This document shows positions 1-64,000 of a DNA stretch of 64,000 nucleotides, one piece after another. The position numbers and the translations under genes are program-made. Source of the stretch: Dastarcus helophoroides (lineage: Eukaryota; Arthropoda; Insecta; Coleoptera; Bothrideridae); assembly GCA_028583605.1 (NCBI GenBank), contig CM053326.1, positions 38,099,931 to 38,163,930 on the forward strand. The letters are read 5' to 3'. Each line of letters opens with the position of its first letter. Positions within the stretch are counted from its first letter, which is position 1. Below the pieces are notes generated by a model, which saw only the letters and a program-made list of their open reading frames with translations, was not told where the DNA came from and did no database searches.

Positions 1-184
1 ATGCTTCCACAAAATAAATGTTTAATGTTCAAACAGCCAGATTATTTAATTTGGGAGCATATTAGCATCATTTGTTATCATTTTACTTTCAATACTTTAG
101 ATCGTTATTGACAAATTAATGTTAATTGTGGTACTAACCATAGAAAAACGAATAGTGCAAATTTCAAAGAATTAACATTCATTG

Positions 185-2638
185 AATCTAACAAGGAAAG
201 GTTGCGAAGTGTCCGGCGCTGATTTTGCTAATTTTTGGATATGTTTTAAATTACCAAAATCTAAGAGACACGTATTTTTTTTTATCGACTGATTAACGGT
301 TTTAAGGGTAGTTTTATCCCCTCAAAGTTGAGGCAAAAAATGCAGATTTTGCTCTTTCTCGAATACCACAAATGATATTCGAGTCCTTTCTTTTTCTAAA
401 AGTTTTGCTTTGACAGAAATAAAAGAAAAAAATTTTTTTTAATTTTCTCACCCCCTCATGAGGGCAAACTACCCCATTTGGAAGTTTTTTAATTATAAAA
501 ATGGTTATTACGTCAGCAAAATTTTGAAAAAAATATATGTTATTTAATACACCAAAAGTAATTTTACATGTTTTTGAATTTCGTCGAAAAATATGTTTTT
601 GGGGGGTAAACGCCACTTACACGAATACGTATATGATAGGATGTATTTTTATGATTTTTGTTTTATTTTTTTTCTGAAGCGAAGTATTTCGACGAGAAAC
701 TAAAAAAATAATTTTTTAAGATTTTTTTCGGTGACCCCTCATCCCCACCCTCCACTTATAGGAGGGTGAACTACCTACTTAAAAAACCGGAAAATTCGAG
801 ATTATTATGATCCCTCTACTATCTATATACACCAAAAGAAAAGTTTACCAAATTTTTTTTAAACCCACTTCTCCTGACACGTATATAATGGGATGTATTT
901 CTACGATTTTTAATTCGTTTTTTATTTGAAACGAAGTATTTCAACGAGGAATTAAAAAAATAATTTTTTTAAACTTTTCCAGTCTCCTCTCTTCCCCTCT
1001 CTCCACCTTATCTTACCAGAGGGTGAGTCATCTACTTAAAAAATCGGAAAATTCGAGATCATTACCATCTCTTTTTATACACCGAAAAAAATTCTAAACT
1101 TTTGCACCTTCGTAAGGGGGTAAACTAGTCCTTTCTGAGGTTTTTGAGTATTTAAAAAATTGTCATTATAACAGCAACATTTTGAAAAAAAACACTAATT
1201 TTATATACCAACATTTATTTTATTGAATTTTTTTGGGGTTTGCTGAAGAAAAATGTTTGGGGGTAAACACCCTTTAGAGCAAATACGTATATAAAATATC
1301 TATATAAAAACTGCGGTCAGTTGTCTGAGCTTTATAAAAATTTAGAAGTTTTGTATATTAGATATACCTACACGAGAAATATGGGAATTTACCAAAATAT
1401 TTAAGTGTATTTTATTATGGCGGCAAAGATATTTGTTTCTTTTTTTCTTGGAACGAAATATTTCAACAAGAAACAATAAAAATAATTTTTCCCAATTTTT
1501 TCAGCCACACCTCGCGTCCTATTTCTATCAGAAGAATAAGTCACCTGGGATGGGAAATGCAAAAATTTAAAACCTTTCTAAACTCTGTTTTGTGGTATCT
1601 AGAGAACAGCAATGATCTCGAATTTCCAGTTTTTCAAGTAGATAGCTAACTGGCTCATTCTACTGGTATGCCAAGACGAAGGGTGGGAACGGTAGAACCA
1701 ATATTTAAAAATAATATTTTTCTATCTTCTTTAAAATACTTCGTTTCAAAAATAACGAACCGAAAATTATACAAATATATCTCCTATTATATATAAATAT
1801 TTGCGTTAAAGGGTGTTTACCCCCAAAATATTTTCCTTCACCAAAACCCAAATACCGGTAAAATTAATTTTGATGTATAAAATAACATTTATTTTTCAAA
1901 ATTGAGCTGTTATAATGACTATTTACTTGTTAATTAAAAATTTCATAAGGGGGGTAATTTACTCCTATCAGGAGGGGTGGAGGTAAAACAATTTGGTAAA
2001 CTTTTCTTTCGGTGTATATAGATAGTGATGGATCATAATAATCTCGAATGTTCCGGTTTTTTAAGTAGGTAGCTCAGCCTCCTATAAGGGAAGGGTGGAG
2101 GGTGGGGATGAGGGGTCACCGAAAAATCTTAAAAAATTATTTTATTAGTTATTAAAACAAAAATCATAAAAATACATCCTATCATATACGTATTCGTGTA
2201 AGTGGTGTTTACCCCAAAAAAATTTTTTTCGACAAAATCCAAAAACAGGTAAAATTAATTTTGGTGTATAAAATGACATACATTTTTTTCAAAATTTTGC
2301 TGACGTAGTTACCATTTTTATGATTAAAAAACTTCTAAATGGGGTAGTTTGCCCCCATGAGGAGGGTGGGAAAATTTTGAAACATTTTTTTTCTTTTATT
2401 TCTCGTCAAAACAAAACTTTTAGAAAAAGAAACGACTCGAATATCATTTTTGGTATGCGGGAAACATCAAAATCTGCATTTTTGCCCCAGCTTTGAGGGG
2501 GTAAAACTACCCTTAAAACCGTTTATTAGCCGATAAAAAAAAAATACCTGTCTCTTAAAATTTAGTCCTTTAAAACATATTCAAAAATTAGCAAAATCGG
2601 CGCCGGGCACTTCGCGACCTTTCCTTGTAAGTGAATGG
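185..2638. repeat. Large foldback palindrome, about 2.45 kb
   Basis: The left edge (ACAAGGAAAGGTTGCGAAGT near 190-210) reappears in reverse complement at the right edge (CTTCGCGACCTTTCCTTGT, 2610-2628). The match continues inward with small changes for most of both arms: the GGGGTAAAC blocks, the ACGTATATGATAGGATGTAT block and the GACCCCTCATCCCCACCC block all occur on both sides in opposite orientation. The centre lies at about 1400-1600. Each arm also holds two diverged copies of its own modules, so the structure is a palindrome of repeats. No transposase frame and no clear target duplication were found. It is most likely a non-autonomous foldback DNA transposon. An inverted segmental duplication is the alternative. 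Confidence 0.75.
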
Positions 2639-2639
2639 C

Positions 2640-3475
2640 CTATAACTACCCCCCGCAAAAGGTTAAAAAAAACAACCAGTGATATCCAGCACTTTTTTAG
2701 TTAGATAGACTTTACATAAATCTTGCAAATAACTAATGTAAGAGCTAGAGTGTCATCAATTTAATTTCTCTTAAATTTGATCGCCCAGTAACAATAAAGG
2801 ATATACTATACAGCTGGTGGTCCTGCGAGAGAACAGCGTCGATAAATAAACAAGCTGGTGGTTTTAGCGCTTTCATTTTCATTTGGTTCATTGCGTGTCC
2901 ATCTGCTTCTTCGTTTGTTTATAACAAAAGACGAACATCTTTCTACGAAGATACATCGTCGATAGGAAGTTGGGATGGTAAAAAAGTAGATATACAGTAA
3001 CGTTGTCTAGCCGCCGAGGCAGACAGCGCCATGGGAAAAGTAAAAGTCTCTTCAATTGTTTCAACGGAACTAATAGAAACGCGATAGACTCAACATCGTT
3101 AGAATAACTGAATAACATCTGGCTATTTCAACCGATTTGTGGCACGTACCATTTTCAATTAGTCACTCTAGTAACTCTAGTTTGCAAACTTGAGTGGTTT
3201 ACTTCATATGATCTACGGTTTACTTATTCACTCTAATACAACACAGTTTATTCTCTTCAAGGATGTTGGGCAAAAAACTATAAATTGGTGATAAGCTGCT
3301 TTTACATAATTTAAATTATAATTTTAATGTATTCTTCAAAATAGCACGCTTGCCTAAGTGCTTAAAAAGCATGAAATTGGTTAACCATAATTAATACCTG
3401 AGATAACCATAACGTTTTCATAAACTTTTAATGGTTAGCAGACCAAGAAATAAAAAATGTATACTTACCTTCCTT
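2640..3475. other. Unassigned interval
   Basis: No supported gene. A short motif (AGCTGGTGGT) occurs twice about 50 bp apart near 2810-2865. The 76-codon frame on the minus strand here has no recognisable domain and is probably chance. Confidence 0.4.
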
Positions 3476-3575
3476 CATTGAAACACAAATCTTGTCCCCT
3501 GAAACCAAGAAAGGTTGGTTTCAAGGAATAAGATGTGTATTTCAATTTTTGATTAGTCCATTCCAACAAAAGCCC
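3476..3575. repeat. Deletion derivative of the palindromic repeat family P
   Basis: The segment starts with the family P terminus (ACAAATCTTGTCCCCTGAAA), turns directly into the opposite terminus (TTTCAATTTTTGA) and ends with the family's outer tail (AGTCCATTCCAACAAA). The whole middle, including the hammerhead-like core seen in longer copies at 28.5, 31.8 and 41.5 kb, is missing. Confidence 0.65.
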
Positions 3576-5485
3576 CTTTCATATTTACATACATGTGTAA
3601 TAAAAGGTAATTACCTTCAATGTAATAAGGTTGGAGGGGTCAAATATCTGTTACTTATCTACTTTTACTAAAGAAGACTCTTCTCCTTAAAAAGTATAAA
3701 AGTGGAACTAAGTGTACAGATATTTTTTTAAACCAAAAACACATGTGGTTTGAAAAATTCGATCGCTATCACCTGTTTCCTTAATAGATTTACAAAACTC
3801 AAAACCTTTGCAATGATTCGTCGGAACATATATCTCCAATAATAGCCAGCTTTATATTACTTGCAACCATTTCTCTTCAAAATATTACCGCATTGTTTTC
3901 AATTTTACATTAACTTTCTTTCGCGACTTGTCGCTGTCGACCAATTTGCATGCGAAAAAGCAATAATTGTAGCGATTAGCTCGCAATACCGAGAGAAAAG
4001 TCCATGTACATATATATGTATGTATGTTGGTTTCGAAGTGGAACTTACATTTTTAATTGTTCTTCCTATATCTCTTTGTAAACTTTGTGTAAATTTTTAT
4101 ATACTTTTATTCGCATATTTTCTGACGACTCGATAATATATTTCTGACTCGTGGTGGGCGTATTTGATGTATTACGGTTGCATTTCCTCTATCAAGAAGG
4201 CCGTGCGAAGTGGTGTAAACCTGAGCCGGTCAAGCGAATATGTATATGTGCGTGGAAAATTTGGATACGGAATTGAAAGTAAATTCGAGAAGGTGGTGAA
4301 CCGACCGACCGGTGGTGGAAATGATCGGCAGGTGGTAGAAGGTTTTGAGGCACCAGGCGCCCAATACTGCGCTACCATTGGTCCATCGACACGAGACTAC
4401 GTACGAACACATTCACGCACAACGTACACTGGTGTCGAATTAATTACGGCCAATGTAACCGACCGGTAAATCATTATTTTTTATGGACCAGAAATTACCA
4501 ATATTATGTGAAGTATTGGGATCCTCTAACAACGGACTTTTTCGTAACATAACATACATTAACTGAAAATAATGAGTAATAATGATTGGCGTGCGTTACG
4601 CATTACCAATACTTGGGCGACATTTCAAGAAATTATGTTTTTGAACATTAACATTTCTTTTACAGAGAATCGTTTATTTTTTTGTTTTAATTAAAATGTC
4701 TACCACTTTTCTCTTTTTATTACATTTTTTAAAATTATTGAGGTTGATGCCATGTTTCATTCAGTTGACTAATCTTTCCTTCATTTTATTTGTCACATCG
4801 GCACATTTACTGTGTGCCCATGGCCATACAATTTCATACAAATGCCGGAATCTCCCGGTCTTCATGTTCAAAGTTTATCGTGAAAATACATCTATAACCA
4901 GTATCAGGTTGCCCATTTTTTTTTCTCTTTTACTAGATTGGCTGACTGCCACCACTATTCGATTTTTAGCATTGACTGTACGCATGAATTTATACTATTA
5001 ATCTCCAAAGCATTTTGCAGTAGATTTTCTTGGCCTGCACTGCTTATTTGAAACATTTAAGCAAGGAGAACTGAAGCGAAAGCCATCTAGAAGGAGAGAA
5101 GGCTATGTTGCCATTGGTTCAAGACTTTTCCCCAACCTGCAAAACGAAGCATCGATATTCCTTGAAATGTTTAATTTCGGGTTGCGATTACTCAAAAATG
5201 GTACCGTTAGAAATTCCCATATATCCCATACATTAATAATATTAGCGTTCTTATCAAAATATATGAAAAAGTTTGATCCAATAAATTAAAATCTCTTCGA
5301 AAACGTTTTTTCGCCCATAGCTTATAAAGGGTTTCCCAAAGGACTCTCGATGTTTGACAGCAGCGCATTACAAGGTGGAAAGTCACACAAGCGTTATCTC
5401 TGGCAGAAGTATTCAGTTGGCCTCGACATTTAATATGGAACTGATCCACAATTCAACAACGTATCGAAATCGTCCAAATTTATTA
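3576..5485. other. Unassigned interval with a GC-richer patch at 4150-4470
   Basis: Mostly AT-rich DNA. The patch at 4150-4470 has clearly higher GC and is open on both strands (101 codons forward, shorter frames reverse). No domain is recognisable, so it could equally be exon, untranslated region or GC-rich repeat. The 101-codon frame at 4696-5001 is hydrophobic, without identity. A short motif at about 5168-5187 (TGTTTAATTTCGGGTTGCGA) is found again at about 9434-9453. Confidence 0.35.
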
Positions 5486-5489
5486 CCAA

Positions 5490-5935
5490 AACCAATGTTC
5501 CGTTCAGCAAATGTTTCTGGCACACCTGCTGAGTTCTTAATTCGCCGTTTAATGGAGATATTTGAAGAAAGTGGTTCAGTGGTAGTTCAACCAATGCCTG
5601 TTAGTCAGTGAAGAGTGAGATCCTTTGAAAATATCGTTGTCGTCCGGAAAAGTGTGCATAAAAATCCTATTCCGCGTCGTGCTCAAGAAGTTGGACTGTC
5701 GAGGATGTCAACCTGGCGAATTTTACATTATGACTTATCGCTTCACCCATGTAAGGTGCAATTGATTCAGGAATTAAAGCCTATAGACAACGGCGTAAAT
5801 TCCCTGACGGGGCGCTAAAACACTTGGAGAGTGACCCCAATTTTGGAAAAAAAATCTTTAATGACAAAGCACATTTCTGGTTGAGTGGCCCTTTTAACAA
5901 GCAGAACTGCCTAATTTAAAGCGATGAAAACGCGC
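5490..5935 (+). pseudogene. Tc1/mariner-superfamily transposase, N-terminal fragment
   Basis: This would be the DNA-binding part and first catalytic region of a cut-and-paste transposase of the IS630/Tc1/mariner superfamily. In two frames one reads an IRRL..IFEESGSV helix-turn-helix segment, then RRAQEVGLSRMSTWRILHYD and HPCKVQLIQELKP, and then NDKAHFWLSG. The last corresponds to the family's first-aspartate block, usually SDEAHFWL; the D is kept and the next acidic residue is lysine. Stops and frameshifts (for example at 5609-5611 and 5816-5818) show it is dead. The coding sequence resumes at 6212 after an insertion and again at 9697 after a second one. Assignment to the superfamily is firm, to a clade not. 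Confidence 0.75.
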
Positions 5936-6211
5936 GAAGAGATACAGAGATTGAGTCGCATGCAGGAGTATATACAAGAGACAAAAGAAAATCAACACAT
6001 TGAAAGAATGGTCAAATAAGCGAAGGTATTGAAACCAACAGGAAAAAGAACACAAGGAAGACCGATAAAAAGATGAAAAGAATGCTGGACATCAGAAGAA
6101 TGAGAGGTTTAAAGACCAGAAAAGGTTGATAATCGTACTTCCAAGAATGAAGAAAAAGAGAAAGAAGAAGAGACAGAAGAAGAGAAGGAAGAAGAAGAAT
6201 CAGAGTAAAAT
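5936..6211 (+). mobile_element. Insertion in the transposase, possibly an RTE-LINE tail
   Basis: This 276-bp piece separates two adjoining parts of the transposase (SDEN upstream, VPLHFEKVTMW downstream). It is purine-rich, and one frame reads KVLKPTGKRTQGRPIKR, which resembles the basic GKR.RGRP end of LINE open reading frames such as those of the RTE clade. The second half is a GAA-rich low-complexity run. The insertion limits were placed from the transposase reading and may be off by several bases. Identity as a LINE 3' piece is tentative. Confidence 0.4.
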
Positions 6212-6289
6212 TCGCGGGAGAGTTCCACTGCATTTCGAAAAAGTAACTATGTGGTATACATTATGGTCCGGAGGAATGATCGATCCTTA
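6212..6289 (+). pseudogene. Tc1/mariner-superfamily transposase, middle fragment
   Basis: A short stretch encodes VPLHFEKVTMWYTLWSGGMI, which in this transposase type lies between the first and second catalytic aspartates (usual form HPEKVTVWCGLW.GGIIGPYF). It is the direct continuation of the 5490-5935 fragment. It is cut at 6290, where a hAT-like terminus (CAGGGCCGTAACC) begins; the following residues (about 40) are missing before the frame resumes near 9702. Confidence 0.7.
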
Positions 6290-8448
6290 CAGGGCCGTAA
6301 CCAGCATTTTTTCGGGGGGCGGGGGCTGGGAACCTTCTGCTAAAACTACCTAGTCTTTGTTTGCGACTAGGTTAGAGATAAGAAGCCACGGTCCAATACT
6401 ACTTTGTGATTAATATTATTATTGTATACAAGTATAACCAAAATATAAAAAAAATGCACTAAAACCATTTCTAGAGTTCAACTCTTCTAACATTCTGACA
6501 AAGTAATTTAACAACAAAGTCGCCTATTTATCTTAATTTAATTTCTAAATAAAATCAGATGTGTGGGTAAGATGATAAAATTACTCGAAAGATATTCCTT
6601 TCCTAAAATTTATATTTGAATTGTCTTCTATAACCTGCACTTGTGTATGAAAAATGCCTATAGAAAGTGCTCTATTTAAAGACATAGTTTGAAGTCAGCT
6701 GGAGAAAAATCTTTTTTTTTTTAAATTTTTTTAAATTTCGATTGAATTTATAATTTTAACTCGTATCTCAAATTTAAAATTTGCACCCGAACAGAATTTG
6801 GATATTCTTTCTAAATTTTGGAAAACATTTGATGTTTTTAAGTTAAGTTTCCTCTTAGCATCAACTCTTTTTCTAGCTGGCAACAACTTCAATCCCTAAG
6901 TTTTTTATTTTGGGCAATTTCGGGAATTATCGTTGATATCTGAATTTGCAATGTCGAAGTGCATTTGATTCTTCCGAATATCGAAAAAAAGTTTTTGCTA
7001 TAAAGTTATTTATCGTTTTTTTTTTTGTAAGTTTTACCTTTAATCTCAAAATTTCGACCTCTTTTGGAAATTTTCAATTTGAATTAGATTTTTTGCTAAA
7101 TGCGAAGTATGTTAATACTTTTACTTTTTTTTCTCAAAAATTCAAAATTTAAAATCTTGGTATTTACTTCAAACCCACAAATATTTTTTTAAACTTCAAT
7201 TCTTCCTTGAAACGTGAAAATTTTGCCAAAATGTTTGTGAAAAATGTCAGATAGCTAAATTCTGAACTTAATCAAGAGTTTTTTGAATTTGGAATTTTAA
7301 TTTGAAAAATCTACATTTAGAATGGACAAACTCGTTCTAGAAAAAGTTTAATTACGACCGTGTTTATACTTTAAAATAACCAGAATTTATCATTTCCGAA
7401 AATATTAACATTTTTAAAAATTTTGAATTTCCGAACAAAATTACGATATGTTAATTCTTAATGTGAGTTCGAACTCGAAATTTTTAGTTTTTTAAATTCG
7501 AAATTTTAGAAATAAGTTGACATTTAGAATTACTCTCTAAATCCGAAGAAAAAAGAAGCCATAATTTTTGAAAAAAAAGGTTTGAAGTCAAAATTTTCTA
7601 AAAAAAGTCTCTCATTTTCAAAAGATAAAATCTATTAACAAAAACTAATAACACTCAACATTTTGTCTTGAAAAAAAATTCAAAACTTGAAGCTTTGAAA
7701 CTTTTAGTGTTTTCTCAAAATGGCCTGGAGATTTTCTATAAATGCAATGTCTAGAAAGAAAGTCAAAATATTTTGAAGAAGTCTGAATTTTTAACCAGTG
7801 CTAATGTAAAAATTTTGAAAAATAAACTAAAGTCATTAAGCTCATTTTTTTTCAAAATTTCGACTTTAATCTTGACATTTTTAAACTCGTCGAAAAAAGT
7901 TCTAAAAATTTTATAAATCAAGTTTTTCTAAAAATATGAATTTACAGTTGAAATGTGATTAAAAGTACAATAAATCCTTAATTAAAGTTGAAATTTGATA
8001 ACTAAGATAGAAATTTCAATATTTTTTTGGAAGTTTTCACTTGGAATTGGAATTTTGGAAAAAAAAGTCGAATTTTCGAAATCGTAATCGAAATATAAAC
8101 AAATCAACTTCATGACAAAAAATTTCGAAATTTTCTATTATGAAGTTAAAACTTGTTGATAAAAATTAAAATTTCGAATTCAGCTGATGGGTTCAAGTTA
8201 CTAAAAAAAATCCTGAATATTCCAACTTAAAAATGCTCCAGTTTTCTGTAAAACTCGAAATTTATAAAAGAATCGAGATTTTAGACTTTTTTTTTAAAGT
8301 TCAATCGCCATGTTAGAAAAATTATAGAAGAAATTCATAAAAATAACTTATTAAAAATGTCTTCTCAAAATAATGGCTTATAAGATATTTTGATTTTTTA
8401 GTAAAGGGCCTAACATTCAAAATTTTATTCAAAAACCGCATTTAAAAT

Positions 8449-8840
8449 TTAAATTTTTAATTCCAAAATTGTAAAACTATTATTACAAAATCCAAGTTTT
8501 TCACAAAATTTGGTGATAAATCTCGAAAAATCGCTTGTATAAACTTCCAGTTCTTCTCAAAATTTGAATTCTTTTTCAAAATAGGGAACTTAAGCTTGAA
8601 AAACTTGCAAATTCAACATTATTTTAATAAAATTCAAAACGTAATTTTTTAAATTCCAAAACTGTAAAACTATTATTACAAAATCCAAGTTCTTCTTAAA
8701 ATTTGGTGTTAAATCTCAAAAAATCGCTTGTATGAATTTCTAGGTTTTCTCAAAATTTAATTTTTTTTTCAAAATAGGGAGTTTAAGCTTGAAAATCTTG
8801 CAAATTCAACATTATTTTAATAAAATTCAAAATGTAAGAT
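8449..8840. repeat. Tandem duplication, period about 193 bp
   Basis: Two neighbouring copies share the order AATTCCAAAA, GTAAAACTATTATTAC, AAATCGCTTGTAT, CAAAATAGGGA, TTAAGCTTGAAAA and TTCAACATTATTTTAATA. The anchor GTAAAACTATTATTAC is at 8471 and again at 8664. Non-coding. Confidence 0.8.
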
Positions 8841-9075
8841 TAAAATTTCAAATAAAAAAAAGGAAATTTCAAGAAAAGTTTACATTTTTCTAGAAATGAA
8901 ATCTCAGATTTAAATGTATATTGGAAAAAAATCAAATAAATTTAATGTAAAAATTTTAAGATTTAGGGCGAAAATTCGAGAATGAACTCCAAATTTTAGG
9001 AACTTCTTTATTTGAAAATGTTATATTTCTTCTGAATATCACGAGTATAACCTAAAATCTATTATTTTTTTTAAT

Positions 9076-9607
9076 TTCGACTGAGATATATTCTTCATGG
9101 TAGACCCTTATTGACCGGAAATATTATGTTTTTTTCAATTGAAATAAATAAATAAATAAATTTATTTAACATTTCTTCGGCATAGTTTGGAAATATTTAA
9201 ATTTTTATGGTTTGTTGACAATTTTCTAAACAATTTTTGAAATGCGACTACGTCACTTCATGACAGTTTACAAATTAAGAGGTTAGTTTATTTTACATAG
9301 AATAGGAATAATGAAAAATAGGAGACCAAAAATTAGATATGGAAAAAATAAAAATTTTGTATTTTTGATAAATTAGGAAAATATAAAAAAATACATAAAA
9401 AAGGTTGTAGCACTGGACATCGATGTTTCGCTCTGTTTAATTTCGGGTTGCGAAAAATAAAGAAATTTTAACATGAATGGACGTTTCATCATCAATTTAC
9501 TGTGTTAAAAATTTACTATGTTAAAAATTTAAATATTTGAAGCCCGATCCATTTCAAAAATTGTTTAGAAAATTGTCAACAGACCATAATAAATTCGACT
9601 GAGATAT
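9076..9607. mobile_element. 504-bp insertion with 14-bp flanking duplication
   Basis: TTCGACTGAGATAT occurs at 9076-9089 and again at 9594-9607, as expected for a target-site duplication. Between them lies a segment with an AATA microsatellite (about 9147-9165) and a strong internal inverted repeat: the arm near 9203-9240 (GTTGACAATTTTCTAAAC) returns in reverse complement at about 9552-9590. No coding frame. A 14-bp duplication fits target-primed or staggered insertion better than a hAT (8 bp) or mariner (TA) event. Confidence 0.6.
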
Positions 9608-9696
9608 TAAAATGTTTTTTTATTAATTGTGAGTTTTGGCCTGTTAATGCCTTTTTTAGAGTATTTTACCTTTTTAGTGTCTTCTTTAGCTTTTCA

Positions 9697-10018
9697 TTTT
9701 TGGTATGGATCTGAGAAACACATGGTTTCAACAAGACGGAACAACGTGTTCTACTGCACATGATACAGTGACATTAATGCATGAGTAATTCGAGGGGTCT
9801 GTTATATCGCCAAATGACGACGTCACTGGATTTTTCTCTCTAGAGTTTCCTAAAATCTCGTGTCTGTGACGATAAACCACAAACAGTTGGCACCCTTAAA
9901 GCCAACATCAAGCGTCAAATTGCTGCGCTTGAGCCACATGTGTGAAATCAGGTCATGTCATCAGAAATCGACTCACCAGGCAAAGCAGTGGCGGACATTT
10001 AAGTGACATAATTCTTAA
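9697..10018 (+). pseudogene. Tc1/mariner-superfamily transposase, C-terminal fragment
   Basis: The frame from ATG at 9705 reads MDLRNTWFQQDGTTCSTAHD, which is the second-aspartate block (QQDG). An in-frame TAA follows at 9787-9789. The third catalytic block (usually WPPRSCDLTPLD) is missing through an internal deletion after NDDVTG. The C-terminal tail is recognisable in other frames (DKPQTVGTLKANIKRQIAAL, then SGGHLSDIIL), so several frameshifts separate the pieces. It completes the split gene of 5490-5935 and 6212-6289. With the third acidic residue gone the protein could not catalyse transposition. Confidence 0.8.
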
Positions 10019-10019
10019 A

Positions 10020-11718
10020 ATATAATGTCACCATATATGCTTTTAAATAAATATTACATTATGTCAATTCTATTTATACCTTTTCTTTTATTACACTTTA
10101 AAGATCGAGCGTTCTTATTGGGAAATCATTTATATTAAAAATTGTACGTTTGACATTAAATATCTCAGCTTTGGTACCGACTTGAATCTTTTAATTTTAC
10201 GATTGTATAGACATCACTGTTAGTAACGCCTAACAGAATTTTGAAACACACGTAACATTGTCTCAACTCATCCTAAAAAAGATGTAAGGAAATCGCGCCT
10301 ACGTATTTAAAATAGCGCTAAATAAGGTCCAGTTAGAAATCACAAAGGTTTTATCATAAAAATAATAATAATGGACCTATGGGCTCTGTTATCAGGATGC
10401 AATAGAAGGTTTTCAGTATTTATTTCACGATTAAATTTGTAATAGATTTATTCTATCTCGAGCATTGCATTGTCAATCGTAATCGAGTTCAAACTTGCTG
10501 TCAGCTGCAATTCGGCTCACTACAAACCATACTCCAGCGGCAAAATACTCTAACTTTGACAGTGAGGTGATACGCAAGGATCATTTCAGGGAAGACCGCT
10601 TGCAGTAAGTCATACTGATTTTCACAAATGACCCCACTCTAAGTTATCTAAAACGTAAATTATCCTGTTATCAAATTATGATCAAATTGAAGTCATTCAA
10701 TGAAAAAATGTTGTCAAGAATCAGTGATAAGATTTCCACAATTGTTATAACAAAAATGACAAATATGATGCCACAAGATACACGATATAAATTATTTGTT
10801 CTTAAAATGTCAAAAGGATGCATTCGAACCGAAACGCTTTTACAAGGTGGTCGATGTTCATTGAGATCCGCAGATCGGGATGGGTCCTAAATGTTTTTTG
10901 CACAAGAACTGCGGCAGGTGATCCAATTAACGGGACCTGTAGTCAGAGAGTAGTCGTTCGTCGTCGCTATCACCTGTGCCAATATACACGCGCTCGTCTA
11001 AAAATATTCACAAATTCCTGCATGTGTTTATATTCCGCCTTTTTTATGAAATATGCGATAATTGGGGCTGCTGACTTTGTCAGCTGATTGGATATCGCGT
11101 TTTCGAATCGTTCATTATACTTAAGGTTGATCACTTGACTCTAAGTAATGTCCGGATTAATTGATCAATGTTAAAGTGGTCTCGAGATGATATAATCGCG
11201 AAAGACGCCAGAAAAATACCGTTGACAATTTTAATCTTGGTGTTGATGTAGTAAAATTATCGAAGCTTGACTTTTTAACGCCATTTAAAAGCTTTTTGTT
11301 TCATAATTAGGATATACAATTGGGCTATTACTAGTTTTTTGATTTTATTACTATATCGGGTGTCCCTTCGAGTCGAGGGCGGAGGATAGCTCCTCATTGT
11401 AGTAAAATTTAAAAATTTCGTCATACTTATATTTTTTATGATATTTTTAAGGAATACCAAAAACGCGGAAGATTGTAATTCAATTAGTTCAGTTCCTGAA
11501 ATCAGTCAAAGTGTGAAGACCTCGACGAACGCACAAGAAACAAGCCCAAGTTGAAAAGCCTGAAATAATTCGCATAAATCCAAGATTCGTCACCGGTGCT
11601 CCGATGTAGATGTAATAAATGGCTGTTAATCGACCATGATTGTATTTTTTAAACAGTTATTTACATCAATCGTCGCTATTATCAAATTATACGGAATCCA
11701 AAGCGGTCAATACTTTTC
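10020..11718. other. Unassigned interval
   Basis: AT-rich DNA with a somewhat GC-richer patch at about 10800-11000. The short overlapping forward frames there (70 and 89 codons) have no recognisable domain. No RNA gene or repeat was identified. Confidence 0.35.
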
Positions 11719-11719
11719 C

Positions 11720-12240
11720 ACAGCGATTCGCCCAATTGATGACGAGAGTTTGACCGATTCTCTCGAAACACTAGAGCACAGGCGGATGCTTGGTGACTTG
11801 TCTTTTTTCTACTTCCTAAGTAATACTTTCTAAGTAGTATCATGGAAGATGCTAGCAGGAACTAATAGTATTGATCCCCCCAAGGGCAAGATTCTTGAGG
11901 CAGACAAGACAGTCGGAGACAGCAAATTCCTGTGCAGTCCAGCTTGACACAGTGAGGACTCTTCTGCCTACGGAGACTTTTTTTACATAGAACTTCCAAG
12001 CTATGGAACTGCTGCGGTTCAGCTTGACACACAGGGTCTCTGTCTACCGGGACTCTTTTTCTATCGAATTTCCAAGATATGGAACTCGTTACCGAAAGGA
12101 TTTTCCCCAAAAATAACAACCTATCCTTGTTTAAGAAGGCGGTTCATCGCCATCTATCCTTGTTTCCGCATCCTACTCGCAGTGCTTTGAAAGCATAATG
12201 GCGTTACCCTTTGCGAGTGGATTAAACTTAAAAAAAATAT
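11720..12240 (+). mobile_element. LINE 3' fragment, same family as 60.4-63.65 kb
   Basis: From about 11720 the forward strand reads SLTDSLETLEHRRMLGDLSF, matching the C-terminal end of the minus-strand LINE frame ending at 60651 (SLTDSLETLEHRRMVGDS). The 3' untranslated region also matches: ATCGCCATCTATCCTTGTTT and CTTTGCGAGTGGA occur in both, here ending near 12232 in an A-rich run. The copy is 5'-truncated as usual for target-primed reverse transcription. It is frameshifted. It also holds an 80-bp internal tandem duplication (11941-12020 and 12021-12096) that the 60.6 kb copy lacks. Confidence 0.8.
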
Positions 12241-13863
12241 TTGTGCAATCTATCTTCTGTATGCTTGTCATATGGTTTATGAATAGATTTAAAACTAAGA
12301 CCAATACTGGTGGTGGAATATCCTGCAAAGAACCAGAAAACTAATTCTACAGAAACCTGGGGGGTTCGACACCCGGATTCCCTGCAGAAGATACTGATAA
12401 CATATGACTGAATATTGGAATTATTGTGAAAGTAGGAGGATTCTTATCTATAACGACACTTAAGCAATGTGTTAAGATCTTCCTAATTAACTGCAGAATA
12501 GTTTGATTGGATGAGGCTCACCGGAGGACTGGTAGGAAACGTAAAAACAGACCTTTTATCCAAGAGAGGAGCAGAATTTTCTTTTGTAGGACCAGAACTT
12601 ACTTGTTCATTTCTCTAGAAAAATATCCAGAGACTAACGTATATGTAGAGTTTCAAAATTATAGCATAGTCGTCATAAACAAAAATAAAAAAAGTTGAAT
12701 AAATAAATAGTAATTAGAGACGCATGATAGAAGAAAAAAAAACGTCAACGTATTTTTTCGGAGAGTTTCCAATTGATTATTTAAAAAGCAGAATGATCAT
12801 GTCCAGTCTAACTCTGTATCTTGAAAAAAATTGAATTGACTTGTTTCCTGATGAAATTCTTTTCTTCTGTTAACCTGCGACCTGTGATCATCCCTAAACA
12901 ACAAAGGAAATCCTACATATATGTGCGACGTTTATGCATGATAATGTTTTAACCACCGATCTACATAAAAGCTTCTAAATAAGATAGTTTAGAACTGAAA
13001 AGATTACATGCCAAAACCCCAAGATCTAAATTTAAAAAAAAATAAATCGAAGTAGTTTCTGAGATGATTCTAATGCACGATGAAAGTGAGATACCCTGTA
13101 GAACCACAGTAAATAAAGTATAACAGTTATTACCTATGCGATTAAGACTTCAATGTACTTAAATTATTTGCTTATTACAAGCATAAAACAATTCCCATGA
13201 TTACTCCCCTACATCATACCAGACTCGAGTTCTTATGCAATAGGCGGTATTTGTGATCAAAGGTGTACTTCTGTCTTACAGTTGAGTGAATCTTAACGTG
13301 TTCAGCGCTAATTTTTCAAGAGATTCACATGTCAAGAAAATGCGAAATCTTAATACATATCATAAAATAATTTACATAATCTCCTGCAACCATCATTTAC
13401 CTAAAAAATTTAATTATAATAACCATCAACTACTCAAGACCGTTCTCTAAATGATGCCAAGTATTAAAATCATATGTGTACAGAATAAAATTCCGGGGCC
13501 CGCTAAACGGCCCGAATAATCGACTAAAATTAATTGTAATTCGCCCCAGAACATTTAGGGATAATGTAAATATAAGCGGTTGCAATTTTTATTTAAATTA
13601 ACCTAAAAAACGCTTTAAAACCACTAAGCGTTTGTCAGTCTTTAACCGTAATTTCGATCAAATTAAAATTCTTCCGGCACTCTAACACCAGTGGCGATAT
13701 ATCAGCACAGAGCATATTGTGTCTGACGTGCACAAACAAATTTCCAGAAAGGTGTTAATGTTTAAAGAAAGAAAGACCTTGCTGTTATATTCATTGTCTG
13801 TAAAAATTTAAACGCTTCATGCATAGAATTTTAAGAAAATTAATGTTTTCAAAGGATAAACTA
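12241..13863. other. Unassigned interval
   Basis: AT-rich. No domain-bearing frame, tandem repeat or transposon terminus was recognised. A GC-richer spot at about 13490-13560 (GGGGCCCGCTAAACGGCCCG) stands out but has no interpretation. Confidence 0.3.
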
Positions 13864-14970
13864 AATAATCCCTATAGACTTTTTCCTCACGGACTCACAT
13901 TTAAACTTTCGATTAATATTTTTTTCAATAAAATGGGTTCAATTTAGTTTGTAAATTATTCGACATAAATTGCTGACATAAATTTAGATTTTGTTTGGGG
14001 AAAACTACTACTATATACTGTCTTCTTAAAATAACTTCGTTATACTCAAAATTTAGATTTTACGCCAAAATTTTTAAAATTGTTTTTTCCAACATTGTTT
14101 CTTTGCAATTTTTTCTTTAAATTTTATGTTAAGGCTTTAAACTTGCAAATTTCTGAATATTTTTATTACGCTTGGAGTTTTTTTAATTTTTTTATTGTAC
14201 TTATCAGTTTATGCTTCGGAATTATACGGCCTTCTAAAATTCCAACTTTAAAAACGATTCGATTAAATCGTCTTTGATAAATGTCGAGTTTTCTAAAAGT
14301 TCTTAGTTTAAAATGTTTAAATAAATTTTGAGTAACTTTTATACTTTTATAAAAATTTCACTTTTGTTATCAAGAAGTTCTGATTTTAACCTCAAGATAT
14401 GGACACCATGAAATTGAGAAATAGAATAATCCCTACAGAGTTAACATTTAAATTTTTGATTATTATTTTTTTACTTAAAATTTAGTTTGTAAATTTTTCG
14501 ACATAAATTACAGACATAAATTTAGATTTTGTTTAAGGAAAACTACTGCTATACACTGCCTTCTTAAAATAACTTCGTTATACTCAAAATTTAGATTTTA
14601 CACCGAAATTTTTAAAATTGTTTTTTCCAACATTGTTTCTTTGCAATTTTGTCTTCAACTTTTATGTTAAGGCTTTAAACTTGCCAATTTCTGAATATTT
14701 TTATTATGCTTCGAGTTTTTTTAAATTTTTTTGTTGTACTTATCAGTTTATGCTTCAGAATTATACGGCCTTCTAAAATTCCAAATTTAAAACGATTCGA
14801 TTAAATCGTCTTTGATAAATGTCGAGTTTTCAAAAAATTCTTAGTTTCAAATTTTTAAATAAATTTTGAGTAACTTTTCTATAATACTTTTATAAAAATT
14901 TCACTTTTATAATCAAGAAGTTCTGATTTTAACCTCAAGATATGGACACGATTAAATTGAGAAATAGAAT
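13864..14970. repeat. Tandem dimer, unit about 550-560 bp
   Basis: Two consecutive copies (about 13864-14424 and 14425-14970) align almost throughout. Shared anchors include AATAATCCCTA at each start, AAAACTACT.CTATA.ACTG, CTTCGTTATACTCAAAATTT, GCTTTAAACTTGC, TTATACGGCCTTCTAAAATT, CGATTCGATTAAATCG and GATTTTAACCTCAAGATATG. Non-coding: the 65-codon frame in copy 1 is broken in copy 2. The palindrome CGATTCGATTAAATCG is retained in both. Confidence 0.9.
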
Positions 14971-15690
14971 AGAGTAACTCAATTATAAGTTGAGGTAATT
15001 TTTTTTTTATATTTTAAATATCAAGAAAGAAAAAGCGTAATTTTTGAATTTATTATAAGCGAAGGCACAAACGTAAATATTTATTTAAATTTGAAAAAAA
15101 AATATATTGACAAAAAATTGGTTTATTTTACACAAATAATGAAAAACAAAAATCAAAATATAATGGACTTGCATTAGACGTGGATAAAAAATAAAAAATG
15201 AATATCATTAGGTAACATAAAGATGTAAATAGTCTGAATTCGCATTTTCAAATTTTTTCTTTCCCTAAAATTTTAATTGTAAAACAAATTTTATAAAAAT
15301 TTTGTGTCACGATTTTAAAATATTTTTTTTTTCAGTATTCTAATTATTTTTAATAAAAGAGGGTTTTCAAAATCTCGACTATAAATTCAAAATCTTTAAA
15401 ATGTCGATATTTTGCTCGAAATTTAGAGAAAACTTATTGCATAAATTCAAGTATTTTTGAATTTTTAAATCCAGTTTCAAAATTTCGAATATTGGGAACC
15501 TGTGTGACTGTGTGATTGCACGCTTTTTAGGATACTAGTTACACAAGTGGGACAAAGTAACTTTCAAGTGCGGTTTCTAGTGAGAACTCCCAACTCTATT
15601 CTACTGTAGCGTTCGATCCTAAATTTTAAGAAGTAGTCAGCTTAAAATTAAATTTAAATCGTACTTTTTGTTGATAACATCAGTGGACGA
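14971..15690. other. Unassigned AT-rich interval
   Basis: Low-complexity A/T runs to about 15480, then a less biased stretch (15490-15690) that could hold the promoter or a 5' untranslated region of the candidate gene starting at 15699. No TATA box or initiator could be assigned with confidence. Confidence 0.3.
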
Positions 15691-15698
15691 CATTTCAG

Positions 15699-16073
15699 AT
15701 GTCCATACCTACCGCTATCGAACGTAAGTTTGCAATCTGTAGTAGATATATTCTTTCTAAGACAATGAAATAATATCAATTTGTTATCTTTTCAGCCATA
15801 AGTCCATCTAAAAACAAGCAAAAGCAAAAATCTCATTGTAAATTAGATAGAAGCCAAAGATATAATTCCGCATGTTGGAATCCGAAAGTTGGTGAGCGGA
15901 CACGTCCATCACAGGTACCGACTAAGAAATATTTAAATAAAAGACGATCGGTCTACTATTTGCATACCGACTTTGTGCAAGAGCGGTGGAACTTCAACGT
16001 CAACCACCCAAAATCTCCCACGTCGAAAACCCTCTGCGATCTTAACATGCAAATGAAGGCGACCCATCAATGA
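15699..16073 (+). CDS. Candidate small two-exon gene, unknown function
   Basis: Exon 1 would run from ATG at 15699 to 15723, the intron 15724-15795 (72 bp, starting GTAAGT and ending TTTTCAG), and exon 2 15796-16073 with stop TGA. Joining at these sites keeps one open frame of about 100 codons: MSIPTAIE, then PISPSKNKQKQKSHC and onward to NMQMKATHQ. An in-frame stop lies a few codons before the ATG, and the exon 2 frame is closed just upstream inside the intron, so splicing is needed to give it a start. Codon use is more varied than in the surrounding AT-rich DNA. The product is basic and hydrophilic, without signal peptide or known domain. The open frame plus consensus GT-AG signals make it credible. 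Without homology it could still be chance, or a relic of an unknown transposon. Confidence 0.4.
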
Positions 16074-17960
16074 GTCGAACATTGAAATGTCAGAGAAAAA
16101 CTTATGCTAGGACGGGGGTGACAACTTGACGAACATCGAAAATGGACGAAACACTTTTAAATTTCGATTTACACATTGGATAGGTCTGAATGTGATGTCC
16201 GCTGATGAATTTATGTGAGATAAAACGGGAGCGGATGCACAACAAAGGACGTTTTCCGTTCAGGCTGCTTTCGACAGTTTACGATGTCATGCATCGAGTT
16301 TCAAGAAAAATAAGCATTTCTGAGACGTGTTTGCAATTATTTAGTTCTAATAACTAGCTTCCTCCGGGATTTTGTCTGCCTAAGGTCCAATAATATTTCA
16401 AAATAAAATAATTTCTCCTTCGATTTTAACAGAATAAAAAAAAGATTTGCACTTGTTATTCTGGCACCCGCCAGAATTGTAGGTGGCTCGCAATATTGTA
16501 TTAGCCATAAACATTGCGGGTTAGTTTCTCATTTATATGTGTTATAATCTCAAGTTAAATTGTTAGCACTTGGGAGTTGAGTTCTTAGAAGTAAAATGTT
16601 TAATTTTTCTTAAATGTAAATACCCCAAAATATACATCTAAAAATACTCTACGTTTTAGTAAAAGTTTTATTAAAATCGATTCAGCAGTTTTCGAGATTA
16701 GCCCGGACAAAGAATCAGTCAACAGACGGACACGCGCTTAAATTTTATCAATAGATGTTAAGGATAGCTTATTCCCAAATCTCGAAGATTTCTGTTGGAA
16801 TTTCGATATTATTATTCCAATAATTTCGACTTTATCTGGCGTTTAAAAAGCCTCCACGTTTCTGGTGTAAAATAAGAAAAAAGCTCTTTCCTGCAATGCT
16901 TCGCTTTTAATCCAAATTAAAGATTTAAAATTTCGATTTTAATTCAAATTTCCAGACTTCAGTTAAAATTTTCTGTCGAATTCTCCAAGTTACAGTTGAA
17001 TTTAAAAAAACTAGCAAATTCATAAGAACATATTTTTATTTTTCAATCAAAACTTTGAAGTTGTTTCGGAAAATTTTGCCCCTAAGATCGATAGTTTCAA
17101 TTTAAGCTAAAAATTTAAAGAATAACATATAATATGAACCGGAACTTGTTTTTAAAAATTTATTGGAACAAGACACATATGAAAGTTATTAATTATTTAC
17201 CTGATTTTGCTATGCATTTTTCTTAACGGATTGGGAGCTTTTTAATGCCATCATCATAAAAAGAAGGAAGGTGTGTTAGCAGTAGAGGATTTGATCCCGG
17301 GATCCCGACCACTTTTAAGTCCGGAAATTTTCGGGATTAAATTTTTGTGATCCAGGGATTGACATCCTTTAAACAAATGTAAAATATACTGTACAGTGCT
17401 CTAAATAAAATTATTTGCCTGTCTTAAGTTGTATTCTAAGTAAGTGCCATAAATTAACCCATCGAGGTTGCATGGTTGAGAAAAAACATTTTTTATTTTT
17501 AACTAAAAAATTTGGGATCGACGTGTTGTTATTTTTCATATCACATTTTGGTAATTCAAATTACAAAGTTTCTATTAACTTGGTTTTATTTATATTTAAT
17601 AGAAATGTAATTGGTTAAATTATTTTTAAATATCTTTTGTATTTTGATAGGGCGCTGGGGAGTTAATGAGAGTCATTGGTTTATATTAAGAGGGAATTTT
17701 AAGTTTAAGTTTATTTCAATAGCTAGTTACATACTTACAGGTTCTTTCAATTTATAAAACTTTAAAGAGATGTCGAAAAAGAATAACTTAGAAAAAGAAG
17801 AAAAGAGTGGAAAATGCATTGTTTTTTTTGTAATTTTGATTTCGTTGATTGCTGCCTAAATTTTAATTTGTTAATTAAAAAGCCGACTTCAAAGATTTAT
17901 GAACAAAGAAAAGTACATTCTCATCATCAGAACCTGAATAAATTCGTAATCGTTTTATTA
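16074..17960. other. Unassigned interval
   Basis: No supported gene. 16080-16330 is less AT-rich and could be 3' untranslated sequence of the preceding candidate. A segment near 16670-16740 (AGTCAACAGACGGACACGCGC) resembles 3' ends of retroposed repeats common in insects, but the match is from memory of their general style only. The palindromic GATCCCGGGATCCCG lies near 17293. Confidence 0.3.
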
Positions 17961-17964
17961 TTGT

Positions 17965-18459
17965 TTATTTTTTTTGTGTAAAGGTTGCTTTTTTTTCATT
18001 TGAATCTGTTTCCTGTTTCCTATTCTTCTTTTCTTTCTTCTTTTTATTTCTTGATATTTTTTTCTCTTTCCAACATTTCATCCACTCACTGCTGCTTACT
18101 GCATCGGGCGAGCAAATCTTACGCTTTTTCTGGTTGCCTTTTATTGGAAATTCAGACGGCCACACAATTACTGCTGCAAATGCTGGACTTATTGGTTGAA
18201 AGTTTTTCCTTCTTTTTTGCCATCGCTATTATCCAGGATTTAAGCAATACTTCTTCTTCCGCAGTCAATATGGTTGAAAGTCCCATTTTTCTCTGCAAGA
18301 GTATTTCAGTTTCATTTTATTTATAATTTTTGTGTGAGGATTTTTTTGTGGGGAGAATTTTCGACATGTTTCTCTCACTTTGGCACCTTTGGTTATTTCT
18401 TCTATTGTTTCTATAACGTCTTCCTCTTTGTATGTGAAAAAAGTTCTTTTCGGTGGCAC
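17965..18459 (-). pseudogene. pogo/Tigger- or Jerky-like transposase relic
   Basis: Reading the minus strand from 18459, the frame starts MPPKRTFFTYKEEDVIETIE and continues EITKGAKVRETCRKFS. This resembles the Psq-type helix-turn-helix at the start of pogo-superfamily transposases. After a frameshift another frame reads LTAEEEVLLKSWIIAMAKKK, which resembles the start of the second, CENP-B-type DNA-binding domain (usual form L..EEE..L..WI...AKKG). Further down, stops and a lysine-rich run end the similarity, and no DDE catalytic domain is seen. It is therefore a broken N-terminal fragment. A domesticated gene of this type is possible but unlikely given the frameshift. Confidence 0.5.
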
Positions 18460-19206
18460 AGTGTCTGTGAAAAAAGTATAAGTGGTAAATTATTGCAACA
18501 AATTCATGGCATAGATATCACCACTATTATACCACTGGTCAACGACTGGAACATTGTGAATTTTTGAAGAGTTTGTTATAATACTTTACTAGGGCATCAT
18601 AAGTGAACATAAATGTTAATACAAAAACTAAAAAAAATATTACAAAGCTTAGTCACCAGTTGTTGACCAAATGGAATATTAGTGGAAATCCATAGAATTT
18701 GTGCTCCATTGGTTTTCCAAAGACCATTATCGATTCAAATTAGTATTTTCTGAGAAAATAATATGCAATATTATTGACATATGTATTATGCATTTAACAC
18801 GAAAATAGTCCACAAAAATTGATGTAAACAAAGATTTAAAAGGATTAAAATAACTTAGCGTCGTACGCGTGCTTACTAGAATGGTGACCCAGAACAAAGT
18901 GAACGAATCACGTTTTGGAATAGCTAGTTTTAACCTGTGTAGATAGCTTTTAGTTATAATTATAATGGTTGATCGTAATACACTACAGCTACCTCTCGCA
19001 GAAAAATTTGCGAAAAATTGAAAAGAAGGTTAATATTTTTATCTGAAGTTTGAAATGGTGTACTACTGGTTTCTGGTGTGGGACTGGTTCACTCACCCTA
19101 CTTTTATTTACTGCCAATGAAATATACTTCAATTTTCAAAATTTTAATTTTTTCTTTTTTACGAAAATTTTGACTTTACGAAGGAATTAACTTTATGGCC
19201 TTATTG
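18460..19206. other. Unassigned interval
   Basis: AT-rich DNA without a recognised frame, repeat or RNA gene. Confidence 0.3.
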
Positions 19207-19518
19207 TCAAACTGACATGTTTTTATTAATAAAAGAATAATCACAAATGGGACATTTCTTTATAACAGCTGATTTATCTGCTAATGATGTCGACGCAATG
19301 TCGTGACTCTTCCTTAGATGAAATGAGAAGTGATCCTTTCGATTAAAGTTTTTTCCGCAAATGTCACATGTAAATTTAAAGTTGTTTGGTTTAGATATTA
19401 ACAAAGGGCCGGCTTCAGCTGAAGCTTTGTTCTTAGATGTCTTCTTAAATTATTGTTATTAATAAATGTAGACTTACAAGTCATACCCTGAAAATATTTG
19501 AGATCGTTTTGATCCATG
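19207..19518 (-). pseudogene. Broken C2H2 zinc-finger segment
   Basis: On the minus strand, from ATG at 19518, the frame reads GMTCKSTFINNNNLRRHLRT, a decayed finger that has lost one cysteine and its last histidine. It then meets a stop near 19400. From 19404 a second frame reads FTCDICGKNFNRKDHFSFHL followed by RKSH, a complete C-x2-C-x12-H-x4-H finger, and then KKCPICDYSFINKN, a finger cut by a stop. C2H2 fingers bind DNA or RNA. Here two stops, and the absence of a linker to further fingers, indicate a pseudogene or an exon fragment of a larger zinc-finger gene. Confidence 0.55.
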
Positions 19519-19570
19519 TTTATTTAGAGAAAAATTTTAAGAAAGTTAATGTTTATCTATATCGTCAATT

Positions 19571-20315
19571 ACCAGTGGCGGCTGGTCTTAAAGAACGCAA
19601 GAGCGCGCGCTCCTCGTCAAATGAGCGATCTATTCTTTTCTGTTTAATGTAAAACACTTGGATTTATCATATTTTTAAACACAATATAATGATATACTAA
19701 TTAACTAATAATATTTGTGACTGACTTGGAATAAAGTACTCAAACGTTTGATTCCATTATATTAACTATTATAAGGAAATTTAAATAAGTTGGTGCGCGC
19801 AGAATTATGCACCTAGCGTGGCTACCGTGCGATGCCTATCAACGGCCTCCACGGGATGCGGCGAAATAAACTACACAATACCACGTTAAAGCTAGCCCGG
19901 GGTACGCCGCTCCGCGCTTATGCGATATTGCCAAATGATGAGTACGAGTCAGAGTTTGGAGTGTGTATTTACGGTTTATGATGCTAAATGCGAAGGTGCT
20001 GGCTGATCTGATTGCGATTGCTAATTGTGCTGCTTACAGGCCTAACTGCCTTAGTATTGCTATTCACCAAGAGATAGCAGTACCCATTCTAGGGTCAAAT
20101 TATTAATTTGTAAATTTGGATTTAAACAATTTTGATGAGAAAGTAATAAATACATTATTTCTTTAAAAGGTCGTAGAGCCAAAATTTTTTTTTTGTGTTT
20201 TGTAGAGTTTAATTAGAACTTTGTAATAAAATATGTTTTATTTTCAAATGCAGTTTTTAAGAAAAAGTGATATAATTTTATTCCTATGAAAGCAAACAAT
20301 TTTAATTAAGTAACC
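19571..20315. mobile_element. Partial non-autonomous hAT-like element, one terminus visible
   Basis: CAGTGGCGGCTGGT at 19571 matches the termini of the complete element at 45009-48844 (AGTGGCGGCT). It is followed by a GC-rich subterminal stretch (AGAGCGCGCGCTCCTCG). Another GC-rich stretch lies at 19790-19930. No opposite terminus was found, so the extent is a guess. There is no coding frame. Confidence 0.4.
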
Positions 20316-20317
20316 CA

Positions 20318-21057
20318 GAGCCGTAACGACGTGCAACCGTACGGAGTACTTTAAAGGGGCTCAGAAATGTCGATAATGTTTTTTTTTGTACTCGATGAAA
20401 ATAATTTAGGGATGATCACCCAAAAATGTTTTGGAGGTTATAAGAATTAAATTTAATTCGTAAAAATACTATTAAATATCACACCTTTTGTATCACTTTT
20501 GTTGCTCTTAAATTTAAACCTTGCTACGGTACTGGAGTCACCTAAACTCTTAACTACTAATATTTTTGGATCTGCGCACCCCCTGTCAAAAAGTCGTCAG
20601 TCGCTACTGTCAGTTACTCGTATATTTCAAAACTCACAACATTTTTGTACAACACTTCACAAAAGATCGGAAGTTTAGACGGTTAAGTGAAAAAAAAAGT
20701 ACTTGGAAATATTGCCCTTTGCGCTGTTGGCGTACTTTTACGCCCGCTTTCACGCCTACCACTGGCATGCGCACAGTATGCAATGATCAAAAAGTCTTGG
20801 GTACTAGACGATCGTACAAAATTCGGTTGAGCTCAGGAAGTCACGTAATATCCCCACCTAACATGTCTAAGAGTATGCGCACACTCCCGACGGCCTCATG
20901 GAAGCATAATAGAAATTTCGGTTCATATTTGATTTACCTTTGTACAAAAGCTTGAAGATATTTTATTAAAATTGTATCTTTGAGATTGGAATTTTGTAGA
21001 GGTAGCACTTACAAAAGAAACGATGAGCAACTATATATTATGTAACAGTAGCGGTTT
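20318..21057. other. Unassigned interval with a possible hAT-like end
   Basis: CAGAGCCGTAACGACGTGC at about 20320 resembles hAT-type termini such as CAGGGCCGTAACC at 6290, but no partner end was found. The 129-codon frame at 20566-20955 shows no recognisable domain. Confidence 0.25.
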
Positions 21058-21175
21058 GAAATACAAATCTTGTCCCCTGAAACCAAAAAAGATTAAAAAA
21101 CACAACAGAGGTTGCTCTAACTCGTTTCGATAGCCTAGATATGATCTTCAAAGTGATACTGAGAGTAGCTGTTTA
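21058..21175. repeat. Single arm of palindromic repeat family P
   Basis: It begins GAAATACAAATCTTGTCCCC and follows the family order through AAAACACAACAGAGGTTGCTC to a TCGTTTCGATAGCC block, then ends near the position of the family's centre. Its hammerhead-like core on the minus strand is degraded (TTTGAAGA in place of CTCTGAAGA). Confidence 0.75.
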
Positions 21176-22069
21176 TTTATATAAATCGACGTTAGTGAGC
21201 GGCACGTCGATTATAGAGAAGGTAGTTGAAATTTAATAAATAAGGAACTTCAATAAAGCAATTCTGGGGCCGTTGTGAATGTTTTGAGAATAAACGAAAA
21301 TCTTTTTAAACTTTTACTCAATTTAATTGAACTCAGAAAGAGATATCCTAAAATTGCATGAAGTTTCAAGGGGAATTAATAATTAAAAACACCTTGAAGA
21401 TTTTTTATTTTTTTATGACCGAAGTTTAAGGTATTCTTTTCATTAGTGAACTATTTCTTTATAAATTCAAGTGATGTGGAAAGGTGCCTATGAAGCACAT
21501 AAATACATAAAGGTAAAATTGTTTTAATATATTTGAATTTTTAAGTTTAATTCTACAAATTTTGATAGCGACTCATCTAACGAAGACTCATTATTGGCAT
21601 TATTGAGATAATTCGAATTAAAAATGTTGCATTGCCAATATAAAATTTAGATAGTGTAACACATTTTTTAGTATGCAGTAACCCAAAGTAGACCAGATCA
21701 AATACTATATTGTTTACAAATAAAAAAGGTATAAAAACTAGAAATAACAATTCAATCTACAAATTATGACATTTTTATTTTTGATATTACAATTTGAAAA
21801 TTAAAAAAAAAAACACTAGTATATCATAGTTTTAAGATTTTACTTCTGTTGGCAGTTCCCATAACTGCCCAATTTTTTTTCGTGAGGTGGAGAAATTGGG
21901 AATTAAAAGTCGACATTTGAATATTCAAGTTAAAATTATTAATAAAAAACATAGAAGATTAAAAAAATATTTTTATTAAATTGAAAGTTCATTTGGGGAA
22001 AAATTTATAACGAATTAATTAAGTTAAGTAATTGTATCTGCCAATGTATCTGCATAAGGACTTTTGATT
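21176..22069. other. Unassigned AT-rich interval
   Basis: No gene, repeat unit or transposon end recognised between the family P arm and the hAT-like element that starts at 22078. Confidence 0.3.
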
Positions 22070-25000
22070 ACTTATACAAGGGGTCGGCAAACTTTAAAAC
22101 CGAAAGAGCCAGCCACAATAAAAAAATTGATTTCGTGAATTTCAGAGCCACAAATTTTTATTTCTTATTTATACATTTTATTTCAAAATTAAATCAGATA
22201 AATCAGACAATATATTGGACAGAGACTGACTCATGCAGTCAAACGAACATACATTCAGCCCAAAAGACCTTTTATTGCTCAACATTTTTAGACCTTTACT
22301 TTAAAATTTGCCTTTTTTTTTCTTCGCAATTTCAACTTTTTAACTCTTTTCTATATTAGTCGTCTTTTTTAGTGTCTATTTTGTTCCTGAAATTAGACTT
22401 TTACCCCAAATCTTCCTTTCTTCTCAAAACTCGACTATTTGTAAAAATGTTTACTTTTTTCTAATTCGACTTACAGGAAGTTTTGACTTATTTCTTAAAA
22501 ATTTATCTTTTGTCAATTTTTTAATAAAAAAAGGAAAAATTTGATGTAATTGGAGATGTTAAGTAAAATAGTTATTGAAGATTTCGACTTATTTCAAAGT
22601 TTTTTTTTTCGAAATTTAGATCTATTCTCAAATTTCATTTTTTTCCAAAATTACACTTTTTCAACTTTGTTTTAAATTACGCCTTTTTTTAGAACTTTCT
22701 ACATTCTTTTTTAAAATTTCGACATTTTCCCTACACTTGACTTTTACTAAACATATAAGCTTTTATTTATTTTTTACAATTTTGGACTTGTTATGCAAAA
22801 TTCGGTTTTTTTACGAAATTTCGACTTTTCAAATTCGATATTTTATTGTTATTGCAATGTGCGATTTTCTTGACTAAATTTATCGACATATTTTCAAAAT
22901 ATTTGATTTAATCTCAAAATTTGATTTTCTCTGGAAGATTTTCACCTTCAGAACTTCAACACTTCTCTCGAAATATCTATATTATTTTCAAAATTTGTCG
23001 TTTTCCCAAATTTAGCTATTTTGCCCAAATGTTAAATTTTACAAAACATTTAAACATTTATGTATTTTCTCCAAATTTCGACTTGGTTCGCAAAATTCGT
23101 TTTTTCTTAAATTTCGACTTTGAAAATTCGCCATTTTATTGTTTCCGCAAGCTGTGATTTTTTCGACGAATTCGTCAATTTTCAAAATGTTTGACTTAAT
23201 CTTCAGAATTAGATTTTTTTTCTTAAAATTTGACCTTTTATTAAAGTTCAGCATTTTTCTCGAAACTGAAATTTGTATCAACATTGTCTTTTCTTTCGAA
23301 ATTATTTTACCAATTCTATCAAATTTCGAATTTATCATCGGCTTTTTAAAAGTTTGACAATTTTTACTAATCTTACAATTTTTTATAACATGCTCTTTTC
23401 GAAATTTTACAATTTTCCACAAAAATCTAAAAATTTCAGGTTTTAAATTTGTTCTGGGTTTCAATCTATCGTCGAAACTCGACGATTTTTTTAAAATTAT
23501 ATCTTTTTTAAAAACTTTTGACAAATTCATTTTTTTTTAAATCTCTTTTTTTCAAAATTCAGTATTTTCTGGAAATTTCAACTTTTATTTCGACTTTCGA
23601 ATTTTCAAATCACAAAATTTGATTTTGTTTCTTAAAATTTGACTTTCTCTGGGAAATGTTGACCTTATTTTAAAATTCAATACTTTTCTTGAAACTGGAA
23701 GTTTTATCGACATTTTCTTTTCATTCGAAATTATTTCACCAATTTTCTCAAAATTCGATTGTCTGAAAATTGGAGTTTTTTTTTAATTCGTTTTGTTCTC
23801 GAAATTTCAATTTATTCTCAAAATTTAACTTTCGCTAAAACATTGCAATTTTTTTATTTTCTTCTTCTCTGAAAAACTTTGATTTTTGAAATAGTTCGAC
23901 AATTTTTTTAAAACTTTTAATTTATTATAATTTTTCTTTTCGAAATTTTACAATTTTTCACAAAATTTAAATTTGTCTAAACATCTCAGGTTTTTAAATT
24001 TGTTCTTCGAATTTCAATCTAGCCAAAATTAGTCTTTTAAACATTTTTGCGTTTTTTGAGAACTTTTGACAAATTCATTTTTTTCCGAAATCTTTTTTTT
24101 TTCAAATTAAGCTTTTTCTGGAAATTTCAACTTTTATTTCGAACGAAATTCATCTATTTTCAAATCTCAAAATTTGATTTTGTTTCTTAAAATTTGACTT
24201 TCTCTGCGAAATGTTGACCTTCTTTTAAAATTCAATACTTTTCTCGAAACTGGAAGTTTTATCGACATTTTCTTTTCTTTCGAAATTATTTCACCAATTT
24301 TCTCAAAATTCGATATGTCTGAAAATTTTGAGTTTTTTTTTCAATTCGTTTTGTTTTCGAAATTTCAATTTATTCTCAAAATTTAATTTTCTCTGATTGC
24401 AAATTTTTTATTTTCTTCTTCTCTGAAAAACTTCGACTTCTGAAATAGTTCGACAATTTTTTTAAAACTTTTAATTTATTACAATTTCTCTTTTCGAAAT
24501 TTTACAATTTTTTACAAAATTTAAATTTGTCTAAACATCTCAGGTTTTTAAATTTGTTCTTCGAATTTCAATCTAGCCAAAATTAGTCTTTTAAACATTT
24601 TTGCGTTTTTTGAGAACTTTTGACAAATTCATTTTTTTCCGAAATCTTTTTTTTTTCAAATTAAGCTTTTTCTGGAAATTTCAACTTTATTTCGAACGAA
24701 ATTCATCTATTTTCAAATTTCAAAATTTGATTTTGTTTCTTAAAATTTGACTTTCTCTGCGAAATGTTGACCTTCTTTTAAAATTCAATACTTTTCTCGA
24801 AACTGGAAGTTTTATCGACATTTTCTTTTCTTTCGAAATTATTTCACCAATTTTCTCAAAATTCGATATGTCTGAAAATTTGGAGTTTTTTTTTAATTCG
24901 TTTTGTTCTCGAAATTTCAATTTATTCTCAAAATTTAACTTTCTCTGAAACATTGCAAATTTTTTATTTTCTTCTTCTCTGAAAAACTTCGACTTCTGAA

Positions 25001-26398
25001 ATAGTTCGACAATTTTTTAAATAACTTTTAATTTATTACAATTTCTCTTTTCGAAATTTTACAATTTTTCACAAAATTTAAATTTGTCTAAACATGTCAG
25101 GTTTTTAAATTTGTTCTTCGAATTTCAATCTATTGTCAAAATTAGTCTTTTAAAAAAATTTGCGTTTTTTGAGAACTTTTGACGAATTATTTTTTTTTCG
25201 AAATCTCTTTTTTCAAAATTAAGCTTTTTCTGGAAATTTCAACTTTTATTTCGAACGAAATTCATCTATTTTTAAATCACAAAATTTGATTTTTTTCTTA
25301 AAATTTGACTTTCTCTGGCAAATTTTGATATTCTTTTAAAATTCAATACTTTTTATAGAAACTGGAAGTTTTATCGACATTGTCTTTTTTTTGGAAATTA
25401 TTTTGGCAATTTTCTCAAAATTCGAATTCATCAAAAAATTTGGATTTTTTTAAATCGTCTTGTTCTGAAATTTCAAATTTCTTGTCAAAATTTAGATGTC
25501 TCTGGAAAATTACAAATTTTTTGACGAAATTTCGAGCTTTTCTTAAAATTTTAACATTTTACTTGAAATTATTCCTAAAATTTGACTTTGTTCTTCTTTG
25601 TTGAAAAACTTCAAATTTTTTTAAAGTTCGACAATTTTTTTTATGCTTCCAACAGTTTCTCTTTTTGATATTTTACACTTTTTGAATAAAATTCAAATTT
25701 GTCTAAAAATTTCAGGTTTTTAATTTGTTCTGGGTTTCAATCTATTGTCAAATCCTAAGTTTTTTTTCTAAAATTTTACCTTTTTTTGAGTACTTTTAAT
25801 AAATTTAGCTTTTTCAAAATGTTTTCCCCTTTCTCAATTTTTTCGTAATCTCTTGGTTTCCCTTAATTTTTTCGAAGTCTCTTTTTTCCCCAATTTTTTC
25901 GAAATCTCTTTTTTTTTCTCAAAATTCAGATTTTTCTTGAAATTTCAGCTTTTATTTCGAATTTTGATATTTGCTTTTTTTCACGAAAGTAATTCATCTT
26001 TTTTTCACGAAATTCTAAGGCTGTAAAAAATTTACAAATAAAGTAAAATTATGAAAAAAAATATTTTTTAGAAATTTCGACTTTCCAAATTGGTCTACAA
26101 ATTTCAAAATGTGTTTTTTCAAAATGTTAATACAAAACAATCAAAAATTTTGAAAAAATACTTCTTGGAATCATAATTTTTGGTCAAAATTTAAGCAAAA
26201 TATGAAAATTGCTAGAAAAGTATTTTTGGAAATTTCGACTTCTGTAGGTCACTTGTTTAATAAGTACTCATTTTCTACGTATTTGTCCTCTCTAGCTTTT
26301 ATTTATTCATTTTTTGGGAGAATTTAAAGAGGCGCCATTGTCTTTTAAAGAGCCGCAGGCGGCTCGCGAGCCGCGGTTTGTCGACCCCTGACCTATAC
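22070..26398. mobile_element. Non-autonomous hAT-like element, 4.3 kb, with target duplication
   Basis: The element proper is 22078-26390. Its ends are AAGGGGTCGGCAAAC and, in reverse complement, CAGGGGTCGACAAACC, the classical CAGGGGTCGGCAAAC-type hAT terminus. The flanks are ACTTATAC (22070-22077) and ACCTATAC (26391-26398), an 8-bp target duplication with one mismatch. The subterminal right region (CGGCTCGCGAGCCGCGG) can fold back. There is no transposase. The interior is AT-rich and dominated by a 555-bp tandem repeat. Movement would have needed a transposase from elsewhere. Confidence 0.8.
23150..25950. repeat. Tandem array inside the hAT-like element, period about 555 bp
   Basis: The block CGAAACTGGAAGTTTTATCG with its surroundings recurs, with anchors at 23263, 23692, 24247, 24800 and 25359. 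The spacings are 429, 555, 553 and 559 bp. Copies share long ordered blocks such as TCGAAATTATTTCACCAATT, GTTCTTCGAATTTCAATCTA and GAGAACTTTTGACAAATTCA. The first and last copies are the most diverged, and the central ones are nearly identical, as in recent unequal exchange. Non-coding: frames on both strands here are low-complexity. Confidence 0.9.
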
Positions 26399-28536
26399 TA
26401 AAGCTCAAAATATATTCTGGAGATCGTTATTCAATTCGGGAATATGCGCACTGTTATATAAATAAATGAAAAAAATCGACGAATTATTGATAGACAAATT
26501 ACTTTGAAAGAAGCTCAGGATCAAAAATATCTTCAGAGATGTGCTCATTGAATGTAATCACGATCAATCTACACAACATCAAAATACTTGGAACCTTTGG
26601 ATAGAGATTATTTCAAGATATGGATAATTTTAATTAAGTACCAAATTTCACGTGTTACGTTTTGTTAGGGAAGACACCTCCTTGATGGAATACTGTTACG
26701 ATATCTCCGATAAGGCGCAAGTACTCTTTAGATATGTATCAAAATATGATGAACGGCCTTACAGTTTCCGTGTTGGATTTAACACAGCCGAGGCGGTTTT
26801 AATTTCACGCTTGAGCAAAAATTTCGTGACAATTTACACCAACATTTACTGCAAATTATATCATTTAACAGTAGCTGTGGTTCGGATAACGGTAGAGACG
26901 ATGGGCAACTTGTCTATTTACCTAGAGATATTTATAAACTTTAAGTAATTAAAACTATTCCATATTATGCCTATTATTTTTGAAAAATGCCGTCTTTGCA
27001 GAAATAAAATCTACACTAGCTTTTGCGTCCTAGTCGCTAGTTGTTTGTCATTCCAAAATATAAAACGAGTGTGAAGCATTTTTTTTAAGAAAAATTATAA
27101 TTTGATTTTTTTTTGTTGGCGCTTTTTATTTAGTACACTCCATATACAATTACATGCAAAAGGTAGTATTAGGTGACCTCTTGTGAGACAAATATTCCAG
27201 AATGAGCCCCCATTAAGAAAGCATGGGATTTTGGGCCATATCTGCCTAACATATCTAATAGCATTCATATGTAGCGACAAAATATAATAACATCTAATTC
27301 GTATCAAATTATTTGCACGTTTATATCACAAATAAAATAAGTGACACACATATAATAACTTTTTTTGAAACGTTATTCTAAATCAGAGCCTTTTTAGAAG
27401 CACAAATAATTGTTCAACATATTTTAGTAATAATCCGTTGCTCTGCTTTCGTAGCATCATTACAACTCTGAATTATTCAAGATGTCAATGTTCCTTATGT
27501 TAAATTTATCGTATAAATGGGAATGGCATGAAACTTTTTATAGGGTTGTTTGTTCGGTTGCAAGCTAGTTCGTGCACAAAATATAAAGACCAGCATCGCA
27601 TTTAAAGTTATAATAAATATCTCGTAGAAAAATATCTGTCTAACAAGGCGCCATTCAAAGTTTTTGTAGCTGTTTCAACTCAAGGACTGTGTTTCATTCA
27701 TTAAATTCGCTCGTAGCGAGTAATACTGATCGTTTCAATGTTACGGCGAATGCTCCACCAGAAGGCAGCACTTATACAATCAAGTAATCTTTAATTCGCA
27801 ATGCACCAAGTCTTCACATATTTTGTGGAAAAGAACTTTTAATTTTCTCGCAATTCCAGCATTATTGGATGTGGGTCATTCCAAGATGTGCATTAAATCC
27901 AATTACTACATTACATTTCTTAAAAATTGTCAAAGTTTTATCACCTCAAGGTAAATTACTTCTTAATGCCCGCATTTGTGCACTCCACGTGTTGAAAAAA
28001 TTATTAGCTTGAAATGAAATTGTAGAAACGGCTATATTATTAAATTTCGATTTAACTTGCTTAGCCACAACATTCTGAGATCGTTCAGCAAGCGTCTAAT
28101 TTCCAAATTTCTCATTAAAGAACCCAATTCACTGAAACGATTTGTAAAAGAAAAACTTGGCTTTTTTATAGATTTTCAGTTAAATTTGATAGATGTTTCT
28201 GGTGTTCCTTGGTATGAGGATTCGACCGTTAAGTTGAACTGGGAATAAATTGCTTCTTTAATGATGACATGAACAATCTCATTTTTGCAATAACTTTATT
28301 TCATTCATGTTAAAAGAATATTTGTCTTACTTTACTTTACGGTAATACACGGTGTGTCGGGTAATTAAACGCCAATAATGTCGATACCTTCGAGGATTCA
28401 TTAATTTTAACATTGCTCCTTTTAATTTATCGATTACATTGCAAATTTTTGTATTTAAAAAGTCTCTTTCTCAGGATTTACAGGATCCTTTCTTAAAAAT
28501 TGGTAATTCCTCTGCCATTAGAAATAACTAAATATA
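26399..28536. other. Unassigned interval
   Basis: The longest frame is 26652-26948 forward (98 codons, starting MLRFVREDTSLMEYCYDISD). It shows no recognisable domain and no splice context I could support. The remaining DNA is AT-rich without clear repeats. Confidence 0.3.
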
Positions 28537-28757
28537 TTGAAATACAAATCTTGTCCCCTGAAACCAAGGAAGATTAAAAACACAACAAAGGTTGCTCTAA
28601 CGCGTTTCGACAGCCAAGTTATCATCTTCAGAGAGATTCATGATAACTTGGAGCAACTTTTGTTGTGTTTTTTCATCTTTCTTTGTTTTAGTTACAAGAT
28701 TTGTATTTCAATTTTTGAAGATAACCAAGGACCAGTCCGTTCCACCAAAACTAAATA
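28537..28757. repeat. Palindromic repeat family P, near-complete copy
   Basis: The left arm starts GAAATACAAATCTTGTCCCC. The right arm ends with the reverse complement (ACAAGATTTGTATTTCAA) at about 28716 and is followed by the family's outer tail GGACCAGTCCGTTCCACC. Between them lie AACACAACAAAGGTTGCTC and its reverse complement. The copy stops at a TA next to the mariner terminus at 28762. It is MITE-like in size, but no consistent target duplication was seen. A hammerhead-like core lies at 28595-28635 on the minus strand. Confidence 0.75.
28595..28635 (-). ncRNA. Hammerhead-like ribozyme core in family P
   Basis: On the minus strand the order is CTCT, CTGAAGA, one extra T, GATAACTTGGCTGTC (stem II GATA/TGTC with one wobble), GAAA, CGCG, TT, AGAG. 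This fits a type I hammerhead: the CUGANGA box, the GAAA box, a self-complementary stem III strand (ACGCGU), a U at the cleavage position and a 4-bp stem I (CUCU/AGAG). The extra base between CUGAAGA and stem II is unusual. The copy at 31967-32007 has a stronger stem II (GACAG/CTGTC). Activity is inferred from the fold only. Confidence 0.5.
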
Positions 28758-28761
28758 TATA

Positions 28762-29590
28762 CGAGGGTTGCCTTTTATATTTTGGGATTAGAGAACAAAA
28801 ACAAATATTAATCATTTAAAATCACTTTATTGTTTTTCAAAATATTCTCCATGAAGATCTATACACTTTTGCATGCGTTTGAACCAATTGTCGAAGCACT
28901 TTTGCCACTCTGATTGAGGCATCTCCAAAACATGCATTCTGAATGCAGCAACCGCTTCTTCAGGTGTCGAAAAACGTTGACCTCTCAGTTTGTTTTTTAC
29001 GTACGGGAATAAAAAGAAGTTATTCGGTGCCAAGTCAGGACTATACGTCGGATGACTCATCAAATCGATGTTTTGGGTGCTCAAAAATGCAATTGTTTGA
29101 GCCGATGTGTGAGAGCTTGCATTGTCGTGGCGAAGAGTGATCCGTCTTCGGCGGTTGGTTTTCCTGATTTCTTGGAAGACAACTGACAAACAAATGGTTG
29201 TGTACCACTCAGAATTGACTAGTCTGCGTTGTTCTAGTGGTACGGTTGCGACATGTCCAGTTTTTCCGAAAAAACAGGCGACCATTTGCTTGGAAGTGCT
29301 TCGTGCGCTAACAACTTTTGTTGAATTTCTTTCGGGCTCATACGCGTAAATCCACGATTCATCACCTGTCACGATGTCATAGACGTGTTTCGAAGCACCG
29401 CGATCGTATTTTTTGAGCATTTCTTTCGACCAATCGACACAAGCCTTTTTTTTGAGCGATTGACAAATTGTGTGGGATCCAACGCGAATCAATGTTGTTG
29501 ACAGTCAAGTGTTTATGCAATATTAACTGTATGCTGGTCCCACTAATGCCTAAGGTTGTCTCAATCTCACGATAGGTCACATGACGATGT
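28762..29590 (-). pseudogene. mariner transposase, inactive
   Basis: Mariner transposases cut and paste their element at TA sites using a D,D34D catalytic triad. Minus-strand frames 29625-29377 (RHVTYREIETTLGISGTSI) and 29492-28827 together cover most of the protein. Visible motifs are TGDESW (first D), RHDNASSHTS (second D) and YSPDLAPNNFFLFP. Counting from the second D, position +35 is asparagine where mariner has the third aspartate, so the triad is broken. A frameshift falls at an 8-base T run (29446-29453). The 3' side ends in TATACGAGGGTTGCC at about 28761, a typical mariner inverted-terminal start next to TA. The N-terminus is cut at about 29585, and no matching left terminus is present. 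Confidence 0.9.
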
Positions 29591-29601
29591 GACCTATCGT
29601 G
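29569..29601. repeat. Perfect 14-bp hairpin at mariner/PLE junction
   Basis: ACGATAGGTCACAT and its exact reverse complement ATGTGACCTATCGT are separated by GACG. The left arm is genuine mariner coding sequence (HVTYRE). The right arm is an inverted copy that then joins PLE terminal sequence. This looks like a rearrangement scar from fold-back synthesis or template switching. Confidence 0.75.
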
Positions 29602-29915
29602 TTTCGCTTCTGATATGGTGGACATACTGGGTTACCGTGCTCTCCTGTCTAAACTTTCTTATCCTTTGTACCAATTTTCAGTTCAGAAGAGTTTCGCCTC
29701 TGGTATGGTGGACATACTAAGTTAGCGTGCTCTGATGTTTTGAAATTGGCCTTTTCTTTCTTTCGTTTTTTGCATATTCTCTCATATTCCTCTTTTCATT
29801 TTTTCTTTTCTTTGTTCCTGAAGAAGCCCCCTACGATGGTGGGCGAAACGTCGAACACTTTTAGTAGTTCTTTGACACGGTCCAATCCCGGAAGAAGTAT
29901 ATCCTGTACTAAGTA
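29602..29915 (+). mobile_element. PLE terminal repeat, solo copy A
   Basis: Two units of the family's 89-bp-type repeat (GTTTCGC.TCTG.TATGGTGG ... GTTA.CGTGCTC) are followed by the TTTGAAATTGGCCTTTTC stretch, a hammerhead motif at 29813-29857, and the conserved block GACACGGTCCAATCCC ... TATATCCTGTACT. The same order is found at the ends of the PLE at 35.1-39.9 kb. No coding part is attached, so this is a truncated or solo terminal repeat. Confidence 0.8.
29813..29857 (+). ncRNA. Hammerhead ribozyme of PLE, copy A
   Basis: In order: TGTTC (stem I), CTGAAGA (CUGANGA box), one extra A, GCCC, loop, GGGC (stem II), GAAA, CG, T, C, then GAACA (stem I, pairs with TGTTC). Cleavage is predicted after C29852. 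The stem III strand is the self-complementary ACGU, as in minimal hammerheads thought to act as dimers. Hammerheads in PLE terminal repeats are known from other animals. The one-base bulge before stem II is a deviation from the usual core. Confidence 0.7.
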
Positions 29916-29934
29916 TTTAAAAGTTTACCCTTAA

Positions 29935-30012
29935 TTTTCGTGGAACGGACTGCTCCCCTGAAACTTGAAATGTTTCCTGGTTTCAGGAGATAAGATTTGT
30001 ACTTCAATTTTT
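29935..30012. repeat. Deletion derivative of palindromic family P
   Basis: The tail GTGGAACGGACTG joins CTCCCCTGAAAC and then CTGGTTTCAGGAGATAAGA and ATTTGTACTTCAATTTTT, so both termini are present with the middle lost, as in the copy at 3476. Confidence 0.6.
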
Positions 30013-31834
30013 ATAAGTTTTCTCGACATTTTGCCCTGTTATTAATTGCTTTGATCACTTTCGTGCGCCCTGCTACGATTTTGTCAAATATGACTACTCA
30101 AGAATTTAGAAATCTTATATATTTCAAATAAAACCATTAAAACGAATCTAAAAATGAATCACTTTTATTAACACCATGCAGAACCTAACGTTTCAAAATT
30201 ATTCAATTCAGGTGTTAATATTTGATGATTTAAATATCAAAAATAACAAAAACAGCTGTAAATTATAAAGTTTAATATATTTATTTCTTTGACATAAGTC
30301 GATTTAGTTATTCAGTATTGACCATCTCCAATGTGTAATGCCAAAGTCAATTATGAGATAATTAACGAGCTCATACTTTCATTTAAGTCGTTTCATTTGT
30401 AATAAAAACTGAATTTCGATTCCCGCAGCCTTAATTGACAGAAAATTTAAATTGAAGGTGCCACAGAACAAATCGTAAACACATTTGATTGAGTTATACG
30501 GTCTGAATGGTAATCATGTTCCGCAATTAAAAGAGAGTCGCAATGTCGTAATCAAACTGATTCTGTCGGTTTTACGCGACTTCTCAACGCAGCCTTAAAA
30601 TTAATTAAACTATCACCAAACAATAAACTCGATTTTTATGTTTTAAAATATCATCAACTAATCCGTTAAACCGTTAGTATTGATATTAAATTAAAAACCT
30701 TTCTAAATAAGGCCACCTAGGCAGAAGCATTCAAAAGTTATAAAAATTGACTCTAAAGGGCCCTATTATCGCATTAAAATAATCTAACACTCTGGATCTG
30801 CAAAATTTAATAGTTTCGATTAAGATCTAGAGTTTCGAGTCCGTAAATCACTAATAATTGTACCCATAATTTAAACATTAGATTTCATGATTCCATAGAA
30901 GATTAAGAGGGCCACCGCAGAGGAAATTATGAGGATGCTGCCCTATTAATTCAGCAATTCGGCAAACGATTAACACCTTCCTTTAATACATCAAAGATAG
31001 AACATCTCGTGCCTTCTACTAAAATTATTGGGGTAAAGTGTTGAAATTTAATCTTTCTCCCTGTTCAGGTAATCGTTTTAGTTTTAGCAAATCAATTATA
31101 TTGCACGAAGAAGAAAATTGGAAGGATGTTCTGATTACTTCGACGAGTTTTCTTAAAAAATTAAGGTCAATGCTTAAACATCGTATTTAATTTTTTTAGT
31201 TTGAAAAGAGTTTTAAAACGTTTTTTATTTCGTTACTTAGTTAAGCTGGATATAAAGATATAAGGAACGTAGCATACGCATATAATTCGGTGTACCTGTT
31301 CCCTGACTTCATTAATATTTTGAAGGCATCAATCAGTTCAGTATATTAAATAACCATCCGGAATGCAAATCAAGCTGATGGCTGAAGATAAAAAGCAAGC
31401 AACCACTCTGAGGCAAGTGTATGTCAATTATCACTGTCAGTAATTAGTACAAGACATAGCCGTTTCACTAAAATTTTGAATATCATCCTTTTTTTGGTGC
31501 TCAAGACCTATTTAATTATGGACACAAAAAATGACCCACCGATATTAATTGGTATCTACAATAACAAGATCGGGTTTTGATGCGTTTTAATTATTTCCCT
31601 CTTTTATCAGCACTTAGCATGTGATTAAAAATATTGATTTTTAAAATAATTACCTTTCTGTAATATTAAAAATGACATTAAATGCAGCAATAAAAGATGT
31701 ATAGTCGTTTTATTAGAGTTCAAGACATATTTTTACTTATTTTGTTCAATTTTTCATAATTAATCGAGTTTGCAGGTAATGCGCTACCGTTAAAAGAATT
31801 CCTTTTTGTCTTTTTTATTGTATTTTTTTGTTTT
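30013..31834. other. Unassigned interval
   Basis: AT-rich DNA of moderate complexity with no domain-bearing frame and no repeat unit recognised. It is one of the few stretches here without visible transposon sequence, so unannotated host regulatory or intronic DNA is possible. Confidence 0.3.
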
Positions 31835-32070
31835 TTTGATGGAACGGACTGGTCCTTGGTTATCTTCAAAAATTGATATACAGAACTTGTCCCCTGAAAC
31901 CAAGAAAGATTAAAAAACACAACAAAGGTTGCTCAAATGCGTTTCGACAGTCAAGCAAAAGTTTTTCTCTCTGAAGATGACAGGTTGGCTGTCGAAACTC
32001 GTTTGAGCAACATTTGTTGTGTTTTTTAATCTTTCTAGGTTTCAGGGGACAAGTTCTGTATTTCAATTTT
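31835..32070. repeat. Palindromic repeat family P, near-complete copy
   Basis: The tail GATGGAACGGACTGGTCC leads into arm CTTGTCCCCTGAAACCAAGA, then AACACAACAAAGGTTGCTC. The second arm follows in inverted order: GAGCAACATTTGTTGTGTT, then GGTTTCAGGGGACAAG. This is the clearest copy of the full fold-back. The hammerhead-like core is on the plus strand. Confidence 0.8.
31967..32007 (+). ncRNA. Hammerhead-like core in family P, second copy
   Basis: CTCT, CTGAAGA, extra T, GACAG, loop GTTGG, CTGTC (perfect 5-bp stem II), GAAA, CTCG, TT, TGAG. Compared with 28595-28635 stem II is strengthened, while stem I has one mismatch (CTCT against TGAG). The stem III strand has decayed from ACGCGU to ACTCGU. 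Confidence 0.45.
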
Positions 32071-32204
32071 TTTTATTGTACTTTCTAATAAGGAGTATGG
32101 TTATGTTAGATATTCTCTGTATCTTCTTTGCAAAGTAGTATCATTTTCATTCTTGTTTCATTGGTTTTTTCTTCGCCAGTTACTCCTTCCACAATTCAAA
32201 ATTT

Positions 32205-32450
32205 TCAGTAACCTTCGGTTAAGAATTGGAATCTGTTATAGATTGCCCCAAGTAGCGATTGCATTGGATCTTTGTCAATCGTTGTTTGTGACTCAACACC
32301 CCCCATCGTAGGGGGCTTCTTAAGGAACAAAGAAAAGAAATAGTATATAAAAAGAGAAATATAAGGGAATATGCAAAAATGAAAGGATGAAAAGGCCAAT
32401 CTCAAAATATCAGAGCACGGTAACTCAGTATGTCCACCATACCAGAGGCG
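32205..32450 (-). mobile_element. PLE terminal repeat, degraded copy B
   Basis: Minus-strand order matches the other PLE ends (TCTGATATTTTGAGATTGGC, TTTCTTTGTTCC, AAGAAGCCCCCTACGATGG). The hammerhead is broken: CTTAAGA replaces CTGAAGA, and the GAAAC box is lost (32285-32325). It is flanked on its inner side by the inverted-unit cluster at 32410-32745. Confidence 0.7.
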
Positions 32451-32745
32451 AAACTCTTCTAGAGTTTCGCCTCTGGTATGGTGGACTTACTGAGTTACCA
32501 TGCTCTTCTCTCTAACTCAATATGTCCACCAAAGGCGAAACTCTTCTGAGTTGAAAATTGGTACAAAGGATAAGAAAGGCGAAACTCTTCTGGAGTTTCG
32601 CCTTTGGTATGGTGGACATACTGAGTTACCATGCTCTTCTCTCTAACTCAATATGTCCACCAGAGGCGAAACTCTTCTGAATTGAAAATTGGTACAAAGG
32701 ATAAGAAAGTTTAGAGAGAAGAAGAGTTTCGCCTCTGGTATGGTG
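32410..32745. repeat. Cluster of inverted PLE units
   Basis: The unit AGCACGGTAACTCAGTATGT ... CATACCAGAGGCGAAACTC appears in alternating orientation. 32410-32507 is a nearly perfect palindrome centred at about 32460. The pattern is repeated around 32590, with partial units between. At least five unit copies in both orientations are visible, together with the spacer TTGAAAATTGGTACAAAGGA. Confidence 0.85.
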
Positions 32746-33108
32746 GACATACTGAGTTACCGTGCTCTGATGTTTTGAAATTGGCCTTTTCATTTCTGCA
32801 TATTTCCTTATATTATTCTTTTTATTTATTGTTTCTTTTCTTTGTTCCTGAAGAAGCTCCCTACGATGGTGGACGAAACGTCGAACACTTTTAGGAGTTC
32901 TTTGACACGGTCCAATCCCGAAAGAAGTATATCCTGTACTGACTCTGGCCGAGGAAGTCTTCGTTATCATGTTATTAGAATTTAAAGAAAATAATACAGG
33001 TTTATCCCCTATTATATTTTTCAACTAGTTATAGCTTCAAGTGCAAAATGTACTTCACCCAAAAATATAAATATTTCAAATTTACAGTTTGTTTATTTAG
33101 TTACTTTT
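32690..33108 (+). mobile_element. PLE terminal repeat, solo copy C with extension
   Basis: It contains the unit GTTTCGCCTCTGGTATGGTG, the TTTTGAAATTGGCCTTTTC stretch, a hammerhead at 32843-32887, the GACACGGTCCAATCCC ... CCTGTACTGACTCTGGCC block, and then about 165 bp (AAGAAAATAATACAGG to GTTTGTTTATTTAGT). The last part is shared with the 3' end of the large PLE at 35105-35290 in inverted orientation. Confidence 0.8.
32843..32887 (+). ncRNA. Hammerhead ribozyme of PLE, copy C
   Basis: TGTTC, CTGAAGA, extra A, GCTC ... GGAC, GAAA, CGTC, GAACA. Boxes and stem I are intact. Stem II is weakened by two substitutions (GCTC against GGAC). Predicted cleavage is after the C of CGTC. Confidence 0.6.
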
Positions 33109-35104
33109 GATGTATGTACTGTGGTGTATAACCACTTGATTCATACCATTGTTTTACGAGAATTCTTTCTGCCAAATATTTTAAATAATTATGCAGTATT
33201 TATGTAAATGTTTTGACTTTAAATAACACAAACATATCCATATATTTTTTTGAGTTTTTTTTTCAATTAATTTACGTCTTAAATTTTGATAGTGTCTATG
33301 TCCAGTATAATTGTTGATCTTATGACGTATTTGTTCGCGGGAATCCTCGGTTGGCAACAAAGACTCGGTCTTGTAGTCTTGTGTCGACGTTCGTACTGTC
33401 AAGATGCCCTGAGGTTTGCTCTTACTCGTATTTTTGGAATAGTCCCCAAATAGGTAACATGTACCATTTTTATTTTGTTTATTTTTCGTTTCTTTTGTAT
33501 TAGGGAAACTTAATGGAAGTTAAAAAAAAACTTTAGTTGTTGTTGGATACATGCAACATATTTTGGGTTTTTAGTAAAAGGATTCCCCAGTACGATATCT
33601 TAGTTGCTTCCTTTTTTTCGAATATAGATTATTTTCAAGTCTTTGAAAATCTTCAGAAATTTTGGAGAGTGCTGGTCATATTTGCTTTGGCAATTAGTTT
33701 GTGGTTTAAGTTAGTTTTCTGTAAAATAATCGAGGGTTTTCCTTGTTGGTCGCTTCTGGTGACAGTTACCATTTTGTGGGATGTTTAGGTCTGAAAAAAA
33801 CTGTTGCTGCGTACATCGAGCAGTTTTCTACTAAGCATCTCGTACTGAGGAAAGCAGCACGTTTTACAATTCTTTAGTTGGGATATTGGGATTAGCGCCA
33901 AATGTTTTAATAAGGAGGTTGTTCATTCGCTCATTGATCACCAATAACTGGAATCAAATTATCACCATTGTGGTAACAATTTGTTGATATTCCACGTATT
34001 TTTTTATTTAGATAAATTTTGTCAATACATTATTTGGTTAATAGCTGAAAAGCTTAAAAGACAGTCAATTTTATTAGGTCACAGCCAGTTATGGTTTGCT
34101 TTAAAAACGGGCGAATTAAAAGAAATTGGCATTTGGTTTTTTTTTTGGTTTTGGAATTTGGTTGTATTTTATTCGAAATATCTAGCAAGTCACGGACTTT
34201 TTTTAAAATGTAAACAACGTACTGAATTGGACGTATAAAACGTCAAATCTTTCTTCATTTAAACCTTTCTTATTACTCATCTACTTTTCGAGATCCACTC
34301 TAAAATCAAAAAAACTCACCCTGTATAATTATCAATATTAAGATGTGAAACAACCGTTATAAAGTGTTTTTGGATCGAAACCTCGTTCTGGATCTGGGCA
34401 AAGATATCTGCACTTAACAATTTAATTGGTTATAAAATATAAAACTAATTATGCGTGTATAAATGAAGAATGCTAAAGCACGTCTACTTTGCCTTAAATA
34501 CGCATTTTTTTCGAGCTATTTAAATGGACTTCGTCATGAAAATGGCGATCGTGTCCTATTATCTCGCAATTAATTGTGGATAGTCGTAACTTGAGAGAAT
34601 AAAATCACCACGACTTAATTACGCAGAGATAAATTTAAAGAGCATGGAGAAGCAATTTGCAATTATGAATGGAGTTGAATGAAAATTGTGAATTATAACT
34701 TCATCATATTTAAACAACATAGATGCAAATAATTTACACCGTGTTTTACTTCAGAATTTGTATGGCGGCCTTTGCAATGACATTAGCTAGTTACAGTATA
34801 AGATAAACGCAAGGACACTGCTGTTTCCCTTAATGAATAATTTTGGAAGAACAGTATCTGTATTACATTTAAAATCTTAAGGCAGAATTAATCTATATTA
34901 TTAAAACTGAAGCGTCTAAGTGTCTGTCTGTTTGCCAACTGATCTTTTGTTCAGAAACTGCTAAATTGATTTTAATGAATCTCTGACTGAAATATAGAGT
35001 ATATTTAGAAGCACAATTTAGACTATTTTTATTCCTGTAAAATTCAGTCTTTTACTTTTGAAAACTCAACTCAATAAATTTATGAGAAAATGCTTCTGGA
35101 AAAA
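33109..35104. other. Unassigned 2-kb interval between inverted PLE ends
   Basis: This DNA is bracketed by copy C (plus) and the 3' end of the large PLE (minus), so its ends are inverted repeats of about 165 bp or more. Frames at 33537-33788 and 33981-34238 (83 and 85 codons, hydrophobic and tryptophan-rich) have no recognisable domain. AGTGTCTGTCTGTTTG at about 34919 resembles a motif common in insect dispersed repeats. Confidence 0.35.
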
Positions 35105-35337
35105 CTCTCACGATCAACACGTTACTAAATAAACAAACCGTAAATTTGAAATATTTATATTTTTGGGTGAAGGGCATTTTGCACGTGAAGCTATAAATAG
35201 TTGAAAAATATAATAGGAGATAAGCCTGTATTATTTTCTTTAAGTTCGAATAACATGATAATGAAGGCTTCCACGGCCAGAGTCAGTACAGGATATAATT
35301 CTTCCCGAATCAGACCGTGTCAAAGAACTACTAAAAG

Positions 35338-35381
35338 TGTTTGATGTTTCACCCACCATCGTAGGGGGTTCTTCAGGAACA
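35338..35381 (-). ncRNA. Hammerhead ribozyme, PLE 3' repeat
   Basis: Minus strand: TGTTC, CTGAAGA, ACCC ... GGGT (stem II), GAAA, CATC, AAACA. Relative to copy A one G is lost and C became T, so stem II changes from GCCC/GGGC to ACCC/GGGT and the extra base disappears, giving a fully canonical spacing. Stem I has one mismatch (TGTTC against AAACA), and the stem III strand is ACAU instead of ACGU, so activity may be low. Confidence 0.6.
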
Positions 35382-35449
35382 AAGAAAAGAAACAATAAGT
35401 AAAAAGGGGAAATATAAGGGAATGTGCAAAAATGAAAAGGCTAATTTCA

Positions 35450-35600
35450 AAACATCAGAGCACGGTAACTCAGTATGTCCACCATACCAGAGGCGAAACT
35501 CTTCTGAATTGAAAATTGGTACAAAGGATAAGAAAGTTTAGACAGAAGAGCACGGTAACTCAGTATGTCCACCATACCAGAGGCGAAAGTCTTCTGAGAT
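35450..35600 (-). repeat. Two tandem 89-bp PLE units
   Basis: AGCACGGTAACTCAGTATGT ... GAGGCGAAA occurs at about 35458 and again at about 35547, with the spacer TTGAAAATTGGTACAAAGGA between. The same pair is present in copy A (29602-29740). Confidence 0.85.
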
Positions 35601-35619
35601 GAAAGAATATATACCATTC

Positions 35620-35976
35620 GTCTGCATGATCACTCCCGAAGATTTCCAATGGTTGGTTTCCAGGTGGAGGAAAGCATGTGACCGTCGTCTCTGTTGATGT
35701 TTTTGGGAAATTTTTGGATTTCAATGGCCTCGCGTATCTTCCTATTATAGTAATTGGGAATATTGGATATAATTGAAATATTATCAAAGAGAATCTTATG
35801 TCCGCTCTCATGTTGATGTTTCGCAATGGCTGCCTGCGAAAATAAACCAGACCTAAGACATTTTTGGTGCTCGGATATTCGCGTCTTAAATGATCGCCCC
35901 ATTTCTCTGATGTACACTGAACCACAAGAACAAGGAACCCTGCACACGATTAGAACAAAAGGATGAAATTTTATCT
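35620..35976 (-). pseudogene. PLE GIY-YIG endonuclease domain
   Basis: GIY-YIG nicks target DNA for PLE integration. The minus frame reads CRVPCSCGSVYIREMGRSFK, TRISEHQKCLRSG, AIAKHQHESGHKILF and REAIEIQKFPKN, then HMLSSTWKP near the end. It keeps the cysteine motif typical of PLE GIY-YIG (C.C before GSVYI), the R of the first helix, the H residues and the glutamate of the AIEIQK block. The usual YIGETGR is YIREMGR here, a change at a conserved glycine. The upstream link (from PSPKD, now at 37.85 kb) is cut by the LINE insertion, and a one-base shift separates the linker frame from the domain frame. Confidence 0.85.
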
Positions 35977-37843
35977 GGGAACAATACAGAAAAAGTCGAA
36001 ACAAAGTTACAAGCACTATTCAGCCTAAAAAGAAGAATTATTTTTCAAGAAAAATTGAGAACAGCACCGATTCCAAACATATGTGGAGAAATGTTAACGA
36101 AGCTATCGGTGCCACGCAAATGTCACATCCAACAAAAATGAAATTTGATGGCATTATATACCGAGACGAGGCAACACTAGCCGAAAAATACAATGTCTTT
36201 GTGAGTCAAAGTATTATTGCATTAGTGAAATCTGATGGGAGACATTATAAAGACAAATATCCGTATAATGTTTTCAATAGCACTTATGGTGAACCATTTT
36301 CAATTGAGCCAGTTACACCCGAAGAAGTCAAAAAAGTTCTCAAAAGTATTAAAAAAGGAACGTCGACTGATGCAACCAAAAATAAAATTATTTCAATGGG
36401 CGGTAATTTTCTTTTGCTCAAAATTACTGAAATTATCAATAAGTTCTGATGATCCATCTAATTATAGACCAATTAATTCCCTACCGTACTTAGAAAAGGC
36501 TTTGGAAAGAATTGTATATAATCAGATGCTGCAATTTATTCAAAATAGTAATGTTCTCATCCCAAATCAGTCAGGATTTCGACAAGGGCACTCTTGTGAA
36601 AGCGCACTGCAGCTAACCGTCTCCAGATGGAAGAAATGGCTAGACAACCCTCGCCATCTAGTTTTAACTGTATTCTTGGATTTACGCCGTGCTTTTGAAA
36701 CTATTAACAGAAAACTCCTTCTTGAAAAACTGCGACTTATTGGTTTTGGCGATCCCGCACTCCAATGGTTTAGCAGTTATCTAACATCCAGATATCAGGT
36801 TACTTGGATTAACAATTATGTTTCGACAAGTGCAGCTAACAATTTAGGTGTACCGCAGGGGTCGATATTAGGCCCACTGTTGTTTATTTTGTACATTAAT
36901 GACATCGATCAGTGCACAGGCGACGACTGCTTCCTTAACCTATTTGCGGACGATACGCTCATATCAGTTGAAGAATCAGACTTGCAAAGAGGAGTAACTC
37001 GCATGAATGCAATTTTGGTGAATGTTAGTGAGTGGTTAAGAGTTAATGGCCTGATAATAAACGTAAAGAAGTCGAAAGTGATGTTAATGGGGAGCTCTAA
37101 CCCGATGGCGGATAAAGTAAAGTTAAACGGAGAATCTCTGGAGTTTGTCAACCAGATAAAGTATCTAGGAGTAACCATTGACAATGACTTAAACTTTAAA
37201 AAACACCTTAACAATACCGTGTTACAAATAAATGTTAAAATTAAATACTTTATCAGAATATGTAAAAATGTAAATCTTGCTAATCGCCTTAAAGTTTTTA
37301 ATACTTCAATTCGACCCTATTTTCATTACTGCTCAAGTATCTTGTTCTTTGCTAATAAATACCATTTAAAACAACTGCAGATACTGCAAAACAAATGTCA
37401 TAGAGCTATATTGAAATGTAACGTTTATACACCAATCGATCTGAAGCTTGATAGTCTGGGCTCACTGTCTGTACAGCAATATTTGTTTTATCAAACTATA
37501 ATATTTATTTATAAAATTATTAAAGGATTGTTGCCAGAATATTTAATGTACAATATAAGAACTGTTAACGAAGTACATAACTATGAAACCCGTAACCGTA
37601 GTAATATATATACAAGTACTGTTAGTAAAGAGTCGACATATAGATCTTTATTTTATAAGGGTGTCTCTCTATTTAATAATCTGTCGAACGAAATAAAAAG
37701 TGCAAATAATTCGTCTAGTTTTAAGAGAAATTTATGTGTCTATGGTAAAATGAATGTTTCTTGTTAACCAATAATGTTTTCCTGTAAATGTAAAAATATG
37801 TATTATTTATACATTTAATAAACTAATATTATTATAATTATCT
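35971..37843 (+). mobile_element. 5'-truncated LINE inserted in the PLE
   Basis: The element is 35977-37837, flanked by TTATCT at 35971-35976 and 37838-37843. Removing it rejoins PLE coding sequence (PSPKD in front, then a linker to CRVPCSC). It lacks the endonuclease domain, as expected for 5' truncation. The 3' untranslated region is short, with AATAAA at 37817-37822 and an A/T-rich tail. Insertion is opposite in orientation to its PLE host. Confidence 0.85.
35977..37767 (+). pseudogene. LINE reverse transcriptase (CR1/Jockey-like)
   Basis: Reverse transcriptase of a non-LTR retrotransposon. The frame entering from 35977 reads YRKSRNKVTSTI and MWRNVNEAIG, then VTPEEVKKVLKSIKKGTSTD, the region before the fingers, up to a stop at 36449. 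After a junction near 36440-36450 the other frame continues DPSNYRPINSLP, SGFRQGHSCESALQ, VFLDLRRAFETINR (motif A), GVPQGSILGPLLF (motif B), FADDTL (motif C), IKYLGVTID and RPYFHYCSSILFF, ending at 37767. About 25 residues expected between EIINK and DPSNYRP are missing, so an internal deletion with a frame change lies at the junction. The part after it is fully open for about 440 codons, suggesting recent insertion. Clade assignment is by general motif style only. Confidence 0.85.
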
Positions 37844-39582
37844 TTGGGAGAAGGGAGGAGCTGTTGGATCTTTGAGGATGATGAAAAAATGGGTTTAATG
37901 TTGTGTCTTCTCAATAATTTTCCCATTTGATCTGATACTCCGTGAACATAAGGAAGAAAGGCTTTAGAAAAAATCATTGAATTTTGTAAAGGACGAGGGG
38001 TAGGATGAAGATGTCGTTTAATGACAGTTTCAATATCGTGCGATTTGTAACCATTATTGCGGAGGTTAAGACAAATTTGGTTCAACTCGTCTGAAAGATT
38101 TATCGGTGTGTGAAATTGCTACAGCTCGTGAAACCAGCGAACTTATGACAAAACGTTTTTGGGAAGGGTGATGATGGGACTCAGCATGCAAATAACGATT
38201 AGTATTGGTGGGATAAACGGAATAAGAAAGGCAACCGTTTGGGAAACGGGTGACCAGTACCTCAAGAAAACGAAGAGAACCGTTCTTTTCGATTTCCATA
38301 GTGAAGCTAAAGTATTTAGGTACTCCAAAAATAAATTTAGTTAATCCTTGCCATGTGGCCATACAATAAATGTGTCATCTACATAAAGAAGCCAAACCTT
38401 GGGTTTTAAATCCTCAGTTTCCAACGCAATGTTTTCGAAAGATTCTATGAAAATATTTGTTACGACTGGAGATAAGGAAGAACCCATTGGGGTGCCGGAG
38501 ACTTGTTTATAAAAGCTGCCATTGAAAGAAAAATAAGTCGATATGTGGCACATTTCAGTTAAATCAACTGGAGAATCTGTATTCTCATTGCCTGAAAGTA
38601 ATTGACGAATTATCGTCATGAAGTCGAAAACTTGGAACATTAGTGAATAGTGAAGTGACGTCAAAACTAACCAGTATGTCATTGGAGTCTAGGGTTAATT
38701 AGGAAACAATTCGACAAAGTGTTTAGAATTTAGGACGTGTGATGATGTGTTTCTGGTATATGACTTAAGGATGTTAGATAAATATTTCGAGACATTGTAG
38801 GTACGTGAATTTATCGTGCTGATAATGGGACTAAAAGGAATATTGGGTTTGTGAATTTTGGGGAGATCAAAAAGACGAGGTGGTTTGGATTCTCTCGAAA
38901 CAAGATGTCTGAGAGTGTCTGCGGACAAATTTGAGGATTTTAGCTTGGATTTGAGTTCGCGTTTAATTTTGCTTGTTGGATCCCAAGGGAGAGTAATATA
39001 GGATCCGTCATTCAACAGAGCGTTAATTTTGGATACATACTTGGAATTATCCAAGATGACAGTTGCATTATCTTTATCAGCCGAGAGAATAGTAATTAAC
39101 GAATCTGTTTTTAGGGTTTTAAGGAAACATCTTTCTTCTCAAGAAATGTTGTACTTTGGTGGTTTGGCATGTTTTAGTATTTTTTTAGTTTGAAAACAAA
39201 TAGGATCTGCTGCCTTCTTGGAGAGAGTTCTGATGGAAGACTCTACTACAGTGAGTATTTCCTCAGTTGGAATTTTTCTTGGAGCGACAGCAAAATTCAG
39301 TCCTTTACATAAGATGGTATGTTCGTTATCCGACAGTGGACGGGAAGATAAATTGACCACCGTTTTTGAGACCAAACTATAAGTTTTGACCTTTGGACTT
39401 AGGGACTCGAAGTTCTTCTTGTGTTTCAGAGTTTTTAATTCAAAAGTTTTTTTGGACTGATTATAGGATATGGAGTCGAAATGACTCCAATGTTCAACCG
39501 ACAGTCTACTCGATAGTTCCAGATGGAGCCCGAGCAATTGTTGACGGATCGAAGCCAAATCGCATTTAATCCTATTAGTCAT
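37844..39582 (-). pseudogene. PLE reverse transcriptase, frameshifted
   Basis: PLE reverse transcriptases resemble telomerase RT. From ATG at 39582 one reads MTNRIKCDLASIRQQLLGLH, then, after an in-frame TGA at 39139-39141, ILSADKDNATVILDNSKYVS. Then come PPRLFDLPKIHKPNIPFSPI and, in another frame at about 38697-38645, DILVSFDVTSLFTNVP (motif A). Back in the first frame follow KQVSGTPMGSSLSPVVTNIF (motif B) and YVDDTFIVW (motif C). The thumb region (SLRFLEVLVTRFPNG and NRYLHAESHHHPSQKR) is in a third frame, and PSPKD returns to the first. At least one stop and three or four frameshifts are therefore present. All catalytic motifs survive as sequence, so decay is moderate. Confidence 0.9.
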
Positions 39583-39671
39583 ATCTCAACAAGAGACCAA
39601 CCAGCTTTATGAAGAATTTTAAATGAAGAATTGGTTCTAAAGTTATCTTTAATTCTGAAAGATTTCGGAAT

Positions 39672-39925
39672 TTAATTGTGATCCCTGCAACGCGACGAAA
39701 AAGTTAAATTGGAAATAAGTTTAGAAACTTGATGACGAAGTTTAGAGAATAGAAGGGTTTTGCGAGAGATTTCCTTCCCGTAAAGGTTCTGAATATGATA
39801 ACGAAGGCTTCCACGACCATAGTTAGTACAGGATATACTTCTTTCGGGATTGGACCGTGTCAAAGAACTACTAAAAGTGTTTGACGTTTCGCCCACCATC
39901 GTAGGGGGCTTCTTCAGAAACATAA
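39672..39925 (-). mobile_element. PLE 5' terminal repeat
   Basis: Contains the hammerhead (39878-39922), the block CTTTGACACGGTCCAATCCC and AAGTATATCCTGTACTAACT, then GTGGAAGCCTTCGTTATCAT. It continues into a leader (RKTLLFSKLRHQVSKLISNL in one frame) before the RT start at 39582. The upstream border is near 39925, where the similarity to other copies ends. Confidence 0.75.
39878..39922 (-). ncRNA. Hammerhead ribozyme, PLE 5' repeat
   Basis: Minus strand: TGTTT, CTGAAGA, extra A, GCCC ... GGGC, GAAA, CGTC, AAACA. Compared with copy A, stem I changed from TGTTC/GAACA to TGTTT/AAACA. This is a compensatory pair change that keeps all five base pairs. Boxes, stem II and the ACGU palindrome are intact. 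Confidence 0.7.
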
Positions 39926-41447
39926 TCAACATTACATCAGAACGAATATGTATCCCGTTTTTGGGGACGACATAACGTCATTTTATAAAGTGTGTAATTT
40001 TTTTATGACGAGTTTTGACATTTTTAATAGGAGTCTAAATTTCTATTAACAAAAATGACACATTTAACTTCATTATGCTAAAAAATTGACTATGACAGAA
40101 AAATCTGACTGGTGAGACAGGGGTCCATGTACTTTGAGGTGCCATCACAACAATGCACACATGTCTCTGCTCAATTAAACTTTTTCATCAGACCTGAATC
40201 TGCTTCACTTTTTTCGTTTCCAAAACCTGAAACTCATCCCAAAGATTATCATTTTGACCTTTTCCATTTCCCACTGTTGGAATTCACTCAAAAGTTACCA
40301 CTTTGAATGATGGAAAAGCATTAAAAATCTAGCAACCGATGGTAAACAATTGCATCCTTTTAAAGACGAATAAACATTGTTTGCTCCAGTTTTATTTATT
40401 TATAATTGCTAATGTGTAATTTGCCAATTTTCTGATTCTGATTAATTCTTTTAAAAAATGGGTCCATCAGAAACTATTCAGCTCTTCCAGAATGCTAATT
40501 TGCGGAAACTCTAACTGTATAAATTAGTTAGTCCCACGCCTTTCTTGTGCAAGTTATTTCATTGTTAGTTTCATGGCAAATAAATCAGTAATAAATTTGA
40601 AAAAATCTAGCGAGGAAAATACATAGCAGTAATGCAGAATCGAATTACATGGTTTTCAAAGATATTCCCAAGTGATTATACTTGATTGACGACGATAGTG
40701 TACTTTTTACTAATAAGTAATATGCCGTGGATGCAAGAAACCCGCTTGCAGAGAAATCACGACCTCGTCCTTGACTGTTGCCTGGTTATGCAGGTACCCA
40801 GTGCGCTTCTTAGAAATACGCAATAAAAACCTCACTACTTCCATCTAATGAATAAAACTATACTAATAAGCTAACGCTTTGCCATCAGACACGACCATAG
40901 GGGCTTTGTAATATATTGCACTAGGTCTATAGGTTACCTATTAGAATTTATAAAAAAAGGATTAAATGAAGATGAAATTGGCGACCTTTGTATAATGAGA
41001 TTCACATTAAATTAGAAATTTATTGTCAGTTACCATATTGCACAGCGTGTTAAAACAGTCTCTCACTATGATGACAAAATAATTGCTGAAGCTGTTGTCA
41101 GTTTCACATTTTTAATTAATCTTTACTAATTTACGAATATGTTTGTGTTTTATCGTCAACAGATTTTTCACTTTATTCGATGATATTGGGAGATAGATAA
41201 GGAGCTACAATTTTCATATTAACTAATAGTAACTAATAGTACGTAGACAAAATTTGTTCTTTTAAAATGATCTAAGATGCAATATTCATACTGTAAAAAC
41301 GTTTAAACTACTGATAATCTCTTCTGTATTATTCAGTTGCATAAGTTATCAAAACTTCTTGTGATAGCTAATAATTCAAGAAATCTTCTAACATTGGTAT
41401 TAAAGTGGACGAAGTCGTGCACGACCACTTTTATTGCTGTTATTTTT
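39926..41447. other. Unassigned interval
   Basis: No domain-bearing frame. 40110-40310 has a short open frame (64 codons) of ordinary composition. No repeat or RNA gene recognised. Confidence 0.3.
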
Positions 41448-41685
41448 TTGGTGCAACGGACTAATTCTTGGTTATCTTCGAACATTGATATACTAATTTT
41501 GTCCCCTGAAACCAAAATAGATGAAAAAACACAACAACAATTGCTCAAACGTCATTCGATAGCCAAACTATCATCTTTAGGGAGGTACTGTAGATGATAG
41601 CTTGGTCATCGAAACGCGTTAGAGGAACTGTTGGGTTTGTAATCTTTTTTGGTTTCAAGGGACAAGATTGTACATCATGCAATAC
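41448..41685. repeat. Palindromic repeat family P, diverged full copy
   Basis: The tail GGTGCAACGGACTAATTCTT, arm TTTTGTCCCCTGAAACCAAA, AAACACAACAACAATTGCTC, and the inverted second arm TTTGGTTTCAAGGGACAAGA are all present. The hammerhead-like core on the plus strand is CTGTAGA ... GAAACGCGTTAGAG: the CUGANGA box has one substitution and the left stem I strand is lost. Confidence 0.75.
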
Positions 41686-43854
41686 TTTTTCAAATTAACA
41701 CCAATCTTTCAGAATATGGTGGAGATTAATTTGGAAATAAAGACATGTTTAGCGCCAGTCAACTGAATAGTTATTAAAAGAGTTTCAGTTTTGAGCTACT
41801 GAAGAGCCAATCATTTATTTTTTTCAAAACCCATCAAACTATATCTAAGCAAGATATATTAAAGGATATACATTTCATTTCTTCTCGTGTGTTTTCTTAT
41901 CTAGTAATGATGCACCTGTAGACTACACATATCTGATCTACAACAGAATTATTAATCATATATTGACATGAAAAAACTCATGCAGCAAAGGTAGCTAGTA
42001 AATAGTTTTGCTAAGAAGAGCTGGCCTGCGCCATTAACATATCTATTCAATCTCAATTGTTACGCTTCCTTATTATTTTAAAATCCGATAAATTGAATTC
42101 GATAATTGTTCAATTATTTTTTGATCGGCGGATACAATAATGAGGTGACATTTTTTGCGTTCGCTGACGACTTTTCGGTAATCTTTAAAAATGGCGTAAT
42201 TAATAATTAAGCAGGGAGTTTAAAAATTTAATGACATCATTATTTTTCTTTCGAAATATTAAAAATAATTGGACCTAAAGACTTTTAAGAGGTTATGCAC
42301 TTGATAATTAAACAACTTACGCAATAGCTTTTATTTCTTTCCATTTAATAATATAATCGCGATTGATACACCTGTCGACCCAATATTCAGAATAAAGGCA
42401 GATGCGGTCTTGTTTGTACCAATAACTTTGAAGAATTTCCGGCTTCAGACACCGTCCGCCCGAGCGTGTGGGTTCGCAAATTAACTTTTTTCGCAGCGGA
42501 GGCGATTTTCATTTCGATGGCTTCTATGAAAAAACCAGTAGCGGTATTTGTTGCTCTGTTTTTGGCAAAGCAGCTGATCGATTCCCTATCAATAAAGGAG
42601 TTAACTAGCAACGAAAAAATTGATATGTTGCCGTAGAACCATTTTTCATTCATAAACGGATGCGTTATGGATAAATCGCCAGCAAATGCGAATTTTGCTT
42701 TGCACGTAAAAACTAATGGCTTTTTCGGCAACTATTAAAAGGTGTAAATAGCTTTTATCTTACGGATTAAGCTACAGAAAGTGCCACTTTTTTCTGATTG
42801 TCACCACGTTAACTTTTTTCTCACTTGTTGCGACGCAATAGTTCAGTTTCGATGTGTATAAAACAGGATAAACATACCTACTTAAACTTTTTTTCCAAAA
42901 TTATAACCTGCGAAGGTGTTACGGGATTTAATAATTTTAATAAGATTTAAATAAAAATAATTCATTAACATTTCGACTCGAGAGGCCAAAAAGAAGAAAC
43001 ATGTTTCAATAACCTTTCAACATGCAGTTTTCGAAAAAAGTATTGCTGATTGTTGTGGCTTCCATCACATGAGCTGGTTTATGTTTGAGTATTGTGTGCA
43101 TTGTTAGTGTCAGTAATCATGGAGACTGCTCCGGCAGCTCTGAAGAGCCACGCACTATCAAAGATAGGGAAACGTTATTGTCTCGCAGCCATCCGTGGGG
43201 TTAACGGCCGTGCTTTTGTTATTTTCAGGTTCCCACGTATTGCGTGCTTCTCTTATTTATGCATCCAAACGCCTGTTACTTTCTGTTTTTATTTGTGGGC
43301 GTCGATTGTCAAGTTATATTTCCGATCTGGAGGTTAGATGTTCGAACATGAAGGAATTTCCTAAAGACCTTCCACCGACACTAAGGTCGTGGTATTTAAT
43401 GTGTGCCATTCCAAGTTTAAACTTCACATTTCTACAAAGTCGAGATTTGGAGAAAAAATCGAAAATTCGAAACTTTCTTTCCTGTTGGTTTAAGAATAAA
43501 ATTAGTTCTTCTCTAAGCTGTTTCGACTGTTTTTATGAAATGCACACTTTTATTCTAAAAGACTTTTTTCAGAAATTTCAGAGCTCTAGACTTCGTTTTC
43601 AAAATTTCGTCTGTAAAATCGAACTTTTAAAAAAAAATAGGTGTTAGAGGTGAAATCAGAAATTTCTATTTTTTTTTCCGGAACTGATGAGTTTTTAAAT
43701 TGAAACTTGCACTTGAGTTCAAAATTCTTTCATCTTAAAATTTTCAGTGAAAGTATAAATTTCGAGCTAGACATCTTTAAATTCGTTTCTTAAAATGTTG
43801 ATTTTTGGCTCAAAATTTTGACTTTATTCGCAATATTGTTTTAAATATGAAATT
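41686..43854. other. Unassigned interval with two GC-richer patches
   Basis: 42387-42731 (minus, 114 codons, MPKKPLVFTCKAKFAFAGDL at its start) and 43092-43647 (plus, two overlapping frames of 81 and 150 codons) have higher GC than their surroundings. Neither shows a recognisable domain. TTGTTATTTTCAG at about 43216-43228 is a good splice acceptor sequence, so an exon at 43229 onward is possible but unsupported. Confidence 0.3.
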
Positions 43855-43869
43855 ATGTAATACTATATA

Positions 43870-45008
43870 TAAGCCGTTTTTTTTATAGCTTCTGACGGGG
43901 CTTTGCGGCATCCAATCTCCAGGCCTCTCGGTATTCCTAGCTTCTTACTACTAGGTTCCGTTTCGACATTGTTTTTGCAATCCCACCTTTCCATGTATTT
44001 GGCGGTCTCCCCTTTTTTCTTCTCTCCTAAGGTGCCCACTCCATAAGAGTAGGGGTCCATCTGACATTCGTTGAACGCCCATACCAAATGAGTTGCTTGG
44101 ATTTAATTTCGTCCATGGCATCTGGCCTCGAATTTCTGCTTTAGCCTTTTAACTATAGCAATATTTAATATTATTAAATAAGCGTCTTTTAAGGTATCTT
44201 CTCGCCTCTTAACAACGAAATTTGATATACCTCTTGGTTTTTTTTTCAGGAAATTATAGCTGTAGCAGCCTCGATCTTCTTGCAGCTCTCCCCAAGAAAT
44301 CCATCTCAGTGACAATTAGTCTTCTTTCATCGCTTGCGTTTATTTGCCAAACTTCGCTTTCACAAGTGACGATGCTTTTGAATAGATGCATCTCTTATTT
44401 CTCTTTGATATCTCTTTGCTCCAAAAGACTAAATTAAGCATGCTTGTCTCTGCTTTTCGTTTATTTATGCGATCTCTGATTGTTTCGGTGCTCCTTCCAT
44501 TGTGGTGCATCTTTATGCCTAGGTAATTGTAAGCATCGCTTCCATTATGTTGCCGTCATCCAGTTGCAAATTTTCGTTGTGTCACCCAATACACATATAC
44601 CTAGTTTTTTGCATGGTTCTTTGCAAACCCCATTTTTTATACTCTTCATTTAGTTTTCGGAACATTCCCGATCTTGAGCTACTATTACTTGATCGTCAGC
44701 ATAGTGTAGGGTATATAAATTAGTGTTTCCTATTTAGAATCTCATTCTGATGCACTTCCTTTTTCCAGTGTTTAAGAGCTATATCTAGGTAAATTCTAAA
44801 TGAAGCTTGGGCATGCGCAGCACCCCTGTCTTAGGCCCTTGCTCATTTTAAAAGTCTTCCCAAATTTTCTCTTATTTTTACCTGGGCAAGTAGTCTGTGC
44901 GTATAGGTTCTTTCATCGCGGATATTAATGTGTGACTGTATTTGGCGTCTCCAAAACTGCCCATAGCTTTTTCAATGGTACGCTGTCATATGCTTTGGTA
45001 AGGTCGAT
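43870..45008 (-). pseudogene. RTE reverse transcriptase, C-terminal half
   Basis: Reading down from 45000: LTKAYDSVPLKKLWAVLE (motif A region), then in shifting frames KMSKGLRQGCCACPSF (motif B), a degraded YTMLTI(K) at the motif C site, YNYLGIKMHHNGRSTETIRD, KAFGK-type sequence and SLRWISWGELQEDRG. After the small repeat follow IQATHLVW and GIAKTMSKRNLV. This order is characteristic of RTE-clade LINE proteins. Stops and frameshifts are numerous, and the YADD core is not intact. The 3' end near 43855 is AT-rich without a clear poly(A). Confidence 0.8.
44143..44268 (-). repeat. 125-bp dispersed repeat, copy 1
   Basis: The minus strand from CTACAGCTATAATTTC to TATAGTTAAAAGGC matches 60186-60310 (plus) with few differences. 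It interrupts the RTE protein reading. Both copies keep an open frame with NFVVKRRE.TLKDAYL and ILNIAIVKR. No terminal inverted repeat or target duplication was established. Confidence 0.7.
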
Positions 45009-48000
45009 TAGTGGCGGCTGGCGTATAGGCACTGTGGAACTGCAGCACCTCCAATTTCGCTTAAAAGTTTTTTTCTCAAAATTTTCTGAACACTTTTCAT
45101 TTCACAATTTTTTGTAGAAATTTTAAATATTCTCTGATTTCTTTTTATAGAAATTTTAGGTTTCTTTCACGAAGTTGCGACATTAAAATCCTAATTTATT
45201 TTTAATTTTGATCAAAATCACATTTTTAAAAATCAATTTTTGTAAAAGTATTGAAAAAGAAGTCAATATTTCGAGCAAGAATAAAATATTAAGAAAAAAA
45301 CTCAAATTTCTTTGAAAATGTCAATATTTTGAGAAAATAATTACAATTTCAAGAAAAAAATCTAAGTCCAACTCGTCTCGCATTTTAATATTTCTCTAAA
45401 AAATAGGTTTATTTGTTAATCTTCGAAATTCTACCTCAAATCTTATTTTGTATAAAAATTTTGAGTGTTTTTCAGATATTTCGATTTTTTTAGGAAATTT
45501 TGATTTTTTTCTGCAAAGTTTCCGTTTTTCTTAAATATTTTATTCAAAGAAATTTTCTCAAAATTTCCATTTTTCCTAAAAGTGTTGTTCTTAAAATTTT
45601 TTTCTAGAAATTCCAACTTCTGCAGATTTTTCTTTATGTTCCTCTAATTTGCTTTAAAAGTATCAAGTTTTTTCACGACTTTTTTTGGCAATTTAAAGTT
45701 TATTTTATTTTGTAGTTTTGACAAAACATGTTTGGAAAAAAGCCCTGAAAACTCTATAAAAATTTCAACATTTTGGGAAAAACAAAAAATTTTGACTTTT
45801 TTCTAATGATATTTTTCAAAATTCGATATTTTCTCTAAAAAATTTTGCTTTTTTTCCTGCAAAATTTGTGTTTTCCTCTATAAACATTTAATACAAAGGA
45901 TTTTTTGAGATATTTTGACTTTTTCCGGAGATTTTGTCCTTAAAATATTCTTTTTTATAGACATTTTTATTTCTCTCTAATTTGTTTTGGAAATTTAAAA
46001 TTTTTGTGACGAAATTTTAATATTTTAAAGTTCATTTTATTTTGTAATTTGGATAAAAAACTGAAGATTATTAAATATAAATTTAGGGAAGGACTTCAAA
46101 TCTGCATAAAAATAAAAAAACTTTGGGAAAAATATTTAAATTTCAAGAAAAATGAACCTTGTAAATTTCAACATTTTTTACAAGTTAATATTTCTCTACT
46201 ACTGTAGGACCGAAGACAATTCTGAATCGAAATTTCCAATTTTTCTAGACATGTTAAATTTTTTGTTGAAATTCTCAAATTTGAATTTAAAATTCAAATT
46301 TCGATAAAAAAAGATCGAAATTTAAAGATTAAAGTTAAAATTTCGAGAGAAAGCAGATCATATTTCTAGAAAAAGTTAAAATTTCTTATTTGTAAACATT
46401 TAAAAAAAAAATAACATTTTCGGAATTAAAGAAAAAAAAACCCTTTTTTGAAATAAATTAATTGTCAAAAGTATTTTTATAATTTCGACTTTTAAAGTGG
46501 GAATTATTAAAATTTTTGAGAAAAAGAGTCAACATTTCTAGAAGTCTGAAAATTTCGAAATTAAAATGAGTCAAAATGTTGAAAAAAAATTCATTAACAA
46601 TTTACTGGTCTAGTTTAATTTTTTTCCAGTAATTTTGAAGTTTCAGAGGAATTTCAAAAATCAAATATTCCAGCTTAAAGCCAATTTTTTGTGATTAAAA
46701 TTCAAATTTTGGCAATTTATTTGTACATAAAATGCAAGTTTTTGTTGAAAATTTATTTCAAAATCGTGCACAGTTTTAAAAATAGAAATTTTTGATATTA
46801 ATTTTTTAAATTCGAGTGTTATTTCGAAATAGTTTCTCAAAAAATGTAAATTTAAAAAGAAAAACATTACCAATTTTAAAAAATAAAGCTAAAGTAATTA
46901 GAAAAGTCGAATTTTTTTTAAAAAGTCAAATTTAAAAAAAAATTGAAATTTCTCATAGTAAGTCAAATTTTCAAAAGAAAATAAGGATTTTGAAAAAAAA
47001 TGTCAATTTATAAAATGGTCGACAATTTCAATAATTTTGGGAATGTGAATGAAAGACGAAATTTTGGAAAAATATCGACATTTTCAAATAAATTGCAGAG
47101 TTTTTAATTACATTTTCGAAGAAGCTGGATTTTTTGGAATATTGCAGTAAACTCAAAATTATCGAAAAATTTGTAATTATCAGAAAAGGTGAAATTTTGA
47201 ACAGGTAAAATTTTGAAGAGTCGAAAATTTCAATAGTTCAAGTTCAAAAAGAATATTTTCTTTTAAGTCAAAGATTTCATTGAAAAAAAGTATAAATAAA
47301 ATTTTTAAAAAAGCTTGAACTTTTTAAAAAAAAGTCAGGTATTCAAAAAGTCGATATTTTGAAAAAAAATCAAAGTTTTGAAATGGAGTCGAAATTTTAC
47401 GAAATATTAGTCGAAAATTTGAATAAAATGTTTTAAGACAAGTCTGACTAGAAAATTATCATTTTCAAATAAAGGATCGACAGTTAGTAGAAATTGTCAA
47501 AATTTTAAAAATAGTTGAAATAATAATAGTCAAAATTTTAAAGTTTTCCAAAAATTTTAAATTTTGGAAAAGGACCAAAATTTTGAAAAATTCTAACATT
47601 TGAAAAATACCGGAATTTTCAACAAAGTGGGAATTAGAATAAAAAGTCCAAAATTTCAAAAAAGTGCAGACTTAAGAAAAGGTTAAAATTTTTAATAAAG
47701 GAAGTCGACATTTGTTGACGAGGCGAAAAATTTTCAAAATCCTTCAAATTTCCAAAAGAAGTCAAAATTTCGCAAAAGAAGAAATTTTCATAAAGAGAAG
47801 GTCAAAATTTTATAGTCGAAATTAAAAAAGTGTGAAAATTTGCAAAAGATTTAAGAATTTTTATTGAATTTACGAAATAATTCGAAAGTTTAAATTTTGA
47901 ATAGTTGGGAAATTTGCATCCAACTTTTCAATATAAACCAAAATTTTTGAAACCGGACAATTGAAAACAAGTGAAAATTATCAGATAGATCGAGGTTTTC

Positions 48001-48852
48001 AAAATTCGAAATATTGAGAAGTTAACATTTTGGAAAAAGTTTAAATTTTTGGTAGCTAAGATTTTGAATCAAAGTGGAACATTTTTTTAAGAAGCTGAAA
48101 TTTTAGGTCAAGAAATTAAAATTTTGAAAAAAGTCAAACCTTTCACAAAATTTCAAAATTTTCAAAAAAGTCGAAATTTTGAAAGAATTTCCAAAATTAG
48201 GAAGCAGCGAAATTTTCAACAAGAAAAATCAAAAAATAAACTTTCCAAAAAAAGGTCAAAATTTTGAAAAAGAGTTGGCATTTAAATAAAAACTAGTCGA
48301 AGTTATTATGAATCGAAATTATCAATAAAAAAATTATTATGTTCCAAAAAAATAAAATTATAACCAAGGATGAAATTTAGAAAAAAGTCGGAAATTTCAA
48401 AAGTCAAAAGTCCAGTTTTGACAAAATTTACATTTTCAGAAAAAGTAATAATTTTCAAATGGTAAAACTTAAAAAAAATGTAATAATTTATTTTCAAAAA
48501 AATTACAAAAAAAAGATAGAACACCGAAAAGTCTAAAAATTTACGAAAATACGGAAATTATTAAAAGAGTATTCACAGTTTTTCAGAAAAGTCAATACTT
48601 AAAATTAAAATAAGGTCGACATTACAAGAAAAAATCTAAATTTTGCAATACAGTAGAAATTTGGAAAAAATCCAACCTTTCAAGAAACGCGACATTATCA
48701 AAAGTTTTCATTGTTAAGTTTTCAAAGAAATTCAAAATTTTCGAAAATCAACGTTTTGAAAATGTCGAAAGTTCTAGTCGAAATCTTTAAAATTTTAAAA
48801 CTCCAAGCAGCACCCCCATTAGTTTTGGCTACGAGCCGCCACTGATGTCGAT
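45001..48852. mobile_element. Non-autonomous hAT-like element, 3.8 kb, in the RTE
   Basis: The element proper is 45009-48844, with ends TAGTGGCGGCTGG and, in reverse complement, CAGTGGCGGCTCG. Flanks AGGTCGAT (45001-45008) and ATGTCGAT (48845-48852) form an 8-bp target duplication with one mismatch, and excising it rejoins the RTE reading (FID to LTKAYDS). Both subterminal regions carry GCAGCACC (45042 and 48808). The interior is AT-rich and non-coding, pyrimidine-rich on the left half and purine-rich on the right. Confidence 0.8.
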
Positions 48853-49739
48853 AAACACTAAATGTACTTCTCTGTTTTTGCTCCTTCTTTTTTCTATTAG
48901 CTGTGTCAGACAAAAAATATTGTTGATTGCAGAACGTTCTGCTCGAAATCCGGTTTTGTTCCTCGCTCTGAAATGGTTTATATTCCATGTCAACTAGCTG
49001 GGGCAACTTCCATAAATTCTACTGAGGGTGCTAGTGATTGCAGTGCCTCTATAGTTTGTGGGTTGATCTTTCCGACCTTTTTTGTGATGGAATCATGGAA
49101 ACTATCCATGATTTTCTCCAGTCCTCTGGGAGAGCTTCTCCATTCAGATGTTTATCTACCAAAGTAGTCATCATTTGTAGCAACTTGTTTGACGGACTTT
49201 TTATTAATTCAACATATATACTTCCTGGGCCCAGAGAAGTCCCATTTTTTATTCTTCTTATCGCCGCAAGTACGTCCTGCGTTTCAACCTCTATTCTATC
49301 GCCCTCAATTGTAAAAGCATGGTCATCTGTGTCTTTGTACATATCTCTATTTTCTTCTTGCAGATTTTTGTAATATTGAGTGAAATTGTCCATCGGGATT
49401 ATGTTCATAAAATGTTTGTCTTGTTTTTGTGACCTTGACTTTTTTCCCCTAGATAGTTGTCTATTTCTCTGCACTTTCCTTCCCATCTTTCGTTTTTCGC
49501 CTGAATGATTTTTCTTTTATAATGTGCCTGGGCTTGCTTATAATGCCTTCTGTGTACTGGTTCTTGTGAAGGTAACCATTTCCCATATTTTTTTGCTTGT
49601 TATGTTTCATCTTCTCCAGTTCTTCATTCCACCTATAGCTTGTCTCTCTCTGCTTTATTCCCAACGCATCAAAAGCTGCTGTGTGGATGGCGTTCGAAGA
49701 TGGTCGTGTAGTGTCTCTATATGAAATTAAAATAAACAA
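48853..49739 (-). pseudogene. RTE LINE, linker and N-terminal RT half
   Basis: From 49739 the frame reads NAIHTAAFDALGIKQRETSY and WNEELEKMKHNKQ, the linker region. The frame from 49486 reads MNIIPMDNFTQYYKNLQEEN, RIEVETQDVLAAIRRIKNGT and LNGEALPEDWRKSWIVSMIP, the fingers. Later frames give SEEQNR and NIFCLTQLIEKRRSK, then VHLVFID before the hAT insertion. The YYKNL, VLAAIRR.KNG and LPEDWR.SWI motifs are typical of RTE proteins. Frameshifts lie near 49470 and 49060. Confidence 0.85.
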
Positions 49740-52700
49740 AAAACCAACAAAATTGACTAGTGAATTATGTTCGTTAAATGAAAAAATAAGTGTTCTTTAA
49801 ATTTGTATTACAAAAATCTAAACGGCGAGGGGACAAGATACAAAAAATATATCTGCCAGATTACGTTTAATTTGAAATGATTAATGAAAATTGGATTGTG
49901 GGGATTCTATCAAAATGTATTCGCTCTGGTTTGCTACTTCAGAATATAAGTAAGTTTTCAACGATTACGTTTTGGTCATCAGGTAAAGCACTTATTACCT
50001 TGCAGTCGGAATTCCACACTTTAGGGCAATCAACTGTGCCAAATAATACAAATTAAATTCGTTCACACCTAAATGCTTTTTTGAGTATTTTTTCAATACC
50101 ATGTCCTGACACAAATATGTAATTTGTAAAGCGGAACGAACAAGTACAATAATTTGGATCCATTATCTTCCGTATGCAAAATTTTGTGCAAACATCCAGT
50201 TTATGATTAAACCATTTCGGGGCTTGAAAATTATCAATCGATTATGATGTACGACCACTCCGTCATATGAAAACTATTTACGTATTCAAAAAGTAACGGT
50301 GAATAGCGGCAATTTAGCCTCTAGAAACAGTGTCGTGTGCGTAAAATCCAAATCAATTCCTGAAATATCATTGATTATAAGTCTTATGCTAATTTGGATG
50401 TTTCTCGTGTGCCGATGTCATGTAAAAGAGTAGCCTGCGACTTGATTAGCATATATATTTGTATATGTCGCCAGTCTACACTTGATTACATACTCTCGCC
50501 GATGAAGATGACTTCTCTTAATTTAATTTTATAACAGAGTATTTAAAACTCAATTTGTATCGTAGAGAAAACGAGCAGGAGCGACGGTGTATTTCGCAAA
50601 TGACAGGGTCTTAAGTTTGATGTAATTGCCAAATTTAAATAAACACATTTCCACTTTGGGGCAAATTTGATGCTTCAACTTTTTTGGACTTTGACTAATA
50701 GTTGTAAATCTAAGTAGAGAATCTCTATAAACAGATGGTAGTATTTTTTTCAATAATAGTAAGCGTTCAATCAATGTGTTACATTTTCTTACACAATTCG
50801 AGAGCACGTTCAAATTTGACAATGGGAAAATACCAGTGGGGTATTTTCCAATGAAAAAATTCCTCAGTAATTCTCCGTGAATCAGTAATCGGGGCAGATA
50901 TCTCTTCGGAGGGCACAATAGGTGAAACGCGGGTAGCAACGGCAAGTTTATCCTATTTGGAAATTGAATGAACGATTTAGGCATGATTTAGGAAGAAGAT
51001 TTGGGAAGATTTAAGAATGAACAAAGTTCAATTTGGGAAATACTGACTTTAAAGAAACGTCACGCAACATCAAGAGGCGTCGTGTAGCTACCGATACCGT
51101 TACACAAGTCGAAGGCTACAATTGGTTCCTTCTAGTCGTTTCATCGCGACAAGACGAAGCCCTTACTCAAGTGGCTTTTTCTGGAGGAGACTGCGTTTCG
51201 ATCGAAACGAGAAACACAAGCACAATGAGTTTTACTCACATCGGTGGGTTTTCAGTTATGTGAATTAAGTTTCTAATAGAATAATTCAAACTGCCATTGG
51301 CCATTACCCTTATATGATAAAACGCTATTTTTGTGTAAAGCGAAACAACAAAATAATATTATTAAAGTTTTTTTCACGTCGGCAGTATTCTGTGTAAGTT
51401 TTATATTTAATTTAAAATACTAAGCTGAAGATGGTTCTAATTAAAATATCTATCCTCAACGCATAATTCTTTTATTACATAGTCTTAATTACTCTCATAT
51501 CTGAAGAATCTAAAAATCACATCATAAAAAGTCATTTAAATTAGGCCACCTAGCTAGGATTGTATTATCGAGTGCGCGCTCTATAAATTCCAGCCCTTTG
51601 AAGAAAAGGGAATTATATGCCCTATAATCACGAGTTTGGAGACATGAATTGATTGAAAAGACCACCAAGATTGTCCTTGTTATCTTATTCATTATAAAAA
51701 ATTTAATAGCACGTAATTAGGTCCGTTTTATTAAATTAATAACATGTAATATAATATTAGGTATGTTATTCATGATTCTAAGGGGGTTGTTTTGATGGAT
51801 GTACTTTTTTATTGTTCTAATTGCTTCATCTCGTTCTCTAAGAAGTAGAATAGTTATAATTAAATTAATAATTTCTTTAATATTAATAAATCCCGTAGTA
51901 ATATAAAAATCCAATAAACAGCTGTGGAAAGAACCAACTAAATAAAAATAAAATTACAAATCCAAGACTAGTTTTTACACTATTTGTTGCAATGACCCTT
52001 AAAAATGTTTGATCCAATTAGAAAGTGAAAATAACCCTATAATTTACTAATATCCATCTCGATAAGTACCAAGTTCAAATCACCACCTGGTTGAAAGCTA
52101 CATGTCACAATAAATAATTGATGGTCTCAGCTGTCTATACTTAATAAATTTCTTAAATTACACTGATGTTTTAAACGATGGTTTATAGTAGTTTCCATAT
52201 CAATTGCTATGAAAATAACCCGATATTAAGCATTTCTTTTCACACGTTCGACACCTTTAAGACATATATTTTAAGTAGTTGGTAATTTTAAACTCTTTAA
52301 TTTATCTCCGCAGCATCGATATTAAGGGAGAGTCAGTTATTTTACCACCTTGTTAAAAAATTAATACAGCTTCTTAAGGTCACGCTTCCGGGGAAACCGT
52401 CAAAATAATTTTAGTGTGGTATTGGAGGTTTTAAAAAAGGAAAAAATTTCCGGAAATGTTTAAGGTAACTTAATACTGTGTATTAGCCTGAACTTTTTTT
52501 CCTAGAAATTCTAACATTTTGCTTTCTGAGGGGAATAGTAGAGGTGCATTATGTGGCAGATTTTCTCCCTACGGTACATGGGCGAGTTTCATCGAAAGAC
52601 AATACGTATTTTCCTATCAATAAACTTGAGGTCAGTTATCTGTAAATTACCTTGGCAGCTTTGACGTCTCAATCCAAATAGTTGGATCTACTAGATGCGT

Positions 52701-52759
52701 ATTTAATAAAAGCTTTGGATGGAGTTTAGATTAAACGGAATATACATAATAATAATTCT
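49740..52759. other. Unassigned interval
   Basis: The longest frames are 50550-50984 minus (144 codons, MPKSFIQFPNRINLPLLPAF at its start) and 51033-51263 plus (76 codons, with MGNTDFKETSRNIKRRRVAT). Neither has a domain I recognise. The region is less repetitive than its neighbours and could contain host exons, but nothing allows a gene model. 51717-51914 minus is AT-rich and hydrophobic. Confidence 0.3.
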
Positions 52760-53113
52760 CTAAGCTAGCATATAGAAAACGCACAGGCTAAAAGTATACA
52801 TGAATTGCACACGAACCGAAAGTATAGCCCCTAAGGGAGTGAAAATGAACATTAAACACTTCCTCGTTTTCATTGAATTAAAAATACACACGACTGTATT
52901 TAAAATTGCCCATACACAATAACTCATTATCATTGAGATATTTACTAGGTTGATCTTTATTACCCACATATTTATCTTTCTTTTTTTGATATTTATAAGT
53001 CTCCAGATACTATTTTTATAAGATTTTCTGATCAATGCATTGACATAACCACAACCCAACAAACTGCTGAATAGTACACAGACTAAGCTGTAAAATGAAA
53101 CTGGTTCAAACAT
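52760..53113 (-). CDS. Putative multi-pass membrane protein fragment
   Basis: 117 codons from ATG at 53113. Three hydrophobic stretches are visible: residues about 6-24 (SFYSLVCVLFSSLLGCGYV), 52-77 (INLVNISMIMSYCVWAILNT and on) and 90-117 (with MYTFSLCVFYMLA). A basic loop (RLINIKKRKINMW) separates the first two. This pattern is compatible with an exon of an insect chemoreceptor (gustatory receptor type), which usually has about 400 residues and seven segments. No family signature was seen and no further exon could be placed, so the identity is a guess. An AT-rich chance frame with hydrophobic codons is the main alternative. Confidence 0.3.
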   Translation of the reverse strand: MFEPVSFYSLVCVLFSSLLGCGYVNALIRKSYKNSIWRLINIKKRKINMWVIKINLVNISMIMSYCVWAILNTVVCIFNSMKTRKCLMFIFTPLGAILSVRVQFMYTFSLCVFYMLA

Positions 53114-53870
53114 AATTAAAGATCATCAATACATATTGTCATAGTTTATTGCCTTTTATTTATTGTTAAATACATAATAATAAATTAATGAATTTCCAAC
53201 ATTATCATACGCTTCAGTTTAGACAAAAGATTTCTATGAAATAGATATATGTTTTCCTCTTTACTTGCATTAAAGTTGAAGATATCTTAACTTTAATTTA
53301 AAAAAATTTGGTATAAGGAAAAACAATAATTAATTGTTCATTATATTTATGCAAAACTGTCAGTTGATATTTATGTACAAATTTTTACTTCCGTTAATAA
53401 GTTTATTATGTTTTACCTTATAAGGTGGAAAATTCTATTTGCAGTATCTATGACATCAGGGCCGTGCCGTGCTATAATACAAAGAGGCAAACGCATCTAA
53501 GGGGCGGCATAAGCAGCTAAATCAAAATATAATTTGAGCCATTCCATAATTAAAAAGTTTTACACATCGCTTTTCTCTGTCGGTCTATGTCAACGGTGGA
53601 GAAATGCGATTCTTCTTCAAATTTTAATGTTTTTTTTTTTAATTCAGAAGATACAATTCTTGTTAAAAGTTTAATGCAAGTAGAATGCAGCCTAGACTAC
53701 AAATTCATGCTGCCCTCGAGGCGTGTATAGTGAATCATAGGTAGTTGCTGAACTACCAACAGTTGAAACACTGCCACCTAGCGAAGCGGTTGCTCTTTAG
53801 GAAAAAGTTCCATAAAACAAGGATTCTAATGTACAGACTAATAGGTTTGACCGTTTATTAGATTCGAAGT

Positions 53871-53927
53871 TTGGAAACCAAATACCGGTTTCGATCTTGT
53901 TAGATCTCGTCAGTTTGGTATATCCAA
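53871..53927 (-). ncRNA. Type I hammerhead ribozyme, unit 1
   Basis: Minus strand order: TTGGA, TAT, ACCAAA, CTGACGA, GATCT, loop AACA, AGATC, GAAA, CCGG, TA, TTTGGT, T, TCCAA. Stem I is 6 bp (ACCAAA/TTTGGT), then an internal loop, then 5 bp (TTGGA/TCCAA). Stem II is a perfect 5 bp with a 4-base loop. Both conserved boxes are exact. The stem III strand with its flanks is the palindrome ACCGGU, and cleavage is predicted after the A complementary to 53883. All features of a natural hammerhead are met without any forced pairing. Confidence 0.88.
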
Positions 53928-54246
53928 CTCGAATGCTAATAAATGTTCCGACAAGTAAGTACTAAAACATTCACAGGCGTCAAGTGTGTGACTCTTAGTA
54001 CTACCACCTATTGGTCCATAGAGAAACTATGGCCATCGCCAACAATGTCGTATGCAAATAGAATGCAACCTAGACTACAAATTCATGCAGACCTCCAGGT
54101 GTGTACAGTGAATCATAGGTAGCTAAACTACCAACAGTCGAAACACTGCCACCTAGCGAAGCGGTTGCTCTCTAGGAAAAATTTCCCAGAAAATAAGGAT
54201 TCTAATGCACAGACAAGTAGGTGCGAACATTTATTAAACTCAAAGT

Positions 54247-54303
54247 TTGGAAACAAAAGACCGGTTTCGATCTTGTTAGATCTCGTCAGTTTGGTATATC
54301 CAA
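54247..54303 (-). ncRNA. Type I hammerhead ribozyme, unit 2
   Basis: Same boxes, stem II and ACCGGU palindrome as unit 1, 376 bp further on. The cleavage base is C here (GUC triplet, the most common in natural hammerheads). The proximal stem I has one mismatch (ACCAAA against TTTTGT), while the distal TTGGA/TCCAA helix is kept. Confidence 0.82.
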
Positions 54304-56189
54304 CTCGAATGCTAACAAATGTTCCGACAAGTAACTACTAAAGAATTCACGGACGTCAAGCGTGTGACTCTTAGAACTACCACCTATTGGTCCATAGAGA
54401 AACTAAGTTGAAGCTAACAATTAAATAAAATTCCAATGTGCATAAAAAAAATTTCGAAATTACAAAATTAAAATTATGATTTACGAAAAGGTGCAGGATT
54501 CTTTACGGGCAAAATTTCGAACCTAAACTCGGGATTTTGCTGAAATAATTTAAAATTTAGAAAAAATGCAAATTAGTAGAAATAAAACTGACAAATATAT
54601 TCAAAAAATACTTCTTGAAAATAAAGTCATCAGTCACGTCTCATCAATCAAGTCTTGATTTCGCAAACAGAAGAAAAAAAATAAAGACGTCGTTTGAGGA
54701 AAATTTAAAAAATATATAAATAAAACTTGGATGCTAACTAAAAAAGGTTTAGAAAAAAACCAAATTTTGAGATTAAAATGATATTCATGAAAAGGAAAAA
54801 AAAATGTAAAAGAAAGTTTGATCGTTTTTTCATAAATGTCGAGTTTTTTCTCGAAATTTTCGTTTTCTATCAAAATTCTTAGTTTACATTTCACAATTCT
54901 TATATTTTCAAGGACTAAACTGGAAATTTTGAAAAGGAATCGAAATTTGAAAATGTCTTTAAACATTTTAAGATAAAAGATTAACAAATCTGGATCAGAT
55001 AAACGAGAAAACAGTTATTATATCATATTTCAAAAAGTCAAAAATTTAAGCTTACAGTCAAAATTTCAGGAGAAACGTTAAAATTAAATTTTGGCTACAT
55101 CAGATAAAATTTTGAAAGGATGAAAATACAGAAAATTAAAAAACTTCAAGAAAATCAAAATGTAAAAATAGTAAGTTTAAAATAGTGGCTTTGTAAAAAA
55201 CTTAAAAATTATGAGACCAAGAAATTTTAAAAAGGATTCAAACTTAAAAAAACCGAAATATTAAGTTTTTTTTAGAAATTTAGAGTAAAAGTTGAAATTT
55301 CGAAAATAAGACATAACTTTCAAAGAAAGTCTTAATTTCACTGCTTTTCAACAGTCGAAAATTTGAAAAATGGTTGAAATTTTTGATAAAATTGAAAATT
55401 GTGAAAAAGAAAAAAATTCAAATCGACATTTTGAAAAAATAAAAAATTGTAAAAAAGATGGAAGTTTTGATAAAAATGAAAATTATGAAAAAGAACAACA
55501 TTTTAGGTCAACATTGTGAAAAAATAAAAAATTGTAAAAACTTACCAAGAAAAAATTTCAAAATTGGGAGAGAAATATGACATTTTGAAGAAAAAAATCG
55601 AAATTTTTTAAGAAGAATTAAAATTTTGTCAATATAAACAGACAAAATTGTTAAAAAAAAATAAAGATACATAATTTTTAAAAATTTTGGTAAGGTCAAA
55701 GGTTTCCAAAAAAATGGAATCTTTTAAAAGTGACAATCTTCAAGTAAAATGAAAACTAAGAGAACAAATCAAATTTTAAAACTCGATCGAGATTTCAAAA
55801 AAAAAAGTAAATATTACTAAAACAGATTGTGAAATGTTCACAAGTCGAGTTCTTAAGATAAAAGCAAAAATTTCGGAACAGAAAAAATTCCTTCAAAAAG
55901 TAAACTATGGAAATAAAAATTTTGGAGAAAATTTGAAATGATCGAAAAAACTTAAAATCCTAAAAGAGTTCAAAATTTAAAATATTCGAACTTTAAAAAA
56001 AGTCGAAACTGCAACAAAAAATAAACATCTCTATTAATTTTTTTAAAAAGTTGAATTTTTGGAAAAAGTCAAAATTTTGAAAAAAGTAGAAAGAAATTTT
56101 GAGTAGAAGTTTTGACAAAAGTACACAAAAAATCATAAGCAAAAATTTTCAATAACGTCGAACTTTTCCAGTAAAATTTATCAAAAATT

Positions 56190-57740
56190 AAAATTTTTGA
56201 AAGTTGAAATCGAAGATCAAAATTTTTATAATAATCTAAAATTTAGAAAAATTTATATTTAAAAAAAGATAGAAATATTGAAAAAACTGGAAACTGCGAA
56301 ATTTCAATTTTTTAATATAAGTGCCAACATTTTCAAAATAACTCAAAATTTTTAAGTTGGATTTAAAAATAAAATGGAATTTCAAAAATGTCGAATCAAA
56401 ATATTCAAAAAGGCAAAATTTTCAGAAAAAATTAAATCTGGAACAAATCATAAGCAAAATTTTCAATACGTCGAAGTTTTCCATAGTAGTTTTTCAAAAG
56501 TTAAAGTTTTTGAAAGTTGAAATCAAAGAGCAAGATTTTTATAATAATCTAAAATTTAAGAAAGAGTCAAAGGATGGAAATATTGAAAAAACTGGAAACT
56601 GCGAAATTTCAATTTTTTTAATATAAGTGCCAACATTTTCAAAAAAACTCAACATTTTTAAGTTGGATTTAAAAATAAAATGGAATTTAAAAAATATCGA
56701 ATCAAAATATTCAAAAAGGCAAAATTTTCAAAAAAAAAATTAAATTTGGAAAAAAATCATAAGCAAAAATTTTCAATACGTCGAAATTTTCCATAGTAAA
56801 GTTTTTCAAAAGTTAAAATTTTTTAAAGTTGAAATCGAAGACCAAGATTTTTATAATAATCTAAAATTTAAGAAAGAGACAAAGGATGGAAATATTAAAA
56901 AACCTGGAAACTGCGAAATTTCAACTTTTTTAATATAAGTGCCAACATTTTCAAAAAAACTCAAAATTTTTAAGTTGGATTTAAAAATAAAATGGAATTT
57001 CAAAAATGTCGAAATAAAATATTCAAAAAGGCAAAACTTTAAAAAAAATTAAATCTGGAAAAAAATCATAAGCAAAAATTTTCAATACGTCGAAATTTTC
57101 CAGAGTAAGGTTTTCCAAAAGTTAAAATTTTTGAAAGTTGAAATCGAAGAGCAAGATTTTTATAATAATCTAAAATTTAAGAAAAAGTCAAAGGATAGAA
57201 ATATTGAAAAAACTGGAAATTGTGAAATTTTCAATAGAAGTGCCAACATTTTCAAAAAAATTCAAAACTTTCAAGTTGGATTTAAAAATAAAAGGGAATT
57301 TTAAAAATGTCGAATCAAAATATTCGAAAATGCAAAATTTCCAAAAAATTTAATCCGGAAAAAAATCATAAGCAAAAATTTTCAATACGTCGAAATTTTC
57401 CCTAGTAAAATGTTTCAAAATTTAAAATTTTTGAAAACTGAAATCGAAGATCAAAATTTTTGTAATAATCTAAAATTTAAGAAAAAGTCATATTTAAAAA
57501 AAGATAAAAATGTTGAAAAAACTCTAAACTGTAAATTTGACATTCTCAATAGAAGTGCCAACATGTTCAAAAAAATTCAAAATTTTCAAGTTGGATTTAA
57601 AAATAAAATGGAATTTCAAAAATGTCGAATCAATAAAAGAAAATCAAAATATTCAAAAAGACAAAATTTCCAAAAAAAATTAAATCTGGAAAAAAGACTA
57701 AATTTCGAAAAAATCGAAAATTTAAAAATAAATAGAAATA
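56190..57740. repeat. Tandem array inside the hAT-like element, period about 306 bp
   Basis: Five copies, anchored by GTTGAAATCGAAGA (or its close variants) at 56213, 56516, 56828, 57137 and about 57437. Each contains TTTTATAATAATCTAAAATT, AAGTGCCAACATTTTCAAAA, AAGTTGGATTTAAAAATAAA and CATAAGCAAAA(A)TTTTCAA. Non-coding: the purine-rich plus strand gives long chance frames such as 57410-57754. Confidence 0.9.
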
Positions 57741-58593
57741 TTCAAAAAAGGTGACATTTTTCAAAATAAGTTGAAATTTTGAAAAAAGTGTGGATATTTT
57801 TAAAAAAAGTGGAAACATTTAAAAAAGTCGCGGTTTTCCAAAAAGTTATAACTTCGAATAAAAGTCGATATTTTCGAAACTTAACATTTTCAAAATAAAG
57901 TAGTAGGTTAAATCTTTCAAATATAGTGGAAATTAAAAAAAAAGATCATTTTTTTGAATGGGTAGGTCAAATCTTTTAAATATGGTGGAAATTAAAAAAA
58001 CAAGATCATTTTTTTTAAATCGCAATTTTTAAACGTCAAAATTTTGAAGAAAGTTGAAATGATTTAAAAGAGCAAAAAAGAGTTGAATTTTAAAAAAGTC
58101 AGAACTTTTAAAAGGTCGAAAATTCGAGAATCGAAATGTTCAAAGTCGACATTTATGGAAAACTGATATATTCAAAAAAGCAGAATTCTTAGAAGAATAT
58201 CGAAATTTATAACAAAATAAAAATTTCGAGAAAAAGGCGAAATATTGAAAAAATCAAAATTGTCAAAAAAGCTCAATTATGAAATGAACATTTTCAAAAC
58301 ATTTAAAATTTTAAAAGTATTTAAATTTTGGAAAATAACGTCGAAGTGTTTCTTCTTAAGTTGAAATTTTAAAACGTAGCAAATTTATAATTTTTAACAG
58401 TACTAATTCATAGTATTTTAAAAGAGTCGAAATTTCGAGGAAAGTTTGAAATTGTGAGAAAAAATTAAGATTTTCAAAAAAAAAGAAAAACTTATTATGG
58501 GCATTTTGAAGAGCTGCATCATTGAAGAAAATTTACAGCACGGCCCTGTATGACATTTATACTTTTAATTCATTGGCTAAATTTTAATAAATA

Positions 58594-58705
58594 TTGAAAT
58601 ACAAAACTTGTCCCCTGAAGCCAAGAAATATTAAAAAACACAACAGAGGTTGCTCCAAGAACGCGTTTCAACAGCCAAGTTATCATCTGAAGAGAGATAC
58701 TGAAT
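58594..58705. repeat. Single arm of palindromic repeat family P
   Basis: Starts TTGAAATACAAAACTTGTCC and proceeds through AACACAACAGAGGTTGCTCC to ACGCGTTTCAACAGCCAAGT and ends at the family centre. It lies 38 bp outside the right target duplication of the hAT-like element. Its minus-strand hammerhead core is degraded (CTTCAGA, and TGAAAC after a weakened stem II). Confidence 0.75.
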
Positions 58706-60185
58706 AAATATATTTAAAATTAAGTGTTTAAATGCCAGTTAATTCATAAGCTTCGTTTTACTCGCTTTATTGTTTTTTTTTAGAGCTTTTATCATCACAC
58801 TTGCTCCTAAACTTGAACTCAAGTAAAGTCTACAAATACTTGCTCTCCAAAAAATAAATCTATCGATTGAATTGATGAGTTTACATTGTTTTTTTTTTAT
58901 TATTTGCAGATTTATATTAAAATATTAAAAGGATTCCACCTTAATTTGGTTGGTAAGTTCATTGATGGCCTGCCTACAAAAAATTAATGATGATATAAAG
59001 CAATAAGCCTAATGATACATCAAAAAACTCAAAACTTCAACACTCAGCCTGGTATAATTCCGACGACGGGCTACTGTTTTATATAGAAATATAATGAAAA
59101 ATAGCAAATTATCCCGTGTGCGGGTAATCTCACGGCATCAAAGGCCCTATATCTAAGCCAAATTTCAAGCCTAATTTAAAACGTTGCCCACCGGACGAAA
59201 TCCGTCGGCTACTTTGAACCATAATTAGCGAAGGCGTGCTATCATTTACCTAATTATAAAGGGTAGGTGAGAAAAAATGTGCGTTTTTGACCCATTGTTC
59301 ACCGCTCATGTATAAGTAACACCATTTTCAATAACGAAGCAAATTTTGTCCAAAATTCCTCCATAACACTGTATAAAAACTTCAATGAATGACGGAAATT
59401 CAATGACCGGAAAACTGACTTGAATTTGATCAATTTTTATTGGTCTTTTTCGTGGATTAGAAGAAAGAAGCTTTTGCCCCGTTTTTATCAGAAAATAAAT
59501 GTCTTATTGCATCAAATTTATGTACAATATATACAGCCTTATAAAGAGCATAATTTACGACAAAACTGGTACGAACAAATTAGTTTTCGTCGTAACGACC
59601 TTTACGTGGAGACAAAGCAAGTTAAATATCCAGTATCACACAGTTGTCAATGAAAGCAATTAGAGAATACACGCACGAAATTATCAGTTCGTTTTGCTTC
59701 TGTCGTTTACCCACGGTCTCAGGTAATTGTCTCCAATTTGCGAGTAATTTCTCACGTAGAAAGTCGCTTGCGTGTCGCAGTCCAAGGGTTATATTTTGGG
59801 GTAGCTATTTTTAATTTTATCTATTAGTTTGAAACCCCACGTTTTATTATATCATCGGTGATCCCAAACAACAACCGTCAATTAGTTTGAAGAGCTACGG
59901 AAGTGTTGAATAAAAATTTCAATTACAGTACTCTATCCCATCGCACAAGGGGCGGGATTTTAAGTTAAGTGCAAAAAGTTCACTGTGAAATTAAGGAGCA
60001 CATAATGTAACGGGGGCCAGTTCTTGACTTGGCATGCAAACCTCGGTGGTTACAGTAACTTGAGTCGCATAATAATTTTCCTAATTGGCCACCATCGAGT
60101 ACTTCTTTTTACGTTAATATGAGACTAACAAAATGCCGATCTGCTTCTGTTTTAAGAAGAAAGCAACAATTATATTTCTTTTGTT
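58706..60185. other. Unassigned interval
   Basis: No domain-bearing frame. The 77-codon frame at 59420-59653 has no recognised homology. GC-richer spots lie near 59100-59240 and 59930-60030 without interpretation. Confidence 0.3.
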
Positions 60186-60310
60186 AAAATCCTACAGCTA
60201 TAATTTCGTGAAAAAAACCAAGAAGTGTATCAATTTCGTTGTTAAGAGGCGAGAGTATACCTTAAAAGACGCTTATTTAAAAATATTAAATATTGCTATA
60301 GTTAAAAGGC
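60186..60310 (+). repeat. 125-bp dispersed repeat, copy 2
   Basis: Matches 44143-44268 in opposite orientation, from CTACAGCTATAATTTC to CTATAGTTAAAAGGCG. It keeps the frame with NFVVKRREYTLKDAYLKILN. Here it lies in intergenic DNA and is part of a short open frame starting at 60133. Confidence 0.7.
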
Positions 60311-60650
60311 GATTTCCGTTTCATTTTATGGTTGATAAACAGAAAAATGTATGTGTCTCCTTGGATATGAATTGCTGCTCGAAAGTTATTTAGGAATAAC
60401 ATGAAAAAAATACTTTGTGCCTCAGTCATTAGCCCATTAATTTGAACCCTGTGAACGGAAGGCCTTTTATAGGTTTAGTCCACTCGCAAAGGGCAACCCC
60501 ATTATGCTTTCAAAGCACGGCGAGTAGAATGCGGAAACAAGGATAGATGGCGATGAACCGCCTTCTTAAAAAAGGATAGGTTGTAATTTTGGGGTAAATT
60601 CCTTTCGCTAAAAAGTTCCATAAGTTGGAACTTCTATAGAAAAAAGAGTC

Positions 60651-62308
60651 TCAATAGACAGAAGTCCTCACTGTGTCAAGCTGGACCGCACAAGAATTTG
60701 CTGGCTCCGACTGTCTAGTATGCCTCAAGAATCTTGCCCTTGGAGGAATCAATCCTATTAGTTCCCGCGAGCATCTTCCATGGTAGTACTTTGTAGAGTC
60801 ACCAACCATACGCCTGTGCTCTAGTGTTTCGAGAGAATCGGTCAGACTATTTCTTAGGCGAATCGCTCTTCTTTGAATTGAATCCAAGAGAGCTAAAGTG
60901 TGCTTTGGGACTGAACTCCAAACAGGAAAACAGTATTCTAGTGTTGGCCCAACTTGAGCTTTGTATAGTGATAATAGCTGATGAGATGTAAAGTACTTTT
61001 TAGCTCTAAAAAGAAAGCCTAGCTTCTGAGAGGCAGATTTAGCAATGGCGCGCACATGATCGTCCCAAGAGAAGTTAATGCCTGCATTCACTCCTAGGAT
61101 AGATAGATTAGATATCATCGGGAGGATTTTACCGTCCATTAGTATATTTGTTGCATTATTTCTTGATGTTTTCGTAGAGAAAACCGCGGCCTGAGTTTTT
61201 GAAGCGTTGAAGTCGATTAAATTGTTTTTACCCCATTCAAGAATATTCTCGAGATACCGATTAATTGTCTGTATTTGCTGTTCCCTTAGTCGATCTGAAG
61301 CAGCGATAGATAATGGTTTGTCGGGAAAAAAAGATGACACAAGGTTACTATCATCTACGTAGCTGTATATAGGATTGGCAGTTGAAGCTAAGAGATCGTT
61401 TATGTGTAACAAAAATAGAGTAGGAGACAGAACAGGCCCCTGAGGCACCCCTGCGTTAATCGCAAATGTCTCGGATGAGATGCCATCGACGACGACCTGA
61501 AGAGATCTGTCAGCGAGAAAATTGGATATCAAATGAGAGAGACCGGAAGGAAGACCATAAGATGTTAATTTGGCAAGAAGAGATCGGTGCCAGACTCTAT
61601 CAAAAGCCTTTGAGTTATCCAATGCCACAATCCTAGCCTCACCATGTTTTTTCATAGCTGAGTTACAGATATAAGTAATATATACCAATAGATCGCCAGT
61701 GGAAGGTTGTTGTCTAAAACCATATAGCCTGTCGGAGATGATTCTATTTTTCTCAAGATATCTGCGAATCTTGATGTTGATAACCTTTTCCATTACTTTA
61801 CATAAAACCGGTAACAAAGATATAGGGCGATAGTTGTTAGCCAGATTCCTATTTCCCTTTTTATGGACAGGCTGCACTCTAGCAGATTTCCAGATGTTAG
61901 GGAATACACCTTTGTTGTAAGAGAATGTGAACAATTTGCTTAGGCCAGGAGTCAACTCTGGGGCGCACTTTTTAAGAACAATAGCGTGAATACATCAAGG
62001 CCAGAAGCTTTCGAGTTGTCGAGCTCGAGGAGAATCTCCCTGATTGTGCGTTGTCTGAAAACAACTTCCGGCATCGAAGTGCCATCCATAGGAAGAATAG
62101 GGGGTTCTGCGTTTCGAAAATCAAGATTGGAATTTTCAGCAAACATGAAGACTAACATGTCAGCCTTTTCCTTGGAGGTAGTAGCAATATTGCTATTTTC
62201 ATCGAGTAAAGGTGGAAAATTTGAAGATCTAAAATTCCTTTCAATCGACTTTGCAAATCCCCAAAAGGATCTGGAACCGTTCGGACAGTTGATAAGCCTC
62301 TGGTGCAT
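60651..62308 (-). pseudogene. LINE reverse transcriptase
   Basis: From 62308: RSFWGFAKSIERNFRSSNFP and RTIREILLELDNSKASGLDV in one frame, then from 61955 a 434-codon frame with NNYRPISLLPVLCKVMEKVI, YGFRQQPSTGDLL, IVALDNSKAFDRVWHRSLLA (motif A), INAGVPQGPVLSPTLFLLHI (motif B), YSYVDDSNLV (motif C, YVDD), LGVNAGINFSWDDH, EYCFPVWSS and SLTDSLETLEHRRMVGDSTK. Catalytic aspartates in motifs A and C are present. One frameshift falls near 61955, and the frame ends early at 60651. It belongs to the Jockey/I group of LINEs by general motif style. Confidence 0.88.
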
Positions 62309-62699
62309 TTTACGATCGAAATCACCTTTTGCCTCGTCAATAACCTGTTTACAAGAATTTCGTACATCTACAAATATGGTCCGAGTCTCGACTGAGGGAT
62401 TATTTCGTCAGCGTCGATATGCGCGATTTTTGCAGGATACAGCCCGAGCACATTTTTTACTGAATCAAGATTTACTGGAGGCAGACTTCTTTTGGGAGTG
62501 GGGAATTGAGCATTCCATACCAATCAGGATAGTTTCCGTGATGGATTCGGCGACTAAGGAAGCGTTGTCTGAGTCAAAGCAGACTTCCTGCCATGGGAAA
62601 GATGCAAAGAAGTCTCTTAATTTTTCCCAGTTTGCAGAGTTAAAGTCTCAAACCCTGCGGCACTGCGTCTGGAAAGGAGGTGGTATATAAAGCGAGCGA

Positions 62700-63465
62700 G
62701 AGGCTTCTACAAGCTTGTGAATTTCTAAGCGGAAATGTCACACGAATTTGGTGAATTTGTAAGGAAAAGGTCGAGTAAATTAGGTTGATGGGTATCTACA
62801 TCATGAATTCTTGTGGGTTCCTCAACTAATTGCGATAGTCCACAAGTGATATTGAAAGGCTCTGCCACCCTTCCCGCGTCGTCAGTTCGAAAAGAAAACC
62901 TTAACCAGGGGATGTGGTGTAGGTTAAAGTCACCGAGAAAGACAACCTTGGCTTTTGGATAATTCGTCTGTAAGTGATCAAAGGTTACGGAAAGATAAGA
63001 GAAGAGCTATCTGTATGAGGGATCGTTTGGAGACAAATAAGGTGAACATTACTTCGTTTTTAGAGCAGATTTTCAGCCAAATCAAATCACGACCAGTGCT
63101 TCTTCTCGTTGACAGGACAGGTCGCTTCGCGTAAAAGCACAAATTCCTCTCTTGTGTCGACATTTTTTGTGCAAGTCGTAGTTAGGGCAAAGTAAATGGG
63201 CTGTATCGATGGATGGGGAGACTTGGGTTTCTGTCAGAGGCAGCACATGTGGTCTTTCATGGTTTTGATGAACCGAGTTTAGATTTGAGTTTTGACCCCG
63301 AATGTTACAGAATTGAATTTTGAATGAATTGTTTGAAAGAAACTTGGCCCGTGGTACATTAAAATTTTCCGCCGATTTTGGATTCCCTCCTACACCCTCC
63401 ACCCGGACATCTGAACGGGAGGGTAGTTTACGTCCGGAATTTTTTGCACGAAGAGAATCCATCAT
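62700..63465 (-). pseudogene. LINE apurinic-type endonuclease
   Basis: This domain nicks target DNA. The frame from ATG at 63465 reads IQFCNIRGQNSNLNSVHQNH (the N..R.L block), LPLTETQVSPSIDTAHLLCP (with the catalytic glutamate) and KRGICAFTRSDLSCQREEAL. After frameshifts the minus strand gives DLIWLKICSK, then AKVVFLGDFNLHHIPW (GDFN..H motif), DTHQPNLLDLFLTN and WFSKK-type linker sequence. At least two frameshifts separate the parts. The plus-strand frame at 61986-62690 is antisense to this region and to the RT start. Confidence 0.8.
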
Positions 63466-63774
63466 CTTTGTTTTTAATAATTAGAAGAAAAAAAATGGGA
63501 GTAGATGAAAAAAGGAAATAGACAGGTTGAGGAAAGAAGAATAGCAGAAACCAACTCACGTGTCAGAGACGGAAACATGATGTAAGCATCATTTCACCGC
63601 CTCCTAGTGATACGTGGGGTGGTACTACCTCGGACGACTGAAAGTTCCAGTCTACCACCTTCCGCCTAATAAAGATGAAAAATTGGAAAAAATTGTGCTG
63701 TTTTTTGAATTTTTTAAAGTACTGTTACCAAACGAAAACACTGTGGAATGAACATTTTTGATTCAAAACAAAAG

Positions 63775-63885
63775 AGAACGATAAATTAGTATGTCAACCA
63801 TCATACTTTTCCGAAACTTTCGAACTCTTCCGAAATTAAATGACACAACAGGCAAGATAGTTCAGACAGAAAGAGCACAGTAACT
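63775..63885 (-). repeat. Diverged copy of the PLE tandem unit
   Basis: TTAGTATGTCAACCATCATA ... CGAAACTTTCGAACTCTTC ... AGTTCAGACAGAAAGAGCAC ... AGTAACTCA follows the order of the PLE unit (CAGTATGTCCACCATACC ... GCGAAACTCTTC ... GTTTAGACAGAAGAGCAC ... GGTAACTCA) but with many substitutions. It is probably from an older related element. Confidence 0.5.
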
Positions 63886-64000
63886 CATAAAACTGAATGG
63901 TCTGATAAGCAGCGTGATGTGCATGGTGGTTTTAAAATAATAATGATATGTTCTTCAGTGAACCAAAAGTGTATTCACTAAAAAATTATTTTTTCCGTCA

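Follow-up and report, generated by a model that had tools for sequence, protein, structure and literature searches.

A high-copy beetle retrozyme with two recurrent insertion ends, one copy of which lies inside a non-autonomous hAT element

Retrozyme units and hammerheads in the window

The window (the whole 64-kb stretch of beetle DNA that was analysed) contained a retrozyme insertion of approximately 1.95 tandem units of 376–378 bp at 53674..54405, as delimited by repeat and unit alignment, with the RNA sense on the minus strand. Tandem repeat analysis of 53674–54405 gave a period of 376 with 1.9 copies and an 89% match. One type I hammerhead was found on the minus strand of each unit, hammerhead A at 53860..53931 and hammerhead B at 54236..54307. 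Both copies had the core CUGACGA, a stem II of GAUCU/AGAUC with the loop AACA, GAAA and ACCGGU. Cleavage was predicted after the base opposite 53883 in copy A and opposite 54259 in copy B, the base at the cleavage site being A in copy A and C in copy B. The Rfam model Hammerhead_HH9 matched hammerhead A with 34.4 bits (E-value 1.2e-6) and hammerhead B with 32.9 bits (E-value 3.6e-6) in a search of a 1.1-kb stretch, and the E-values over the whole window were 6.9e-5 and 2.1e-4, respectively. Both scores were below the Rfam gathering score of 52 and therefore a default Rfam scan lists neither hammerhead. Hammerhead A had six proximal stem I pairs and hammerhead B had a stem I of ACCAAA/UUUUGU with one C-U mismatch. 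A strict hammerhead descriptor, applied to both strands across all 64 kb, matched the core at 53913 and nothing else, copy B failing it.

An earlier note made from the sequence alone had described a retrozyme-like tandem dimer with two minus-strand type I hammerheads in an insect genome and had proposed a covariance-model search. The dimer was confirmed by the repeat analysis and by the HH9 matches to both copies, below the gathering score as they are, and the retrozyme-like nature of the unit was supported. Some details were revised: the unit of roughly 377 bp has a period of 376 between cleavage sites, and the statement that each hammerhead satisfies every rule does not hold for copy B, owing to the C-U mismatch in stem I. 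The palindromic ACCGGU named as stem III stands as a dimer helix, but a 3-bp hairpin cannot form. In the monomer helix III consists of a single A-U pair with CCGG as its cap and in the dimer it is a 6-bp helix. As modelled, the ACCGGU stem III suits folding as a dimer, either of two molecules or of two copies.

The predicted 376-nt RNA monomer between the cleavage sites (53883..54258, minus strand) had a GC content of 0.404 and a minimum free energy of -128.2 kcal/mol with a z score of -6.18, and a unit from another locus gave a predicted fold with a z score of -7.58; both RNA monomers were thus predicted to be highly self-paired. The two units of the window showed 34 differences, 8 of them informative, and were the most divergent within-array pair of the set of units compared. 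Such a number is not expected from a single recent circle unless the insertion is old.

The hAT element as landing site

The retrozyme lies in a hAT element of 5092 bp including the insert (53457..58548, plus strand), which was delimited by terminal inverted repeats (TIRs), target site duplication (TSD) and repeat analysis. The TIRs CAGGGCCGTGCCGTG/CAGGGCCGTGCTGTA at 53457 and 58548 are 15 bp long with two differences, and they are flanked by an exact 8-bp TSD TATGACAT at 53449..53456 and 58549..58556 (plus strand), so that the hAT-like element of the earlier note is real. No other CAGGG/CCCTG pair of the window has an 8-bp TSD. The AT-rich interior holds about five tandem repeats of 312 bp, and only two ORFs of at least 90 aa were present within the element (117 and 114 aa), both of low complexity by eye. 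The element was taken as non-autonomous.

The 217 bp to the left of the retrozyme, which form the hAT left end, recurred in full or partly at 39 further places among the best 40, and none of the 12 hAT paralogs fetched had an insert at the retrozyme position, small gaps aside. Comparison by eye with these empty sites gave a retrozyme TSD of 7 bp with one mismatch, AAGTTTA at 53667..53673 and AAGTTGA at 54405..54411 (plus strand), the first base of the right copy being also the last one aligned to the unit. No TSD was detected at the window copy when exact duplications were searched for automatically. The left junction between hAT and retrozyme had exactly one genome match and zero copies with one mismatch; at up to 3 mismatches there were 105 + 112 genome matches compared to 89 + 100 for the reversed pattern. 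The empty paralog sites, the 7-bp duplication and the unique left junction together indicate that the retrozyme entered an existing hAT copy, which agrees with the suggestion that it had landed there, and so the insert-bearing copy would have left no detectable descendants carrying the retrozyme. The event provides a clear example of retrozyme insertion at a site whose empty state is known.

The other part of that suggestion, in which the retrozyme was captured by the hAT element and is carried to new sites by cut-and-paste transposition, has in its favour that intact hAT ends, flanked by an 8-bp TSD, enclose the retrozyme. It was rejected on the empty paralogs, on the single occurrence of the left junction and on the retrozyme loci elsewhere. 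The search for units outside the hAT-like ends that the note had proposed showed that the hAT left end was absent from all 20 other retrozyme loci compared (L009–L028), in which matches to the hAT right end and body were short or of low complexity, and retrozyme copies have duplications of their own. With abundant matching cores in the genome and 20 loci lacking the hAT left end, copies do not occur only within the hAT-like element with decayed cores, the situation that the note had named as contrary evidence. Spread by the hAT element has next to no probability.

Retrozyme copies in the genome

The core pattern CTGANGA-N14-GAAACCGGT had 4,499 genome matches (2233 + 2266 in 539 Mb) and the reversed pattern had none (0 + 0). 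An identical exact 30-mer was present in 75 of the 100 core places listed, as counted by eye. Two samples of loci were used. For the first sample, the best 40 of 4,482 candidate places were scored, and 20 of the 39 loci outside the window were fetched (L009–L028) and grouped by eye; one of these, L009, had four near-full units. The second, systematic sample (L041–L060) was drawn from the first 100 core places on contig C1, of which every fifth was used (20 loci).

Comparison of 49 units from 21 arrays showed a divergence of 4.7% within arrays against 6.7% between arrays. The nearest neighbour was in the same array for 29 of the 49 units (shuffle mean of 1.5 and maximum of 9), and for minor alleles common to several arrays the within-array agreement was 0.32 against 0.12 when shuffled (maximum 0.21). 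The kinship within arrays and the allele agreement fit arrays that were copied from one multiply circled template and subsequently decayed. Excess conservation of the hammerhead was not seen among the 49 units (0.0353 compared to 0.0352 for the rest of the unit), and the sample therefore shows no selection on the hammerhead.

The exact 30-base retrozyme core had 0 matches in viral contigs. With a looser core, 26 viral and 118 prokaryote stretches were among the matches listed, and 106 of these 144 (L068–L173) were examined. Seven had at least four of the five stem II pairs and none of the seven had a stem I by eye, so the viral and prokaryote matches were taken as chance. The insect host given in the earlier note was borne out by a nuclear COX1 copy with 95% identity over 91% to an entry labelled Cucujiformia, from which the host was taken to be a beetle. 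The copy derives from mitochondrial COX1, has COX2 adjoining, is at C3:12967862-12970609 (L061 and L062, on a 47-Mb contig) and is a useful species marker.

Insertion ends and arrangement of copies

Insertion ends were mapped at 41 loci (the window, L009–L028 and L041–L060) comprising 51 clusters, with clusters shorter than 100 bp omitted. With 53674 numbered as u1, site A was set at u368-8 and site B at u138-160; both were set after L009–L028 had been viewed, and together they cover 11% of the unit. The RNA ended in ...CUUGCAU at site A and in ...GUGCAUUAG at site B. The outward RNA-3' ends were at site A or B in 67 of 73 cases (36 at A, 31 at B and 6 elsewhere), and the 26 RNA-5' ends were divided into 3 at A, 3 at B and 20 at other positions. 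In L041–L060, which were sampled later than the setting of the sites, 28 of 33 RNA-3' ends were at A or B and 5 were not, and 7 of the 9 twins were A+B by the row count of that sample.

A total of 23 clusters had two RNA-3' ends, and these were A+B in 20, A+A or B+B in none, and included another position in 3. In the twins, the A-ended and the B-ended part were on opposite target strands and met at variable points. All 25 orientation switches were head-to-head. Core neighbours at up to 600 bp among the first 100 cores were likewise arranged as -+ (12), ++ (2), -- (1) and +- (0), with one +- pair at 659 bp. Junctions no more than 30 nt from symmetric numbered 10 of 25 against 4 expected, an excess which indicates that fold-back may contribute, and the other 15 were asymmetric. 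The insertion at positions 3894-5445 of L014, which has two identical units, a 15-bp TSD and both A and B ends, is probably a young twin retrozyme insertion.

Flanking duplications were tested in 48 of the 51 clusters, as three that ran off the fetched stretch were excluded. Exact duplications of 8–17 bp flanked 24 of the 48 clusters and the other half showed no exact duplication; among the 24, element sequence accounts for those of L010 and L055 and for part of those of L026 and L047. Duplications of at least 10 bp were found in 21 of 48 true pairs compared to 1 of 480 mispaired controls, and those of at least 8 bp in 24 of 48 compared to 18 of 480, the mispaired controls being ends of different clusters. 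Of the 17 ends at which the distance from cleavage to site B was measured, 15 had site B 56–63 nt past the cleavage point, and one of the two exceptions had a doubtful TSD. The hammerhead cleavage site coincides with neither A nor B, so the template is not simply read from the cleaved end. For the window copy, the best explanation is an A-primed, one-sided insertion into the existing hAT element.

In the predicted circular fold of the monomer, site A (ending at about nucleotide 206) and site B (about 55–57) were on opposite strands of a helix, approximately 8 bp apart. At least three expected A–B pairs in the ensemble were obtained for 16 of 17 testable monomers, and 4 of the 21 monomers had no recognisable site. 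On average, 1.3% of alternative positions equalled or exceeded the pairing of A with B. An RNase III-type enzyme making staggered cuts in the RNA at the two sites was considered and rejected, as the predicted stagger was about 8 nt by eye and not 2.

Penelope-like element and candidate enzyme

A decayed element at 35100..39922 (minus strand) is a candidate Penelope-like element, classed from a weak reverse transcriptase (RT) match together with motifs. It includes an RT piece (38341-38682) just below the Pfam cut-off, a GIY-YIG-like piece recognised by eye (35630-36016) and two terminal repeats, at 35252-35381 with a minimal hammerhead-like motif at 35376 and at 39792-39922 with one at 39917. 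A telomerase-related RT, a GIY-YIG endonuclease and pseudo-LTRs bearing minimal hammerheads characterise Penelope-like elements. The best PDB match of the RT piece was a bacterial-type RT with an E-value of 0.0059, and telomerase RT was matched at 0.39–0.48. Protein search with the RT piece gave six short matches, three to 'hypothetical protein' and three unnamed, and the GIY-YIG-like piece matched no Pfam family and no protein. A plus-strand RT gene at 36081-37767, taken for a LINE, is nested in this element. Elsewhere in the window, at 32297-33111, an insertion of the Penelope-like terminal repeat is head-to-head with its 3' ends outward and is accompanied by 131-bp tandem units. Sequence kinship of the retrozyme with the Penelope-like element of the window was rejected, as no match was better than an E-value of 0.81 over 9–33 nt.

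Among the best 40 of 2,465 candidate places for the Penelope-like repeat, the main RNA-3' end was mostly near q365, and an opposite-strand neighbour was present at 10 of the 40 scored loci, all head-to-head by eye. Two LINE 3'-end queries gave an opposite-strand neighbour in 0 of 40 and 0 of 40 scored loci; these controls are weak because they cover 3' ends only, and inversions of upstream sequence would escape. Four twin Penelope-like loci were read, and the short end was not clearly shared by two of these. Locus L067 has a 13-bp TSD, with ends at q368 and q334, one end thus being 34 nt shorter. By eye, the short end was about 53–56 nt past its own cleavage point in L066 and L067, about 43–54 nt in L065 and 4 nt in L064. 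The same head-to-head layout in the retrozyme and in the Penelope-like repeat suggests a Penelope-like RT that is primed from both target strands.

Proposed cycle and alternative explanations

Overall, it is quite likely that the element is a high-copy, non-coding, non-LTR beetle retrozyme which is circle-templated and two-site primed, probably by a Penelope-like enzyme, and whose window copy lies inside an older hAT element. In the proposed cycle, tandem units would be transcribed by read-through, and paired hammerheads would cut the RNA into 376-nt monomers via the 6-bp ACCGGU dimer helix III. The monomers would be closed by a host ligase and the self-paired circle would serve as template. 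One RT complex, probably from a Penelope-like element, would bind at the helix where A faces B and offer A to one nicked target strand and B to the other, so that both could prime. The cDNAs would run round the circle, often for more than one turn, and join at variable points to give tandem and head-to-head arrays. The specific version of this step, in which the folded circle presents facing A and B sites to a single Penelope-like RT complex and one cDNA is primed per target strand and copied round the circle, is offered tentatively, at rather less than an even chance. The hammerhead may help to place the enzyme, because site B and the short Penelope-like end (in two of four loci) are at similar distances past cleavage, 56–63 nt and about 53–56 nt, respectively. 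If the proposal is true, two-site priming would fill in the integration step that is missing for animal retrozymes.

Other enzymes and routes were weighed against this cycle. In LINE twin priming, head-to-head inversions with TSDs are formed. The inversions and the 8–17 bp duplications of the retrozyme are therefore also compatible with ordinary twin priming by a LINE RT in place of a Penelope-like RT, and RT genes taken for LINEs by eye are present in the window. The absence of opposite-strand neighbours at the LINE loci, against 10 of 40 for the Penelope-like repeat, points the other way, within the reach of 3'-end queries, and mobilisation by a LINE seems fairly unlikely. Another conceivable origin of the head-to-head form is that a single cDNA folds back and primes itself, a mechanism that was put forward for Penelope elements on the basis of palindromic junctions (PMC3846280). 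The excess of near-symmetric junctions is what such a process would give, but it leaves unexplained the 15 asymmetric junctions as well as the use of the other fixed site, and never the same site, as the far end in 20 of 23 twins. As the source of the twins it is accordingly held to be unlikely.

The remaining reading treats the units as an ordinary tandem satellite whose hammerhead is a relic and which spreads by recombination of DNA and not through RNA. The tandem arrangement and a hammerhead without excess conservation agree with it, and hammerhead satellites have long been known in newts and cave crickets (PMC7229834). It does not account for short dispersed arrays, many of them with TSDs, nor for two fixed RNA-3' ends accompanied by variable RNA-5' ends and by inversions that are only head-to-head, and it is very improbable. 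The circle-templated, two-site primed cycle is thus preferred here.

Comparison with known retrozymes and Penelope-like elements

Metazoan non-LTR retrozymes have one type I hammerhead per unit of 170–400 nt (Cervera and de la Peña 2020, PMC7229834). They occur as dimers or short arrays with a GC content below 50% (a limit of 45–50%), duplications of more than 4 bp and self-paired RNA, and they coexist with hammerhead-bearing Penelope-like elements (PMC7229834). Insects are among their hosts, and in the same source Penelope-like elements are strong candidates while the mobilising enzyme is left open. The window element has type I hammerheads in 376-bp tandem units, a GC content of 0.404 and, by eye, a 7-bp TSD with one mismatch. 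The size and composition of its unit, the type of hammerhead, the tandem arrangement and the duplications make it, as far as sequence features define the class, a metazoan non-LTR retrozyme, and the likeness extends to short arrays, predicted self-pairing and coexistence with a candidate Penelope-like element. It differs in that its ends have been mapped, whereas no two-site or head-to-head insertion structure is described in the passages of PMC7229834 cited here.

Helix III is stable in the majority of invertebrate retrozymes (PMC7761336). The one-pair helix III with a palindromic tetraloop cap and the expected function as a dimer resemble instead the satellite hammerheads of axolotl and newt, of which HHR_Amex1 of the axolotl cleaves well only as a dimer (PMC7229834); the present host is a beetle, and the likeness described is one of hammerhead form. 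Plant LTR retrozymes share a hammerhead-made circular RNA as transposition intermediate but differ by type III hammerheads, LTRs, PBS/PPT, a size of about 700 nt and a 4-bp TSD (PMC7229834).

In Penelope elements, head-to-head is the commonest arrangement and a 31-bp tail is optional at one inverted repeat (PMC3846280). The beetle retrozyme is like Penelope-like elements in head-to-head terminal parts, TSDs (8–10 bp in the latter), partial tandems and two alternative 3' ends (PMC3846280). Unlike them it is non-coding, whereas they encode their enzyme, and its ends are opposed in the fold of the presumed circle. Retrozyme repeats were described as having no conserved motif that reveals the mobilising partner (PMC7761336, in the part cited). 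A search of the open-access literature found no report of head-to-head or two-site insertion of a retrozyme; the retrozyme class itself is known and the two-site insertion rule seems to be unreported in that literature. Animal retrozymes are abundant circular RNAs. The insertion ends of the present family give a signature, two fixed sites with one of each per twin in head-to-head arrangement, that can be looked for wherever a genome contains retrozymes, and its head-to-head layout agrees with that of the Penelope-like element of this genome.

Other repeats in the window

Related repeats were present at 21056-21162, 28536-28750, 31868-32071, 41440-41677 and 58585-58703, three of which were palindromic by self-alignment. 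Two of these related repeats carried CTGAAGA...GAAAC motifs, at 31971 (plus strand) and 28631 (minus strand), which resemble minimal hammerheads. The repeat at 31.9 kb was the source of Rfam plant-miRNA matches. Finally, AT-rich, strand-skewed blocks of low complexity at 22700-25900 and 44000-48000 were similar by eye to the interior of the hAT element at 54.4–58.5 kb.
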